Positions 1 through 48,396 of a stretch of DNA of 48,396 nucleotides are shown here, in pieces. The notes beneath the pieces were generated by a model that was given only the letters and a program-made list of their open reading frames with translations, was not told the DNA's origin and did no database searches. The translations under genes were made by a program, and so were the position numbers. The stretch's first letter is position 1. Every line of letters starts with the position of its first letter. The stretch is from a virus. The stretch is taken from positions 1-48,396 of IMG/VR virus record IMGVR_UViG_3300037336_000318. One strand, given 5' to 3'.

Positions 1-90
1 CTGCTTGCTTATTTTATAGAAATCGAAGAATACGAAAAATGTGATATCTTAAAAAAACTAAAAGACCTGGTAATAATGACAGGCGATTAA
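1..90 (+). CDS. C-terminal end of an unidentified gene (partial)
   Basis: An open frame runs from the window edge to a TAA at 88-90 and encodes 29 residues ending in KDLVIMTGD. It is charged and helical-looking (IEIEEYEKC, LKKLKDL). The PhoH-like gene begins 13 bases later on the same strand, which fits the tight packing seen elsewhere. Too little is present to name a family; the upstream part lies outside the window. Confidence 0.55.
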   Translation: MLAYFIEIEEYEKCDILKKLKDLVIMTGD

Positions 91-103
91 ATATACCATA
101 ACC

Positions 104-817
104 ATGCAACAAAAGAAGACTACTTCGGAATCACCGTCTGGTGTTAAAAGAATATCGGTTAAATTAGATGACATCAAAGGCGTCAATTTAAAAGATAGCC
201 AACGAGAATACGTCCAACAGATTTTAAAAAATCAAATCACATTTTGTTCAGGTCCTGCTGGAACTTCAAAAACATTTACAGCATGCTACTCTTCATTGAT
301 GTTACTTGCAGAAAAAAAAGTAAAAAAAATAATTCTTTGTAAACCAATACAAGAATCCGGTGAAAAATTAGGATTTTTACCAGGAGATATTGCAGATAAA
401 ATAGATCCATATATGCAATCATATATTTCTAATTTTAAAAAAATTGTTGGTAATGAATTAACTGAGAGTTTAATCCACAATGGAATAATTGAATTTAAAC
501 CGCTTGCATTTATGCGAGGAGATACATTCGATGACTCATTTATGATTCTAGATGAAGCACAAAATGCATCATTTTCTCAATTAACTCTCTTTGTTACGAG
601 AATGGGTAAAACTTCAAAGGTTTTAGTGAGTGGAGATATTAGTCAATACGATATTCCTAAAGCAAATGCAGGTTTACCTGGATTTATTAAATTAATGGAA
701 GGTATAAATGGAGTAGGCCATCATCAATTCGAAATTAAAGATATCGTAAGAGCAAAAATTTTACAAGATGTTGTTAAGCGATATGATAAATGGAAGCTTG
801 AAAATCCAAATAAATAA
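104..817 (+). CDS. phoH: PhoH-like P-loop ATPase
   Basis: A 237-residue PhoH-family ATPase. The Walker A motif GPAGTSKT is at residues 50-57 and the Walker B stretch FMILDEAQNAS is at about 146-156. The family-typical region around LCKPIQESGEKLGFLPGD (78-95) lies between them. PhoH-like proteins are common in large marine phages and are often used as marker genes; the phage role (RNA or phosphate-starvation related) is not settled. The length is close to other phage PhoH proteins, which lack the extra domains of bacterial homologues. The start is an ATG 13 bases after the previous stop, with an A/T-rich leader. RNase HII follows after a 46-base gap holding an inverted repeat. Confidence 0.93.
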   Translation: MQQKKTTSESPSGVKRISVKLDDIKGVNLKDSQREYVQQILKNQITFCSGPAGTSKTFTACYSSLMLLAEKKVKKIILCKPIQESGEKLGFLPGDIADKIDPYMQSYISNFKKIVGNELTESLIHNGIIEFKPLAFMRGDTFDDSFMILDEAQNASFSQLTLFVTRMGKTSKVLVSGDISQYDIPKANAGLPGFIKLMEGINGVGHHQFEIKDIVRAKILQDVVKRYDKWKLENPNK

Positions 818-833
818 AGAAACATTCTACTAT

Positions 834-867
834 CCATCTATATAACTTATATAAAACATATAGATGG
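834..867 (+). promoter_or_regulatory. Hairpin covering the RNase HII start codon
   Basis: A perfect 10-base inverted repeat pairs 834-843 (CCATCTATAT) with 858-867 (ATATAGATGG), with a 14-base loop. The right arm contains the ATG of RNase HII (864-866). In RNA this would pair the start codon and the bases just upstream. There is no T-run after the stem, so it is not a simple terminator. The left arm and loop also contain CTATATAAC, close to the promoter-like element described elsewhere in the window. The role in translation control is inference. Confidence 0.55.
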
Positions 868-1496
868 AAACTAGAAATATACTACTTAAACATTCCTATT
901 CAGGAGATTCTTCGATTATAGAAATAGGACTTGATGAGGCAGGAAGAGGCGCTCTGTCAGGGCCTGTAACTGTATCGGCATGTATTATGCCATTTGGATT
1001 TGAAAATTTATTGATTAAAGATTCAAAATTATTAAACGAACAACAGCGCAAAACCGCTCGATTAATAGTAGAAGAAAATGCAATCGCATATCATATTGAA
1101 CACATATACCCCGATGAAATAGAATCAACTAATATTTTAAGAGCAACCTTAAGAGGAATGCAGAAATGTTTAGAAGAAGTTCAGAAAAAAGTAAAATTCG
1201 ATTTTATACTAGTAGACGGAGATCAATTTCATGGATTTGAAGGAAAGCCATTTGAGACAATAGTAGGAGGAGACAATAAATATATTTCAATAGCAGCAGC
1301 CAGTATTTTAGCAAAAACAGAAAGAGACAGTATGATGAAACAATTAGATATTGAAAATCCAGGATATGGTTGGAACTCGAATAAAGGATATGGAACTTCA
1401 GCTCATATTAATGCCATTAAGACATTAGGTCCATGTAAAGTACACCGACCTAGTTTTATATCACACATGTTAACTTCAACCTCATCACTTTTTTAA
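864..1496 (+). CDS. rnhB: Ribonuclease HII
   Basis: A 210-residue RNase HII, which cuts RNA in RNA-DNA hybrids and at single ribonucleotides in DNA. The N-terminal signature IGLDEAGRGALSGPV places catalytic Asp24 and Glu25. The VDGD segment supplies Asp118 and ILAKTERD supplies Asp155, so the four acidic residues of the family appear intact. The GYGT segment, which in type 2 enzymes helps recognise the ribonucleotide-DNA junction, is also present near residue 175. T4 instead carries an unrelated RNase H (rnh) for primer removal, so this enzyme may do that job here. The ATG lies in the right arm of a hairpin (834-867). Confidence 0.95.
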   Translation: METRNILLKHSYSGDSSIIEIGLDEAGRGALSGPVTVSACIMPFGFENLLIKDSKLLNEQQRKTARLIVEENAIAYHIEHIYPDEIESTNILRATLRGMQKCLEEVQKKVKFDFILVDGDQFHGFEGKPFETIVGGDNKYISIAAASILAKTERDSMMKQLDIENPGYGWNSNKGYGTSAHINAIKTLGPCKVHRPSFISHMLTSTSSLF

Positions 1497-1498
1497 AA

Positions 1499-1843
1499 AT
1501 GAAAAATTTAATAATAGGAATATCTATTTTTATAATCGGACAATCATTAGTATGGATACAGACAAACGGTCAATTTATATGGCCATGGTTTAAGAGGAAT
1601 CCTGTTTTAGTTGCCATGATTGGAGGATCTATTATAAGTTATTTGTTTATATTCGCAACCAGATTAATCGCAGAATATTATGGTGGGATTGTTTGGCCAA
1701 GTAGATTTATAGGATTTTCATGTGGCATGCTTACATTTACTTTCTTAACATATTTCATGCTGAATGAGGGATTAACAACTAAAACGCTAATATCATTAGC
1801 GTTAGCAATATGCATCCTATGTGTTCAGCTCTTTTGGAAATAA
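1499..1843 (+). CDS. Small four-helix membrane protein, function unknown
   Basis: A 114-residue, very hydrophobic protein with about four membrane segments (roughly residues 4-20, 38-54, 67-88 and 94-112). Short polar loops contain aromatic and Gly-rich motifs (IWPWFKRNP, YYGGIVWPSRF). No catalytic motif is visible. It starts two bases after the RNase HII stop, so the two are probably translated together, and a strong terminator follows. Small transporters, a holin or a superinfection-exclusion protein are conceivable, but nothing here decides between them. Confidence 0.75.
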   Translation: MKNLIIGISIFIIGQSLVWIQTNGQFIWPWFKRNPVLVAMIGGSIISYLFIFATRLIAEYYGGIVWPSRFIGFSCGMLTFTFLTYFMLNEGLTTKTLISLALAICILCVQLFWK

Positions 1844-1860
1844 AAATTTAACACGCATTT

Positions 1861-1893
1861 AACAACCCTGGTTTTTTAATCGGGGTTTTTTTG
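1861..1893 (+). terminator. Rho-independent terminator after the phoH-rnhB unit
   Basis: AACCC at 1864-1868 pairs with GGGTT at 1883-1887 and is followed directly by a run of T (1886-1892). It lies 17 bases after the membrane-protein stop and closes that transcription unit. Confidence 0.75.
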
Positions 1894-2008
1894 TTTATAT
1901 TTACATATACTTTTAAAAATAATTTTTTTATAAAGAACGAAATGTTTATGATATGAATGCAAAAATTAACAAAGTTTTAACACTGATTATTTCTTTCTTA
2001 ACCCAAAA

Positions 2009-2039
2009 TTGATTAGATTTATATATAATAATTAATCAA
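2009..2039 (+). promoter_or_regulatory. Candidate phage promoter before 2057
   Basis: The element ATATATAAT (2021-2029) sits 27 bases upstream of the ATG at 2057 in a gene-free stretch (1894-2056) after a terminator. It is flanked by a 7-base inverted repeat (TTGATTA 2009-2015, TAATCAA 2033-2039). The same AT core recurs ahead of other first-in-unit genes in the window. The rest of the 1894-2056 stretch is AT-rich with nothing else recognised, apart from a TATATTTACATAT 13-mer at 1896-1908 that recurs at 2954-2966. Confidence 0.45.
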
Positions 2040-2056
2040 TCTTAAACACCATATTT

Positions 2057-2329
2057 ATGAACTATTCAACATTTAACAGACAAGAAAGCATGAGCGAAGA
2101 TACTCGATTTGAAATCATCTCACTCATAAAGGAAATTGATTATTCTGATGAAATTGAAGATTCTCTCTCATTTAATCTTCAAAATTCACTATATGGTTTA
2201 TTTGATGGATATTTATACGAAGACCTTCAGCTAATTGCTCTTCAATTGTCAACCAAATTAGCTTCAAATATAATTAGAATTTACAACATATGTAATTCAT
2301 ACTCTAAGATAGAAACTGTAAATATTTAA
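2057..2329 (+). CDS. Small acidic protein, function unknown
   Basis: A 90-residue acidic protein predicted to be mostly helical (FEIISLIKEIDYSDEIEDS, ALQLSTKLASNIIRI). There are no cysteine clusters, signal peptide or membrane segment. It is first in a three-gene unit after a terminator and a promoter-like element. A second in-frame ATG at codon 12 (MSEDTRFE) could be the true start. Family not recognised. Confidence 0.65.
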   Translation: MNYSTFNRQESMSEDTRFEIISLIKEIDYSDEIEDSLSFNLQNSLYGLFDGYLYEDLQLIALQLSTKLASNIIRIYNICNSYSKIETVNI

Positions 2330-2331
2330 AC

Positions 2332-2649
2332 ATGGAAAACAATACAACACAAATTTCTATTTTAGCAAAAATAGAAAAAATAAGAGAAGTAGTATCGGAT
2401 TATTTATCCAAAAACAAGGAATATGTAGGGTTAAACAGAATTACCGAACTCCAGACAAATCACATCATCGATGTAGGCACTTCTATATTATGTACTAAAT
2501 GGGAAATCGGATATGCTGGAGGTGGTTTTGTACAGGCAGTTGTAAATAATGATCTTAGAAACGCATTTGGACGCGCCGACTCAACTAGTATACGTGCCTT
2601 ACAGTTTTATTGTCAATTAATACATAATGTTGGAATGCCTACATTATAA
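2332..2649 (+). CDS. Conserved-looking small protein, function unknown
   Basis: A 105-residue protein starting two bases after its neighbour. The N-terminal third is helical. The remainder is denser in Gly, Trp and Cys (TSILCTKWEIGYAGGGF, NDLRNAFGRADSTSIRAL), which suggests a compact, conserved fold. No known catalytic signature was recognised. Co-translation with 2057-2329 is likely from the spacing. Confidence 0.7.
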   Translation: MENNTTQISILAKIEKIREVVSDYLSKNKEYVGLNRITELQTNHIIDVGTSILCTKWEIGYAGGGFVQAVVNNDLRNAFGRADSTSIRALQFYCQLIHNVGMPTL

Positions 2650-2673
2650 AAATAAAGAGTAAAAAATAAATTA

Positions 2674-2904
2674 ATGATGTCAATTGAAGAGAGAATCGAG
2701 AGGTTAATAGACACAAATTATATAGTAGCATTAGATACTTCTATTGTTTATCGAATTGAATCGATTGATCATATAGGAGGAACTATATTTGTTAATGTTG
2801 GTAGAGGATTATTATTTCAAGATATAGAAATTTTAACTGCAAAGGAGGCATATTCAGCCGAGCGAGCCTTAATAAGTATAAGAGCTTTTTTATCCTCTAA
2901 CTAA
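2674..2904 (+). CDS. Small protein, function unknown
   Basis: A 76-residue protein with two consecutive ATG codons at the start (the second at 2677 is equally plausible). It has a helical N-terminus (IEERIERLID), a central beta-rich part (SIVYRIESIDHIGGTIFVNV) and a helical C-terminus (YSAERALISIRAFL). It is third in the small-gene unit between 2057 and 2904. Family not recognised. Confidence 0.65.
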   Translation: MMSIEERIERLIDTNYIVALDTSIVYRIESIDHIGGTIFVNVGRGLLFQDIEILTAKEAYSAERALISIRAFLSSN

Positions 2905-2964
2905 TTTAACAAAAAATTAACACATTAAATTTTCAAAAAACTTATATATTGATTATATTTACAT

Positions 2965-3912
2965 ATGATAAAAACACAAAAAAATAAAAGGATGAGTGCA
3001 GATTTCGGATATTGTTGTATTAATTTAACATTAGATAAAACAGGTGTTAAGATAGGAAGAGGAATGATTAAAAGAACATTCGAAGCAAAGGGAATTAAAT
3101 ATGCAAGTGAATTGGCAGAGGCAAATTTAACTGATATGATTAAGATATTAGAATGGAATTATGCACAAGGAATTACAATGTATAGAATGTCATCAAGTAT
3201 GTTTCCATGGAGCTCGGAATATGATTTATCAGATCTTCCAAATTACGAAGCAATCAAGATTTTACTAAAAAGAGCAGGTGATTATGCGAAGAAAACAAGT
3301 CAGCGTTTAACATTCCATCCAGGTCCTTTTAATGTACTAGCAAGTCCTACTCAAAAGGTAGTTGATAGTGCAATTCAAGAGTTATCACAACATGGCAATG
3401 TTATGGATCTTATGGGTTTGCCAAGAACACATTATGCTGCTATGAATATACATGTCGGTGGTAGCTATGGTGATAAGGCGTCTGCTATTCAAAGATTTGC
3501 AAAAAACTTTAAACTACTTCCTGTAAATGTAACATCTCGTCTAGTTTTAGAGAATGATGATAAGCCAAGTCAATATGGCGTAAAAGATCTTTATGAAATT
3601 TATGAGCTATGTGGCACACCGATTACATTCGATTATCATCACCATTTTTGCTATGATGATGTTATTTCCGAAGAAGAAGGTCTTAAATTAGCATCATTAA
3701 CATGGCCTAATGGCATAAGACAATTATGTCACTACTCCTCATCTAAGCAATTATATGAGGATACTACATCAATCCTAAGGGCTCATGCTGATTATTTGTA
3801 TGATCATATTGAAACTTACGGTATGTCATTAGATATTGAGATAGAGGCCAAGGCAAAGGAATTAGCTTTAATAAAATATCACAAACAATTTATTAGTGAT
3901 TCAAAATGGTAA
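2965..3912 (+). CDS. uvsE: UV-damage endonuclease, UVDE/UvsE type
   Basis: A 315-residue protein of the UVDE family: metal-dependent TIM-barrel endonucleases that nick DNA 5' of UV photoproducts and start alternative excision repair. The family start GYCCINLTL follows a short basic leader. Further matches are the MYRMSSSMFPWSSEYD segment, the metal-binding segments TFHPGPFNVL (His near residue 112) and NIHVGGSYGDK (His near 166), LENDDKPSQYG, and the C-terminal FDYHHHFCYDD cluster. Length is close to that of bacterial UvsE. The ATG at 2965 is the only start giving the full leader; ATG at 2992 (MSADFGY) is a possible alternative. T4 uses the unrelated DenV for a similar need. Confidence 0.93.
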   Translation: MIKTQKNKRMSADFGYCCINLTLDKTGVKIGRGMIKRTFEAKGIKYASELAEANLTDMIKILEWNYAQGITMYRMSSSMFPWSSEYDLSDLPNYEAIKILLKRAGDYAKKTSQRLTFHPGPFNVLASPTQKVVDSAIQELSQHGNVMDLMGLPRTHYAAMNIHVGGSYGDKASAIQRFAKNFKLLPVNVTSRLVLENDDKPSQYGVKDLYEIYELCGTPITFDYHHHFCYDDVISEEEGLKLASLTWPNGIRQLCHYSSSKQLYEDTTSILRAHADYLYDHIETYGMSLDIEIEAKAKELALIKYHKQFISDSKW

Positions 3913-3937
3913 TATATATCCTAAACATATAAAAACA

Positions 3938-4243
3938 GTGAATGAATCCTTTGTTAAATTAAAAACAAATACTATACTTTTTACAAGAGCACTAAATAAT
4001 GAATGGATTGAAACCGTAAAGGTATTAACATTAGTTAATACATCGTTCCTAAATAATACTAAATTATCTCTAGTTGAAAAAAACCAGGTGTCAAATCAAC
4101 TAAAGAATATGTTAAAGACGATGTTGTTAGTTATGATATTTATCCTACCAGGAGGTTCAGCTATTTTTTTTCTTATTTATTTTTTTAAAATATCTAAATA
4201 TATTATACCGAATAGTTTCTCTTATTTAAAAAAAGATATATAA
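3938..4243 (+). CDS. Small LETM1-like membrane protein
   Basis: About 101 residues if translation starts at the GTG at 3938 (NESFVKLKTN). The frame stays open to a GTG at 3896, which would overlap the UVDE gene by 17 bases; there is no upstream in-frame ATG. A charged helical N-terminal part (LSLVEKNQVSNQLKNMLK) is followed by a hydrophobic stretch MLLVMIFILPGGSAIFFLIY and then IIPNSF. The pattern 'I-LPGG...L...F...(L/I)IP-SF' resembles the membrane/ribosome-binding segment of LETM1-like proteins, seen also as short proteins in marine phages. This is pattern recognition, not a search result. The role in the phage is unknown. Confidence 0.6.
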   Translation: MNESFVKLKTNTILFTRALNNEWIETVKVLTLVNTSFLNNTKLSLVEKNQVSNQLKNMLKTMLLVMIFILPGGSAIFFLIYFFKISKYIIPNSFSYLKKDI

Positions 4244-4260
4244 AATAAAATAAAATAATT

Positions 4261-4686
4261 ATGGCAAGTATTAAATCATTTGAAACTTTTGTTTCAGAAA
4301 CAGTAAATGTAAATTTAAAAAAGGTGGAAGACACCGTGGTAGTTGAATCGATAATCAATGAAGAAGGAGAAGCTGATCTTAATGCAAAGGTAGAAGATAA
4401 AGTTATTCCCGTTTCAGAAATGCTAGAGAAGTGTTATGAGGCAATGTTATCTGAGGCAAAAATGTATCAGGAAGATGCGCATGACGATCATACTATAGAA
4501 ACGTATATGATTGAAAATGCATCATTAGTCGCAGGTTTATCATCAAGTTGCTTGACTCAAATGAAAGAAGACATGGAAACAGAGGCATACGAAGCTTGTT
4601 TAAATAGAATGTCAGAGGCTTACTCTAAGAAAATGAATGAAGTAAAAGAAATGAAACATGCAGTCGACACTGACGACGTAGATTAA
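4261..4686 (+). CDS. Acidic protein with possible capsid-targeting N-terminus
   Basis: A 141-residue, strongly acidic, helix-rich protein with no membrane segment. The N-terminus (KSFETFVSE, residues 5-13) resembles the capsid-targeting sequence of T4 internal proteins (MKTYQEFIAE). An INE site at residues 32-34 would suit a T4 gp21-type prohead protease, which cuts after (L/I)-x-E. If that is right, it would be packaged inside the head and processed. The reading frame stops with TAA at 4684-4686, but the next 61 bases read on in the +1 frame as a further acidic helical stretch (NPSVEMLQAKDIAEFVEEQS) ending at 4747, which may be a lost or programmed extension. The preceding leader is a repetitive AATAAAATAAAATAATT with no Shine-Dalgarno sequence. 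Confidence 0.7.
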   Translation: MASIKSFETFVSETVNVNLKKVEDTVVVESIINEEGEADLNAKVEDKVIPVSEMLEKCYEAMLSEAKMYQEDAHDDHTIETYMIENASLVAGLSSSCLTQMKEDMETEAYEACLNRMSEAYSKKMNEVKEMKHAVDTDDVD

Positions 4687-4770
4687 TCCGTCAGTTGAGA
4701 TGCTACAGGCAAAGGATATTGCTGAATTCGTAGAAGAGCAATCATAATAATTTAAAAATCTACTAAATAA

Positions 4771-4808
4771 AAAGTCTATATATAATTAACAACATATAGA
4801 CTTTTTTA
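4771..4808 (+). terminator. Rho-independent terminator
   Basis: A perfect 10-base stem (4772-4781 AAGTCTATAT with 4794-4803 ATATAGACTT) is followed by a T-run (4802-4807). It closes the unit ending with the acidic protein. The left arm and loop overlap CTATATATAATTAAC, so the same bases may also serve as a promoter for the deaminase gene at 4831. Confidence 0.8.
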
Positions 4809-4830
4809 TTACATTAATAACAGTAAAAAT

Positions 4831-5298
4831 ATGCCTAGAATTGAAATCGAAACAGTATATATGCAAGTTGCATATCAATTTGCGCAACTCAGCTATGCTA
4901 TGAGAAGAAAGGTAGGTTGCATTATAGTGAAGGAAAATCAAGTTATATCATTCGGATATAACGGCATGCCATATGGATTTAATAATATATGTGAAGATAA
5001 TACACATAGTAATTGTACAATTGAACATGAACATCCTGAAATGACAACCACCACTAAGCGAGAAGTGTTACATGCTGAATCAAACGCAATCACAAAGGTT
5101 GCTAAATCAACAATGAGTTGTGATATGGCACAACTATACACAACGACATGTCCATGTTTTGATTGCGCCAAATTGATTATTCAGGCTGGAATTGTGAGTG
5201 TATATTATACTGAAGATTACAGGGATATGAGTGGGGTTGAATTACTTAAAGCAGCAGGCATACCTGTTGAAAAGATATCAGTGACAGATGAGTATTAA
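4831..5298 (+). CDS. cd: Deoxycytidylate (dCMP) deaminase
   Basis: A 155-residue zinc-dependent deaminase that would convert dCMP to dUMP, feeding dTTP synthesis, useful for a phage with AT-rich DNA. The zinc site is complete: HAE at residues 81-83 (His ligand and proton-shuttling Glu) and PCFDC at 108-112 (two Cys ligands). The N-terminal RRKVGCIIVKENQVISFGYNG is typical of the family. A second group of His and Cys residues (NICEDNTHSNCTIEHEHPE, 52-70) corresponds to the insert that in T4-type dCMP deaminases carries another zinc. No Shine-Dalgarno sequence is visible. The next gene overlaps its last 11 bases. Confidence 0.93.
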   Translation: MPRIEIETVYMQVAYQFAQLSYAMRRKVGCIIVKENQVISFGYNGMPYGFNNICEDNTHSNCTIEHEHPEMTTTTKREVLHAESNAITKVAKSTMSCDMAQLYTTTCPCFDCAKLIIQAGIVSVYYTEDYRDMSGVELLKAAGIPVEKISVTDEY

Positions 5299-5494
5299 CA
5301 AATTAATAGCACCTGACATTAAATTACTTTCTTCATTTCTAGAAATAAATGGAAGTATTATTTTTTTTAAAAAGTATGTAAACAAAATAGATGTATTAAT
5401 CGGAGAAGATGATGACGTAGATTTTATAGAAAAATTTGAAAAGAAGTATCATAAAAAAACTATGTCAAATGAAGTTTTTTATAAATTGGATTAA
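5288..5494 (+). CDS. Small protein, function unknown
   Basis: A 68-residue protein whose ATG lies inside the end of the deaminase gene, an overlap typical of coupled phage genes. It has a hydrophobic N-terminal half and an acidic/basic C-terminal half (GEDDDVDFIEKFEKKYHKK). No family recognised. It is less certain than its neighbours because it is short. Confidence 0.55.
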   Translation: MSINKLIAPDIKLLSSFLEINGSIIFFKKYVNKIDVLIGEDDDVDFIEKFEKKYHKKTMSNEVFYKLD

Positions 5495-5546
5495 TCATTT
5501 TTTTTTTAATAAAGTTCACCTGAATCATCAGAAAAAATTAAAAGTA

Positions 5547-6083
5547 ATGGAAATAATAAAAGAGAAAGTGGAAGTTAAAAGATATCAATGGAAAAAAGGA
5601 GATTCTTTTGGAAATATTATAACAGTAGATTATACTGACTTGGATTTTACATATTTTACAGACGGTACTAAAATGTATAATAATGTAATCGAAGAATTTT
5701 TAGAAGAAATAATTGGAAATGAAATTCCATTTCCAATGAGCGATGATATATCACAATTAGCGTTAGGTGTTCCTGTCGTTTCGAAAGAAAAAAAGGAAGA
5801 TGTTAAAAATGTAGCATCTCCTAAAAAGGAAGTAAATAGTCCAATCGAAGAATTAGTTGCGCGTCTTTCTAAAAAAAATATAGAACCATTGCAAGCAACT
5901 ATTAATCTTAATATATTAAACCGCTCCGTATTTGATATGTTAATTGAAAGTGCAGATGAAGATCGAGATGAATTAATTAAAACGGTTATCAAGGTTGCAA
6001 TCTCACAGATAGAGATAAATAAACTACAAGAATATTTAACTAAAGAAGTATCAACATTTATAACTAATTATTATAATGAGTAA
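5547..6083 (+). CDS. Protein of unknown function with helical C-terminal domain
   Basis: 178 residues from ATG 5547 (MEIIKEKVEVKRYQW). The frame is open further upstream to 5436, but that extension overlaps the preceding gene and has an unlike, Phe/Asn/Lys-rich composition, so 5547 is preferred. An N-terminal beta-rich part (residues 1-65) is joined by a Lys/Glu/Pro linker to a helical part (PIEELVARLSKK onward). The domain-linker-domain layout suggests a protein-protein adaptor. Family not recognised. The next gene starts 8 bases before its end. Confidence 0.7.
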   Translation: MEIIKEKVEVKRYQWKKGDSFGNIITVDYTDLDFTYFTDGTKMYNNVIEEFLEEIIGNEIPFPMSDDISQLALGVPVVSKEKKEDVKNVASPKKEVNSPIEELVARLSKKNIEPLQATINLNILNRSVFDMLIESADEDRDELIKTVIKVAISQIEINKLQEYLTKEVSTFITNYYNE

Positions 6084-6468
6084 AGGAGCAACTGGCCCAC
6101 GTAAAGAAAAAAGAAAACAGTTTCAAGACGCAAACTACTTAAAGATAAAGAATACGTTTGGTAGACTATCTCCCAAGGGTGTTGCGTGGTCAAATCAAAT
6201 GAGAGAACAGGGCAAGCTTACTCATGAGGCTAATACTAATAGGATTAAAGATGAAATTGAAGACGAATTACAATGTAGAGTAAACATCGTAAAGGAAACG
6301 TGGATAAAATCAGGATATAACGAGGCAGAGATCAAAATGCTAGAAGAGGCTTTTTTCATAAACAACATTAAGAACAAAGAAAACCGTAAGGAAGATAATA
6401 AAAGAGCTAAATTATTAATGAAAGAAGCTTCTAATTCTTTAAAAAACAGAACAAATGCAGACAGTTAA
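6076..6468 (+). CDS. Basic helical protein, function unknown
   Basis: A 130-residue Lys/Arg/Asn-rich, mostly helical protein (TGPRKEKRKQFQDANYLK at the start, NNIKNKENRKEDNKRAKLL near the end). The basic N-terminus could bind nucleic acid, but there is no defined domain signature. It overlaps both neighbours (by 8 and 14 bases), so it is embedded in a coupled string of unknown genes. Confidence 0.7.
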   Translation: MSKGATGPRKEKRKQFQDANYLKIKNTFGRLSPKGVAWSNQMREQGKLTHEANTNRIKDEIEDELQCRVNIVKETWIKSGYNEAEIKMLEEAFFINNIKNKENRKEDNKRAKLLMKEASNSLKNRTNADS

Positions 6469-6763
6469 AATAACACTAGCGGATAACGGAGTTATCAAAA
6501 CAGTGTTTGATGATAATATTAATTCAGGTGGAGAATCATTTGAATCAACTACCGTATATGAATTTGAAAATCAAGCTACTAAAATAAAATTTATAAATGA
6601 GTTATGTTTGGACATCGGATTGTCTTTCGGTAATTCTAGAAACAAACAACAAATTAAAATAATAGAGGAATGGGGAGTTGATTATATTCCTTCGGATTCT
6701 GCTAAAAAAGAAAAAATAAAAAACCTACAAGATGCACTAAATACATTAGTAGGAACTAAATAA
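6455..6763 (+). CDS. Small protein, function unknown
   Basis: A 102-residue protein with an N-terminal beta-rich half (VKITLADNGVIKTVFDDN) and a helical C-terminal half rich in Lys/Asn. It starts 14 bases inside the previous gene and abuts the next (start at 6764). No recognised family. Confidence 0.68.
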   Translation: MQTVKITLADNGVIKTVFDDNINSGGESFESTTVYEFENQATKIKFINELCLDIGLSFGNSRNKQQIKIIEEWGVDYIPSDSAKKEKIKNLQDALNTLVGTK

Positions 6764-7159
6764 ATGAATAAAACGTCGATCGAATGCATATGGAGTCCTT
6801 CTCGTAGAGATTTTAATAGATTTATTAGAAATATTGAAAAAGGTAATGTAAAAATCATAGACTATTTTTTAATAAAAAATAAATTAATTAAATCTGATCC
6901 GAGGGCAGAAGAACCATGTGACTCGATAATTGGATTAGCAATTGTTAATGAGATTACTCGAATTTTGTGCAACGATAATACAAATAATCGAGTAATCTAT
7001 TTATTTAGAAATATAGATTATGAGGTAGTGAGTAATTTTAAAAATTTAATTTATGCTAACATTACCGATTTTGAGTTTTCTTTAACCGTAATAAACAGTA
7101 ATATTTTTATCGAAAAAAGAGTTGTAGATTTATTTGATTATATAAATAAAACAACATAA
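6764..7159 (+). CDS. Protein of unknown function
   Basis: A 131-residue alternating helix/strand protein. The start (IECIWSPSRRDFNRFIRN) and the IIYLFRNIDY-like strand suggest a compact alpha/beta fold. It starts at the base after the previous stop, and its own stop overlaps the next start by one base (TAATG), so it is coupled on both sides. Function not recognised. Confidence 0.7.
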   Translation: MNKTSIECIWSPSRRDFNRFIRNIEKGNVKIIDYFLIKNKLIKSDPRAEEPCDSIIGLAIVNEITRILCNDNTNNRVIYLFRNIDYEVVSNFKNLIYANITDFEFSLTVINSNIFIEKRVVDLFDYINKTT

Positions 7160-7746
7160 TGGTTAGACATAAACTTTTTTCAAAAGGAGAACTTATAAAT
7201 GTACTTATATCAAATAATAGATATAGCAATATAGTGTTTCCAATTAAGGCAATTATTCATGATGTTGAATTTGATGAAAAAATGCCAAGATATCAAATTA
7301 GAATACTTAAATTCTACGATGACTTAGACTTTCTTAAAAAGTATATGTTCGATATGAAATTTGATAGAGCATTTAGTGGAGGTTCAACTTCATTTAGAGT
7401 AGCTCGCCAACGATTTTCAAACCTAAAGGATTTTCAAAATTATATAGATTCTAAATGGGAATCATATCTAATAATAGTTGACTCTGTTATGTGTGTTAAA
7501 ACCCATGCTGAAGTTACATTGTTATATAATAATATACAAGACTTTATTATCGAAAAGACAATAAGGGACCTATATGAACTTACACTTAGGTCAACATATT
7601 CAAAGGGTAAATATTATTATGAAAGCAGAGGAGTATTCGAGGCTCATTTGAAAAAAATGCTTGACAGTAGGGCTGGCACTTCTCATGATTATTTTGATAA
7701 ATTATTATTTAGACCCAAGTCAGTAGACTATGATAATTTAGAGTAG
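7159..7746 (+). CDS. Protein of unknown function
   Basis: A 195-residue protein, last of the six-gene unknown string (5288-7746) before the tail cluster. It starts with a beta-rich half (NVLISNNRYSNIVFPIKAIIHDVEF) and continues with aromatic-rich helices (FLKKYMFDMKFDRAF). No catalytic motif or membrane segment. Position directly before the baseplate genes could make it an assembly factor or chaperone; this is only context. Confidence 0.72.
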   Translation: MVRHKLFSKGELINVLISNNRYSNIVFPIKAIIHDVEFDEKMPRYQIRILKFYDDLDFLKKYMFDMKFDRAFSGGSTSFRVARQRFSNLKDFQNYIDSKWESYLIIVDSVMCVKTHAEVTLLYNNIQDFIIEKTIRDLYELTLRSTYSKGKYYYESRGVFEAHLKKMLDSRAGTSHDYFDKLLFRPKSVDYDNLE

Positions 7747-7758
7747 TCAATATAATTA

Positions 7759-7770
7759 GATATATATAAT
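7759..7770 (+). promoter_or_regulatory. Candidate phage late promoter before the tail cluster
   Basis: GATATATATAAT lies 26 bases upstream of the ATG at 7797 in the only clear gap between the unknown-gene string and the tail genes. It is a variant of the GATATATAA(C/T) element at 15502, 29132, 44035 and 48112. Confidence 0.5.
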
Positions 7771-7796
7771 ATTAAAATAAAAATATCTAATTATTA

Positions 7797-9644
7797 ATGG
7801 AAGATAGCATACCTAAAGATTATACCGCACGACTTAAGTCAACTATTTCTGCTAACTTTAATATAGCAAAGGAAAGTTCACTAGCTAAGGGTACAATTAG
7901 TGCAATTAACAATATATTTGGAGTAAATCTTAATACAATTAATGGTGAAGTTTCTGATGGGGTTCTTACAAGAGTAAGAACAGGAAGAATTATAAAATCA
8001 CAAAAGCCACCTGATGGAACATTAGCTGCCGCATCTAAAACCGATGAACCTTTTACAATAGTAGACGGTAAAGGTACTTCACGATATTATAACACTGAAT
8101 TTGAATCAGAAAAATACGTTTCGACTGGAGCTGGTGATACTAAAAAAACGATAACAGTCGGTAAAAAACCTTATTCTGCATTTAACAAATATTCTTTAAT
8201 AAATTATCGAGGAAATCCACTTGATATATCTGAAAACGGGTTTGGAATAGGAGACAAAGACAACATATATCAAAAAATAGATCAAACTTCTTTAATTAAT
8301 CCTACTGTAACCAAAATTATTGAAATTACAAGTTCTCTTTCTAATAATTTCGCATACACATATCAATATTCAGATTTTGCGTTGGCAAAATATTTTGGTA
8401 GAATTCCTAATAATATGCTAGTCACTTTACGTAGATTTGCGTATCCAACTAAAGACGATATTATAACACCATCTGGTCTTACTGCAGATGGAACTGAAAT
8501 GGTACCAATACAGCAACCTGATATTGCTCGAGCAGTGACATGGCTTGGAGAATCAACTGGAAATACTCTAGCCGAAATACTAAAATTTTCACATGGTTTT
8601 AGTTTTGAAACAGCGTCAGCTGGTGTGCAGGAAATTACAGCAAAAACTAAAGAATCAACCGGTAAGTTTGGAAGCTTTGTAGAAAACAGTACTGTTTTAT
8701 CTGCATTAGCAAATACTGCTGCGGGTAGAGATGCAGTCGCATCTAATTCCAGAAAACAAAATGCAAGTTATGATTCATTTAAAGAAACATATCCGAATCA
8801 CGTATTCGGACCGCTTAATGTTATTAAAGATGTTTTAGTTAGACAGCCTGGACTTAAATTTGAACAAGAATTCTCACTTAAATTTGAATATGAATTAAGA
8901 AGTTTTGAAGGAGCTAATCCAAAAATAATGATGCTAGACCAATTATCTAACATATTAGCTTTAACATATAACAACGCTCCTTTCTGGGGTGGTTCGGTAA
9001 GATATATTTCTGATGGTGCAGTAACAAAACCATTGGGTAACTTAAATCTATTAAGAGGAGGAGATTATGCTGGATTTATGGGAAGTATAATAAAGGACAT
9101 GGGAAGCATGTTTAAAGGCGCAACATCAGGCGTAGGTAATTCCTTTGAAAAATTATTATCAGGGGATATTGAAGGTGGTTTAGCTGCACTTAAGGGTAAT
9201 AAGTTTCTTAATAATCTAATAGGTGGAAGTGCGATGGAGATGTTTAACACACCCCAAGGATCACAGGCGGTTAACTCGTTACTAACTGGAGATCCTACTG
9301 GACAATGGCATCTTACGGTTGGAAATCCTTTAAATCCAATAATGGTTATTGGTAATCTATGTATGACTGATTGCGAAATTAATTTTGAAGGTGTTAACAC
9401 TCTTCAGGACTTTCCGGAAAAAATGGTAGTTGTTATTAAATTAAAACCAGGTAGACCCCGTGATAAAGCTGAAATAGAATCAATGTTTAACTCAGGAAGA
9501 GGTAGATTTTACGTACAACCACACGATACCGCCGACATTAACCAAACAATTGATGTTTCAGTATATGGTAATAAAGATCTTAGAGGAGAAAGGCCTAAAA
9601 CTAATGATTTTATAAATACATTTAGAAAAATAAGCAACGGATAA
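7797..9644 (+). CDS. Tail tube cap / baseplate protein (gp48/gp54-like)
   Basis: A 615-residue virion protein. The C-terminal part from about residue 503 (WHLTVGNPLNPIMVIGNL, then NFEGVNTLQDFPEKM, LKPGRPRDKAEIESMFN and GRGRFYV) follows the pattern of the T4 gp48/gp54 family, which caps the baseplate and starts the tail tube. The central part (LKFEQEFSLKFEYELRSFEG) fits a tube-fold strand pair. It is longer than the T4 proteins (roughly 320-365 residues) because of an extended N-terminal region. It overlaps the gp53-like gene by one base, as expected in a baseplate operon. Confidence 0.75.
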   Translation: MEDSIPKDYTARLKSTISANFNIAKESSLAKGTISAINNIFGVNLNTINGEVSDGVLTRVRTGRIIKSQKPPDGTLAAASKTDEPFTIVDGKGTSRYYNTEFESEKYVSTGAGDTKKTITVGKKPYSAFNKYSLINYRGNPLDISENGFGIGDKDNIYQKIDQTSLINPTVTKIIEITSSLSNNFAYTYQYSDFALAKYFGRIPNNMLVTLRRFAYPTKDDIITPSGLTADGTEMVPIQQPDIARAVTWLGESTGNTLAEILKFSHGFSFETASAGVQEITAKTKESTGKFGSFVENSTVLSALANTAAGRDAVASNSRKQNASYDSFKETYPNHVFGPLNVIKDVLVRQPGLKFEQEFSLKFEYELRSFEGANPKIMMLDQLSNILALTYNNAPFWGGSVRYISDGAVTKPLGNLNLLRGGDYAGFMGSIIKDMGSMFKGATSGVGNSFEKLLSGDIEGGLAALKGNKFLNNLIGGSAMEMFNTPQGSQAVNSLLTGDPTGQWHLTVGNPLNPIMVIGNLCMTDCEINFEGVNTLQDFPEKMVVVIKLKPGRPRDKAEIESMFNSGRGRFYVQPHDTADINQTIDVSVYGNKDLRGERPKTNDFINTFRKISNG

Positions 9645-10144
9645 TGAATTTTGAAACACTAGACCGAAAGGTACTATCAAATGATAAGACTAAAATAAAT
9701 ATAACAATACCTACTGTTATCTTTGCGTCTACTACTGAAATTACTGCTGTTCATATAGTAACGCAAGATCAAGTAGGTAGAATAGACCTAATTTCTTTAA
9801 TGTATTATGGCAATTCGAACTATTGTGATTACATTTTAAAATGGAATAATATTTCAAACCCATTTATATTAGCCGAAGGTGATGAATTAGAAATCCCGGA
9901 CAAGGTTGCTGCTCTCGCTTCAATTATCCCAATTGTTATGGTTAATAGAACTACAAATTCTATTTCTATTAGAGATCAATTTATTGATACTAAAAGAATT
10001 CCGGCAATTGACGCAGCACGTATTGCATATTTACAAAGAAAGGCATCTCTGAAATATAATGGATCAAGACAAATATTACCTCCAAATCTTTTAAAAGAAG
10101 GAGATACTAATATTACAATATCAAACGGTATAATTACTATATAA
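9644..10144 (+). CDS. Baseplate wedge protein with LysM-like domain (gp53-like)
   Basis: 166 residues. Residues about 40-88 (QVGRIDLISLMYYGNSNYCDYILKWNNISNPF, then GDELEIPD) have the LysM-like pattern used by phage baseplate proteins including T4 gp53, where this fold holds wedges together rather than binding cell wall. The C-terminal part is extended and Ile/Asn-rich. It starts one base before the end of the tube-cap gene and abuts the hub gene. Assignment to gp53 specifically, rather than another LysM baseplate protein, is moderate. Confidence 0.68.
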   Translation: MNFETLDRKVLSNDKTKINITIPTVIFASTTEITAVHIVTQDQVGRIDLISLMYYGNSNYCDYILKWNNISNPFILAEGDELEIPDKVAALASIIPIVMVNRTTNSISIRDQFIDTKRIPAIDAARIAYLQRKASLKYNGSRQILPPNLLKEGDTNITISNGIITI

Positions 10145-11647
10145 ATGGCATCAATTAACAATCATATTCTTACAATAACGGAACCTACTATAAAACTAGA
10201 TGAGGTTAAATTTGCATCATTAGGTGAGAATGAAGGAAATAAGAGGGCAAATACATCATTAGGATATGATCTTATGATTTCTATTAATGGATATGTGTTT
10301 AGAGATAGTGATATATCTAACATGATAATAGATTGCCATGGCGTAATTCCAACTATCGATATTACAATAATAGACAGTCTTGGATTATTTGATGTTGATA
10401 TGTTTCCAAGAGATGGGGATGTTATAAATGTAAGAATGGCAGCACAAGACAAAGTAGCATATAAGGATTTACGAATAGATTTTGATATTATTTATGTTGA
10501 AACTCCTTTTCAAAAGAGTGATAGTTTCACTGGAGGAAAATATATATTTATGGGTAGGATGAAAATCCCTGGAATGTATTCAGAGGATTGTAAGTCATAT
10601 GGTATAGGAACTTCATTAGAACATATCGAATTAATTGCAAATGATTTAAAGTTAGGAGTAGCTACTAACATTGACGCCACTGACGATTCAATGAATCTAG
10701 TGTTGCCCTTTAATTCAGTCATTGATACATTAAACGATTTAGTTAGACACTCGTATATTGATGAAAATAGCTTTCAGACATACAGCATCGATCCATTTTA
10801 TTACATCAATTATGTTAACGTAAATAAATTAATGAATTCAGAAGAACGATTTGAATCAGTAATTCTTGCATGGGAAAATGAAATGGCAGATCGACCTGAT
10901 TCTGATGATGTTGATGCTGCAATAAACAAAGCTACTACTCTATTACTATTAAGTAATCATAAAAGAAATATAGGTACCAATTTATACATTGAAAAACAGT
11001 CTATTAAAAATAAGACAGGTGCTTCTATGAAAAAAAATGGATATAAAAGAGTTCTGCAATATTTTGAAAATGATTCAGAAGAAGGATTGGTTTCTCATGA
11101 AATCGAAGCTGCAGTTGGTAAATTAATGACGGATATCGAAGAGCCTTTAAAGGGAAGAAGAGATGAAGACAGATACAAAAATGAAATAAAGTATAAGTAT
11201 GTTGGAAGAAAGGGTGGAAGTAATGAAACATCTAATACTCATTTAAATTACGAATATTCTGCTGTAAATAATGCATACAACATGGACGAAGTTAAAAAGA
11301 TGTCACTGGATATCGAACTAAACGTGTTTAATCCAGCGATACATCGATATCATAAGTTGCCAGTAATAATATACAATAATGAACAGGGAAAGGTAGGAGC
11401 TGATAAGGTAGTAAAAGAGAAAAAAGAAAAGGATGGTTTTGATGTAATAGTACCTGATGAAAGAAATAGAGTTGATCCAAGTGAATATGTTGTTGATGAA
11501 TTTTTAAGTGGATATTACGTAGTAGGTGGTATGTCATATTACTATAAGGCCGGATTTAATGCAGTGAAGCAAAAAATAAATCTTTTAAGAAGAGAATGGC
11601 CAAGTAGAGTTAATAATATAAATAAAAATACTACTGCTAAAAAATAA
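10145..11647 (+). CDS. Baseplate hub protein (gp27/gpD-like)
   Basis: A 500-residue protein placed between the LysM protein and the spike module. N-terminal strands (ISINGYVFRDSDISNMIIDCHG, then IDITIIDSLGLF) fit the tube-fold domains of hub proteins. The middle part (LEHIELIANDLKLGV, followed by DTLNDLVRHSYI) matches the helical linker of gp27/gpD-type hubs. A charged, Lys-rich stretch near residues 290-350 and an acidic/basic segment around 420-450 (DKVVKEKKEKDGFD) are unusual and may be surface loops. The hub would form a trimer carrying the gp5-like spike encoded at 12851. Confidence 0.65.
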   Translation: MASINNHILTITEPTIKLDEVKFASLGENEGNKRANTSLGYDLMISINGYVFRDSDISNMIIDCHGVIPTIDITIIDSLGLFDVDMFPRDGDVINVRMAAQDKVAYKDLRIDFDIIYVETPFQKSDSFTGGKYIFMGRMKIPGMYSEDCKSYGIGTSLEHIELIANDLKLGVATNIDATDDSMNLVLPFNSVIDTLNDLVRHSYIDENSFQTYSIDPFYYINYVNVNKLMNSEERFESVILAWENEMADRPDSDDVDAAINKATTLLLLSNHKRNIGTNLYIEKQSIKNKTGASMKKNGYKRVLQYFENDSEEGLVSHEIEAAVGKLMTDIEEPLKGRRDEDRYKNEIKYKYVGRKGGSNETSNTHLNYEYSAVNNAYNMDEVKKMSLDIELNVFNPAIHRYHKLPVIIYNNEQGKVGADKVVKEKKEKDGFDVIVPDERNRVDPSEYVVDEFLSGYYVVGGMSYYYKAGFNAVKQKINLLRREWPSRVNNINKNTTAKK

Positions 11648-11660
11648 AAATATATAAGAT

Positions 11661-12851
11661 ATGTCAGATTTTAAAACACCCGATGACTTTAGAAAAGGGT
11701 CATATCAGAGATTTCCATACCAAGACCCTACGTATCTTTCGTTTGCGCTTCTTTTTGATTTCTACTCTCCTGAAAGTTCTCCATTATTGGCAGGACCGGC
11801 AGAGGCTTTTCTAGAAAATATTTCAAGTGATCCATATTATGCTGAAAGACTTGCTGATTTAAAGGCATTCAAGTCTGCATTACAAACGATTAACAATGAA
11901 TTACCATGGTACTGGCAATCATTGAAAGGTTTAGAAAGGTTACAACAATATAATCCAATGAATGCATACATGGGAGGAGATGATGCTAAGATAGAAATCG
12001 AAACATTAGAATCTTTAAATCTTCCAATTGCAGGTTTAATGCATTTATATAGAAGAGCTGTATTTGATGAACGTAAATGGAATTATATACTACCTATTAA
12101 TTTGCGTCAATTTAGAATGTATGTATATGTGACTGAAGTTAGAAGTATACAAATTAATACAAAAATAGTTGTGAATGGAATTCCTACTAAATTAAATAAA
12201 GATGCTATAAGTGGATTTCCTGAAAATTTTAAACCCAAATTAGGTGTTGAAAACAGCAATTCAAATATAGCGGGCACAGGAGCAAGACCTTATTTTATGA
12301 TAGGATTAGGATACTGTGAATTTGATTTAACATCGGGAACTAATATTTTTGCAGATCTTTTAAAAAGCCCAACTGAAGTTGCCACTAATAGTATTGCAAT
12401 CAAGTATGAAAAGTTAGAAAGAATAGAAGCGAGAGTATTAAATGGAATTGTTCCTCCATTACCATATACTCAACCTCAATTATCGCCTTCTCCTGATTCT
12501 GAAATATTCTCAACAGCAACAAACGCGGCAGAATTGGCTAGAGAAAAAATTGATGGAAAAATTGATGAGGTATCTAGAAAAGGAAAGGAAGCACTTAATA
12601 ACCTTGCGATTGCAAAGAAGAATCAACTAACACAGAAGGCACGCGACCTTACAATAAATAGAATACCATCGTTTGACAATGTATTTTCAAATTTTGTCAG
12701 AGGAGTAGATAGAGCAACTGATGTTACTCAACAAACCAGAAATATAGGGATAGCAGTTCAGCAAAACGTATATGGAATTCCACCAGGCGCAACTATTGGT
12801 CAAGGATTAACGCAAGGCGCAATAAATAACTTAGGAAATGTAAATGATTAA
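11661..12851 (+). CDS. Tail/baseplate structural protein
   Basis: 396 residues. An N-terminal domain (FPYQDPTYLSFALLFDF, then SPLLAGPAEAFL) is followed by a conserved-looking core (LPWYWQSLKGLERLQQYNP, then LPINLRQFRMYVYVTEVR). That core resembles structural proteins of T4-like marine phages in which the last strand pair is of the tail-tube type. A long helical segment (about 290-340, AAELAREKIDGKIDEVSRKG) follows. It may be another tube- or hub-associated protein. The start codon follows a short A-rich leader, and the TAA overlaps the ATG of the spike gene by one base. Confidence 0.65.
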   Translation: MSDFKTPDDFRKGSYQRFPYQDPTYLSFALLFDFYSPESSPLLAGPAEAFLENISSDPYYAERLADLKAFKSALQTINNELPWYWQSLKGLERLQQYNPMNAYMGGDDAKIEIETLESLNLPIAGLMHLYRRAVFDERKWNYILPINLRQFRMYVYVTEVRSIQINTKIVVNGIPTKLNKDAISGFPENFKPKLGVENSNSNIAGTGARPYFMIGLGYCEFDLTSGTNIFADLLKSPTEVATNSIAIKYEKLERIEARVLNGIVPPLPYTQPQLSPSPDSEIFSTATNAAELAREKIDGKIDEVSRKGKEALNNLAIAKKNQLTQKARDLTINRIPSFDNVFSNFVRGVDRATDVTQQTRNIGIAVQQNVYGIPPGATIGQGLTQGAINNLGNVND

Positions 12852-13570
12852 TGGCAACTGATAACGAATTAGAAAAAGATAACATTAGAGAAACTCATTG
12901 GATAGGTGAGGTTGTAGATAATATTGATCCTGTTTCTTTAGGTAGATGTAGAATTAAAGTATATGGAAAGTTTGATAAGCTTCCTATTGATTCAATTCCA
13001 TGGGCAACACCTATGAATAGGGATAGTGTTGGCTTCCATAGTGTTCCGAATATAGGAACAATCGTGGCGGTTAGATTTGATAATGGTAACATATACCATC
13101 CAGAGTATTGGTTTCAGATTAATCAAAGTAAATCATTAAAGAATGACATCCTAGATAACTCAGCTGAAGCACATAATGTAGTTTCGTTAGTATATGATGA
13201 GGTACGTAATATTAGAATATATCATTCGCCGGAAGACGGCCTTGTTATCACAAGAGGAACAGGTGCAAAGGAAAGACCTCTTATACAAATTGATGAAAAT
13301 GGAAATATTAAAATATCAACCGATAATCAAATTTTTTTAGATTCCGGAAATATATTTTTAAGTAATACTGGTGAGTCAGGTGAAGATACAGCAGAGCCAG
13401 CGGTTCGTGGTGTTTCTTTACAGAAATGGTTAGATATGCTATTAGATGACTATAAAAATCATTTTCATCCAACACCAACTGGACCATCAGGTCCTCCTAC
13501 GGCAACAACACCTGTTATTATTTCGAAATTAAAGAAGACACATATTAAATATCAACAACAAAACAAATAA
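12851..13570 (+). CDS. Baseplate central spike protein with OB-fold domain (gp5-like)
   Basis: 239 residues. The N-terminal OB-fold is clear: HWIGEVVDNIDPVSLGRCRI, then IPWATPMNRDSVGFHSVPNIGTIVAVRF, as in the gp5 N-terminal domain and VgrG/gpV spikes. A short region of regular strands follows (DENGNIKISTDNQIFLDSGNIFLS), then a C-terminal HFHPTPTGPSGPP tail. The T4 gp5 lysozyme domain is missing (T4 gp5 is about 575 residues), so cell-wall cutting must be supplied by another protein or not needed. The trimeric spike would sit on the hub encoded upstream. Confidence 0.85.
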   Translation: MATDNELEKDNIRETHWIGEVVDNIDPVSLGRCRIKVYGKFDKLPIDSIPWATPMNRDSVGFHSVPNIGTIVAVRFDNGNIYHPEYWFQINQSKSLKNDILDNSAEAHNVVSLVYDEVRNIRIYHSPEDGLVITRGTGAKERPLIQIDENGNIKISTDNQIFLDSGNIFLSNTGESGEDTAEPAVRGVSLQKWLDMLLDDYKNHFHPTPTGPSGPPTATTPVIISKLKKTHIKYQQQNK

Positions 13571-13572
13571 AA

Positions 13573-14136
13573 ATGGCATCATCAATAGAAATTTCAAAGG
13601 CGCTAGATGACTTAAACAAAGAAGGAGGAATACCTGGCTTAACATATAAGGAGGTAGTTAAAAATATTATCGATACACAAGTAAAGTCAGTTGAAAGTAA
13701 AATTAAAGAAGTAAGTGATAGTGAAGAGGAAGCCGAGTCTGAATCTAATGAAATGAAAAAACAGCTTGAGGAATATTATAATTCTCAACATGTAAAAATC
13801 ATGATTAATGCAGAAATAGACAATATTAAGTCTTCATTTAAAATGGCAACTAATACCATAAAACAATTACCTATAAGTATAAGTTCAATTGCCACAGCTG
13901 CATTATTACCATCAGTAATAGCAGTACCGGCAGCAGTGCCTAACGTTCCACAGATAGCAATATCAACTAAAGAGAAAGTTAACACCATATCATCAATATT
14001 AAATACAATAAGTGTTATATTTTCCGGAATGTTGTCTTCATCTCTTAAAATTCAGTTTGAAGTACCCGATTCTATTTTAGCAATGATAGGTGTGCTTGCC
14101 ATTATTAAAAATAAACTTGATGCTCTTCCTGTTTAA
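13573..14136 (+). CDS. Structural protein of unknown role, helical with hydrophobic segments
   Basis: 187 residues, last of the first baseplate unit. A charged coiled-coil-like part (about 33-75, VKSVESKIKEVSDSEEEAES) is followed by Ala/Val/Ile-rich stretches (IATAALLPSVIAVPAAVP and ILAMIGVLAIIKNKL) that could be membrane-active or buried in an oligomer. A tape-measure-like or hub-tip role is possible, but no family was recognised. Confidence 0.65.
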   Translation: MASSIEISKALDDLNKEGGIPGLTYKEVVKNIIDTQVKSVESKIKEVSDSEEEAESESNEMKKQLEEYYNSQHVKIMINAEIDNIKSSFKMATNTIKQLPISISSIATAALLPSVIAVPAAVPNVPQIAISTKEKVNTISSILNTISVIFSGMLSSSLKIQFEVPDSILAMIGVLAIIKNKLDALPV

Positions 14137-14154
14137 GTGTACCCTAGAAAATAT

Positions 14155-14164
14155 AATATATAAC
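14155..14164 (+). promoter_or_regulatory. Candidate phage promoter before the S1-like gene
   Basis: AATATATAAC lies 31 bases upstream of the ATG at 14196 in a 59-base gap. It matches the recurring AT element of the window, with A in place of the leading G. Confidence 0.42.
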
Positions 14165-14195
14165 TTAATAATTTATTAACTAACAAACAAAAAAC

Positions 14196-15407
14196 ATGAT
14201 GTCAAACGACGTTACTACCACGCAGGATTTATCAATTCAATTACTTGACTTTAATTGGTCAGAACACACAGTTGATTGCCCAACTATCTTTAGAAAACCA
14301 AATCCACATATTAAAAATAATACCACTGAGAAGGTTTACTCAAGGGATACGTATGCTCAAGAATTATTTGATTTAATGAGAAATCATGAATTGCTTTCAC
14401 CCTCTATATCAGACGTTATTATTGGAGAAATGCATACTGGAAAGGTATATGCAATCGATAATGAATGGGCTTCAATCGATGTAGGTTACAGAGAAATGAT
14501 ATACGTTGATATGTCAAGAGAATCTAAATTTTCTAAAGATGGACTAATTGTAGGCGCAAATGTAGATATAGAAATAACGGCCGATAGAGGTTCAAATTCT
14601 AGAGGGTTTGTATTAGGTTCAGTTGAAGCTGGAATTAAGGCAGCTACTCTCAGGGAAATATTACAAGCAGCGGAAGCTGGAAATACAGCATATAGCGGAA
14701 CGGTTACTGGAATGATTCCAAACGGTGGATACTTTGTAAACATACAGGGAATTGAGTGCTTTATGCCAGGATCTTTAGCTGGAATTAATAAGCTCGCTGA
14801 TTTTGAATCAGTACTAAATACTACAATGTATGTCGTACCTATGAGCTTTTCTCCCGAAAGAGGAACGGTTATAGTATCTCATAGAAAATATTTACAAGCT
14901 CTTATTCCAAATAAAGTAGAAGATCTTAGGGAAAGTATTGGAGAAACAAAAACAGGTAAAGTCACAGGTTCTGCGAAATACGGTGTGTTTGTTGAATTTG
15001 ATGAATGTTTAACTGGAATGATTCATATAAATGATTTAAGTGTGGAAATGACTAAGAAGCACAAGTCTAGGGAAATTATGCCGGGAGATACTATTGAATT
15101 TATGGTAAAGGAAATCATTAGTGATTCTAAAATTACATTAACCCAATTGGAGGTAGTTGAAACAGTAGATAATTGGAAAGATATTTTGTTAAAATATCCT
15201 ACGTTTCCTGTTGAAGTAATCGGAGTTATTAAATCAGTTAAGGATTACGGAGTGTTTGTCGACATAGGAGATGGTATTGTTGGATTACTACATGTTTCAG
15301 AATTGCCAGTTGGATTCGATGTTAATTCTCTTGGAAAAAATGATCCAATGACAGTTCAGGTTATTAGAATAGATGTAGATACTAGAAAAGTTTTCTTGAA
15401 TTTATAA
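14196..15407 (+). CDS. Ribosomal protein S1-like RNA-binding protein (four S1 domains)
   Basis: 403 residues with about four S1 (OB-fold) repeats: ~70-145 (GKVYAIDNEWASIDVGYREM), ~163-228 (GTVTGMIPNGGYFVNIQGIECFMP), ~255-322 (GKVTGSAKYGVFVEFDECLTGMIH) and ~343-403 (GVIKSVKDYGVFVDIGDGIVGLLH). Repeats three and four are closest to the bacterial S1 consensus. Bacterial S1 has four to six repeats. Two ATG codons are adjacent at the start. It lies as its own unit (promoter-like element before, perfect palindrome after) between baseplate genes. A likely role is to bind A/U-rich phage mRNA leaders and help the host ribosome, or to act on phage RNA; this is inference. Confidence 0.88.
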   Translation: MMSNDVTTTQDLSIQLLDFNWSEHTVDCPTIFRKPNPHIKNNTTEKVYSRDTYAQELFDLMRNHELLSPSISDVIIGEMHTGKVYAIDNEWASIDVGYREMIYVDMSRESKFSKDGLIVGANVDIEITADRGSNSRGFVLGSVEAGIKAATLREILQAAEAGNTAYSGTVTGMIPNGGYFVNIQGIECFMPGSLAGINKLADFESVLNTTMYVVPMSFSPERGTVIVSHRKYLQALIPNKVEDLRESIGETKTGKVTGSAKYGVFVEFDECLTGMIHINDLSVEMTKKHKSREIMPGDTIEFMVKEIISDSKITLTQLEVVETVDNWKDILLKYPTFPVEVIGVIKSVKDYGVFVDIGDGIVGLLHVSELPVGFDVNSLGKNDPMTVQVIRIDVDTRKVFLNL

Positions 15408-15426
15408 ACAAATATATATATACATT

Positions 15427-15458
15427 AATAAACTCCATATTTAAATATGGAGTTTATT
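15427..15458 (+). terminator. Perfect 32-base palindrome, probable terminator
   Basis: AATAAACTCCATATTT (15427-15442) is followed immediately by its exact reverse complement (15443-15458). It lies 20 bases after the S1-like stop. It can fold as a hairpin terminator, with T-rich bases in the right arm and after it. Because it is symmetrical it could also terminate transcription on the opposite strand. Confidence 0.7.
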
Positions 15459-15501
15459 GTTTATATAATGTAGAGTATCTGACATCAATTTATTTATTAA
15501 A

Positions 15502-15511
15502 GATATATAAC
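15502..15511 (+). promoter_or_regulatory. Candidate phage late promoter before the amidoligase-like gene
   Basis: GATATATAAC, 26 bases upstream of the ATG at 15538 and shortly after the terminator palindrome. It is one of the two exact GATATATAAC copies in the window (the other is at 44035). Confidence 0.52.
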
Positions 15512-15537
15512 TAACATAAGTAATATATTAATAGTAA

Positions 15538-16830
15538 ATGAATAATCTCGATGATGCCAATATCTTAAAAAATGCCCTTGTTGGCGTTGAATTTGAATTC
15601 TATTCAAATTTTAGTGCCGAAGAAACAGCTAAAAAAATAGCAATTCTTTTAGGCAAAAAAATTCATGTCGAAATAAAGGCGCACAGCGATTTTGAAGTAA
15701 CACAAGACGCGTTTAAAATAGAACCCGATATGTCAGGTGGAGCAAAACTTCTTGAATTAGTAACAGGTGCACTTCCTTATTATGCAGCACGTTTAATGAT
15801 AATTAATATGTGTGCTTGGATTGATGAAAATGGATACACAAATGACAGAACATCTATTCACTTAAATTTATCATTTGATAAATCAAAAATAGATAACAAG
15901 TATAGGATTTCTAAAATGAACGTTCTTAAATTTATTTTAGATTTTAATGAAGATCAGGTCTTTAATTTCTTTCCTAAAAGAGAAAATTCAGCATACGCCA
16001 AATCAATAAAATTTGTTTTGCCAAAGGAAGATACTTACTTCTTTGATGGTATGCATATTAATTCACATAACTTTATATTTCCAGATACTAAATATTATGG
16101 AATCAATTTTGACAAAAGACATAAAAACTATCTTGAATTTAGATATGTTGGAGGTGCTGACTGGCAAAAGAAAACTACAACCATTTTATATTTAGTAGAC
16201 AGGTTTCTACTACAAATATGGAAGTCTACTGAAAATAACGAATTTAGTAATTTAAATTCGCTAGAGCTTAGGCGTATAGTTGCTAGTAATCAACGGGTTA
16301 TCGATGCTAGAAAGGATTGGAAAACTATTAAGGAAAACTGGAAAGATGTTAAATTTACAGTTGATTTAAATGAAAATCCAAAAATAGTAGATATATATTG
16401 GCCAGTCGTGAAGGACAGAGTAATGCGATTATTCACACACGGAGACCTATTAAAGGGACATATTAATTATGATTCGGACAGCGGTAGAATTCAAGTTGCA
16501 AATGGAAGACTTGAATATTGTGTAGATATTAGAAACTATGAGTTTGTTAATTGTTTTCTTAGAGGAGAATTTACAGAATGTGACATATATGGTTCTGACG
16601 TAAATGGGTCAGATATACATTATTGCAATTTTTATTCAGGTACTCAAATTAATGATTCTAAAATTGACGGATCATATGTTCATGGGTCATGTGTTGCTAA
16701 AGATTGCTATGTATATGGTAAAGGAACATTTAAAGGAACAATGATTGGTGGAATATTTAGAGAAGGAACTTATGATAAAAAACTAGCAAAATTTAATGAT
16801 GTTGAAATTATTAAATCAAAAACAATATAA
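15538..16830 (+). CDS. Amidoligase-like protein with pentapeptide-type C-terminal repeats
   Basis: 430 residues in two parts. The N-terminal part (1-~240) matches the pattern of the putative amidoligase family (glutamine-synthetase-like COOH-NH2 ligases): GVEFEF near residue 17, an acidic DMSGGAKLLELVTG stretch, SIHLNLSF near 117, and NYLEFRYVGG near 200. Enzymes of this fold join a carboxyl group to an amine using ATP. The C-terminal part (~335-415) has short repeats of the type x(C/S)xIxGSxxxGS (ECDIYGSDVNGSDIHYCNF), expected to form a right-handed beta-helix, as in pentapeptide-repeat proteins. It sits between the S1-like gene and baseplate genes, behind its own promoter element. Substrate unknown. 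Confidence 0.72.
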   Translation: MNNLDDANILKNALVGVEFEFYSNFSAEETAKKIAILLGKKIHVEIKAHSDFEVTQDAFKIEPDMSGGAKLLELVTGALPYYAARLMIINMCAWIDENGYTNDRTSIHLNLSFDKSKIDNKYRISKMNVLKFILDFNEDQVFNFFPKRENSAYAKSIKFVLPKEDTYFFDGMHINSHNFIFPDTKYYGINFDKRHKNYLEFRYVGGADWQKKTTTILYLVDRFLLQIWKSTENNEFSNLNSLELRRIVASNQRVIDARKDWKTIKENWKDVKFTVDLNENPKIVDIYWPVVKDRVMRLFTHGDLLKGHINYDSDSGRIQVANGRLEYCVDIRNYEFVNCFLRGEFTECDIYGSDVNGSDIHYCNFYSGTQINDSKIDGSYVHGSCVAKDCYVYGKGTFKGTMIGGIFREGTYDKKLAKFNDVEIIKSKTI

Positions 16831-16845
16831 AAATAAATAAACATT

Positions 16846-17676
16846 ATGAGTGAAACAATAGTAGGAGATATTAATTCACTACAAAATCCAGAATGGGATA
16901 CTGCATGTTTTAATAGCTTTGTAGATGAATTGGCAGATGAGGTTACAGGTTCATGTATGATTCCTATGAATCTTCCAAAAAAAGAAGTTCAAAATATAGT
17001 AAAACGTGCAAAGAAATGGTTCTATAAGAATTATGAATACTCAGTTAGAGAAGGCTTTATGGTATTGCCATACACATTATTTGAAAGTGAGCATTTTAAA
17101 AAGACAAGAAGTTTTCTTTTACCAGGTATGGATATAACTACTGGAGGAAATGAAGTATATTCAGTATATGGTTTATTTGAAGTAGGTTCTAATTGGGGAG
17201 GTACTACTGATATTAACTTTATACAAGGTGATTTTGCAATCGAACGAATGTTAATGGGTGGAATGTATGGTGGATCTAATACCGGAGCAGCTGCTGAAAA
17301 TTTACAAGCATATGTTATTAATGAAAGTTTTTTTGATTTAGCTCGACAGATTATTCAAAATCCAATATCTTTTCATTATAATCAACTTACACATGAACTT
17401 AGAATAATGGGAGAGACACCTAGGAGAGATGTTATATTAGAAATATATGAAACTATTCCGGAATGTGCTCTCTTTCAGGACGAAGCTTTTTTCAGATATT
17501 GTGCAGCTAAAATTAAAATATCATTAGGTCAAAAGCTAGGAATATTTGGATTTTCTCTTCCGGGAAATATTCAAATAAATCCAGATTTAATTAAAGATCT
17601 TGGTACAGAGGAATTAGAAGCAATCATTGAAGAGATTAAGAGTGACGAAGGAACTGATTGGATGATGCATTCTTAA
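16846..17676 (+). CDS. Conserved virion-module protein, role unknown
   Basis: 276 residues, directly upstream of the gp25 gene. The N-terminal helix (LPKKEVQNIVKRAKKWFYKNY) is followed by strands (FMVLPYTLF, VYSVYGLFEV), a Gly-rich loop (MGGMYGGSNTGAAAE), then a helical part with LRIMGETPRRDVILEIYE. The C-terminal segment (KIKISLGQKLGIFGFSLPG, then ELEAIIEEIKSDE) looks like proteins found next to baseplate genes in other large phages. It may be a connector or wedge component. No enzymatic motif. Confidence 0.65.
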   Translation: MSETIVGDINSLQNPEWDTACFNSFVDELADEVTGSCMIPMNLPKKEVQNIVKRAKKWFYKNYEYSVREGFMVLPYTLFESEHFKKTRSFLLPGMDITTGGNEVYSVYGLFEVGSNWGGTTDINFIQGDFAIERMLMGGMYGGSNTGAAAENLQAYVINESFFDLARQIIQNPISFHYNQLTHELRIMGETPRRDVILEIYETIPECALFQDEAFFRYCAAKIKISLGQKLGIFGFSLPGNIQINPDLIKDLGTEELEAIIEEIKSDEGTDWMMHS

Positions 17677-17692
17677 ACAAATATATACAATA

Positions 17693-18046
17693 ATGGAAAT
17701 ATATATAAAAACAATCGAGGACCCTAATTACACTACAAATCAATTAGAAGTAGGTTCAGAGGTTCAAATGTTATTAACTCAAATAGAAAATCTTATTTTT
17801 ACAAAAAGAGGTGATGTATTAGGGGATGCTGACTTTGGATTAAATCTCGAAGACTATGTATATTCATTTAGTTATAATGATAATATGTTAAAGGGATATA
17901 TTGAAAAAAGCATATCAACATATATTCCACTAGCATCAAAATACAATGTTAATGTTAATGTTGAATTTGCAACAGAAACAGAAAGAAATTTGGTATTTGT
18001 TGATATCGTAATTGACAACACATTCGGAATTCAAATTTCACTATAA
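17693..18046 (+). CDS. 25: Baseplate wedge protein gp25
   Basis: 117 residues of the gpW/gp25 family, which forms the core bundle joining wedges to the inner baseplate. The family pattern LIFTKRGDVLGDADFGLNLEDYVYSF is at about residues 33-58, followed by a helix and strands NVEFATETERNLVFVDIVI. T4 gp25 is 132 residues. The order gp25-gp6-large wedge protein is the usual one for contractile injection systems. The start follows AATATATACAATA with no Shine-Dalgarno sequence. Confidence 0.92.
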   Translation: MEIYIKTIEDPNYTTNQLEVGSEVQMLLTQIENLIFTKRGDVLGDADFGLNLEDYVYSFSYNDNMLKGYIEKSISTYIPLASKYNVNVNVEFATETERNLVFVDIVIDNTFGIQISL

Positions 18047-18058
18047 AATATAATAAAA

Positions 18059-19879
18059 ATGGAAGAACTTAAATTTTTATCAAAAACAAGAATAAAGGCT
18101 ACTGAAATGATAGCAGACACTCGAACATATATCAGTAGATTATATGGAAGAGGTGGAGAGCTATTTACAACAGCTTCTCCTTTTTCTCAAATATTACAAG
18201 TATTAGCTGAGATTTCAAACCTAATTTTTTTTTATATCGAAGATGCTACGGTTGAACAAAACATATTAACCGCTCAAAATAAAGAATCTATATATGGTTT
18301 GGCGAGGCTAGCCGGTCATGATGCATTTAGAGGTTCTTCATCAATTGGTGAAATTAAAGTAAGATTAAATACAAGCGCATTTAATGAAATAGGAGGGGAT
18401 GCTATTAATATATCTGCTAACTCGATTATAACTTCAACTAAAAATGGACTTGAGTATGTATTAAGAACAAGTGCTGATCAATTTAGAATTGATAAAAACA
18501 ACGCAGACTATATCTATATACCGATCATACAAGGAAAGGTGGAGAGTCAGGAAATAACAGGTACTGGTGAAAAACTCCAATCATTCAATATAATTATTAA
18601 AAAGAATACAGATCATGATTCAGTAAGAGTTACTGTTAATAGTGAATTATGGACTAAGTATGATTCTTTATATGATATGAAAGTTGGTAGCAAAGGATAT
18701 ATTGTAAAGACAGGAATTTCAGGAGGATTAGATATTTATTTCGGAAATGGATCATTTGGGAATATTCCAACAGAAGGAGCCACTATTAGAATTGACTATA
18801 TTGTTACTTCCGGTTCTATTGGTAATTTATCAGGTTCTAATGATCTTAATTTTAAATTTAAAACCGAAGGATTTGATTCATTAGGAAATTTTTATGATTT
18901 AAATAAATTATTAGAGGCTTCGTTTACAGTAGCACCTGTTATGGGAGCAGATCCAGAGCCAATTGAACTTACTAAGTTAATAGCACCTCTACAAAGTCAT
19001 TCATTTGTTTTAGCAACTCCAAAGAATTACGAAGCATTTTTATCTAAATATGGTATGTTCTCATATTTAGAAGCATATAACACAACTGATGATGGATATT
19101 TAGACGACGATAACGTTATTTATTTATTCATGTTACCTGATGTTTTAAGAAAACTTACAAAAAAAAATGACTATTTTAATTTAAATTTAGAAGAGTTTTT
19201 CTTTTCTGAAAATGAAAAAAATGGAATTTTACGAGTTCTTGAAGAATCCGGACAACAAATGTTAACTACTGAAGTTAAAATAGTAGAACCTAAAGTTCAA
19301 TATTTTAGAATGGATATTAAGGTTAGATATTTCGAAGGATTTGATAAGACAAATTTAAGTAATGTAATTCGTTCAAAAATATCTAATTATTTAATTAATA
19401 TTACGCGTAGAGATAGATTACCTAAATCTGATATTATTGCATTGTTAGAGGGTGTTGATGGAATCGATTCAGTAAATGTTAGATTTGTGTCAGAGACTGA
19501 AGAAAGTGCAAGAAGACTTGGTTATTATGTTAGTGAAACAATCACAGTAACACCAAGTATTCCATTACTTGAGGATATTGGAAATGGAAAACAAAAATAT
19601 GTTTTCTTTAAAAGAACAGTAAATTCAACCAACATTACCTTTGAAAAAGGGGCAGCATTACCTGAGAATGTAATCAATCTTGATTCATTTGGAGATATCT
19701 TATTAGATAAAGAAGAAGTTGCACTTTTTAGAGGTGGATGGATGGATCGAGATGGAATTGTAGTATTGGATGATGTGAAGATGGGAGAAATGGCTGCACT
19801 TTCTATTTATTTTGACGAGCCAGCTGTTAAAAACACAGTTTTTACTAGAATACAATCACAAAATAGAAGAGCATTATAA
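18059..19879 (+). CDS. 6: Baseplate wedge protein gp6 (baseplate J-like)
   Basis: 606 residues (T4 gp6 is about 660). The helical start (ATEMIADTRTYISRLYGRGGE, then EISNLIFFYIEDATVEQNI) and the central strand-rich domain with IYFGNGSFGNIPTEGATIRIDY and SGSIGNL are typical of baseplate J/gp6 proteins, where Gly-rich strands carry the dimer contacts. The C-terminal domain contains DRLPKSDIIALLEGVDGIDSVNVRF, as in gp6/gpJ. It follows gp25 by 12 bases. gp6 forms the inner ring that holds the six wedges together. Confidence 0.88.
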   Translation: MEELKFLSKTRIKATEMIADTRTYISRLYGRGGELFTTASPFSQILQVLAEISNLIFFYIEDATVEQNILTAQNKESIYGLARLAGHDAFRGSSSIGEIKVRLNTSAFNEIGGDAINISANSIITSTKNGLEYVLRTSADQFRIDKNNADYIYIPIIQGKVESQEITGTGEKLQSFNIIIKKNTDHDSVRVTVNSELWTKYDSLYDMKVGSKGYIVKTGISGGLDIYFGNGSFGNIPTEGATIRIDYIVTSGSIGNLSGSNDLNFKFKTEGFDSLGNFYDLNKLLEASFTVAPVMGADPEPIELTKLIAPLQSHSFVLATPKNYEAFLSKYGMFSYLEAYNTTDDGYLDDDNVIYLFMLPDVLRKLTKKNDYFNLNLEEFFFSENEKNGILRVLEESGQQMLTTEVKIVEPKVQYFRMDIKVRYFEGFDKTNLSNVIRSKISNYLINITRRDRLPKSDIIALLEGVDGIDSVNVRFVSETEESARRLGYYVSETITVTPSIPLLEDIGNGKQKYVFFKRTVNSTNITFEKGAALPENVINLDSFGDILLDKEEVALFRGGWMDRDGIVVLDDVKMGEMAALSIYFDEPAVKNTVFTRIQSQNRRAL

Positions 19880-20148
19880 TGGATTTATTTAGTAATTTAT
19901 TTAAAGTACGTAAAGTAAAAGGATACAGTTCTCGTTTGTCAATAATGGACAAACGATTACATGTAGGAAACGACTATAGAAATAACATGTTAGTTAATTC
20001 GTTATCAAAGTATATTCAAAGAAACGATACTATGAATGATTTTGTAATAATGATTCAACATGTTGTTGCTGATTTTGTTGATTCAGTAACATACTTGAAG
20101 GCGTATAAATCCTTTACAATCAAAAAGGACGATAAAAAAGTTAAATAA
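19879..20148 (+). CDS. Small basic protein in baseplate operon
   Basis: 89 residues, Lys/Arg-rich at both ends, helical in the middle (YRNNMLVNSLSKYIQRND, MIQHVVADFVDSVTYLKAYK). It overlaps gp6 by one base and ends one base before the next gene, so it is a coupled member of the wedge operon. It may be a small wedge clamp or assembly factor. Family not recognised. Confidence 0.65.
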   Translation: MDLFSNLFKVRKVKGYSSRLSIMDKRLHVGNDYRNNMLVNSLSKYIQRNDTMNDFVIMIQHVVADFVDSVTYLKAYKSFTIKKDDKKVK

Positions 20149-20149
20149 A

Positions 20150-22906
20150 ATGGCATATAAAAATTTAAGATTTTTTGATAGTGAATCGAATGACATTAAC
20201 CTTATATATAATTCAGATAAGGATATATGGGAAGGTGTTTGTTATTTGCCTAAGGTATCGGTGGGTTTATATGAAACACTTACAATTTATATACTTGAGG
20301 AGGTAAAGGGAATATTAGGAAATACTAAATATATTACTCCTATTTCAGAAAATGCCGGCAGCTCTGTTTTTAAATTTAAATTCTTTAGTGGATATGAATT
20401 TAGTGAAGATATATTTATGTACAGTGCTTCTAATATTAATGGAGATTTAGAAATTCAAAAAGATGAATTTCAGATATTTAATTTACTTGATTCGAATAAT
20501 AGTAATTCAATAGAAGAATCAACAGGATTAAAGATAATAGAATCTGCATTACCGCTTGAGCCTATTAAATGTAATGTTGCATTAATGAGTATGATCGACA
20601 ATTATCACACGAGACTTCTTGATATTACTGAAATTAATAATGGTGTTGAGACTTTAATTGCAACTATTAGAATTTACGGAGAAACTGAAGAAGAAGATGA
20701 GAGATTAGGTGTATTACTTTCAAATATTGGAATGACGTTATCACCTAGTGAATTTATTATACTTAAGGATTCTAATATAAATGAGTTGTCTCCTGATTGG
20801 ATTCTAATGAATCAAAAAAGAAAGGAATTATTACTAGAAGCAAGCAAAATCAAACCTTTCATTGGAACATACAAGGCAATATTAAACGCTATTGATTTTT
20901 TCGGTTATGATAAGTTAACTTTAAAAGAATATTGGTTGTATATAAATGATCAATCTGAGAATTTCGGTAAATTAAAGGCAGTTCCTGTTCCTGGACAGGA
21001 TGTTGTTGGATTTTTAGCAAATAAAGATAAAGAGATCGTACTTCCTAGCTCTAATTTAAAAAAGACAAGCAGATTTTCTTTAGTGTATCGATTAAATGAT
21101 GTAGATGGCGGAATTGATGAGTGGGATATTCCAACAGTTAAAGAGGCTTTTGATTATTCCCCTGAAGAAGTCTTAATTAAATTATATGGTTTAAAAAAGA
21201 AACTACAGAGTGATTTTTTACCACTACACGCAAAAATAGTAGATATTACAGGGGAAGGGGATTACTTTTCTCAATTTAATTTAAACGTTTGGAATAATCA
21301 ACATCTTATTAAATATCAACAAGCTGGAGTAAATGTTGAATTTATTAAATTTCCAGAAACTCGTCAGTTATTTATAGAAGATCTTAGAAAGGTAGATTAT
21401 AGATTAACTGGAATCAACCAAGATCTTAGTTCGATATCAATCACTGATAGAATTGAAATATGTAATTCCATTACAGGATTTTATGATGGATATTACACAG
21501 CCGACATGTCAACCTATAATACTCTTAGTGGAATTCCAATTGGATGTCCTGTTGTATTAAAATCAGATTCATTTATGACATCATGGGATTCTGCTGATTT
21601 TTCATATATGGACGCGGAAGACACTGGAGATCATATGTTAACATGGAACACATGGTGGAATCATGGTGTTTATGAAATAGAATGGAATGTAAAGGGTCCT
21701 AATAATTATGAGAAAACTTATCGAGGTCCTGTTGGATACTGGGACAATAATGATGATTTTAAACCAGAGTATCAGGAATTTCCAATAGTATTGCCATATG
21801 AGGGAAACTATCAAGTAGAGCTTGCACTTTATGATCTTTATAATGTTCGTAGTGTATGTCGAAAAAAAGATTTTATTAACGTTAAAAATAAAAACGTTGA
21901 GATATATGGAATTTATCAAAAGATGGTTCCTGAACTAAATTGGAGCAAATATAAATATGATTGGGACGTAGTAGGAAGTGACTGGAATTGGTCTAGGGAA
22001 AACATTACAGATTTGGATAGTATTATTGCAACGTACTACTTAACACTAGACAGGGCAAATTACGTGCATGATGGTGATGATGGAATAGAATTTTCGACAG
22101 TTAGTAGATATGTTAATAATAGTAGTCCAACTGGATTTAGCGAAACTACAGGACCTTATCAATGGAAAGAATTAAGAGAACACACATGGAATGATGGAGT
22201 TACTATTAATTGGGAAATGATGAGAATTGGAGCCGACATTAATTCTTCATTTAAAATAAACTTAAATCAAAAAACAAACGGACATACATTTTTTATTAAG
22301 CAAATAGATACATTAACTAATATAGAGGTATTAGATGAATATGAAATACTAAGTACGTATCCTGTAAATAGATCAGATCTAACTGCATGGAATAATATTG
22401 CTACTGAACTTTCAAGCTTAGATCCAATTGAACATCCATTATTTTCAAAGTTCAATTATAATCCTATTATAATTGATAGTAATGGTGATGGTGTATTAGA
22501 CCAATGTAACTTTATGTTAATTGTCGCAGAATTACCATCAAGAACATATGACTATTCTGATGTAGGTTTTTCCAATACGCTAGGTGGTAATGTAATTGCA
22601 AATTCTGAAGTTCACTTTGAAAGTTATAATCCTAATTTTAATAATTTACATGTAATAAACACACATGTAAATGTTAATATGTTAAATCATGTTACATTCT
22701 CATATGACAACACACAAATGCCAGGCATTATTTTACAAAAATGGACTTTAAAAAACAATAGCAAAAATGTAGATGATATATATTATAATAATCAATGGCT
22801 TACATATTTATTTAAACATAAAGGAGACTATACTTTAGAACTGGAATTAACAGACTCTAATGGAAATAAAAACAAAATAAACAAAAATATATTAAAAATT
22901 ATATAA
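20150..22906 (+). CDS. Large baseplate wedge protein (gp7/gpI-like)
   Basis: 918 residues directly after gp6 and a small gene, the place of gp7 (T4) or gpI (P2). Residues about 185-265 (IRIYGETEEEDERLGVLLSN, then LEASKIKPFIGTYKAILN and AIDFFGYDKLTLKEYWL) match the helical tail-protein-I-like core that packs against gp6 and gp25. Two later segments resemble PKD/Ig-like modules: ~505-590 (a TWNTWWNHGVYEIEWNVKGP strand, then LPYEGNYQVELALYDLYNV) and the C-terminus (YLFKHKGDYTLELELTDSNG). A Trp/Asp-rich part lies between (KYDWDVVGSDWNWSRENI). The modular extension would point outward. Confidence 0.75.
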   Translation: MAYKNLRFFDSESNDINLIYNSDKDIWEGVCYLPKVSVGLYETLTIYILEEVKGILGNTKYITPISENAGSSVFKFKFFSGYEFSEDIFMYSASNINGDLEIQKDEFQIFNLLDSNNSNSIEESTGLKIIESALPLEPIKCNVALMSMIDNYHTRLLDITEINNGVETLIATIRIYGETEEEDERLGVLLSNIGMTLSPSEFIILKDSNINELSPDWILMNQKRKELLLEASKIKPFIGTYKAILNAIDFFGYDKLTLKEYWLYINDQSENFGKLKAVPVPGQDVVGFLANKDKEIVLPSSNLKKTSRFSLVYRLNDVDGGIDEWDIPTVKEAFDYSPEEVLIKLYGLKKKLQSDFLPLHAKIVDITGEGDYFSQFNLNVWNNQHLIKYQQAGVNVEFIKFPETRQLFIEDLRKVDYRLTGINQDLSSISITDRIEICNSITGFYDGYYTADMSTYNTLSGIPIGCPVVLKSDSFMTSWDSADFSYMDAEDTGDHMLTWNTWWNHGVYEIEWNVKGPNNYEKTYRGPVGYWDNNDDFKPEYQEFPIVLPYEGNYQVELALYDLYNVRSVCRKKDFINVKNKNVEIYGIYQKMVPELNWSKYKYDWDVVGSDWNWSRENITDLDSIIATYYLTLDRANYVHDGDDGIEFSTVSRYVNNSSPTGFSETTGPYQWKELREHTWNDGVTINWEMMRIGADINSSFKINLNQKTNGHTFFIKQIDTLTNIEVLDEYEILSTYPVNRSDLTAWNNIATELSSLDPIEHPLFSKFNYNPIIIDSNGDGVLDQCNFMLIVAELPSRTYDYSDVGFSNTLGGNVIANSEVHFESYNPNFNNLHVINTHVNVNMLNHVTFSYDNTQMPGIILQKWTLKNNSKNVDDIYYNNQWLTYLFKHKGDYTLELELTDSNGNKNKINKNILKII

Positions 22907-23473
22907 ATGGCAAATATAACATTAATGTTGGGAACCGATAGTGTTTCATCTTCTAGGCTCGTAATTAACAACAATTTTACAGCTTTAAATGAAGAATTAG
23001 CGGCTATAGCTGCACTATTCAACACAGAACAACAAACAATTGTACTTTCAGGCAAAATTACAGCATCACTATTACGTATTAATAATGGAACTATTGATAC
23101 ATTATTAGTAAACGCAGCAGATATCGTTGCTAATTTACCAATAGTAGCAAATAGTAGTGTTACATTGAACAATGCTCTTGTATGTAAGATCGAAACAAAT
23201 GTATCATTACTACCTGTTGCTGATTCATATCAAAGTACAACATATGTATTAGCGGGTCAATTGTTCCCTAATCCTATATTGCTTACAGATGCAATTGAAG
23301 GCCAAACATTAACATTTATTGTTGAAGATGAAGAAGTTACATTTAATACTACAAATATAAATGGAGTATCTTCAGTAACGGTGCCAGTTGCTGGTTCTAT
23401 TACACTTACTATGGTCGGAGGAGCATTCTATATTGTATCAAATACATCGAATACTGTAGTAGTATATTCATAA
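22907..23473 (+). CDS. Fibre/appendage-type structural protein
   Basis: 188 residues, low in Lys and aromatic residues and rich in Ala, Thr, Val and Asn, unlike the neighbouring enzymes. The start SRLVINNNFTALNEELAAIAALF is a short coiled-coil of the type found at the base of phage fibres. The rest is regular beta-strand sequence (TVPVAGSITLTMVGGAFYIVS). It is probably a trimeric short appendage on the baseplate. It starts at the base after the wedge gene's stop. Confidence 0.65.
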   Translation: MANITLMLGTDSVSSSRLVINNNFTALNEELAAIAALFNTEQQTIVLSGKITASLLRINNGTIDTLLVNAADIVANLPIVANSSVTLNNALVCKIETNVSLLPVADSYQSTTYVLAGQLFPNPILLTDAIEGQTLTFIVEDEEVTFNTTNINGVSSVTVPVAGSITLTMVGGAFYIVSNTSNTVVVYS

Positions 23474-23489
23474 AAATAAAAAAGCATAA

Positions 23490-25421
23490 ATGGCTACACC
23501 ATTAATAAGAATACCACAAGAACAAGGAGGAACCATGTATGCGTTTTCAAGCGCAGCTAGAGATTTGACGCGAGCATACAATAACCCAGATATTAATTTT
23601 GAGTATTCTAAGTTTGCGTTGATAGATATTCCAGTAGTTGCAACACCGAGTAATGGTGAAAACTATATTCAATTTGAAAATCTTTTTGAAGGAGGAGCAC
23701 AAGATACACCTTATATTCCAGGCGGAGATGCTAATGTTGAATTTGCAGAAACATTTCAAAACTATGCATTAAATCTGGAAAACTTTATATTAAGTGACGA
23801 TGATTTTGATCCTTCTTTATTTTTAGCAGATTCTGAAAAGATCTTTTTTAAATGGATGAATCATATCGGTGCGCTTGATTTAAAAAATGCAACATCGCAG
23901 TATGCTGTAGGTGGTATTTCCAGAGCAATAGAACTTGAAGAAATTACAGAAACAGGAAGTAATTATAATAGATTAGTAAAATATATTGGAAATATTGATG
24001 TTTCTAATGATAAGAACTATCAAGGAAATACTTACAACGAAATATTTATAAACGTTCCATCGTCAGTTGGATTTACACCTGATGTGTTATTTAAGTCATC
24101 TAATTATAATACAACAGCAACATCATATTTGCCTTCTGATTTTATTAATGGTAGACAAGGTCAAACACATCCTGATGCGAATCTAACTTTAGGGTCATTG
24201 GGCGACAGGGAATCTGATGGTGCAATTAGCCTTAATCCAGTTGACGCATATAATTATGGAATAGATTTTGATGCTTCTTCATATGCTAGAATAATAAATG
24301 ATCCTTCATTAAATAATTTACTAGACTATTCTAAAAGAGGTGGAGACTTTAGGTTTAATGCAATCCTTGTTTATTATGATTTATATTCAAAGTCAAATAG
24401 TGTTAATAGATCTACCAATCTATATGGTGTTATAATACTTGATAATTTTAAAAACGATGCATCTTCAACAGGATCATATATACCTGAATTAACTAAGTAT
24501 AAGCCAAATGAAGTTACAGGATTAAATGGTAACGCGTTTGCGTTAAAGTTAAACGTTAAATTTAACTCTTCTCTTGATAATGTAGGTGTTGAATCTAATA
24601 TAAACGATTACACTACGTTTTCGATGGACATTTTTCTAGACACAACGACTGCATTGGAAAATGCTGCTAAATTAATGATAGAAGCTAATAGTAGATATAC
24701 ATCTATTTTTGATAGACTTGTTGTAGTTGAAGATCTTTTATTAACAACAGCTGAATCAAATGGCGTTAAATCTAAACTTAATGAAATAGAAATCATGCTT
24801 GAAAATGCAATATTAAATTACGCAGATTCAAGCTCTATTGTCGACATGATATCTTCTATTAATAATAGATTAAATCAGGTGATTAATGGTGTAATTCCAA
24901 GTGAGGTTCAATATAATACAGATGTACTATCACCTGGAAATGGAATTTTAATTGATAAAACTAATCCATCTAAAATAAAAATAGTAAATAATAATAATGG
25001 ATATAATTTAAACGATTTATTTGAATTTGATTTTAATTCCATGACAACAGGAACTCTGGTTAATTTAACAAATAAATTTAATATGACATTGGCAGCTGCA
25101 AATGGATTAATTACTAGAATTAGACCATTTGATAACTTATTAAGAATTCACACTGACGGTGGTATACCCTCTGGAGATTTAAATATATATTTAGATGATA
25201 GCATTAATCAATGGAAAAAGGGACAAACTGTTAAAATTTCATTTAAAGATGCATTAATAAATATAGGAAATAATAAAATAAATTTCTACACAGACCGGAA
25301 TAATGGATGGAAATTAAAGGCAGTAATAGGTACATCTAATCTATTAAGCATATCACCATACATTGAACTAATATGTGTTGATGAAATAAACAAGACGTTT
25401 GAACTTGAAATTATAAGATAA
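23490..25421 (+). CDS. Large virion appendage/baseplate protein
   Basis: 643 residues, Asn/Asp/Ser-rich and strand-dominated, with no enzymatic motif. A helical, coiled-coil-like segment near 390-465 (ALENAAKLMIEANSRYTSIF, then NEIEIMLENAILNY and SSINNRLNQVINGV) separates an N-terminal globular part from a C-terminal strand-rich tip. That layout suits a trimeric baseplate appendage in the position of T4 gp9-gp11. Family not recognised. Confidence 0.62.
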   Translation: MATPLIRIPQEQGGTMYAFSSAARDLTRAYNNPDINFEYSKFALIDIPVVATPSNGENYIQFENLFEGGAQDTPYIPGGDANVEFAETFQNYALNLENFILSDDDFDPSLFLADSEKIFFKWMNHIGALDLKNATSQYAVGGISRAIELEEITETGSNYNRLVKYIGNIDVSNDKNYQGNTYNEIFINVPSSVGFTPDVLFKSSNYNTTATSYLPSDFINGRQGQTHPDANLTLGSLGDRESDGAISLNPVDAYNYGIDFDASSYARIINDPSLNNLLDYSKRGGDFRFNAILVYYDLYSKSNSVNRSTNLYGVIILDNFKNDASSTGSYIPELTKYKPNEVTGLNGNAFALKLNVKFNSSLDNVGVESNINDYTTFSMDIFLDTTTALENAAKLMIEANSRYTSIFDRLVVVEDLLLTTAESNGVKSKLNEIEIMLENAILNYADSSSIVDMISSINNRLNQVINGVIPSEVQYNTDVLSPGNGILIDKTNPSKIKIVNNNNGYNLNDLFEFDFNSMTTGTLVNLTNKFNMTLAAANGLITRIRPFDNLLRIHTDGGIPSGDLNIYLDDSINQWKKGQTVKISFKDALINIGNNKINFYTDRNNGWKLKAVIGTSNLLSISPYIELICVDEINKTFELEIIR

Positions 25422-25422
25422 T

Positions 25423-28400
25423 ATGAGCAATTCAATATCACAGTTACTTGAACAATTTCTAGAACTGAACACAAATTCACTAGAAACTTTCAATAGAATT
25501 AATGAAGCAATAACCACAGACAAGGAAACTGTGGTTATTGATTTGTTTAATCCTAACACTAATAAAACACAAACCATCCAAATACCCGCATTTGGATATT
25601 TAAAGAGAGAAATTGAACGTTTAAATATTAATCTTAATTCACTAAGTGGATTAGAGGGATCTAATGCTAATATTAGACTTAAAGATGGTTCAATTAGAGC
25701 CGTCCATGCTTCTAGATTAAAAGGACCATCTCCTTCTATAACATCACTTGACTCTCCAACTACATTTAATACAAAGTTAAATGCTTTTTTCGAAGATTTT
25801 TTAAATCCTTTACTTGTAATTAACTTAGATGTTACAGGACAAATTCCAGTTGAAACTGAAAAGGTATATGTTGAAAGATATATTTTTGATGAAAGTGATT
25901 TAAGAACTGTTACTGATTTTGATGAAATATACAAAGGAGAGAGTGAAATAGATTACTCAAGTTTTAAAACTCAATTAATAGACAATGCATATGTATACTC
26001 TATTGATTCTGAGGTATTAAACATGCCAATGCGAATGATTCAGTATGCAGGATTGTTTGATGTTATTAAGGTAGAAAATATTGAAAAAAACTTTATCGTT
26101 AATGGAGTAACCTCAACAAAAACTGTTAAATTATTTACGGTTAATAAGCTATCATATACTGATACTGATAAATTGTTAAAGGACACAGAGACACTAAAGA
26201 TAAATGATTCATTAATTGTTAATTCCGGAAAATACAGAACAAGATATCAAGTTATTTCTATTGACAGTGCAACTTCACAATTAGAACTTTTATTATTAGA
26301 AGGGTTTGAATCTATTAAAGTAGGTGCTAATCAGCTAGGAATATATAAGGATGTAGATACAAATCTTAATATAGAAATAAAGGTAGGATTTAATGAAAGA
26401 CAAATAATTTTTGTTAAGCCAATCGATCCTACTTCAAAAATTCCAGCAGAATACTTTTCACCTGGTGTTTCTTTCTATTCAAATGAATTAGAGATAGTAA
26501 ATTCTACAGGAAATAGTATGACACTTGCTGCATATTATAAAAATGAAGTTTCTGATTTTGGTCAATTTATCAAATCATTAAAGGTAGATTACATTCCACC
26601 TTCATCTGTTGGAATCGTACCTAATCCTCCGGTTATTACTACTTCAAATTTTAAAGTAGTTCAAGTTAATAAGCACCTTACTGATAACTCAAATACTGAT
26701 AAAATTAAGCAGTTGAAATCAGATAAAATTTCAACGGAACAATCTTTAAAAAGATTAGACGAATCTATTAAACAAAAAAAATCTTTAATTAACACAAAGA
26801 AGTTTAATTCATCTGCGGAAAAGGATGTTAACACAAACGAACTTAGTTCTTTAGTGTTACAAAAGGAAACTGAGTCTAAGCTATTTTCTTCTATAATTAC
26901 TGAAATTAAATCTTCAGCAGAATCTGCTGACTTACAAACCGTGTCACCTAAATATAGAATGAGGGGTTTCTGGTCAATACCAGAGCCTAAGAAAATAGGA
27001 AATGAAGTTTCACAAGAAGTTGTACAATTTAGAATTAGATATAGATATGCATCTACTTCAGGTAAGACTGCGATAATCGATCAGATTAAATTTAAAGATG
27101 AAACTAATTCTACTGAAAAAACAGCTGCCTTTTCGAATTGGGTAGAAGTATTAGGTCCAGTTAGAAAAAGAAAATTAAATAGTTTGGGAATTTATTCTTG
27201 GATTATAGAAAGTGAAGAGGATGCTGACGCAGTAAACTTTAACTCGATTGATGTTTCAATTAATCCGGGAGAAGTTGTTGAATTTATGATTAAGTCGGTT
27301 TCTGAGGCAGGATTTCCTGCAAATCCAATTGAATCATCTTGGTCAGAAATTTATAAATTTGAATTTCCACAAGGAGAAGTTAACACTGACGAAATGGCGT
27401 CAGTTATTAAGACTAACGAAATGGATGCATTGCGGGTTCAAATTCAACAGGATTTGGATTCTATTGGAGTATATTCACACGTTGCTGAATCATTTAAAGT
27501 AGATGATAAGACATATGCACATAGTGCTAATTCAGTTGCTTCTGGCTTTTTAACATCACAACAAAATCCAATATCGGTATATGAAAAACTATTAGAGCTT
27601 CAAAATGAAGTGCTGAGTTTACGTGCAGTGATAGAGGGAACACTTGGTGAATTATTAGTAAGAATTATTGACGAATCAGGTAATGTAACACAGGTTACAA
27701 ATAACACGACGGTTCAATTGTTTGCTGGATATTATGTAAATGAAATTCCTACAACAGGCGGAAAGGGATTTATTGTCTCAAAGAATTTTAAAATAGAACT
27801 TTCAAATACAAAGGCAACTAATCTTGAATTAATTGCTAGAATAATTGGAGATACTTCTAAAGCATTGCCAGTATCTTCTAGTAATGTGATATTTGGACTA
27901 GGGGAAGGAACTCCTGAAGAATCATATAGTAACGATTCATATTATACTGGAGAAGCTAAATACGATTTAGTTCCTGTAATGTATCAGAACGTTCCAAATA
28001 TAGCAGGGTCTGCTTATGATAAAACATATTTTAATATTGGGCCAAGTCAATCTACTCAATTAAAGGGACAATTTATTTATTCTAGATTTAAAAACCTGGC
28101 AAATGATGAAAACCTTTATGTAATCAATGAAGGTGATAATGGAGACATTAATCCGGATTCTTCTGGCGAAGGATATGGATATGGATATGATTCGTACGAG
28201 TATGGACTTTCATTTAATTATAATACAGTTCCAACCATCAGTGGAGTTTCTAAGATTACTAATTTTAACAGCTCAACTATTACACCATGGCCAAGCACTG
28301 TAAGTCCTGATGATTTTATATGGACTGGAGATTTTGATGGAGATCAATTAGCAAAAAGAACTTCAGTTTTTAATGTAACCAATGCGATATATAGCAACGG

Positions 28401-29094
28401 TATATTTATGCATATCAATCATCCATTATTACTAAATGGTACCATATCTGCGATTAGCATTATTAGCAATGGAATGGTAGGAATGCCAAAAACAGCTCCT
28501 CTAAAATCAACAGATGCTAATGGTAAAAAACAAACACCATTAAGAATAATAGAGACAAAGAATAATTTAAATACATTAGGACTTAGATCGACTGCTATTA
28601 CTGGATTTTCGCCAGATGATCAATATCTATTAGGTGGAAAGTCATGTGGATCTTTTCTATATGTTTCTCCTCTTAATGTAGATTCACTAATAGTTGATGC
28701 GGATAATAAGAGAGGTAAAAAAATAATACCAGGTGGAAAGGCTAATTCTGTTGTTGTTGATTTGATTTTTCAATACAGAATGACAGATTATTATGGAGCT
28801 GGAGATAATGGAACTGGTAGAATTGCTGGAGTCATATCTTCTATTTTTACAAATCTAACATACTCTAAAAAAATAGGTATAGATATCTTAGATTTCGGAG
28901 GAAATAGCTTTCAATTTGATATTGAAGTTTATTCTAAATATACAACACAGGGTAAAAATATAAACAATATAACGAGTTCTATGTTATCTAATTATAATAC
29001 AAATTTTGATAATAGTTCGTCTTCTACTAATTCAGGAAGAAGAAAGTACTTGACTGATAATACTACAAATTTCGCATATCCAGAAATACAATAA
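25423..29094 (+). CDS. Very large virion protein with coiled coil and FN3-like part
   Basis: 1223 residues, starting one base after the previous stop. Visible parts are an N-terminal helical/beta region, strong coiled coil around 425-490 (KIKQLKSDKISTEQSLKRLD, then IKQKKSLINTKKF), and an FN3-like domain around 520-645 (VVQFRIRYRYASTSGKTAII, then NPIESSWSEIYKFEFP). A second coiled coil is near 720-745 (LLELQNEVLSLRAVIEG). The Gly/Tyr-rich EGYGYGYDSYEYG is near 915-930, followed by a long beta-rich C-terminus. It is probably a tail appendage or fibre-connector protein; no receptor-binding family was recognised. Confidence 0.65.
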   Translation: MSNSISQLLEQFLELNTNSLETFNRINEAITTDKETVVIDLFNPNTNKTQTIQIPAFGYLKREIERLNINLNSLSGLEGSNANIRLKDGSIRAVHASRLKGPSPSITSLDSPTTFNTKLNAFFEDFLNPLLVINLDVTGQIPVETEKVYVERYIFDESDLRTVTDFDEIYKGESEIDYSSFKTQLIDNAYVYSIDSEVLNMPMRMIQYAGLFDVIKVENIEKNFIVNGVTSTKTVKLFTVNKLSYTDTDKLLKDTETLKINDSLIVNSGKYRTRYQVISIDSATSQLELLLLEGFESIKVGANQLGIYKDVDTNLNIEIKVGFNERQIIFVKPIDPTSKIPAEYFSPGVSFYSNELEIVNSTGNSMTLAAYYKNEVSDFGQFIKSLKVDYIPPSSVGIVPNPPVITTSNFKVVQVNKHLTDNSNTDKIKQLKSDKISTEQSLKRLDESIKQKKSLINTKKFNSSAEKDVNTNELSSLVLQKETESKLFSSIITEIKSSAESADLQTVSPKYRMRGFWSIPEPKKIGNEVSQEVVQFRIRYRYASTSGKTAIIDQIKFKDETNSTEKTAAFSNWVEVLGPVRKRKLNSLGIYSWIIESEEDADAVNFNSIDVSINPGEVVEFMIKSVSEAGFPANPIESSWSEIYKFEFPQGEVNTDEMASVIKTNEMDALRVQIQQDLDSIGVYSHVAESFKVDDKTYAHSANSVASGFLTSQQNPISVYEKLLELQNEVLSLRAVIEGTLGELLVRIIDESGNVTQVTNNTTVQLFAGYYVNEIPTTGGKGFIVSKNFKIELSNTKATNLELIARIIGDTSKALPVSSSNVIFGLGEGTPEESYSNDSYYTGEAKYDLVPVMYQNVPNIAGSAYDKTYFNIGPSQSTQLKGQFIYSRFKNLANDENLYVINEGDNGDINPDSSGEGYGYGYDSYEYGLSFNYNTVPTISGVSKITNFNSSTITPWPSTVSPDDFIWTGDFDGDQLAKRTSVFNVTNAIYSNGIFMHINHPLLLNGTISAISIISNGMVGMPKTAPLKSTDANGKKQTPLRIIETKNNLNTLGLRSTAITGFSPDDQYLLGGKSCGSFLYVSPLNVDSLIVDADNKRGKKIIPGGKANSVVVDLIFQYRMTDYYGAGDNGTGRIAGVISSIFTNLTYSKKIGIDILDFGGNSFQFDIEVYSKYTTQGKNINNITSSMLSNYNTNFDNSSSSTNSGRRKYLTDNTTNFAYPEIQ

Positions 29095-29131
29095 TATAAG
29101 ATATTTTTTGATTAGATATTCTTATAATTAG

Positions 29132-29141
29132 GATATATAAT
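29132..29141 (+). promoter_or_regulatory. Candidate phage late promoter before the large fibre gene
   Basis: GATATATAAT lies 21 bases upstream of the ATG at 29163 in a 68-base gap. Upstream, GATTAGATAT (29110-29119) forms an imperfect inverted repeat with ATATATAATC (29133-29142). It is identical in core and spacing to the element at 48112. Confidence 0.52.
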
Positions 29142-29162
29142 CTAAACAAAAGAGTATCATAC

Positions 29163-32100
29163 ATGTCTACTATAAATACAAATATTGAAAACAATTCAGT
29201 AGATAGCAAATCCTTTGCTATATTAAGAACTAATCCAAAGTTAACAAGTAATGTAAAGTTACTTGTTAACTCTATTGGTGATTTGTACTTAAGTGCATTT
29301 AAAGCGAACAAGGAACTTTCAAGCATAGAGTATCAAAAGTTCGAAGTTTCTCCATTTGGTAAATATTCATATGATATCTCTAAATTCTTTAGAGACTTAG
29401 CCACTACTTCAATATACCAAACTCTTAGATTATTTGACGACAATGCTGTTTATTCAAGTTATGAATTTCAGTATGAGGATCAATATAATTATGGCGCAGC
29501 CTTTAATTCTACTAAACTATATGACGAACAATACAAAATATTTGCTCCAATATGGTTAGAGAAAAAAGTGCCTAGTAAGTTCGTAATATACAGAGTAGAG
29601 GATGTTGATTATAATTCAAACTACGAAGAAAATACAGTAGGTCAAAATTCTAGAATTTTAGAACTTTTAAAAAAGGCATCAATTGTTAAAACATTTGATC
29701 TGGGAAATTCTTCAAAAATAGGTGAGTATTTAAATAATCACGTTAACGAAAAACTCTTTCCTAAATCTTCGATTAGTATTAACTTTGGCGAGGGTTCGAT
29801 GTCTTCTTTTAATGGAATAGACATTGTTAACGGAGGTTTTGCCACCAAAAGTGAACAGCTTGATAAATATTACACACAAGTAGACTATCCTGAGATATTT
29901 AGTAATGAAATTATAACGAATGGTTTTGAAAGAAATGGTTTAATTTCTGCTAATATAATAAATTTAGAGTTCTTATTTGATGATAATGTCGCTGACGATT
30001 ATAAGATATACAGATATTTTGGAATATATGCAGACGATATTGATGAAGGAACGTTCATGATAGATAATGTAACAAATAAAGGAGAAGTATTTATTAAAGA
30101 TAATAGCTATGCAACATTATACGATTTAAATGATACATCGTTAGTTCCATTCGATATGATTCCATCAGGAAATGATTTTAATATACCTTTTTTAAGATAT
30201 ATTAAAGATAAAGAAGGCCAATATTATAACTTAAACGGAAGTAAGTCAATTCCGAATTATAGAATGTTAGTCGAGTTAAATAAAAGTAAAGAATCACTGT
30301 TTAATGGATTTTCTAGAAACGGCAAAAAAATTACATCAGAATCTATTATTCCAAATCCAAGAGGATTTTACAAACTAACAGTCATAGATACCCCTAGCGA
30401 TAACGATAAAATTTTTATAGGAGATAAAAACGAAATAAAAATATCTGATTACAATTTAGGTGATTATTTAATAATAGCTAGTTCGGCAATTCCAGCAGGG
30501 AGAGCAATTAAAAATAAATTCTCTAGCGTAGGAAGTTTTCAGCAAATTGCAATCGCAATTGCGCAAGCAATTAAGAATGGAGAAATTATAACATATAATG
30601 TTTATGTGTCGGGGCCTTCTATTACAATAGAGGATTATGCTGCAGGTAATAATAGAATGCAAAATGCATTGGGAGTATATAATTCCAATTTAGTTGATTT
30701 TATTGAAGTTACAGGGGGTGAATTAAATAGTATTGGGTTAATAGATTCAATAGTTCCATCTCAAGAAGATATATTACCAACTGATTATGGATTTTTACCT
30801 CTAAATGATTTTGAATTTACAGACACAATTAACAATTCTTCTTATTCTTATTTTTATGGAGGATTTAATGGATATAGTGATAGTACTAATTCATTTGCCA
30901 GCAGTAACTTAATTAAAATTAATAGTGATCTATCAGTAGATAGTAGTTTTAATATTGGAAGTGGAATAGTTGCAACTGTATATAGTACATTTTCTATAAC
31001 AGAGCAACTTGATAAAAAAATAGTAGTGTGTGGATTATTTTCATCTTTCAGTGGAAATACAGTGAGCAATATAGTAAGAATTAATACTGATGGATCGATA
31101 GATAATTTATTTATACAAGGTAGTGGGTTTAATGGCTATACAACAAAATCAGAAATAGATAGTTTAGGCAGAATAATAGTTACAGGTATTTTTAGTACAT
31201 ATAACGGAAATTATTCTAATAAGTTAATAAGGTTAACACCTGATGGTATGTTTGATCCAACATTTAATGTAGGTGATGGATTTAATCAGATTACCGTAGA
31301 TGTTCTTAGCAATCCTGACAATAGTATGTTTATAACGGGATATTTTACAGCATATAAGGGGATAGCAGTTCCTACTGGAATAGTAAAAATACTAGATAAT
31401 GGTGAAATAGATTCATCTTTTAATGGAGGAACCGGTTTTAATGTAGGTAATTTTAAACCTATTCTTATAGATAGAATACAAGGAGAATCTTCTTTTTATG
31501 CATTTGGATATTTTACAACATATAATGGTGTTATCCATAATAGAGCTATAAAATTACAAGATAATGGAGATGTTGACACATCTTTTAATACAGGAACTGG
31601 GTTTAACGATGATGTATATTCGATGTCAATTGTATTCGATGATAAATTACTAGTTACTGGATTATATAGTGAATATAATGGGATAATTTCATATGGAACC
31701 ATAGTATTAAATAGAGACGGTACTGTATTTTTTGCTAATACGGTTCCTGATTCTACATTAGTAATTATTGGAGATAATGTATACCGTCAAGTGTTCGGTG
31801 AGTATATGTATAGAGTTTTTGCCACTGACTCTTCTTTTTTTCAAGATACTAAATTTAGCGAGTGGGATATTTACTCAATGGTAGGAGGTTCTAGAGAAGG
31901 TCAATCCATATTAGTAAAGTCAAGTGAAATCGGAAACGTAAATGTTGGAGAATGGGTAAAGCAAAAAAATAAAGATAATTATATACAGATTATTGAAATT
32001 GAAAAAGATCCTATTATTAGAGATTTTTATAGAATTATTTTAAATTCTGCGGTTTCTGTTTCAAACGATAACGTTTTTGAGATATATGATGTCTATAAAA

Positions 32101-34667
32101 CTTCACATGGAAGATTTGCTGCGTATGAATTTAAAGACTTTGATTTTGATTTTTATTCTACACGTAATTCAGATCTAGGTGATTTATCCTTAGATGTTTA
32201 TTCACATCCTAATAAAAAACAAACAACATATGCTGGACTAAACTCTGTTTTAGGAAATGAATTAATCACGGATGAAATAATTTTAGAAAATTCAGTAAAT
32301 AATGAATACGACCGACTACGAGAAAATAGTTTGAAGGAGACTTCTTTAAGAAGTAGAATAGTTCCAACTATTAATAAGTTTAAATTAAAAGACGCATTAA
32401 ACGCAAGAAACTTGCCATATATATTGAACGCATATGAAGCGTTTGGTGAAGACAATTTATCGCCTAATATTGAAATAGATTCAAATAGAAATGTTGAATT
32501 CATGAATATGGAGCATTTTTTAATTAATAAAATACCTAGTAGTCTGCGAAATAATTCAATAGAAAATGGGTTTGATTTTAATAATTATGTTGACTTCGCT
32601 GATGATGGAGGATTGACTATTCAAAAATTAAAAAGTACAGATTTTGATTATTTTAAAAGTCATTTTAATTGGAACGGATATTATAATTCAGCTGATCAAA
32701 TATGGCATGACAATACCGCAAAGGTGTTATGGAGCAAATTTAATATAGGGAATTTAGAAAAGAATTCTTCTACTGTGTTTAGAGGGCTTAGATATGAATA
32801 TTTAAAAAGAAAAGAAAATGTAAGTGAATTTCCAACAGAGTTCATAAATGATTCAAATATTAATAATTATAAGTTTGGTGTTGTGTTATCATATTATAAA
32901 GACAGAGATATTGATGACAACATTATCACTAATAATTCTGTAAACATTAAGTCTATTAAAAATGAAAAGTTTGAGTTTATATGTATTTATATAACAGTAA
33001 ATGTAGTAGATAATGATGTATCGGATATTGATAGACATTTATTATATACATTAAATGATATTAAGCTAGAGGAAGAAATTATCGACGTCGAAATTCCATT
33101 TTGGATTGATTTTTCACTAAATCACGCTGAATTTAGTAATAGTTATCCTAACCGACATACTGTAATTAGATCTTCCGAAATTACACCATACCCTGCTGAA
33201 TTTACAAAATACATAACAGTAGACGAGAATGGAGATTTTTCTTGGATTTATTTCGAAGCAGAAGGGGATACTTATGCAGTAAAGGTGATAAATGTAATTG
33301 ATGATACTCAAATAACAATAGATGGTATTCCATGGAAATTTAATACAGAAACGGGAAAGGCTGAAGGTGTGAGAATGAATGTAGAAGATATTCAGCTAAT
33401 TCCTCTTACTAATTTTAAATATTATAGAGGAGGAAAAAATGGATTTAATGTTCTATTAAATGAAATTAATGCATATAAATTTGCTAACAAGTTTAATAAA
33501 TTTAAAAACATAGAGTATATTACGATAGAAGAAAATGGTAATATAATTAACAACGCATACTCGTTGTCGATAGAATCCGGTGTTAATATAATTAAACCTT
33601 CAATTGTTAATGCCACGAGCGACCCTGATAAACCAAGGGCGTATCAATTATTCTCCGGTGAAATTGGAAGCATAATATCAGATAGAAAGGATGGAGGATA
33701 TCTTACCATATTACGAAGAATGAACGGTGAATATGATCCTTTATTTAATAGTGTAATTACATTTGGGGATGGATATTCTTTTAATAAAGTTAATATTAAC
33801 TCAACCGAAAGAAATATATTAATATATAAAAAATTCAATGATCTTGGAATAGCGTTTGATTCATATAAAAACAATAAAGAAGATTATGGATTTATAAATA
33901 ACTATTTTTATCACAAGGTGAATGATGAAAATTCTAAAAACATATTAAAATTGTCGCGTACTTCTGATAAGTTGCCAATATATCCTTTAATTGGAGAAAT
34001 AGCAATTGATAAAAAGAAGCTTAACCTTTTTAAATCTAAGTATTCAAGTAATTTTTTTACAAAAGCGCTGCCAGGTGGATTTATAAAATTAGTAAGCGGA
34101 ACTCTAAGTCCAATAGAAAAAAAGAACTTTATGGCTTCAACTATTATGAAAGTTAAAGAATCATATGATATTACTCGATATACTAATAAAAAGGAAAATA
34201 CAATTGAGACGCTTGATAACATTAGATTGAATAGTCTAAATACAAATTCAATTCATTGGTATGAAGATAATACGCGAGTGTTAATGGACGTTTATTTGCC
34301 TTTTGCTATTTTGCAGGAATTAATAGAAGATGGAATTCAAGAGAGTTTTGGAAAGTATGTTGTGCCTTCATTATCGTATGGTAATGAAACTACATTAGAT
34401 AACGATTTAAAGGTATATACTAATGGAAACATAATTCCACGTTTCATAATAGATTTAATAGATATTTATGGAATTAAGGGAAAGGATTTATCAACATCAT
34501 TCGTATCGGTTGATAGCGTTGATGATTTAAATAAAAACGGATTTGTTCAACTAACTAATTTTAACATTTTAAGTTATCAGAAGGACGGTTTAAGTTTTAG
34601 ATTAATATATAATAAAATAATTGGATACTCATATAATTTTAAAATCCATGTTAAAATACAATCATAA
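29163..34667 (+). CDS. Giant tail fibre/adhesin with delta-60 repeat (beta-propeller-like) section
   Basis: 1834 residues, the largest gene in the window. Residues about 555-855 contain five copies of a 51-55-residue repeat ending in patterns such as DPTFNVGDGFN, DSSFNGGTGFN and DTSFNTGTGFN, preceded by V(T/C)G-F-Y-G-strands and DGS-D turns. This is the pattern of delta-60 repeats, which are beta-propeller-like and found in bacterial surface proteins. Before it come unidentified N-terminal domains with aromatic-rich segments (YSSYEFQYEDQYNYGAAF); after it come about 980 residues of mixed, Asn/Asp/Ile-rich sequence. The propeller section is a candidate receptor-contact domain. It starts a new transcription unit (element at 29132). 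Confidence 0.75.
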   Translation: MSTINTNIENNSVDSKSFAILRTNPKLTSNVKLLVNSIGDLYLSAFKANKELSSIEYQKFEVSPFGKYSYDISKFFRDLATTSIYQTLRLFDDNAVYSSYEFQYEDQYNYGAAFNSTKLYDEQYKIFAPIWLEKKVPSKFVIYRVEDVDYNSNYEENTVGQNSRILELLKKASIVKTFDLGNSSKIGEYLNNHVNEKLFPKSSISINFGEGSMSSFNGIDIVNGGFATKSEQLDKYYTQVDYPEIFSNEIITNGFERNGLISANIINLEFLFDDNVADDYKIYRYFGIYADDIDEGTFMIDNVTNKGEVFIKDNSYATLYDLNDTSLVPFDMIPSGNDFNIPFLRYIKDKEGQYYNLNGSKSIPNYRMLVELNKSKESLFNGFSRNGKKITSESIIPNPRGFYKLTVIDTPSDNDKIFIGDKNEIKISDYNLGDYLIIASSAIPAGRAIKNKFSSVGSFQQIAIAIAQAIKNGEIITYNVYVSGPSITIEDYAAGNNRMQNALGVYNSNLVDFIEVTGGELNSIGLIDSIVPSQEDILPTDYGFLPLNDFEFTDTINNSSYSYFYGGFNGYSDSTNSFASSNLIKINSDLSVDSSFNIGSGIVATVYSTFSITEQLDKKIVVCGLFSSFSGNTVSNIVRINTDGSIDNLFIQGSGFNGYTTKSEIDSLGRIIVTGIFSTYNGNYSNKLIRLTPDGMFDPTFNVGDGFNQITVDVLSNPDNSMFITGYFTAYKGIAVPTGIVKILDNGEIDSSFNGGTGFNVGNFKPILIDRIQGESSFYAFGYFTTYNGVIHNRAIKLQDNGDVDTSFNTGTGFNDDVYSMSIVFDDKLLVTGLYSEYNGIISYGTIVLNRDGTVFFANTVPDSTLVIIGDNVYRQVFGEYMYRVFATDSSFFQDTKFSEWDIYSMVGGSREGQSILVKSSEIGNVNVGEWVKQKNKDNYIQIIEIEKDPIIRDFYRIILNSAVSVSNDNVFEIYDVYKTSHGRFAAYEFKDFDFDFYSTRNSDLGDLSLDVYSHPNKKQTTYAGLNSVLGNELITDEIILENSVNNEYDRLRENSLKETSLRSRIVPTINKFKLKDALNARNLPYILNAYEAFGEDNLSPNIEIDSNRNVEFMNMEHFLINKIPSSLRNNSIENGFDFNNYVDFADDGGLTIQKLKSTDFDYFKSHFNWNGYYNSADQIWHDNTAKVLWSKFNIGNLEKNSSTVFRGLRYEYLKRKENVSEFPTEFINDSNINNYKFGVVLSYYKDRDIDDNIITNNSVNIKSIKNEKFEFICIYITVNVVDNDVSDIDRHLLYTLNDIKLEEEIIDVEIPFWIDFSLNHAEFSNSYPNRHTVIRSSEITPYPAEFTKYITVDENGDFSWIYFEAEGDTYAVKVINVIDDTQITIDGIPWKFNTETGKAEGVRMNVEDIQLIPLTNFKYYRGGKNGFNVLLNEINAYKFANKFNKFKNIEYITIEENGNIINNAYSLSIESGVNIIKPSIVNATSDPDKPRAYQLFSGEIGSIISDRKDGGYLTILRRMNGEYDPLFNSVITFGDGYSFNKVNINSTERNILIYKKFNDLGIAFDSYKNNKEDYGFINNYFYHKVNDENSKNILKLSRTSDKLPIYPLIGEIAIDKKKLNLFKSKYSSNFFTKALPGGFIKLVSGTLSPIEKKNFMASTIMKVKESYDITRYTNKKENTIETLDNIRLNSLNTNSIHWYEDNTRVLMDVYLPFAILQELIEDGIQESFGKYVVPSLSYGNETTLDNDLKVYTNGNIIPRFIIDLIDIYGIKGKDLSTSFVSVDSVDDLNKNGFVQLTNFNILSYQKDGLSFRLIYNKIIGYSYNFKIHVKIQS

Positions 34668-34670
34668 TTA

Positions 34671-36950
34671 ATGGCTACTATTAATATTAAAGAATTATTT
34701 GCAAGTGACTTGAATCCAAATGAGGCCGTATGGTGGTCAATTGATAAAATTAGTAAGATTAATTATAATTTTAGTCAAATGACAAATGGAGGGGTTGCAG
34801 GACCTCGTGGTATAATAGGATATGACGGTAATCCTGGCCATATGGGAATGCAAGGAGTTAATGGATATCAAGGAGTTAATGGATATCAAGGGGTTAAAGG
34901 ATATTCAACTGAGGATGTATGGACATATAGATTAGAAGCAAATAGTGGAATTTCTTATTTAATACCTAAATATAATGTAAATAACCTTCAAAATATAAGT
35001 CCAGTAACACTTAGGATTGGATTTGATGTAAACAATCCAGAATATAATAGAGCTTCATCCTCTAGGGAATATGTTGTAATTGGTAATGTTGCATCTTCAG
35101 GTTCATTAGGTCCTTCAAAAATTAACTTAAGATTACAGAGCGAAACTAAAGTTTCTGACTTTAAATTAGATGTAAATATAATAAACAGCACTGAACATCC
35201 AACACTACATATTGGAAAAATAGTAACAGCGGATGTCGGATTCAAGCAGATTATAATATCTAATAATACTATAATTAAATCAGTAGGAGATACTCTTGAT
35301 ATTCTAAACACATTAAGTCATAGTATACGTGATTTAAATATAGTAATCGGTAATACTATTCGTGAAAGTTTTGCTGAATTAAGTAGATTTCCTGATAAAT
35401 TCTCAAGGGCAAACGCTGAGTTTCAGTTTAATGTAAACGCAACTGAAGGAGATGTATTAGTTTCAAGCGATGCAAATGGTACCGTTGCATGGAAAGATAA
35501 AAACTCTCTGTTTGGTAGTTTTCCAATAGGATCTATTATTTCAATTAGAGAAAATGAGTTTAACTCATCTAATTTTTATCTTAATGAAGTAATATCACAG
35601 AGTGGAAATCCATTACCAGTATTGCGTAATAGGTATGGAAGAGGAATTCCTAATACACAATATGCTGGATGGTATTTGTGCAATGGATTATCATGGAAAA
35701 TAGAAAATGGTGTTAACTCATATTCAACACCAAATCTAAATTCTTTTCAATATACTATATCTTCTAATGAAGGAGATCAAAACGAGATTGTATTAGGAGG
35801 AGACGGTACTTCTAGTATCATAGCAGGATACGATATATCATTAGAAGCGGCTGAATCCAATGGAGTATATAATGTTTCTTTTGATAATGTGTTTCAAAGT
35901 AATGATTACGCTATTTCAGCAAATGACACCTTTGAGTTTGGACTTCAAGATGGAATGTCAAACACAGATGTATACATTAGTAAAATGATTCATATTGTTT
36001 ATTTAGAAAATGATAATTTAATATGGTCAGTGTCTGACAATGTATCAGATCCGCCTGTCACTAATAATATATCGTTGGGATATAGTTTTAATAATGATTC
36101 GGGCGAAATATGCGAAGTAAGCTCATCTATTGAATACACATGGAACGGAGAACCAAACACTTGGAGCACCTTTGATGAAACATTACAGGAAACATATCTA
36201 TATAATGCCGGAACAACAAATTTTGCACCTCTTGGATACTATATAGATTTAACAGATTACTCTGTGCGATTTTGGAATCCTAATAGTCTTACCTTTTCCA
36301 GCGCATCATATTGTGTTTTTGAACAATATGAAACTACTTCTCTAGGATATTCAACTCGAGTTGATGGAATTAATGGCAATTATTCTTCTCTTCCTGGATT
36401 AAATTATTTTATAGATACTGTTTTATTTGAAAGCGCCACTGTATTGCGAAATAACGATAATTCTTCAGTAAACGCTACCAGGGGATGGTATCGTAGTACT
36501 TTTAATGGAAAAAGAAGATATTGGAACGGAAGTCAGTTTGAAGGTGTTATTTTTATTAAAAATTTTATTATTTCAATATCAGTGGGAAATGGAGTAACTG
36601 GATTTAATAATGTTACTAATACTCTGTCGGCATGTGGTGCATTTAGATTGTCTAGAGAATCATATGTAGAGTACGATACTAGTATAATAGCTGATCTTGT
36701 ATTTGTACATGATAACTCATTATTAGTATATGTTCCTATAAATTATGCCAGGATATTAGATGAAACGCCTGGACTAGTTAGCGTAATTAGCCAACCAGCA
36801 CCTGGAAGCGCTTATCCATTTAAAAGAATTTATTTAAATGACACGATTAATGGTAGTTTAGAAAACAAGAATGCATTAATTAACGCATTCGATGGTACTA
36901 TTAATTTTCCTAATGAATGTGTATCTGATCAGGAAAACCCACAGGAATAA
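34671..36950 (+). CDS. Collagen-like tail fibre protein with tail-collar domain (first copy)
   Basis: 759 residues. A short N-terminal attachment segment (SIDKISKINYNFSQM, 23-37) is followed by 13 Gly-X-Y triplets at residues 41-79 (GPRGIIGYDGNPGHMGMQG...), which should form a collagen-like triple helix. Around 285-360 the sequence FPIGSIISI, then GWYLCNGLSWKIENG and YSTPNLNSF, marks a phage tail-collar domain. The rest is strand-rich (aromatic and Asn/Ser) with WYRSTFNGKRRYWNGSQFEG near 605. Its neighbour (36985) has the same order of domains, so the two are paralogues. It starts three bases after the giant fibre. Confidence 0.82.
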   Translation: MATINIKELFASDLNPNEAVWWSIDKISKINYNFSQMTNGGVAGPRGIIGYDGNPGHMGMQGVNGYQGVNGYQGVKGYSTEDVWTYRLEANSGISYLIPKYNVNNLQNISPVTLRIGFDVNNPEYNRASSSREYVVIGNVASSGSLGPSKINLRLQSETKVSDFKLDVNIINSTEHPTLHIGKIVTADVGFKQIIISNNTIIKSVGDTLDILNTLSHSIRDLNIVIGNTIRESFAELSRFPDKFSRANAEFQFNVNATEGDVLVSSDANGTVAWKDKNSLFGSFPIGSIISIRENEFNSSNFYLNEVISQSGNPLPVLRNRYGRGIPNTQYAGWYLCNGLSWKIENGVNSYSTPNLNSFQYTISSNEGDQNEIVLGGDGTSSIIAGYDISLEAAESNGVYNVSFDNVFQSNDYAISANDTFEFGLQDGMSNTDVYISKMIHIVYLENDNLIWSVSDNVSDPPVTNNISLGYSFNNDSGEICEVSSSIEYTWNGEPNTWSTFDETLQETYLYNAGTTNFAPLGYYIDLTDYSVRFWNPNSLTFSSASYCVFEQYETTSLGYSTRVDGINGNYSSLPGLNYFIDTVLFESATVLRNNDNSSVNATRGWYRSTFNGKRRYWNGSQFEGVIFIKNFIISISVGNGVTGFNNVTNTLSACGAFRLSRESYVEYDTSIIADLVFVHDNSLLVYVPINYARILDETPGLVSVISQPAPGSAYPFKRIYLNDTINGSLENKNALINAFDGTINFPNECVSDQENPQE
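34854..34907 (+). repeat. 18-base tandem repeat in collagen-like region
   Basis: Two exact copies of GGAGTTAATGGATATCAA (34854-34871 and 34872-34889) are followed by a diverged third (34890-34907). Each copy encodes two Gly-X-Y triplets (GVNGYQ), so gain or loss of copies would change the rod length without breaking the frame. Confidence 0.8.
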
Positions 36951-36965
36951 TATTAATATATAGAA

Positions 36966-36973
36966 TATAAATA
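36966..36973 (+). promoter_or_regulatory. T4-type late promoter sequence TATAAATA, possible promoter
   Basis: An exact TATAAATA lies 11 bases upstream of the ATG at 36985 in a 34-base gap. This is the T4 late-promoter sequence, but it differs from the ATATATAA element used elsewhere in the window, and in such AT-rich DNA it may be chance. Confidence 0.25.
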
Positions 36974-36984
36974 TAGTACATGTA

Positions 36985-39294
36985 ATGATAATAAATCTAA
37001 AGCAAGTAAGTAATGCAGACGCCGACAATATTAAACTAGACAAAATTAATTATAATTTTGATCAACTAGTTGCAAATGGAGGAGGTCCTCAGGGTCCAAG
37101 GGGAATTAAGGGTGAACTTGGCCCACAGGGTGTCACTGGCAAAAGAGGATTTCAAGGAGATAGAGGATTTCAAGGAACCCAAGGGCCTTCAGGTGATAAT
37201 AACGAAGTATTTTGGAAAAATATACAAGGAGATCCTACTGTGCCAACTACTGACACTTTAGTTCCGATATATAATGGACCTGCTAATTCACCTGAAAATA
37301 CATATCCACCAATAGTAAGCGTTGGTTTTTTACCAGGAGATGTTCAATATGATTCAACACCTAATTTTCCAAATGGAAATCTGCCGTATCAATGGATTAT
37401 AAATAGAAAAAATCAATTTTCTTCTAATTTAAGATTCACAAGTGATGATGTCACGAATCATTGGGTTGATTTCACAATGAAACTTAATAGTTTAAATTCT
37501 GTGAATGAATTTACTATGGAGTTTAAATCTCAAGATGCAAATATAGAAAATACTTCATTTATATTATACGCAGAAGACCATATATTTAAATCTAATATAA
37601 ATGGTGATATTTTGCTAAAAATAGGACAAAATATTACTGAGTATAATACAGATACTATATTTAATTCAAAGGTAACATTTAACAATGTATTAGTTATAGA
37701 AGGTACTACAGAGTATCCTGCATCACCTGATAAAGTAGCAGTATCCTCTGATTCTGAAGGGACTATAGTATATAAAAGTGTTAAAGAGCTAGGCGGCACC
37801 GTTCCATTCGGTACTATTATTTCAGTACTTCCTTCTATTTTTAGTGATAATACTAAATTTATAAATAATGAAATAATAGATACGACACAGTTTCCTGATC
37901 TTCCAATTCAAATAAGAGTAGGTTCAGGTATTGGTAAGTATAAAGGATGGTATCTATGTAATGGACAACAATGGATCGGAGATACGGAAAGTCACATTGT
38001 TCCAGATTTAAATTCATTTAGTTACAGTATAGAAGATAATTCGATGTCGAATGATCCAAACAGTCAAGGATATTCATTTAGCACAAACACATTTGTGCAT
38101 TTAGTAGGAGGTGCAGATACTACAATGGTGGCTAACGAGGATCAAACATATAGTAATGGGATTTACAATGTCAATTCAGTTATTAGTACTAGTGATGATT
38201 TAGTAGGAATAGTACAAGGTGGTACTATATATAAAATAAAAAGACTTCCTCAGATCATATATTTAGATGAGGTTGATTTATACTGGATGTCAGCCGGAGA
38301 TGGGCAGGCTCCTATTTCCAACACAACATTTAGATTGACAGATACTAATTCTTCAGCAGGTAACATAAGCCCTAATCCACAGAATATAGCTTCTACGAGT
38401 AACCAACAGGGTTCATCATACCAGATAAGTGCTATTGTTAATGCACCTTCTGGATATTACTGGTCATCTGTACCTGTAATAGGGTTTCCTTCATATGTTT
38501 CAGATGTCGTTGAAACTTTAGGTAATGGTACATATCCTAGTGTGTTGAACTTGGCAATATATGTTAGCTCTCAACCTGAAGATCAGACTATTATTCCATT
38601 AAGTGTTGATACATCTAGTATTTTACTGCCAGTTCCAAATATTAATTTAATATTGCATAGAAATTCTAATCCAACTAATTCAACATTAACACCAGTACAG
38701 GATGAAAATATAATATATGATTCTCAAACTGGATATACGTTTAACATAATAGTAGACGCCGCTAGTGGATACAGATTTTACAGTGTAGGTGATGTTGATA
38801 TGTCAGGATCAACTGTTCCACCTGGTTCTACATTTACAGTGAATAGCCAATCATTATCTAATTCAAACAAAACACTTACTAAAAATATAACAATAACAGT
38901 TCCAGTTGGCACACCCACGGGAAGTCAATTCGAATATAATGCAATAGGAGGCCCTATTGAAATCCCATGTGTTACTGAAAGTTTAGATACAACTAATTTC
39001 ATAGGAGAATGTCTTGGAAATTCAACAAATGCGTCATATAGTACTTTAACGTTACAATTGTCAGCCATCACTAATGAAAATGTAGATATCACGATTGAAA
39101 TAGCTGAGGCCAGTTGTTCAGCGTCGAGTACCGATTATGTTACGTTAACTATTCCAGCAGGAAGCACGTCAGTACAATATAGTAACCTATCATCAGACAA
39201 CGTGGATTGTGGACAGGGACAATGTGAACCACAATACAGAGAGTATATTGCAATTACAGCAATTAATCCTCCAGATTACATGATATGCAGTTAA
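36985..39294 (+). CDS. Collagen-like tail fibre protein with tail-collar domain (second copy)
   Basis: 769 residues. The start LDKINYNFDQLVANG is followed by 13 Gly-X-Y triplets at 34-72 (GPQGPRGIKGELGPQG...). A tail-collar domain lies around 270-350 (VPFGTIISV, GWYLCNGQQWIGD, VPDLNSFSY). The C-terminal ~330 residues are Ser/Thr/Pro-rich strands with four to six Cys near the end (CSASSTDY, NVDCGQGQCEPQY), perhaps an Ig/Calx-beta-like tip. Domain order equals that of the 34671 gene, but the tips differ, as expected after duplication and change of host-contact domains. Confidence 0.82.
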   Translation: MIINLKQVSNADADNIKLDKINYNFDQLVANGGGPQGPRGIKGELGPQGVTGKRGFQGDRGFQGTQGPSGDNNEVFWKNIQGDPTVPTTDTLVPIYNGPANSPENTYPPIVSVGFLPGDVQYDSTPNFPNGNLPYQWIINRKNQFSSNLRFTSDDVTNHWVDFTMKLNSLNSVNEFTMEFKSQDANIENTSFILYAEDHIFKSNINGDILLKIGQNITEYNTDTIFNSKVTFNNVLVIEGTTEYPASPDKVAVSSDSEGTIVYKSVKELGGTVPFGTIISVLPSIFSDNTKFINNEIIDTTQFPDLPIQIRVGSGIGKYKGWYLCNGQQWIGDTESHIVPDLNSFSYSIEDNSMSNDPNSQGYSFSTNTFVHLVGGADTTMVANEDQTYSNGIYNVNSVISTSDDLVGIVQGGTIYKIKRLPQIIYLDEVDLYWMSAGDGQAPISNTTFRLTDTNSSAGNISPNPQNIASTSNQQGSSYQISAIVNAPSGYYWSSVPVIGFPSYVSDVVETLGNGTYPSVLNLAIYVSSQPEDQTIIPLSVDTSSILLPVPNINLILHRNSNPTNSTLTPVQDENIIYDSQTGYTFNIIVDAASGYRFYSVGDVDMSGSTVPPGSTFTVNSQSLSNSNKTLTKNITITVPVGTPTGSQFEYNAIGGPIEIPCVTESLDTTNFIGECLGNSTNASYSTLTLQLSAITNENVDITIEIAEASCSASSTDYVTLTIPAGSTSVQYSNLSSDNVDCGQGQCEPQYREYIAITAINPPDYMICS

Positions 39295-39323
39295 TCATTA
39301 AAAATAATTTAAATATATAAATC

Positions 39324-40136
39324 ATGATAGATTATAAAAAATACATACCTACAAATAAAAATACTCTAGTGTTCATTGGAGTTATTTTATTTACTTTATT
39401 GTTTTTAAGACAATGTAACACAACATCTGATCTTAAAAATGAATTAGAATTAACGAAAGTTGTTGCAGATAGAGCCCTAAATAATTATAAAGCAAGTCAA
39501 GATACTATAAAAAACGAAAGAAACAAAAAAGGAGAATTAGTATCTTCTAAACTTTCATATATGTATGACGTTAATTCTTTATCTAACAAAACGAAAAAGG
39601 CGGTTGCAGATTATCAACGTGCTCTTAATTTAACTAAAGATATTAGAAATATTAATTCTCTATTAAGAGCTGAAATCAGAATTAAGGATTCTATCATTAA
39701 TTCCAGTGGTGCTATTGCGATTATAAGTGATTCAACATATGTTATAACATTTGCTGACGAAAAAAACTGGGATAAATACAATTGGAGACGTTTTGATGGA
39801 TCTGTGAATCTTTTAAGAAATAAATCTATAAATGAAATTTCATTAACTTCTAGTAAGTTTAATTTTAGCCAAGGAATAGAATTAAAAGCAGCAATAGTTA
39901 ATGAAAAGGGTGTTAATTCATTAAAAATAACAACGCCTTATCCTGGATTAGAGTTTACAAATATAGAAAATATTAATTTAGTAAACGATAAACTTAATAA
40001 CAAAGAAAGAGTAAAACATTGGTCACTAGGAGTGGGTATCGGATATGGATTAAACCTAAATACGGATCAAATAATAACAGTAGGTCCTTCTATTAATATA
40101 GGCATACAGTGGTCTCCGAAGTGGCTTAGATTTTAA
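39324..40136 (+). CDS. Membrane-anchored coiled-coil protein, spanin candidate
   Basis: 270 residues. One N-terminal membrane segment (about 14-30, TLVFIGVILFTLLFLRQ) is followed by a long charged helical region (32-125, including LKNELELTKVVADRALNNYK). A beta-rich C-terminal half ends in HWSLGVGIGYGLNL and VGPSINIGIQW, strands like those of outer-membrane barrels. Proteins with this inner-membrane helix, coiled coil and beta-rich end occur in Bacteroidota phages. The shape would suit a one-piece spanin joining inner and outer membrane at lysis, but no lysis genes were recognised next to it. It could instead be a structural or envelope protein. Confidence 0.55.
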   Translation: MIDYKKYIPTNKNTLVFIGVILFTLLFLRQCNTTSDLKNELELTKVVADRALNNYKASQDTIKNERNKKGELVSSKLSYMYDVNSLSNKTKKAVADYQRALNLTKDIRNINSLLRAEIRIKDSIINSSGAIAIISDSTYVITFADEKNWDKYNWRRFDGSVNLLRNKSINEISLTSSKFNFSQGIELKAAIVNEKGVNSLKITTPYPGLEFTNIENINLVNDKLNNKERVKHWSLGVGIGYGLNLNTDQIITVGPSINIGIQWSPKWLRF

Positions 40137-40151
40137 TAAAAATATAAAGAA

Positions 40152-42209
40152 ATGGCAAAATCATCAAGATTCCTTAAAATAGACGAAGACATTTTACTGG
40201 AATTTATATATAACGATCAATCGAATTCAGTATTGGCTAGGATAGAAAATGACAACAACGGAAGTCAATTAAAGTATTTAGATACAGTTGACGGTGATGG
40301 AAGTGCTTCTAGATTTTTAATTCATGAATTAGGTGCAGATGTTGTTGAATTTGATGTTAAAATTGCGAGTGGTTATGTAGTTATTAATAGCTTTGCATCA
40401 CGTCAACTTCTTTTAAGAAATGGAAAAACATATAAATTCAATTTAAGTGATGCATCAATAAATAATATACAGGGATTTAATATTCCAAACGGAAACGGAT
40501 ACCTTATAGGATTTACATATGTATACACTCCAACCACTAATGGAAAATACAAGTACAATTATGTTGATTTATCAGATAATTCATCAATTGGTGGAAATAT
40601 AGAAGTTTCTAACAATGCTAATTCTCTTTTTTCAGTTCCGGAAGCACAAACAGGAAACGATATTAAAACAGCACCTGGCGAGGTAGGAAGATATTATGCA
40701 GTTCCAACTGGTGTTGAAAATACATTAGCTCTTTTAACTAATTCACTTAATTATTTAGATTCACCCGAATGGAACGGAACATCTTCTTCTAATTTAAATG
40801 TGGTACCAGTTGGCGATGTTGAATCCGTAATATATGATACTATTAAGTTACATTTAAGAACAGGTTATTCATTTAGTGCAAGAGGATATGATGGATTTTT
40901 ATTTCAAACAAAGATTAAAAGAAGCTCTGGAATCTACAACTATTTTAATTCAACTGTTTATTTAAATTTTTCAAATTTTGAAATACAAAATCCAAATCCA
41001 TTTATTTTAGGAGAATCATCATACTCTAAGTATATCGAAATTAAAGTTCCTTCTTTAGTTGATATGTATTCTTTAAACCTTGATTTTCAAGAAAGTTTTT
41101 TTGGAGCGACAGGAACTATTGATGCCATTAATAGCTCTATTAATTATGAATTTGATTTTAAACTAATTAAATCACTATTTGAAGATAATGGATATCAATA
41201 CATTAACTTAGATACTGGAAAATCTATAGTTCTTTCACAGGAAGATGAATTTGTAGATCTTTCGGTTAATATAGAACATGCAACAGACGGAGACTACTTT
41301 AAAATATATGGAACGAAAGATGGATCTCTTACTGGATTCGAAGGATATATTAATGGAAGAATTAGAAATTCAAGTGATGACATACTTGTTTTTTATGAGG
41401 TACAAGTGAGCGAACAATTAGGACTTAATTATATTAACACATTTAATAATACATTCACACAAACAAGTCAGTTTGATGAGCCTATTATATTTAGACCTGT
41501 TATTATGAACTCTTCCATATCAAGTAATTTTTTAATTACGGTTAATATGCGGGTTTATAATGAAACCGATAATACACAAATAGTTAAAGTAGCATCGTTA
41601 ATATATAATCAGCCTAAAAAATATGGAAAAAAACTATTAAAGTTAAACTTAAACTCTAGTTTTTCTCCAACAATAGTATATAATAAGTTACCAAACACAT
41701 CAGTTAATAGGGAATTAAATCAATTTATTAACTCGATTAGACCTGCTATCGGTGAAACTAAATATGTTCCGGTTGCATTGGATACGTATGGAATATTAGG
41801 AGCAAGCACTAAGGTAACAGTTGATGGCGCTATTGTAAACTCAACATCTAATTTCGTATATGAACCAGAGGGAGTTGCAATAATAAATATATCAAAAGTA
41901 TCTGATAACTTTATAAAATTTAAAATAGTACAACCTGATGGAGATAATTACAAATCAATAAGTTTAGTTAATGCTGAAGATATGATTTTAATTATTAAGA
42001 GTGGAAAAATCGAAGAAAGAATATCACATGATCCTTCTTTTCCAGGAATAGACATGGGAGCCGGTGAGATATTTTTTAAAGTTTCAAAGGCTATAGTTGT
42101 TAGATTTGATCAGACTGATACAAATCAAAACAAAGATATGTTTTATATAAATATTAAAAATGGAAATACGGAATCACTTCTATATTTCGGAAATGTTAAC
42201 ATAATATAA
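40152..42209 (+). CDS. Virion structural protein, role unknown
   Basis: 685 residues, Asn/Ser/Ile-rich and strand-dominated, without cysteine clusters, membrane segments or enzymatic motifs. Segments such as GYSFSARGYDGFLFQTKIKR and VNMRVYNETDNTQIVKVASL look like beta-sandwich strands. It overlaps the next (tube-like) gene by one base, suggesting the two products work together, for example in a fibre collar or tail. Confidence 0.62.
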   Translation: MAKSSRFLKIDEDILLEFIYNDQSNSVLARIENDNNGSQLKYLDTVDGDGSASRFLIHELGADVVEFDVKIASGYVVINSFASRQLLLRNGKTYKFNLSDASINNIQGFNIPNGNGYLIGFTYVYTPTTNGKYKYNYVDLSDNSSIGGNIEVSNNANSLFSVPEAQTGNDIKTAPGEVGRYYAVPTGVENTLALLTNSLNYLDSPEWNGTSSSNLNVVPVGDVESVIYDTIKLHLRTGYSFSARGYDGFLFQTKIKRSSGIYNYFNSTVYLNFSNFEIQNPNPFILGESSYSKYIEIKVPSLVDMYSLNLDFQESFFGATGTIDAINSSINYEFDFKLIKSLFEDNGYQYINLDTGKSIVLSQEDEFVDLSVNIEHATDGDYFKIYGTKDGSLTGFEGYINGRIRNSSDDILVFYEVQVSEQLGLNYINTFNNTFTQTSQFDEPIIFRPVIMNSSISSNFLITVNMRVYNETDNTQIVKVASLIYNQPKKYGKKLLKLNLNSSFSPTIVYNKLPNTSVNRELNQFINSIRPAIGETKYVPVALDTYGILGASTKVTVDGAIVNSTSNFVYEPEGVAIINISKVSDNFIKFKIVQPDGDNYKSISLVNAEDMILIIKSGKIEERISHDPSFPGIDMGAGEIFFKVSKAIVVRFDQTDTNQNKDMFYINIKNGNTESLLYFGNVNII

Positions 42210-42760
42210 TGATAATAAACAGTAGAAATAATTTATTTAATATAAGATTTCCCAGGACTTTTATTCCAAAGGAGGTTGCTGATAAGTATAAAAAATATTT
42301 AAATAGAATTCCAGGTAACTTAATAACAGAGCCTATTGATTTTATTAACTATTCTATACAAGGATGTGCTATTCCTGGAATTAGTTTTGATCCAATATCA
42401 ACATCACAAAATGATGGAACGATAACATATCATAGAGGTTCTATTCCAATACAAAATACAATACAGCGTCAATTTTCGATTACAATGCAGTTGTTAGATG
42501 GTTATATAAACTATTGGATAATGCAAGACACGTTATTGTATTATTATTCAAAGGGTGTTAAAAACCCATTTTTAAATGATATTAAATTACAAATAATGGA
42601 TGCACAGGGAATTCATGTAATTAGTATTGTGTTTGAAAAGCCAATACTTCATGAAATTTCTGAGTTAGATTTAAATATGAGTTCTAATATTGCAGAATTT
42701 ACAACATTTGAATTGAACTTTTTTTATAATAAGTTCAATTTAGTATTAGAAATAGATTAA
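42209..42760 (+). CDS. Tail-tube-like virion protein
   Basis: 183 residues. The start (FNIRFPRTFIPKEVADKYKKYL) is followed by a beta-rich body: INYSIQGCAIPGISF, then IQRQFSITMQLLDGYINYWIM and FLNDIKLQIMDAQGIHVISIVF, ending in FTTFELNFFYNKFNL. The combination of IPG-type loop, strand pair, helix with YWIMxDTLxYYY and a closing strand fits proteins with the tail-tube fold (gp19/gp48/gp54 group). Whether it is a second tube protein, a tube initiator or a terminator cannot be told from the sequence alone. Confidence 0.58.
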   Translation: MIINSRNNLFNIRFPRTFIPKEVADKYKKYLNRIPGNLITEPIDFINYSIQGCAIPGISFDPISTSQNDGTITYHRGSIPIQNTIQRQFSITMQLLDGYINYWIMQDTLLYYYSKGVKNPFLNDIKLQIMDAQGIHVISIVFEKPILHEISELDLNMSSNIAEFTTFELNFFYNKFNLVLEID

Positions 42761-42778
42761 AAAACATATATATAAAAT

Positions 42779-43147
42779 ATGAAAACATTTGTAGATTACA
42801 TGAAAGAACAGAATACTTCTGAATCAGATCTTTTAACTTTAAATGAATCTTTACAATCGGAATGGACTTCTGATTTAGAATTTAAAGTAGATTCGGCATT
42901 AGAACAATTTGCTAGTACCTATTTAAAAGAAGATGGAACATATGATGTTCATCAATTCAATAATGAACTTACTAATGAAGGTATTTTAGGAAGTATTTTT
43001 GGTGGACTTACTGGTTTTGCACTTGGAAAAACAATAGGAAAAACAGTTGCTAAAATATTAGGAATCCAGTCAGGTGTTATGTATGATATGTTAACAAGTA
43101 GACTAGTAGGAGCTGCTTTAGGAGCTTCTCTTGGTAAATCACTATAA
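42779..43147 (+). CDS. Glycine-zipper protein with possible capsid-targeting N-terminus
   Basis: 122 residues. The N-terminus MKTFVDYMKE closely follows the capsid-targeting sequence of T4 internal proteins (MKTYQEFIAE), and LNE at 21-23 is a possible prohead-protease site. The C-terminal half is Gly/Ala/Leu-rich (GSIFGGLTGFALGKTIGKTV, then LVGAALGASLGKSL), a glycine-zipper pattern able to insert in membranes. Together these suggest a protein packed in the head and ejected with DNA, perhaps helping DNA cross the inner membrane. A holin-like role is an alternative. Confidence 0.6.
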   Translation: MKTFVDYMKEQNTSESDLLTLNESLQSEWTSDLEFKVDSALEQFASTYLKEDGTYDVHQFNNELTNEGILGSIFGGLTGFALGKTIGKTVAKILGIQSGVMYDMLTSRLVGAALGASLGKSL

Positions 43148-43157
43148 ATCAATATAA

Positions 43158-43811
43158 ATGAACTTTGTAACAATTGACTTTTCTTTAAATTCACCAGGAA
43201 TTTGTATATTTAAAGATAATAAATATAGTTTTGTTGGATACTTAAAACCAAAGACAGGCACAAAGAAGGAACAAAAACTACAAGAAGAACTTAATATACT
43301 TGAAGACACACAAATTCGTCAGCAACCAGATTGGACGAATAACGAGGATTATTCTAGGAGTGAGATGATTAAAATACAAAGACACACTCAAACCGCTAAA
43401 GACATTATTGACATTATTATAGAAATTACAGGTAATGATGATTCCTTTATAATTGCATTTGAAGGTACATCATTTGGATCATCTTCCGGAACTAATAATA
43501 TAATTGACATGGCAGCAGGGGCCGCGATACTAAAGATGGAAATGATGTCTAGACTTAATGTTATAAATATGTTAACAGTTGCTCCTTCATCAATTAAAAA
43601 ACACGCAGGTTCAGGTCGCCTTAAGAAAGATGAACTTTGGGTTAAATTCCTTGAAAATTATCTAGAAGATGAATGTCTAGATGACTCATCTTTGCTCTCA
43701 TTCTGTAAATCTTCAATTGGAATAGTTTCAAAGGTACCAAAACCAATGGATGACTTAGTAGATGCATACTTTTTAAATCATTTATCAAGATTTTTGTATT
43801 ACAATAAGTAA
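43158..43811 (+). CDS. RuvC-like Holliday junction resolvase
   Basis: 217 residues with the RNase-H-like fold of RuvC-type resolvases. Acidic residues are in the expected order: Asp7 in TIDFSLNSPGIC, Glu102 in IIAFEGTSFG, and Asp198/Asp199/Asp202 in KPMDDLVDAYF. A basic segment IKKHAGSGRLKKDE (146-159) fits the conserved Lys region of the family. It would cut branched replication/recombination DNA before packaging, the job done in T4 by the unrelated endonuclease VII. It leads the recombination/replication block of the window. Confidence 0.85.
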   Translation: MNFVTIDFSLNSPGICIFKDNKYSFVGYLKPKTGTKKEQKLQEELNILEDTQIRQQPDWTNNEDYSRSEMIKIQRHTQTAKDIIDIIIEITGNDDSFIIAFEGTSFGSSSGTNNIIDMAAGAAILKMEMMSRLNVINMLTVAPSSIKKHAGSGRLKKDELWVKFLENYLEDECLDDSSLLSFCKSSIGIVSKVPKPMDDLVDAYFLNHLSRFLYYNK

Positions 43812-43824
43812 CTTTCTTTTTGTT

Positions 43825-43844
43825 ATAAGGTAAACTTATTTTTA
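43825..43844 (+). terminator. Weak hairpin, possible terminator after the resolvase gene
   Basis: ATAAG (43825-43829) pairs with CTTAT (43835-43839) around a five-base loop and is followed by a short T-run. The stem is short. The rest of 43812-44072, the longest gene-free stretch, is AT-rich with no tRNA-like or other fold recognised. Confidence 0.3.
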
Positions 43845-44034
43845 TCAATGTTAACTAAATTTTAGCTTTTATATCTTTAAACTTGCAACCTAATCTTACC
43901 CAAAGGCTTAAATACTTTAGTTATATTGACAGTTCACTGGAATGTTTCAGTAATATGATAAAATATTTGTAAATAGTTTTAATGTACCTTAATAAACAAA
44001 TAAAGAAGTAATTAATGAAACTAAATATAAATAA

Positions 44035-44044
44035 GATATATAAC
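44035..44044 (+). promoter_or_regulatory. Candidate phage late promoter before 44073
   Basis: GATATATAAC, 28 bases upstream of the ATG at 44073, at the end of the 260-base gene-free stretch. It is an exact copy of the element at 15502. Confidence 0.52.
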
Positions 44045-44072
44045 AGGTATATTAATATTTAAAATGTAGAAA

Positions 44073-44261
44073 ATGAGTATATTTACAACAACTGAACATT
44101 TCAACTTGCATACTTTGTTAAGTAAATTAGTCACTTTAGAAAAACTATCCAAAGAGGATATGGAAATTCTATTGTCTAAAACAGGTCTTTTTTTAGTTAA
44201 AGAAGATCTATATCTAGACGAAACAGGTTCACTATTAAATATGAAAAAAAAACATTATTAA
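44073..44261 (+). CDS. Small protein, function unknown
   Basis: 62 residues, helical (LHTLLSKLVTLEKLSKEDMEILLS) with a Lys-rich end. Support comes from its position: it follows a promoter-like element by 28 bases and precedes the gp32 gene by 85. It might be a small regulator or an upstream gene in the gp32 unit. Family not recognised. Confidence 0.5.
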   Translation: MSIFTTTEHFNLHTLLSKLVTLEKLSKEDMEILLSKTGLFLVKEDLYLDETGSLLNMKKKHY

Positions 44262-44299
44262 ATATTATTATATAATTAACAGCTTAGTAAATCAAAGCA

Positions 44300-44345
44300 A
44301 TTAAAGAAATTAACAAACATTAAAGAAATTAACAAACATTAAAGA
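44300..44345 (+). repeat. Tandem 19-base repeats in the gp32 leader, possible translational operator
   Basis: ATTAAAGAAATTAACAAAC occurs twice head to tail (44300-44318, 44319-44337), followed by a partial third copy (ATTAAAGA, 44338-44345) ending one base before the gp32 ATG. The RNA would be A/U-rich, unstructured and repetitive. T4 gp32 represses its own translation by binding such an unstructured leader cooperatively; the same use here is inference. Confidence 0.6.
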
Positions 44346-44346
44346 C

Positions 44347-45255
44347 ATGGAAAATTTTGACATTTTTAACTTAGGAGTAGCTGACGTTGAAACACATGAA
44401 ACGCAAGCTTCAACAGGAAGTGATTTATTTAAACCAACAGCCGATGACGGAAAGGATGGAACATATAAAGCAATGATTCGCTTTGTACCAAATCCAACTA
44501 ACCCTAGGAACTCATTGGTAAAAAAATACGTACACTGGCTAACTAATGCAAGTGGAGATGGCAAGATGGTAGATTCACCATCCACTATTGGAGAAAAATG
44601 CCCAATCGCTGATGTATTTTTTAAATTACGTAAAAGTGATTCAGCAGTTGATCGCAAGATGAGCGAAAAACTAAAAAGACGCGAGCAATATTTTGCATTG
44701 GTAAAAATTATTAAAGACCCTCAAAGTCCAGAATTAGAAGGACAATACAAGGTATTTAAGTTTGGTTACAAGATCAAAGAAAAAATTGATGAAGAGTTAA
44801 AACCAGCATTTGGTGAGCCAACTCAAGTTTTTGATTTATTTGAAGGAAAAAACTTTGAACTAATTATAACAAGACAAGGAGAATTCAATAACTATGATAA
44901 GTCAAAGTTTTCTTCAAGTACTAGTTCAATCGATATGAAAGGTACTCCGGCTAAGAGAGAAGCAGCAACAATGACCGCTATTAAAGCAGAATTAGATACT
45001 GCACCTAGTTTAACACCTTACGAATATAAGCCATGGGATGGAGAAATGCTTGATTTTGTAAACGGTATTCTTAGAAGCTATTTAAACCCAGGTGATTCTA
45101 TGAACTCTGTTACTTCAAAACAGGCCGCTAAAAAAGTACCAGCAAAATCAGAACAAGGAGGAGATTTTGAATTTCCAAAAGAAATGGTAGGAACTCCAAG
45201 CAATGTAGATTCTTCAGATGACTTAGACTCATTCTTGAATGATCTTGAACTATAG
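44347..45255 (+). CDS. 32: Single-stranded DNA-binding protein gp32
   Basis: 302 residues, the same size as T4 gp32 (301). The DNA-binding core is recognisable: MIRFVPNPTNPRNSLVKKYV, then EQYFALVKIIKDPQSPELEG, FKFGYKIKEKIDEEL and QGEFNNYDKSKF. The acidic C-terminal tail DSSDDLDSFLNDLEL ends like T4 gp32 (LDDLLNDL), the part that recruits UvsY, primase loader and other partners. The T4 zinc site is not kept: CPVC is replaced by CPIA here and the other Cys ligand is absent. It is followed by primase, UvsY and UvsW, its expected partners. Confidence 0.93.
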   Translation: MENFDIFNLGVADVETHETQASTGSDLFKPTADDGKDGTYKAMIRFVPNPTNPRNSLVKKYVHWLTNASGDGKMVDSPSTIGEKCPIADVFFKLRKSDSAVDRKMSEKLKRREQYFALVKIIKDPQSPELEGQYKVFKFGYKIKEKIDEELKPAFGEPTQVFDLFEGKNFELIITRQGEFNNYDKSKFSSSTSSIDMKGTPAKREAATMTAIKAELDTAPSLTPYEYKPWDGEMLDFVNGILRSYLNPGDSMNSVTSKQAAKKVPAKSEQGGDFEFPKEMVGTPSNVDSSDDLDSFLNDLEL

Positions 45256-45280
45256 TATTAAATAAATAATTAATAAAATT

Positions 45281-45312
45281 AAAGGCTAAGTTTAAAACTT
45301 GGCCTTTTTTTC
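45281..45312 (+). terminator. Rho-independent terminator after gp32
   Basis: A stem of about 12 pairs including one T-G wobble (45281-45292 with 45296-45307) is followed by a T-run reaching 45311. It lies between the gp32 stop and the primase start, so gp32, needed in large amounts, can be expressed separately. Confidence 0.8.
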
Positions 45313-45325
45313 GTATATAATACAT

Positions 45326-46450
45326 ATGAAAGGTCAAAAAATAACAGAAGAACTGAAGTCAAAAATCAGAAGCTTGTTTAAGCAAGTAGTGTCAAAGGCG
45401 CATCATGACTCTAGTAAACAAATGATTAAGGAAATGCCAGGTAGAATAACGATGGCGTGTCCACATTGCGGTGACTCTACCACAGATCTTAAAAAGAAGA
45501 GAGGTAATTTATATTGGGACACATTGCAATACCACTGTTTTAATTGTGGTATTCACTCAAATGCATATCAATTACTTAAAGACCATCATGTTAAATTTAA
45601 AAATACAGATGACTCTATTCAAATCATAGACTATATCCAAGAACATAAGATGGAAGTCAATGATATTGAAGTATTAGAACATGATATTTTTAAATTAACA
45701 TATGATTTATCACCTACTCGTATTGAATTATCTCAAATGTTTGGTTTTAAGGAAATAGTACCGGGAGATTCAGCATACTTTTATTTAAAAAATAGATTGC
45801 TTTCACATCGTCTTGATAGATTTATGTATTCCCCTAAGGATAAAAGAATTGTAGTATTAAATTTGGCGCCTAATGACAAGGTTATTGGATTTCAAACAAG
45901 GTCACTTAATAAACAATCTAACTCAAGGTATTTAACATACGATTTAGAAAAGATATATCAAGAGACTAAACGTGAGATGATCCTGAGTGAAGAAGAACTT
46001 GTTAGTGTTAAGAAATTATCAACACTATTCGGAGTAATGCTTGTTGATTTTCAAAGAGAAGTAACAATGTTCGAAGGACCTATTGATGCTATGTTTATTT
46101 CAAATTCAATAGGACTTGCAACAGCAGGAAGATCAACAACTGAATTCGATGAAATACCAACTATTAGATATATGTTTGATAATGATAGTACAGGTAAGCG
46201 TAAAATGATGGAAAAGCTTAAAAGAGGCAAGAAAATATTTACATGGGAAAGATTCTTTAAAGAAACTAAAATAGATTTACAACTAGAAAATTTCCTTAAA
46301 AATATTGATAAAAATGAAAGAGATAAATATCCTAAACAAATAGGTGATCTAAATGATTTAGTTATTGCAGCATGGTTAACACAAAACAAATGTTTGTCTG
46401 ACTTAGATAAATACTTTTCAGATTCTAAACTTGACGCATATTACCTATGA
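45326..46450 (+). CDS. 61: DNA primase (gp61/DnaG type)
   Basis: 374 residues. The N-terminal zinc ribbon has Cys45, Cys48, Cys71 and Cys74 (ACPHCGDST and HCFNCGIHS). The TOPRIM catalytic part follows: TMFEGPIDAMF (Glu near 250), GRSTTEFDEIP, and MFDNDSTGKRKM (Asp near 283). It makes RNA primers for lagging-strand synthesis with the phage helicase. The ATG at 45326 is chosen: the frame is open to a TTG at 45299, but that lies inside the gp32 terminator. Its leader GTATATAATACAT resembles the phage promoter element. The last 4 bases overlap the next gene. Confidence 0.9.
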   Translation: MKGQKITEELKSKIRSLFKQVVSKAHHDSSKQMIKEMPGRITMACPHCGDSTTDLKKKRGNLYWDTLQYHCFNCGIHSNAYQLLKDHHVKFKNTDDSIQIIDYIQEHKMEVNDIEVLEHDIFKLTYDLSPTRIELSQMFGFKEIVPGDSAYFYLKNRLLSHRLDRFMYSPKDKRIVVLNLAPNDKVIGFQTRSLNKQSNSRYLTYDLEKIYQETKREMILSEEELVSVKKLSTLFGVMLVDFQREVTMFEGPIDAMFISNSIGLATAGRSTTEFDEIPTIRYMFDNDSTGKRKMMEKLKRGKKIFTWERFFKETKIDLQLENFLKNIDKNERDKYPKQIGDLNDLVIAAWLTQNKCLSDLDKYFSDSKLDAYYL

Positions 46451-46665
46451 TAAAAAAAGAATTTTTACAAATGATCGATGAAGAATTCGAAGAATTCGAA
46501 AATGAAAAAAACAAGAGAAAGAATATTAAAATGATTATCGATTTTAATTCCGATGTTGTTATTCATTCCTCTAAGGAATTTACAATGACAAAGCCAAAAC
46601 TTAAAGCCAAGTTTACTAGTTCTGTCTATATCAAGAAAAACAATAAAGGAAACTCACTTTTTTAA
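46447..46665 (+). CDS. Small charged protein between primase and uvsY
   Basis: 72 residues with an acidic start (FLQMIDEEFEEFENEK), a short strand region (IDFNSDVVIHSSKEFTM) and a basic end (KPKLKAKF, KKNNKGNSLF). It overlaps the primase stop by four bases and precedes uvsY by 11 bases, so it is co-expressed with replication proteins. Family not recognised. Confidence 0.65.
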   Translation: MIKKEFLQMIDEEFEEFENEKNKRKNIKMIIDFNSDVVIHSSKEFTMTKPKLKAKFTSSVYIKKNNKGNSLF

Positions 46666-46676
46666 AATAAAATATA

Positions 46677-47105
46677 ATGATAGAGGCTAAAGATAAAATT
46701 CAACAGTTAGATGAATATTTAAACAAACAGAGAGAAGATTGGACTTTAAAAATCAAAGAACTAACTGAAGATTTAAAATTAGGTAACAATCTACAGGATG
46801 TAAGTGCATATACATTAAGCTATCGCCAAATAATGGTAGAACATCTAGCAGTTATGGGAAATAGAATTAAATCCCAGAAGGCAGTAGTCGATAAAAGGTA
46901 CAAAGAAAAATGGATAGAGTACTTTACATACGATTACAAACTTACCGATAAAATGAAAGAAAGATTTATCGAAGCAGATATTTCTGACGAAACGACAATT
47001 CTAGAGTTATTAACTATCCAAAAGAGTTTCTTTGAAGGATCTATTAAAACTTTAGATAATATGGGCTTTGCAATAAAGAATCGCCTTGATATTAGTCGTC
47101 TATAA
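46677..47105 (+). CDS. uvsY: Recombination mediator UvsY
   Basis: 142 residues (T4 UvsY is 137). It is helical and charged throughout. The C-terminal stretch FFEGSIKTLDNMGFAIKNRLDI matches the T4 pattern in which an Ala/Ile helix is followed by RGFAIKHIQDM. UvsY helps load the UvsX recombinase onto gp32-coated DNA. Its position directly before uvsW repeats the T4 uvsY/uvsW neighbourhood, which supports the call although overall similarity is limited. Confidence 0.8.
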   Translation: MIEAKDKIQQLDEYLNKQREDWTLKIKELTEDLKLGNNLQDVSAYTLSYRQIMVEHLAVMGNRIKSQKAVVDKRYKEKWIEYFTYDYKLTDKMKERFIEADISDETTILELLTIQKSFFEGSIKTLDNMGFAIKNRLDISRL

Positions 47106-47121
47106 AAAGATTTAAATAGAT

Positions 47122-48105
47122 TTGATTTTAACATTAACTGAAGATAATCAATTTTTAAGAATTGACGATGCTACTGAACTAGAGTTAGAGCAGATTAAAA
47201 TATCTCTAACAAAAAGAATTGACAGCTGGAGGTTTCACCCTTTAGTAAAGCGTGGAATATGGGATGGATATGTATCATACATTAAAGATGATAAATGGAT
47301 TCCTGCCGGACTCTGGCAATATGTCATGTCAATTTGCAAGGAGTATAGATTTGAACTTAAAATTGAAGGAATAAAAAGATTAATAGACCCTAATATTAAT
47401 CCAGAAGTATTTGAAAAATGGTCTTTAGAATTCTTTAAAGACTCTGAAAAATTTACACCACGTGATTACCAGATTGAGGCTGCTTTTAATATTTTAAAGT
47501 TTAGAAAATGTTTAGCTGAACTTGCAACTTCAGCTGGTAAAACACTAATAAGTTTTTTAACAGTAGCATATATACTAGAACATAACAAGGCAACTAAAAT
47601 ACTATTTATAGTTCCTAACGTTTCATTAGTAGTACAGGCTCATGAAGATTTTCACGATTACAATTACAAAAACAAAATAGATCTAAGAATTCAACAAATA
47701 TTTGCTGGTCAAGATATTAAACCTAATAAAAATATAATTATAGGTACTTATCAATCTTTAATTAAAAAGGATGCTGCATACTTTTCAGAATTTGATGCAG
47801 TAATAGTTGACGAGTGTATACATCCCGATACTCTAATAAAAATGAGCAATGGCTCCTATAAAAAGGTAAATGAAATAAAGGCAGGAGAATATGTTAAAAC
47901 AACTAATGATAAAACTTTAGAAATTGAAGATAGAGAAGTTGAATTTGTATATCATGATTTATCGAAAGGAAATCAAATGTTCGAGTTAGAAATGGAAGAT
48001 GGATCTATTATTAAAATAACAGGAAATCATAGAGTTAAATTAACATCAGGGATATATAAGAGAGTGGATCAATTATCATATACCGATGATATATTTTGTA
48101 TATAA
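47122..48105 (+). CDS. uvsW: UvsW helicase N-terminal half fused to a split-intein N-fragment
   Basis: 327 residues. Residues 1-110 are the UvsW N-terminal domain (SWRFHPLVKRGIWDGY), then come PRDYQIEAAF, Walker A ATSAGKT (135-141), FIVPNVSLVVQ and motif II start AVIVDE (226-231). At Cys232, which replaces the Cys of the DECH box, the sequence becomes an intein N-half of 96 residues. Block A is CIHPDTLIKMSNGSYKKVNE and block B is the TGNH near 300-303. It ends DDIFCI and a TAA at 48103-48105. The remaining helicase motifs are absent. The start is TTG at 47122: no in-frame ATG exists before the conserved part, and a TAA lies nine bases upstream. A complete helicase would need trans-splicing with a C-half made elsewhere. 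Confidence 0.88.
   Translation: MILTLTEDNQFLRIDDATELELEQIKISLTKRIDSWRFHPLVKRGIWDGYVSYIKDDKWIPAGLWQYVMSICKEYRFELKIEGIKRLIDPNINPEVFEKWSLEFFKDSEKFTPRDYQIEAAFNILKFRKCLAELATSAGKTLISFLTVAYILEHNKATKILFIVPNVSLVVQAHEDFHDYNYKNKIDLRIQQIFAGQDIKPNKNIIIGTYQSLIKKDAAYFSEFDAVIVDECIHPDTLIKMSNGSYKKVNEIKAGEYVKTTNDKTLEIEDREVEFVYHDLSKGNQMFELEMEDGSIIKITGNHRVKLTSGIYKRVDQLSYTDDIFCI
47815..48102 (+). other. Split-intein N-fragment (IntN), 96 residues
   Basis: It starts with Cys (TGT 47815-47817), has the Hint-domain pattern PDTLIKMSNGSYKKVNEIKA, a strand pair around MFELEMEDGSIIKITGNHRVKL with the block B Thr-x-x-His, and an ending YTDDIFCI like other N-inteins before the endonuclease or split point. No homing-endonuclease region and no C-terminal His-Asn plus following nucleophile occur before the stop or in the 291 bases after it. 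Confidence 0.85.
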
Positions 48106-48111
48106 AAATAG

Positions 48112-48121
48112 GATATATAAT
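48112..48121 (+). promoter_or_regulatory. Candidate phage late promoter directly after the intein half
   Basis: GATATATAAT begins seven bases after the uvsW/IntN stop and lies 21 bases upstream of the ATG at 48143, the same spacing as at 29132. It shows that a new transcription unit begins where the intein would otherwise continue. Confidence 0.52.
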
Positions 48122-48142
48122 ATTAATAACATAAATAATAAA

Positions 48143-48361
48143 ATGCAAAACCCTGAATTCGATTTAACAGAATCTGAAGTATCTCTTACATTTCAACGAT
48201 TAGTGCAAACTGATGGAAATGGATCATATTTTGATGGAAAAGGTAATAGCCTGCCAATAGGTACGCCATTATATTATCAAGTTAATCAGGCATCAAATTT
48301 AATACAAACACAAAAGATACTAGCAAAATATATTTTAGAATCATATGGCAGCGACAATTGA
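48143..48361 (+). CDS. Small protein, possibly structural, function unknown
   Basis: 72 residues from the ATG at 48143. The frame is open a little further upstream, but that part overlaps the uvsW stop and the promoter element. The sequence (FDLTESEVSLTFQRLVQTDG, then GNGSYFDGKGNSLPIG) has Gly/Asp turns like phage fibre or head-decoration proteins, and a helical end. It has no intein features, so it is not the missing C-half. The next gene overlaps its last 17 bases. Confidence 0.65.
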   Translation: MQNPEFDLTESEVSLTFQRLVQTDGNGSYFDGKGNSLPIGTPLYYQVNQASNLIQTQKILAKYILESYGSDN

Positions 48362-48396
48362 AGAAGCAATAGATAATTTAACATCACAGACTACTA
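48345..48396 (+). CDS. Start of a gene cut by the window edge
   Basis: An ATG at 48345, overlapping the previous gene by 17 bases, opens MAATIEEAIDNLTSQTT and runs off the end. Too short to identify; no intein C-fragment signature in the visible 17 residues. Confidence 0.5.
   Translation, partial: MAATIEEAIDNLTSQTT

What the first reader, a model, noticed from the sequence alone, without database searches (positions are those of the whole stretch)
47122..48105. UvsW helicase broken by a split intein: a 'fractured' gene needing protein trans-splicing
The sequence directly shows a UvsW-type helicase N-half, a switch at Cys232 into a 96-residue intein N-fragment with block A and block B (TGNH), and an immediate stop. 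The rest of the helicase and the intein C-half are not in the following 291 bases, which hold a promoter-like element and unrelated genes. Fractured phage genes with split inteins are known for gp41-type helicase, ribonucleotide reductase and other genes from marine metagenomes; I do not know of a described uvsW case. If active, the two half-genes sit apart in the genome and only the spliced protein would be a helicase.
Basis: partly seen in the sequence, partly recalled or inferred. Interest (0 to 1): 0.92.

Follow-up and report, generated by a model that had tools for sequence, protein, structure and literature searches.

The report
Helicase gene split around tail-fibre genes
In this T4-like phage the UvsW helicase is encoded as two separate half-genes tagged with matching intein halves, most likely rejoined only as protein, and unusually the gap between the halves holds a set of tail-fibre genes instead of a homing endonuclease gene.

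Summary
Window 47122-48105 encodes UvsW residues 1-231, ending at the Walker-B "DE", then a 96-residue intein N-fragment and a stop. The window ends before the other half. A 161-kb contig (L002), differing at 1 of the shared last 1275 bases, has the C-half 4.27 kb further on: a 39-residue intein C-fragment, then Cys-His and the second helicase lobe. Three other contigs share the plan; none of the four records shows an intact uvsW. Intein pieces are mostly under constraint, and a cis-fused relative of the intein models as a Hint fold. Trans-splicing is the best reading; it is untested.

Fractured uvsW is a family: 13 of 29 viral loci with this intein are uvsW-like with an endonuclease gene in the gap, and Salmonella phage S16 and others have it, annotated only as helicase pieces; 9 of 29 break a second helicase. 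The window's lineage (4 of 29) has no endonuclease there but a tail-fibre cassette, whose fibre protein is about 70-88% identical in other phages. An intact-uvsW relative carries a homologous cassette just downstream of uvsW.

New variant of a known kind (fractured genes). Whether uvsW was on the 2009 list I could not check.

The parts
47122..47814 (+). UvsW N-extein, 231 aa: UvsW_N domain and first helicase lobe up to the Walker-B 'VDE'
   Evidence: 142 intact loci align with no gap across this point
47815..48102 (+). split-intein N-fragment (IntN), 96 aa, starting Cys1 'CIHPDTLIK', block B TGNH at 48019-48030
   Evidence: TIGR01445; family alignments
48103..48105 (+). TAA stop that ends the N-half, the same in L002, L003 and L006
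48143..48361 (+). first gene of the tail-fibre cassette in the gap (72 aa)
   Evidence: homologues head the cassette in L002, L006, L022 and, away from uvsW, in L085, L087, L090, L092
48345..48396 (+). start of the second cassette gene (69 aa in L002), cut by the end of the contig; the other cassette genes and the IntC + UvsW C-half (L002 15259-16194) lie beyond the window

Best explanation
uvsW of this T4-like phage is a fractured gene. The N-half protein (UvsW 1-231 + IntN) and the C-half protein (39-aa IntC + UvsW from Cys-His onward) are translated separately from ORFs 4.27 kb apart. IntN and IntC associate into one Hint-fold intein, which cuts itself out and joins the UvsW halves exactly inside the Walker-B motif (DE|CH), giving a helicase of about 500 residues with Cys where the intact relatives read have Thr. 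Shown: the two ORFs, the intein pieces, their conservation, and no other uvsW in the four records held. Inferred: association and splicing. Also inferred: the fracture arose with a homing endonuclease gene in the gap, as still seen in most fractured relatives; in this lineage the endonuclease was lost or replaced and the gap now holds a tail-fibre (receptor-binding) cassette.
For: C-half with IntC found in L002, L003, L006, L022; window and L002 differ at 1 of 1275 shared bases. Neither half alone holds all helicase motifs, and no other uvsW is in the four records. dN/dS in IntN and IntC 0.02-0.32 in the 11 piece comparisons where a ratio could be formed. In 16 of 16 held loci (10 records) with IntN and both extein halves, IntC is present too; the window's own end, cut, has IntN and N-extein only; 142 intact loci have neither piece and no gap at the site. 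Junction residues are complete: Cys1 and C-terminal Asn with Cys+1 in 28 of 29 loci (L180 is cut before IntC), TGNH in 20 of 20 aligned rows. L174/L175 carry the same intein fused in cis inside one 639-aa uvsW ORF; the L174 model (pLDDT 88.2, pTM 0.81) matches solved inteins: 1mi8 Z 21.3 rmsd 1.5 over 133, NrdJ-1 8ubs Z 19.9 rmsd 2.0 over 135, gp41-1 6riz Z 19.0 rmsd 1.7 over 124. Mobility of the element: the L004 and L170 inteins group together (95/91) while their exteins sit beside different intact uvsWs; pN is 0.053 in IntN against 0.183 in N-extein, the reverse of L002 against L004 (0.197, 0.112).
Against: No splicing, expression or proteomic data. The penultimate intein residue is Ser, not the usual His, in this lineage (S16 has His; L174, L175 and L193 have Ala); precedents without His are known (titles in the reference list of PMC4031507). 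Between L002 and L003, IntN shows amino-acid changes (pN 0.009) and no synonymous change, so that pair gives no sign of constraint. The modelled intein is a relative (L174), not the window's own pair. Record completeness is unknown. The window is a mosaic just upstream of uvsW: in 45121-47111 it differs from L002 at 100 alignment columns, from L006 at 49 and from L007 at 11, but from 47112 on from L002 at only one. This could be recombination or a chimeric assembly, so the window's own continuation is inferred from L002.
Confidence: 0.87

Rival explanations
1. Genes-in-pieces without splicing: the two halves fold together non-covalently into a working helicase and the intein ends serve only as a dimerisation clamp, in the manner of the split ribonucleotide reductase of phage Aeh1.
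For: A phage gene split by a homing endonuclease that works as two peptides is known (Friedrich 2007, as cited in passages of PMC10448857). The Ser penultimate residue might slow splicing. A second break of the same gene, with no intein recognised and no intron family found, exists in L004/L005 and L178.
Against: Cys1, the C-terminal Asn and Cys+1 are kept in 28 of 29 loci (L180 is cut); a clamp needs none of them. A break inside Walker B would leave the catalytic motif in two chains.
Confidence: 0.08
2. Degenerate locus: uvsW is dead in this lineage and both pieces are decaying remnants, the helicase role being taken by another enzyme.
For: L003 shows that the gap genes can suffer a large deletion; no endonuclease homologue is left in the records; IntN of L002 and L003 differs by amino-acid changes only.
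Against: Exteins are under strong constraint (dN/dS 0.00-0.02 between L002 and L003 or L006; 0.22 between L002 and L022), and IntN gives 0.04 (L006) and 0.32 (L022). Frames are open in all four contigs, with the plan kept at 57-58% extein identity.
Confidence: 0.03
3. Assembly artefact: the N-half and the fibre genes were joined wrongly in the metagenome assembly.
For: The window ends in the gap and is a mosaic with a switch at 47111. L002 and L022 come from one metagenome (names).
Against: L002, L003, L006 and L022 come from three metagenomes by their names (3300036670 twice, 3300037295, 3300037293) and share the order N-half, cassette, C-half; L022 differs by about 40% in protein sequence.
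Confidence: 0.02

Closest known systems
Fractured genes with split inteins (Dassa et al. 2009, NAR 37:2560; abstract recalled, paper not held)
   Same: Phage gene of DNA metabolism broken in two by a split intein; in relatives (13 of 29 loci, S16) an endonuclease gene lies between (phrog_15427 endonuclease; weak Pfam TnsA-like match).
   Different: The window lineage has a tail-fibre cassette (4.3 kb in L002) and no endonuclease between the halves. Host gene is uvsW; whether uvsW is one of the eight published types could not be checked.
Fractured uvsW of Salmonella phages S16/SEA1, Proteus phage PM2 and Prevotella phage Lak-B4 (public records)
   Same: Same gene, same Walker-B insertion site, related IntN (43% identity for S16), endonuclease-like gene following the N-half.
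   Different: S16, SEA1 and PM2 are annotated only as helicase pieces and hypothetical protein; gap holds the endonuclease-like gene, not fibres; S16 and PM2 have HN|C, the window lineage SN|C. The IntC of Lak-B4 was not looked for.
gp41-1 and NrdJ-1 split inteins (6qaz/6riz, 8ubs)
   Same: Hint fold with short IntC (about 40 aa, recalled).
   Different: 25-26% identity to the modelled relative L174; other host genes; those were shown to splice (recalled), this one was not tested.
Split DNA polymerase B of Pseudomonas jumbo phage MIJ3 (PMC6892783, passages read)
   Same: Phage gene split by an intein with a homing endonuclease gene between the halves.
   Different: Other gene, HNH endonuclease, Ser1 intein.
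SegE homing at inh/uvsW in T4 (PMC2988022, passages read)
   Same: A homing endonuclease that targets the uvsW region.
   Different: Free-standing, gene not broken, no intein.

Membership tests
Split intein (class 1) | IntN with Cys/Ser1, block A and TxxH block B | tested here: met
   Cys1, TGNH; TIGR01445 above cut-off
Split intein (class 1) | IntC with block F/G, C-terminal Asn and Cys/Ser/Thr +1, on a separate ORF | tested here: met
   L002 15259-16194, '...NYFANGLNVSN|CHKAK'; the C-half lies outside the window
Split intein (class 1) | penultimate His | tested here: not met
   Ser in the window lineage; an assisting residue that some splicing inteins lack (PMC4031507 passages and reference titles), so this does not exclude membership
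Split intein (class 1) | Hint fold | tested here: inconclusive
   met for the cis-fused relative L174 (65% identical in IntN); the window's own pair was not modelled
Split intein (class 1) | protein trans-splicing activity | not testable with these tools
   needs co-expression
Fractured gene (Dassa 2009) | conserved enzyme gene broken by a split intein | tested here: met
Fractured gene (Dassa 2009) | free-standing homing endonuclease gene between the halves | tested here: not met
   six cassette ORFs instead, none matching an endonuclease family; no homologue of the L004 endonuclease in the records of L002, L003, L006, L022 or the window (that call had no positive control, and the tool warns that an empty answer alone shows nothing). 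Met in 13 relatives
UvsW helicase (phage T4) | UvsW_N domain plus two SF2 helicase lobes | tested here: met
   UvsW_N 6.1e-5 (1.5 bits below cut-off), ResIII/DEAD on the N-half, Helicase_C 2.9e-7 on the C-half, relatives annotated uvsW

The most novel reading that the evidence does not exclude
The intein gap works as a docking site in an important replication gene: because a split intein makes any insert between the halves harmless, the phage lineage uses the broken uvsW as a protected slot for its host-range (receptor-binding) cassette. Recombination or homing at the conserved uvsW ends then swaps tail fibres between phages as one unit, and loss of the slot is punished because only the full N-half/C-half pair gives UvsW.
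Probability: 0.25. Interest if true: 0.82.

Novelty: new variant of a known kind. Interest (0 to 1): 0.62.

Why it matters
One site shows a series of states: intact uvsW, cis intein, split intein with endonuclease, split intein with a virion-gene cassette and no endonuclease. That makes the question of how split inteins arise, and persist after their mobile engine is lost, directly testable. It also shows that a gene that is probably trans-spliced can hold ordinary phage genes in its middle, linking a replication gene to a host-range module, and it adds a natural split intein with a Ser penultimate residue. The annotated isolates looked at (S16, SEA1, PM2) list these pieces as separate helicases.

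Tried and rejected
Looking for a homing endonuclease among the six gap ORFs of L002: phrogs gave weak matches (fibre or unknown function) for the 202-aa and 693-aa ORFs and nothing for the 72-, 69-, 118- and 213-aa ORFs; Pfam gave nothing for any of the six. Looking for it elsewhere in the records: none (no positive control). T4-type late promoter TATAAATA (recalled motif) in L002: 10 found, 7.0 expected; sigma-70-like sites at chance level: no regulatory claim is made. Group I introns or other RNA families: none above gathering scores in L002, L003, L022, L004, L178, L123 or the window. The idea that the tail at the second break of L004/L178 is an intein remnant: six alignments score 44-53 against shuffle maxima of 46-56, only one of them above its maximum, so not supported. 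Rhizobium phage Y68 and Acidovorax phage ACP17, high in the list, proved to have intact uvsW without intein. The fibre model's matches (receptor-binding protein 7qlr, phage tail fibres; also many beta-catenin armadillo repeats) have low TM-scores (0.11-0.21), as a bent solenoid would, and support only the general class. Literature: 'split intein'+'UvsW' 0 papers; 'uvsW'+'intein' 7 listed, passages read in 2; 'Gelderlandvirus'+'uvsW' 0; 'uvsW'+'homing endonuclease'+'split' 5 listed, the same 2 read in passages; other searches. Dassa 2009 is not held.

Limits of the counts: one search kept the best 80 of 133 and the best 80 of 196; the 142 intact loci include contigs fetched twice; the pattern scans are not exhaustive. 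Of the 13 endonuclease-type loci, L171/L172 and L031/L173 are near-identical pairs, and in L184 the endonuclease frame is in two pieces. Weak points of the tree: L004 and L178 exteins are truncated by their second break, L178 carries extra N-terminal residues, the cut in L205 is off by one residue, and several rows have long branches; only the L004/L170 contrast and the nesting of L002/L003/L006 are used. Intact rows were thinned to 26 of 68 distinct proteins found there by a motif filter, plus Y68 and ACP17. L189 and L194, the near-duplicates L005, L032, L083 and L175, the cut L180 and the nine loci of the other helicase were not in it.

Full report
What was claimed and checked. The window's last complete gene apart from a 72-aa ORF (47122-48105, TTG start, 327 aa) is a UvsW-type helicase N-half that switches at Cys232 into an intein N-fragment and stops. 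Family searches agree: ResIII 3e-20, DEAD 8e-13, UvsW_N 6.1e-5 (slightly below cut-off), TIGR01445 intein_Nterm 2.7e-7 above its cut-off from residue 232. The window is the whole record held (48,396 bases), so a half lying further downstream cannot be in it.

The missing half. A scan of viral contigs found 133 relatives and kept 80 loci. Three contigs, L002 (161 kb), L003 (170 kb) and L006 (61 kb), carry the same N-half at 98-99%, and L022 (64 kb) a 59% version. L002 is identical to the window at 1274 of 1275 bases from 47122 to the window's end. In L002 the N-half stops at 10984 and a 311-aa ORF at 15259-16194 begins with a 39-aa IntC (...NYFANGLNVSN) followed by CHKAK and the second helicase lobe (Helicase_C 2.9e-7). 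L006 has the same (15256-16191), L003 at 12441-13376, L022 at 15339-16274. Searching the four whole records with an intact UvsW found only the two pieces in each.

The empty site. Among the loci held, 142 have uvsW running through with a gap of exactly 0 at the site and no IntN or IntC. All 16 loci (10 records) that have IntN and both extein halves also have IntC. One more has the N-extein only, and the window's own end has N-extein and IntN. These are loci, not contigs: some contigs appear two or three times. A later script collected 68 distinct intact proteins. The insertion point is inside Walker B: VDE|THKAK in the intact relatives read, VDE|C...N|CHKAK here.

Constraint. Between L002 and L022 (57-58% extein identity) all four pieces stay open with dN/dS 0.17-0.32. 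Between L002 and L006 the exteins give 0.00-0.01 and IntN 0.04. For L002/L004, L004/L170, L002/L031 and L031/L177 the intein pieces give 0.02-0.19. Synonymous differences are near saturation in the distant pairs. In near pairs some ratios cannot be formed, and L002/L003 IntN has amino-acid changes only, which is against constraint in that one short comparison. Cys1, the C-terminal Asn and Cys+1 are present in 28 of the 29 loci below (L180 is cut before IntC), TGNH in all 20 rows aligned.

A family of fractured helicases. A scan with the IntN alignment gave 34 loci. Five (L195-L199) are another Hint protein. The other 29 all have the DE|C junction (and 17, 18 for those already read): 13 are uvsW-like genes with a homologous endonuclease gene in the gap (L194 shows only 30 residues of the N-half), 4 are the fibre-cassette type (the contigs of L002, L003, L006, L022), 2 (L174, L175) are uvsW with the intein in cis, 9 are a different helicase (Helicase_C_2 in the two members scanned, L179 and L185; RAD3/DinG-like by my reading of its cysteines) with endonuclease, and 1 (L180) is cut. 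The endonuclease homology was checked by tblastn for all 13 and all 9. The endonucleases of L004, L031 and S16 match phrog_15427, and Pfam's TnsA-like domain weakly in L031, S16, L177 and L178. Named phages have it too: S16, SEA1, PM2, Lak-B4 (IntN seen; endonuclease match downstream; its IntC was not looked for). The phage collection gave 26 records with matches to the L174 intein, of which 14 are S16-like, PM2 or Lak-B. The other 12 (9 Campylobacter, most annotated as ribonucleotide reductase) were not examined.

Is the intein sound? The cis-fused relative L174 was modelled with 18 aligned IntN rows (pLDDT 88.2, pTM 0.81; the five models ranged from 53.9 to 88.2). Best solved matches are inteins and Hint domains: by VIA-align 1mi8 Z 21.3, rmsd 1.5, 133 aligned; NrdJ-1 8ubs Z 19.9, rmsd 2.0, 135; gp41-1 6riz Z 19.0, rmsd 1.7, 124 (Foldseek). 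In L174 the IntC part still begins with a Met at the place of the split forms' start codon (LEDYF-MKIKSIKKID), so it could be a re-fused split intein or the ancestral state; this is not resolved.

What sits in the gap. In L002 six ORFs of 72, 69, 202, 693, 118 and 213 aa. The 693-aa one matches phrog_7809 tail fibre (2e-11); the 202-aa one matches a family of unknown function (2e-6) and a tail fibre weakly (4e-4). The model of the 693-aa protein (pLDDT 84.8, pTM 0.63) is a helical solenoid with a beta C-terminus. Its top solved match is the receptor-binding protein of a C. difficile phage (7qlr, E 9.6e-9, but TM only 0.14-0.20), followed by armadillo repeats; its viral matches include tail fibres. 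It is found at about 70-88% in L085, L087, L088, L090, L091 and L092, other phages in which neither uvsW nor the intein lies in the held flanks of up to 8 kb. In L085, L087, L090 and L092 the order 66-67-202-693 aa is kept. L123, with intact uvsW (81% to ours), carries a homologous cassette (112- and 213-aa genes 59% and 49% identical) directly downstream of uvsW and upstream of the same next gene. L024 and L025 show its beginning. These are 3 of the 142 intact loci, a lower bound since many loci end early; the other intact loci mapped (L008, L020, L026, L043, L096, L027) have no cassette there. So the cassette can lie next to an intact uvsW, and in the window's lineage it lies between the halves.

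History. L002 against L022: N-extein 58%, IntN 59, gap genes 58, 65, 69, 54, 58, IntC 72, C-extein 57, but the 693-aa fibre 85%. L002 against L006: exteins 99-100%, fibre again only 85%. So the fibre gene has been exchanged or replaced inside the gap independently of the rest. L003 has lost most of the cassette but keeps both halves. Against simple vertical descent of the arrangement, the extein tree puts L002, L003 and L006 among intact uvsWs (L096, L009) and L022 well outside, so the cassette type needs two changes on the tree: transfer, or loss in the intact lines. The intein itself moves: L004 and L170 inteins group together (95/91) while their exteins lie beside different intact genes, with pN 0.053 in IntN against 0.183 in N-extein. 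The window is itself a mosaic: in 45121-47111 it has 100 differing columns to L002, 49 to L006 and 11 to L007; from 47112 on it has one to L002 and many to L006 and L007. That is a breakpoint at the uvsW start, either real recombination or a chimeric contig.

Mechanism. Most likely both half-proteins are made, the intein pieces find each other, and protein trans-splicing restores UvsW at its catalytic motif. The anatomy, the conservation and the lack of another copy in the records are shown; association and splicing are inferred. How the cassette came into the gap is inference: a recombination between a phage with a fractured uvsW and one with the cassette next to uvsW would do it. The bolder reading, that the gap is a protected exchange slot for host-range genes, rests on fibre mosaicism in a few contigs and stays at 0.25.

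Novelty. Fractured genes with split inteins are known (Dassa 2009; recalled, not held; in the reference lists of papers read in passages). I found no paper on a uvsW intein in the searches named under Tried and rejected, but the 2009 list of eight gene types could contain it. A fractured gene with virion genes and no endonuclease in the gap is, to my knowledge, undescribed; no search in this library can prove that. Verdict: new variant of a known kind.

Noticed in passing
L174 and L175, 7320-9239: uvsW with the same intein fused in cis, without endonuclease, the IntC part still starting with MKIKSIKKID: a possible re-fused fractured gene or the ancestral state.
   Followed up: partly
L179, L181, L182, L183, L185, L186, L187, L188, L191: The same split intein and endonuclease family break a second helicase (RAD3/DinG-like by its cysteines) at the same Walker-B position.
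   Followed up: partly
L004 10467-12621, L005 11999-14153, L178 2799-4947: The uvsW C-half is broken a second time before motif V by a 318-aa ORF (HNH endonuclease by phrogs in L005); the upstream piece ends in a conserved 43-aa tail, no intron family found in L004 or L178, and the downstream frame restarts after 'IVASY' and a stop.
   Followed up: partly
window 47111/47112: Mosaic breakpoint: upstream closest to L007, from uvsW on almost identical to L002; recombination or chimeric assembly.
   Followed up: partly
   Followed up: no
window 14196-15407: 403-aa protein with S1 RNA-binding domains (PF00575 1.7e-21), a ribosomal-protein-S1-like phage gene.
   Followed up: no
window 29163-39294: Three very large virion-type proteins: 1834 aa with DUF5122 beta-propeller repeats, 759 aa with a weak collagen match and 769 aa with a similar Gly-rich N-terminus by eye.
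   Followed up: no
L085, L087, L088, L090-L092: The 693-aa fibre gene occurs in otherwise different phages, with GIY-YIG- or HNH-like homing endonuclease genes nearby by my reading (not searched).
   Followed up: partly
PQ819873 (Streptococcus phage vB_SagM-GXN1) 123825-124115: IntN-like match (40%) with no annotated feature under it.
   Followed up: no
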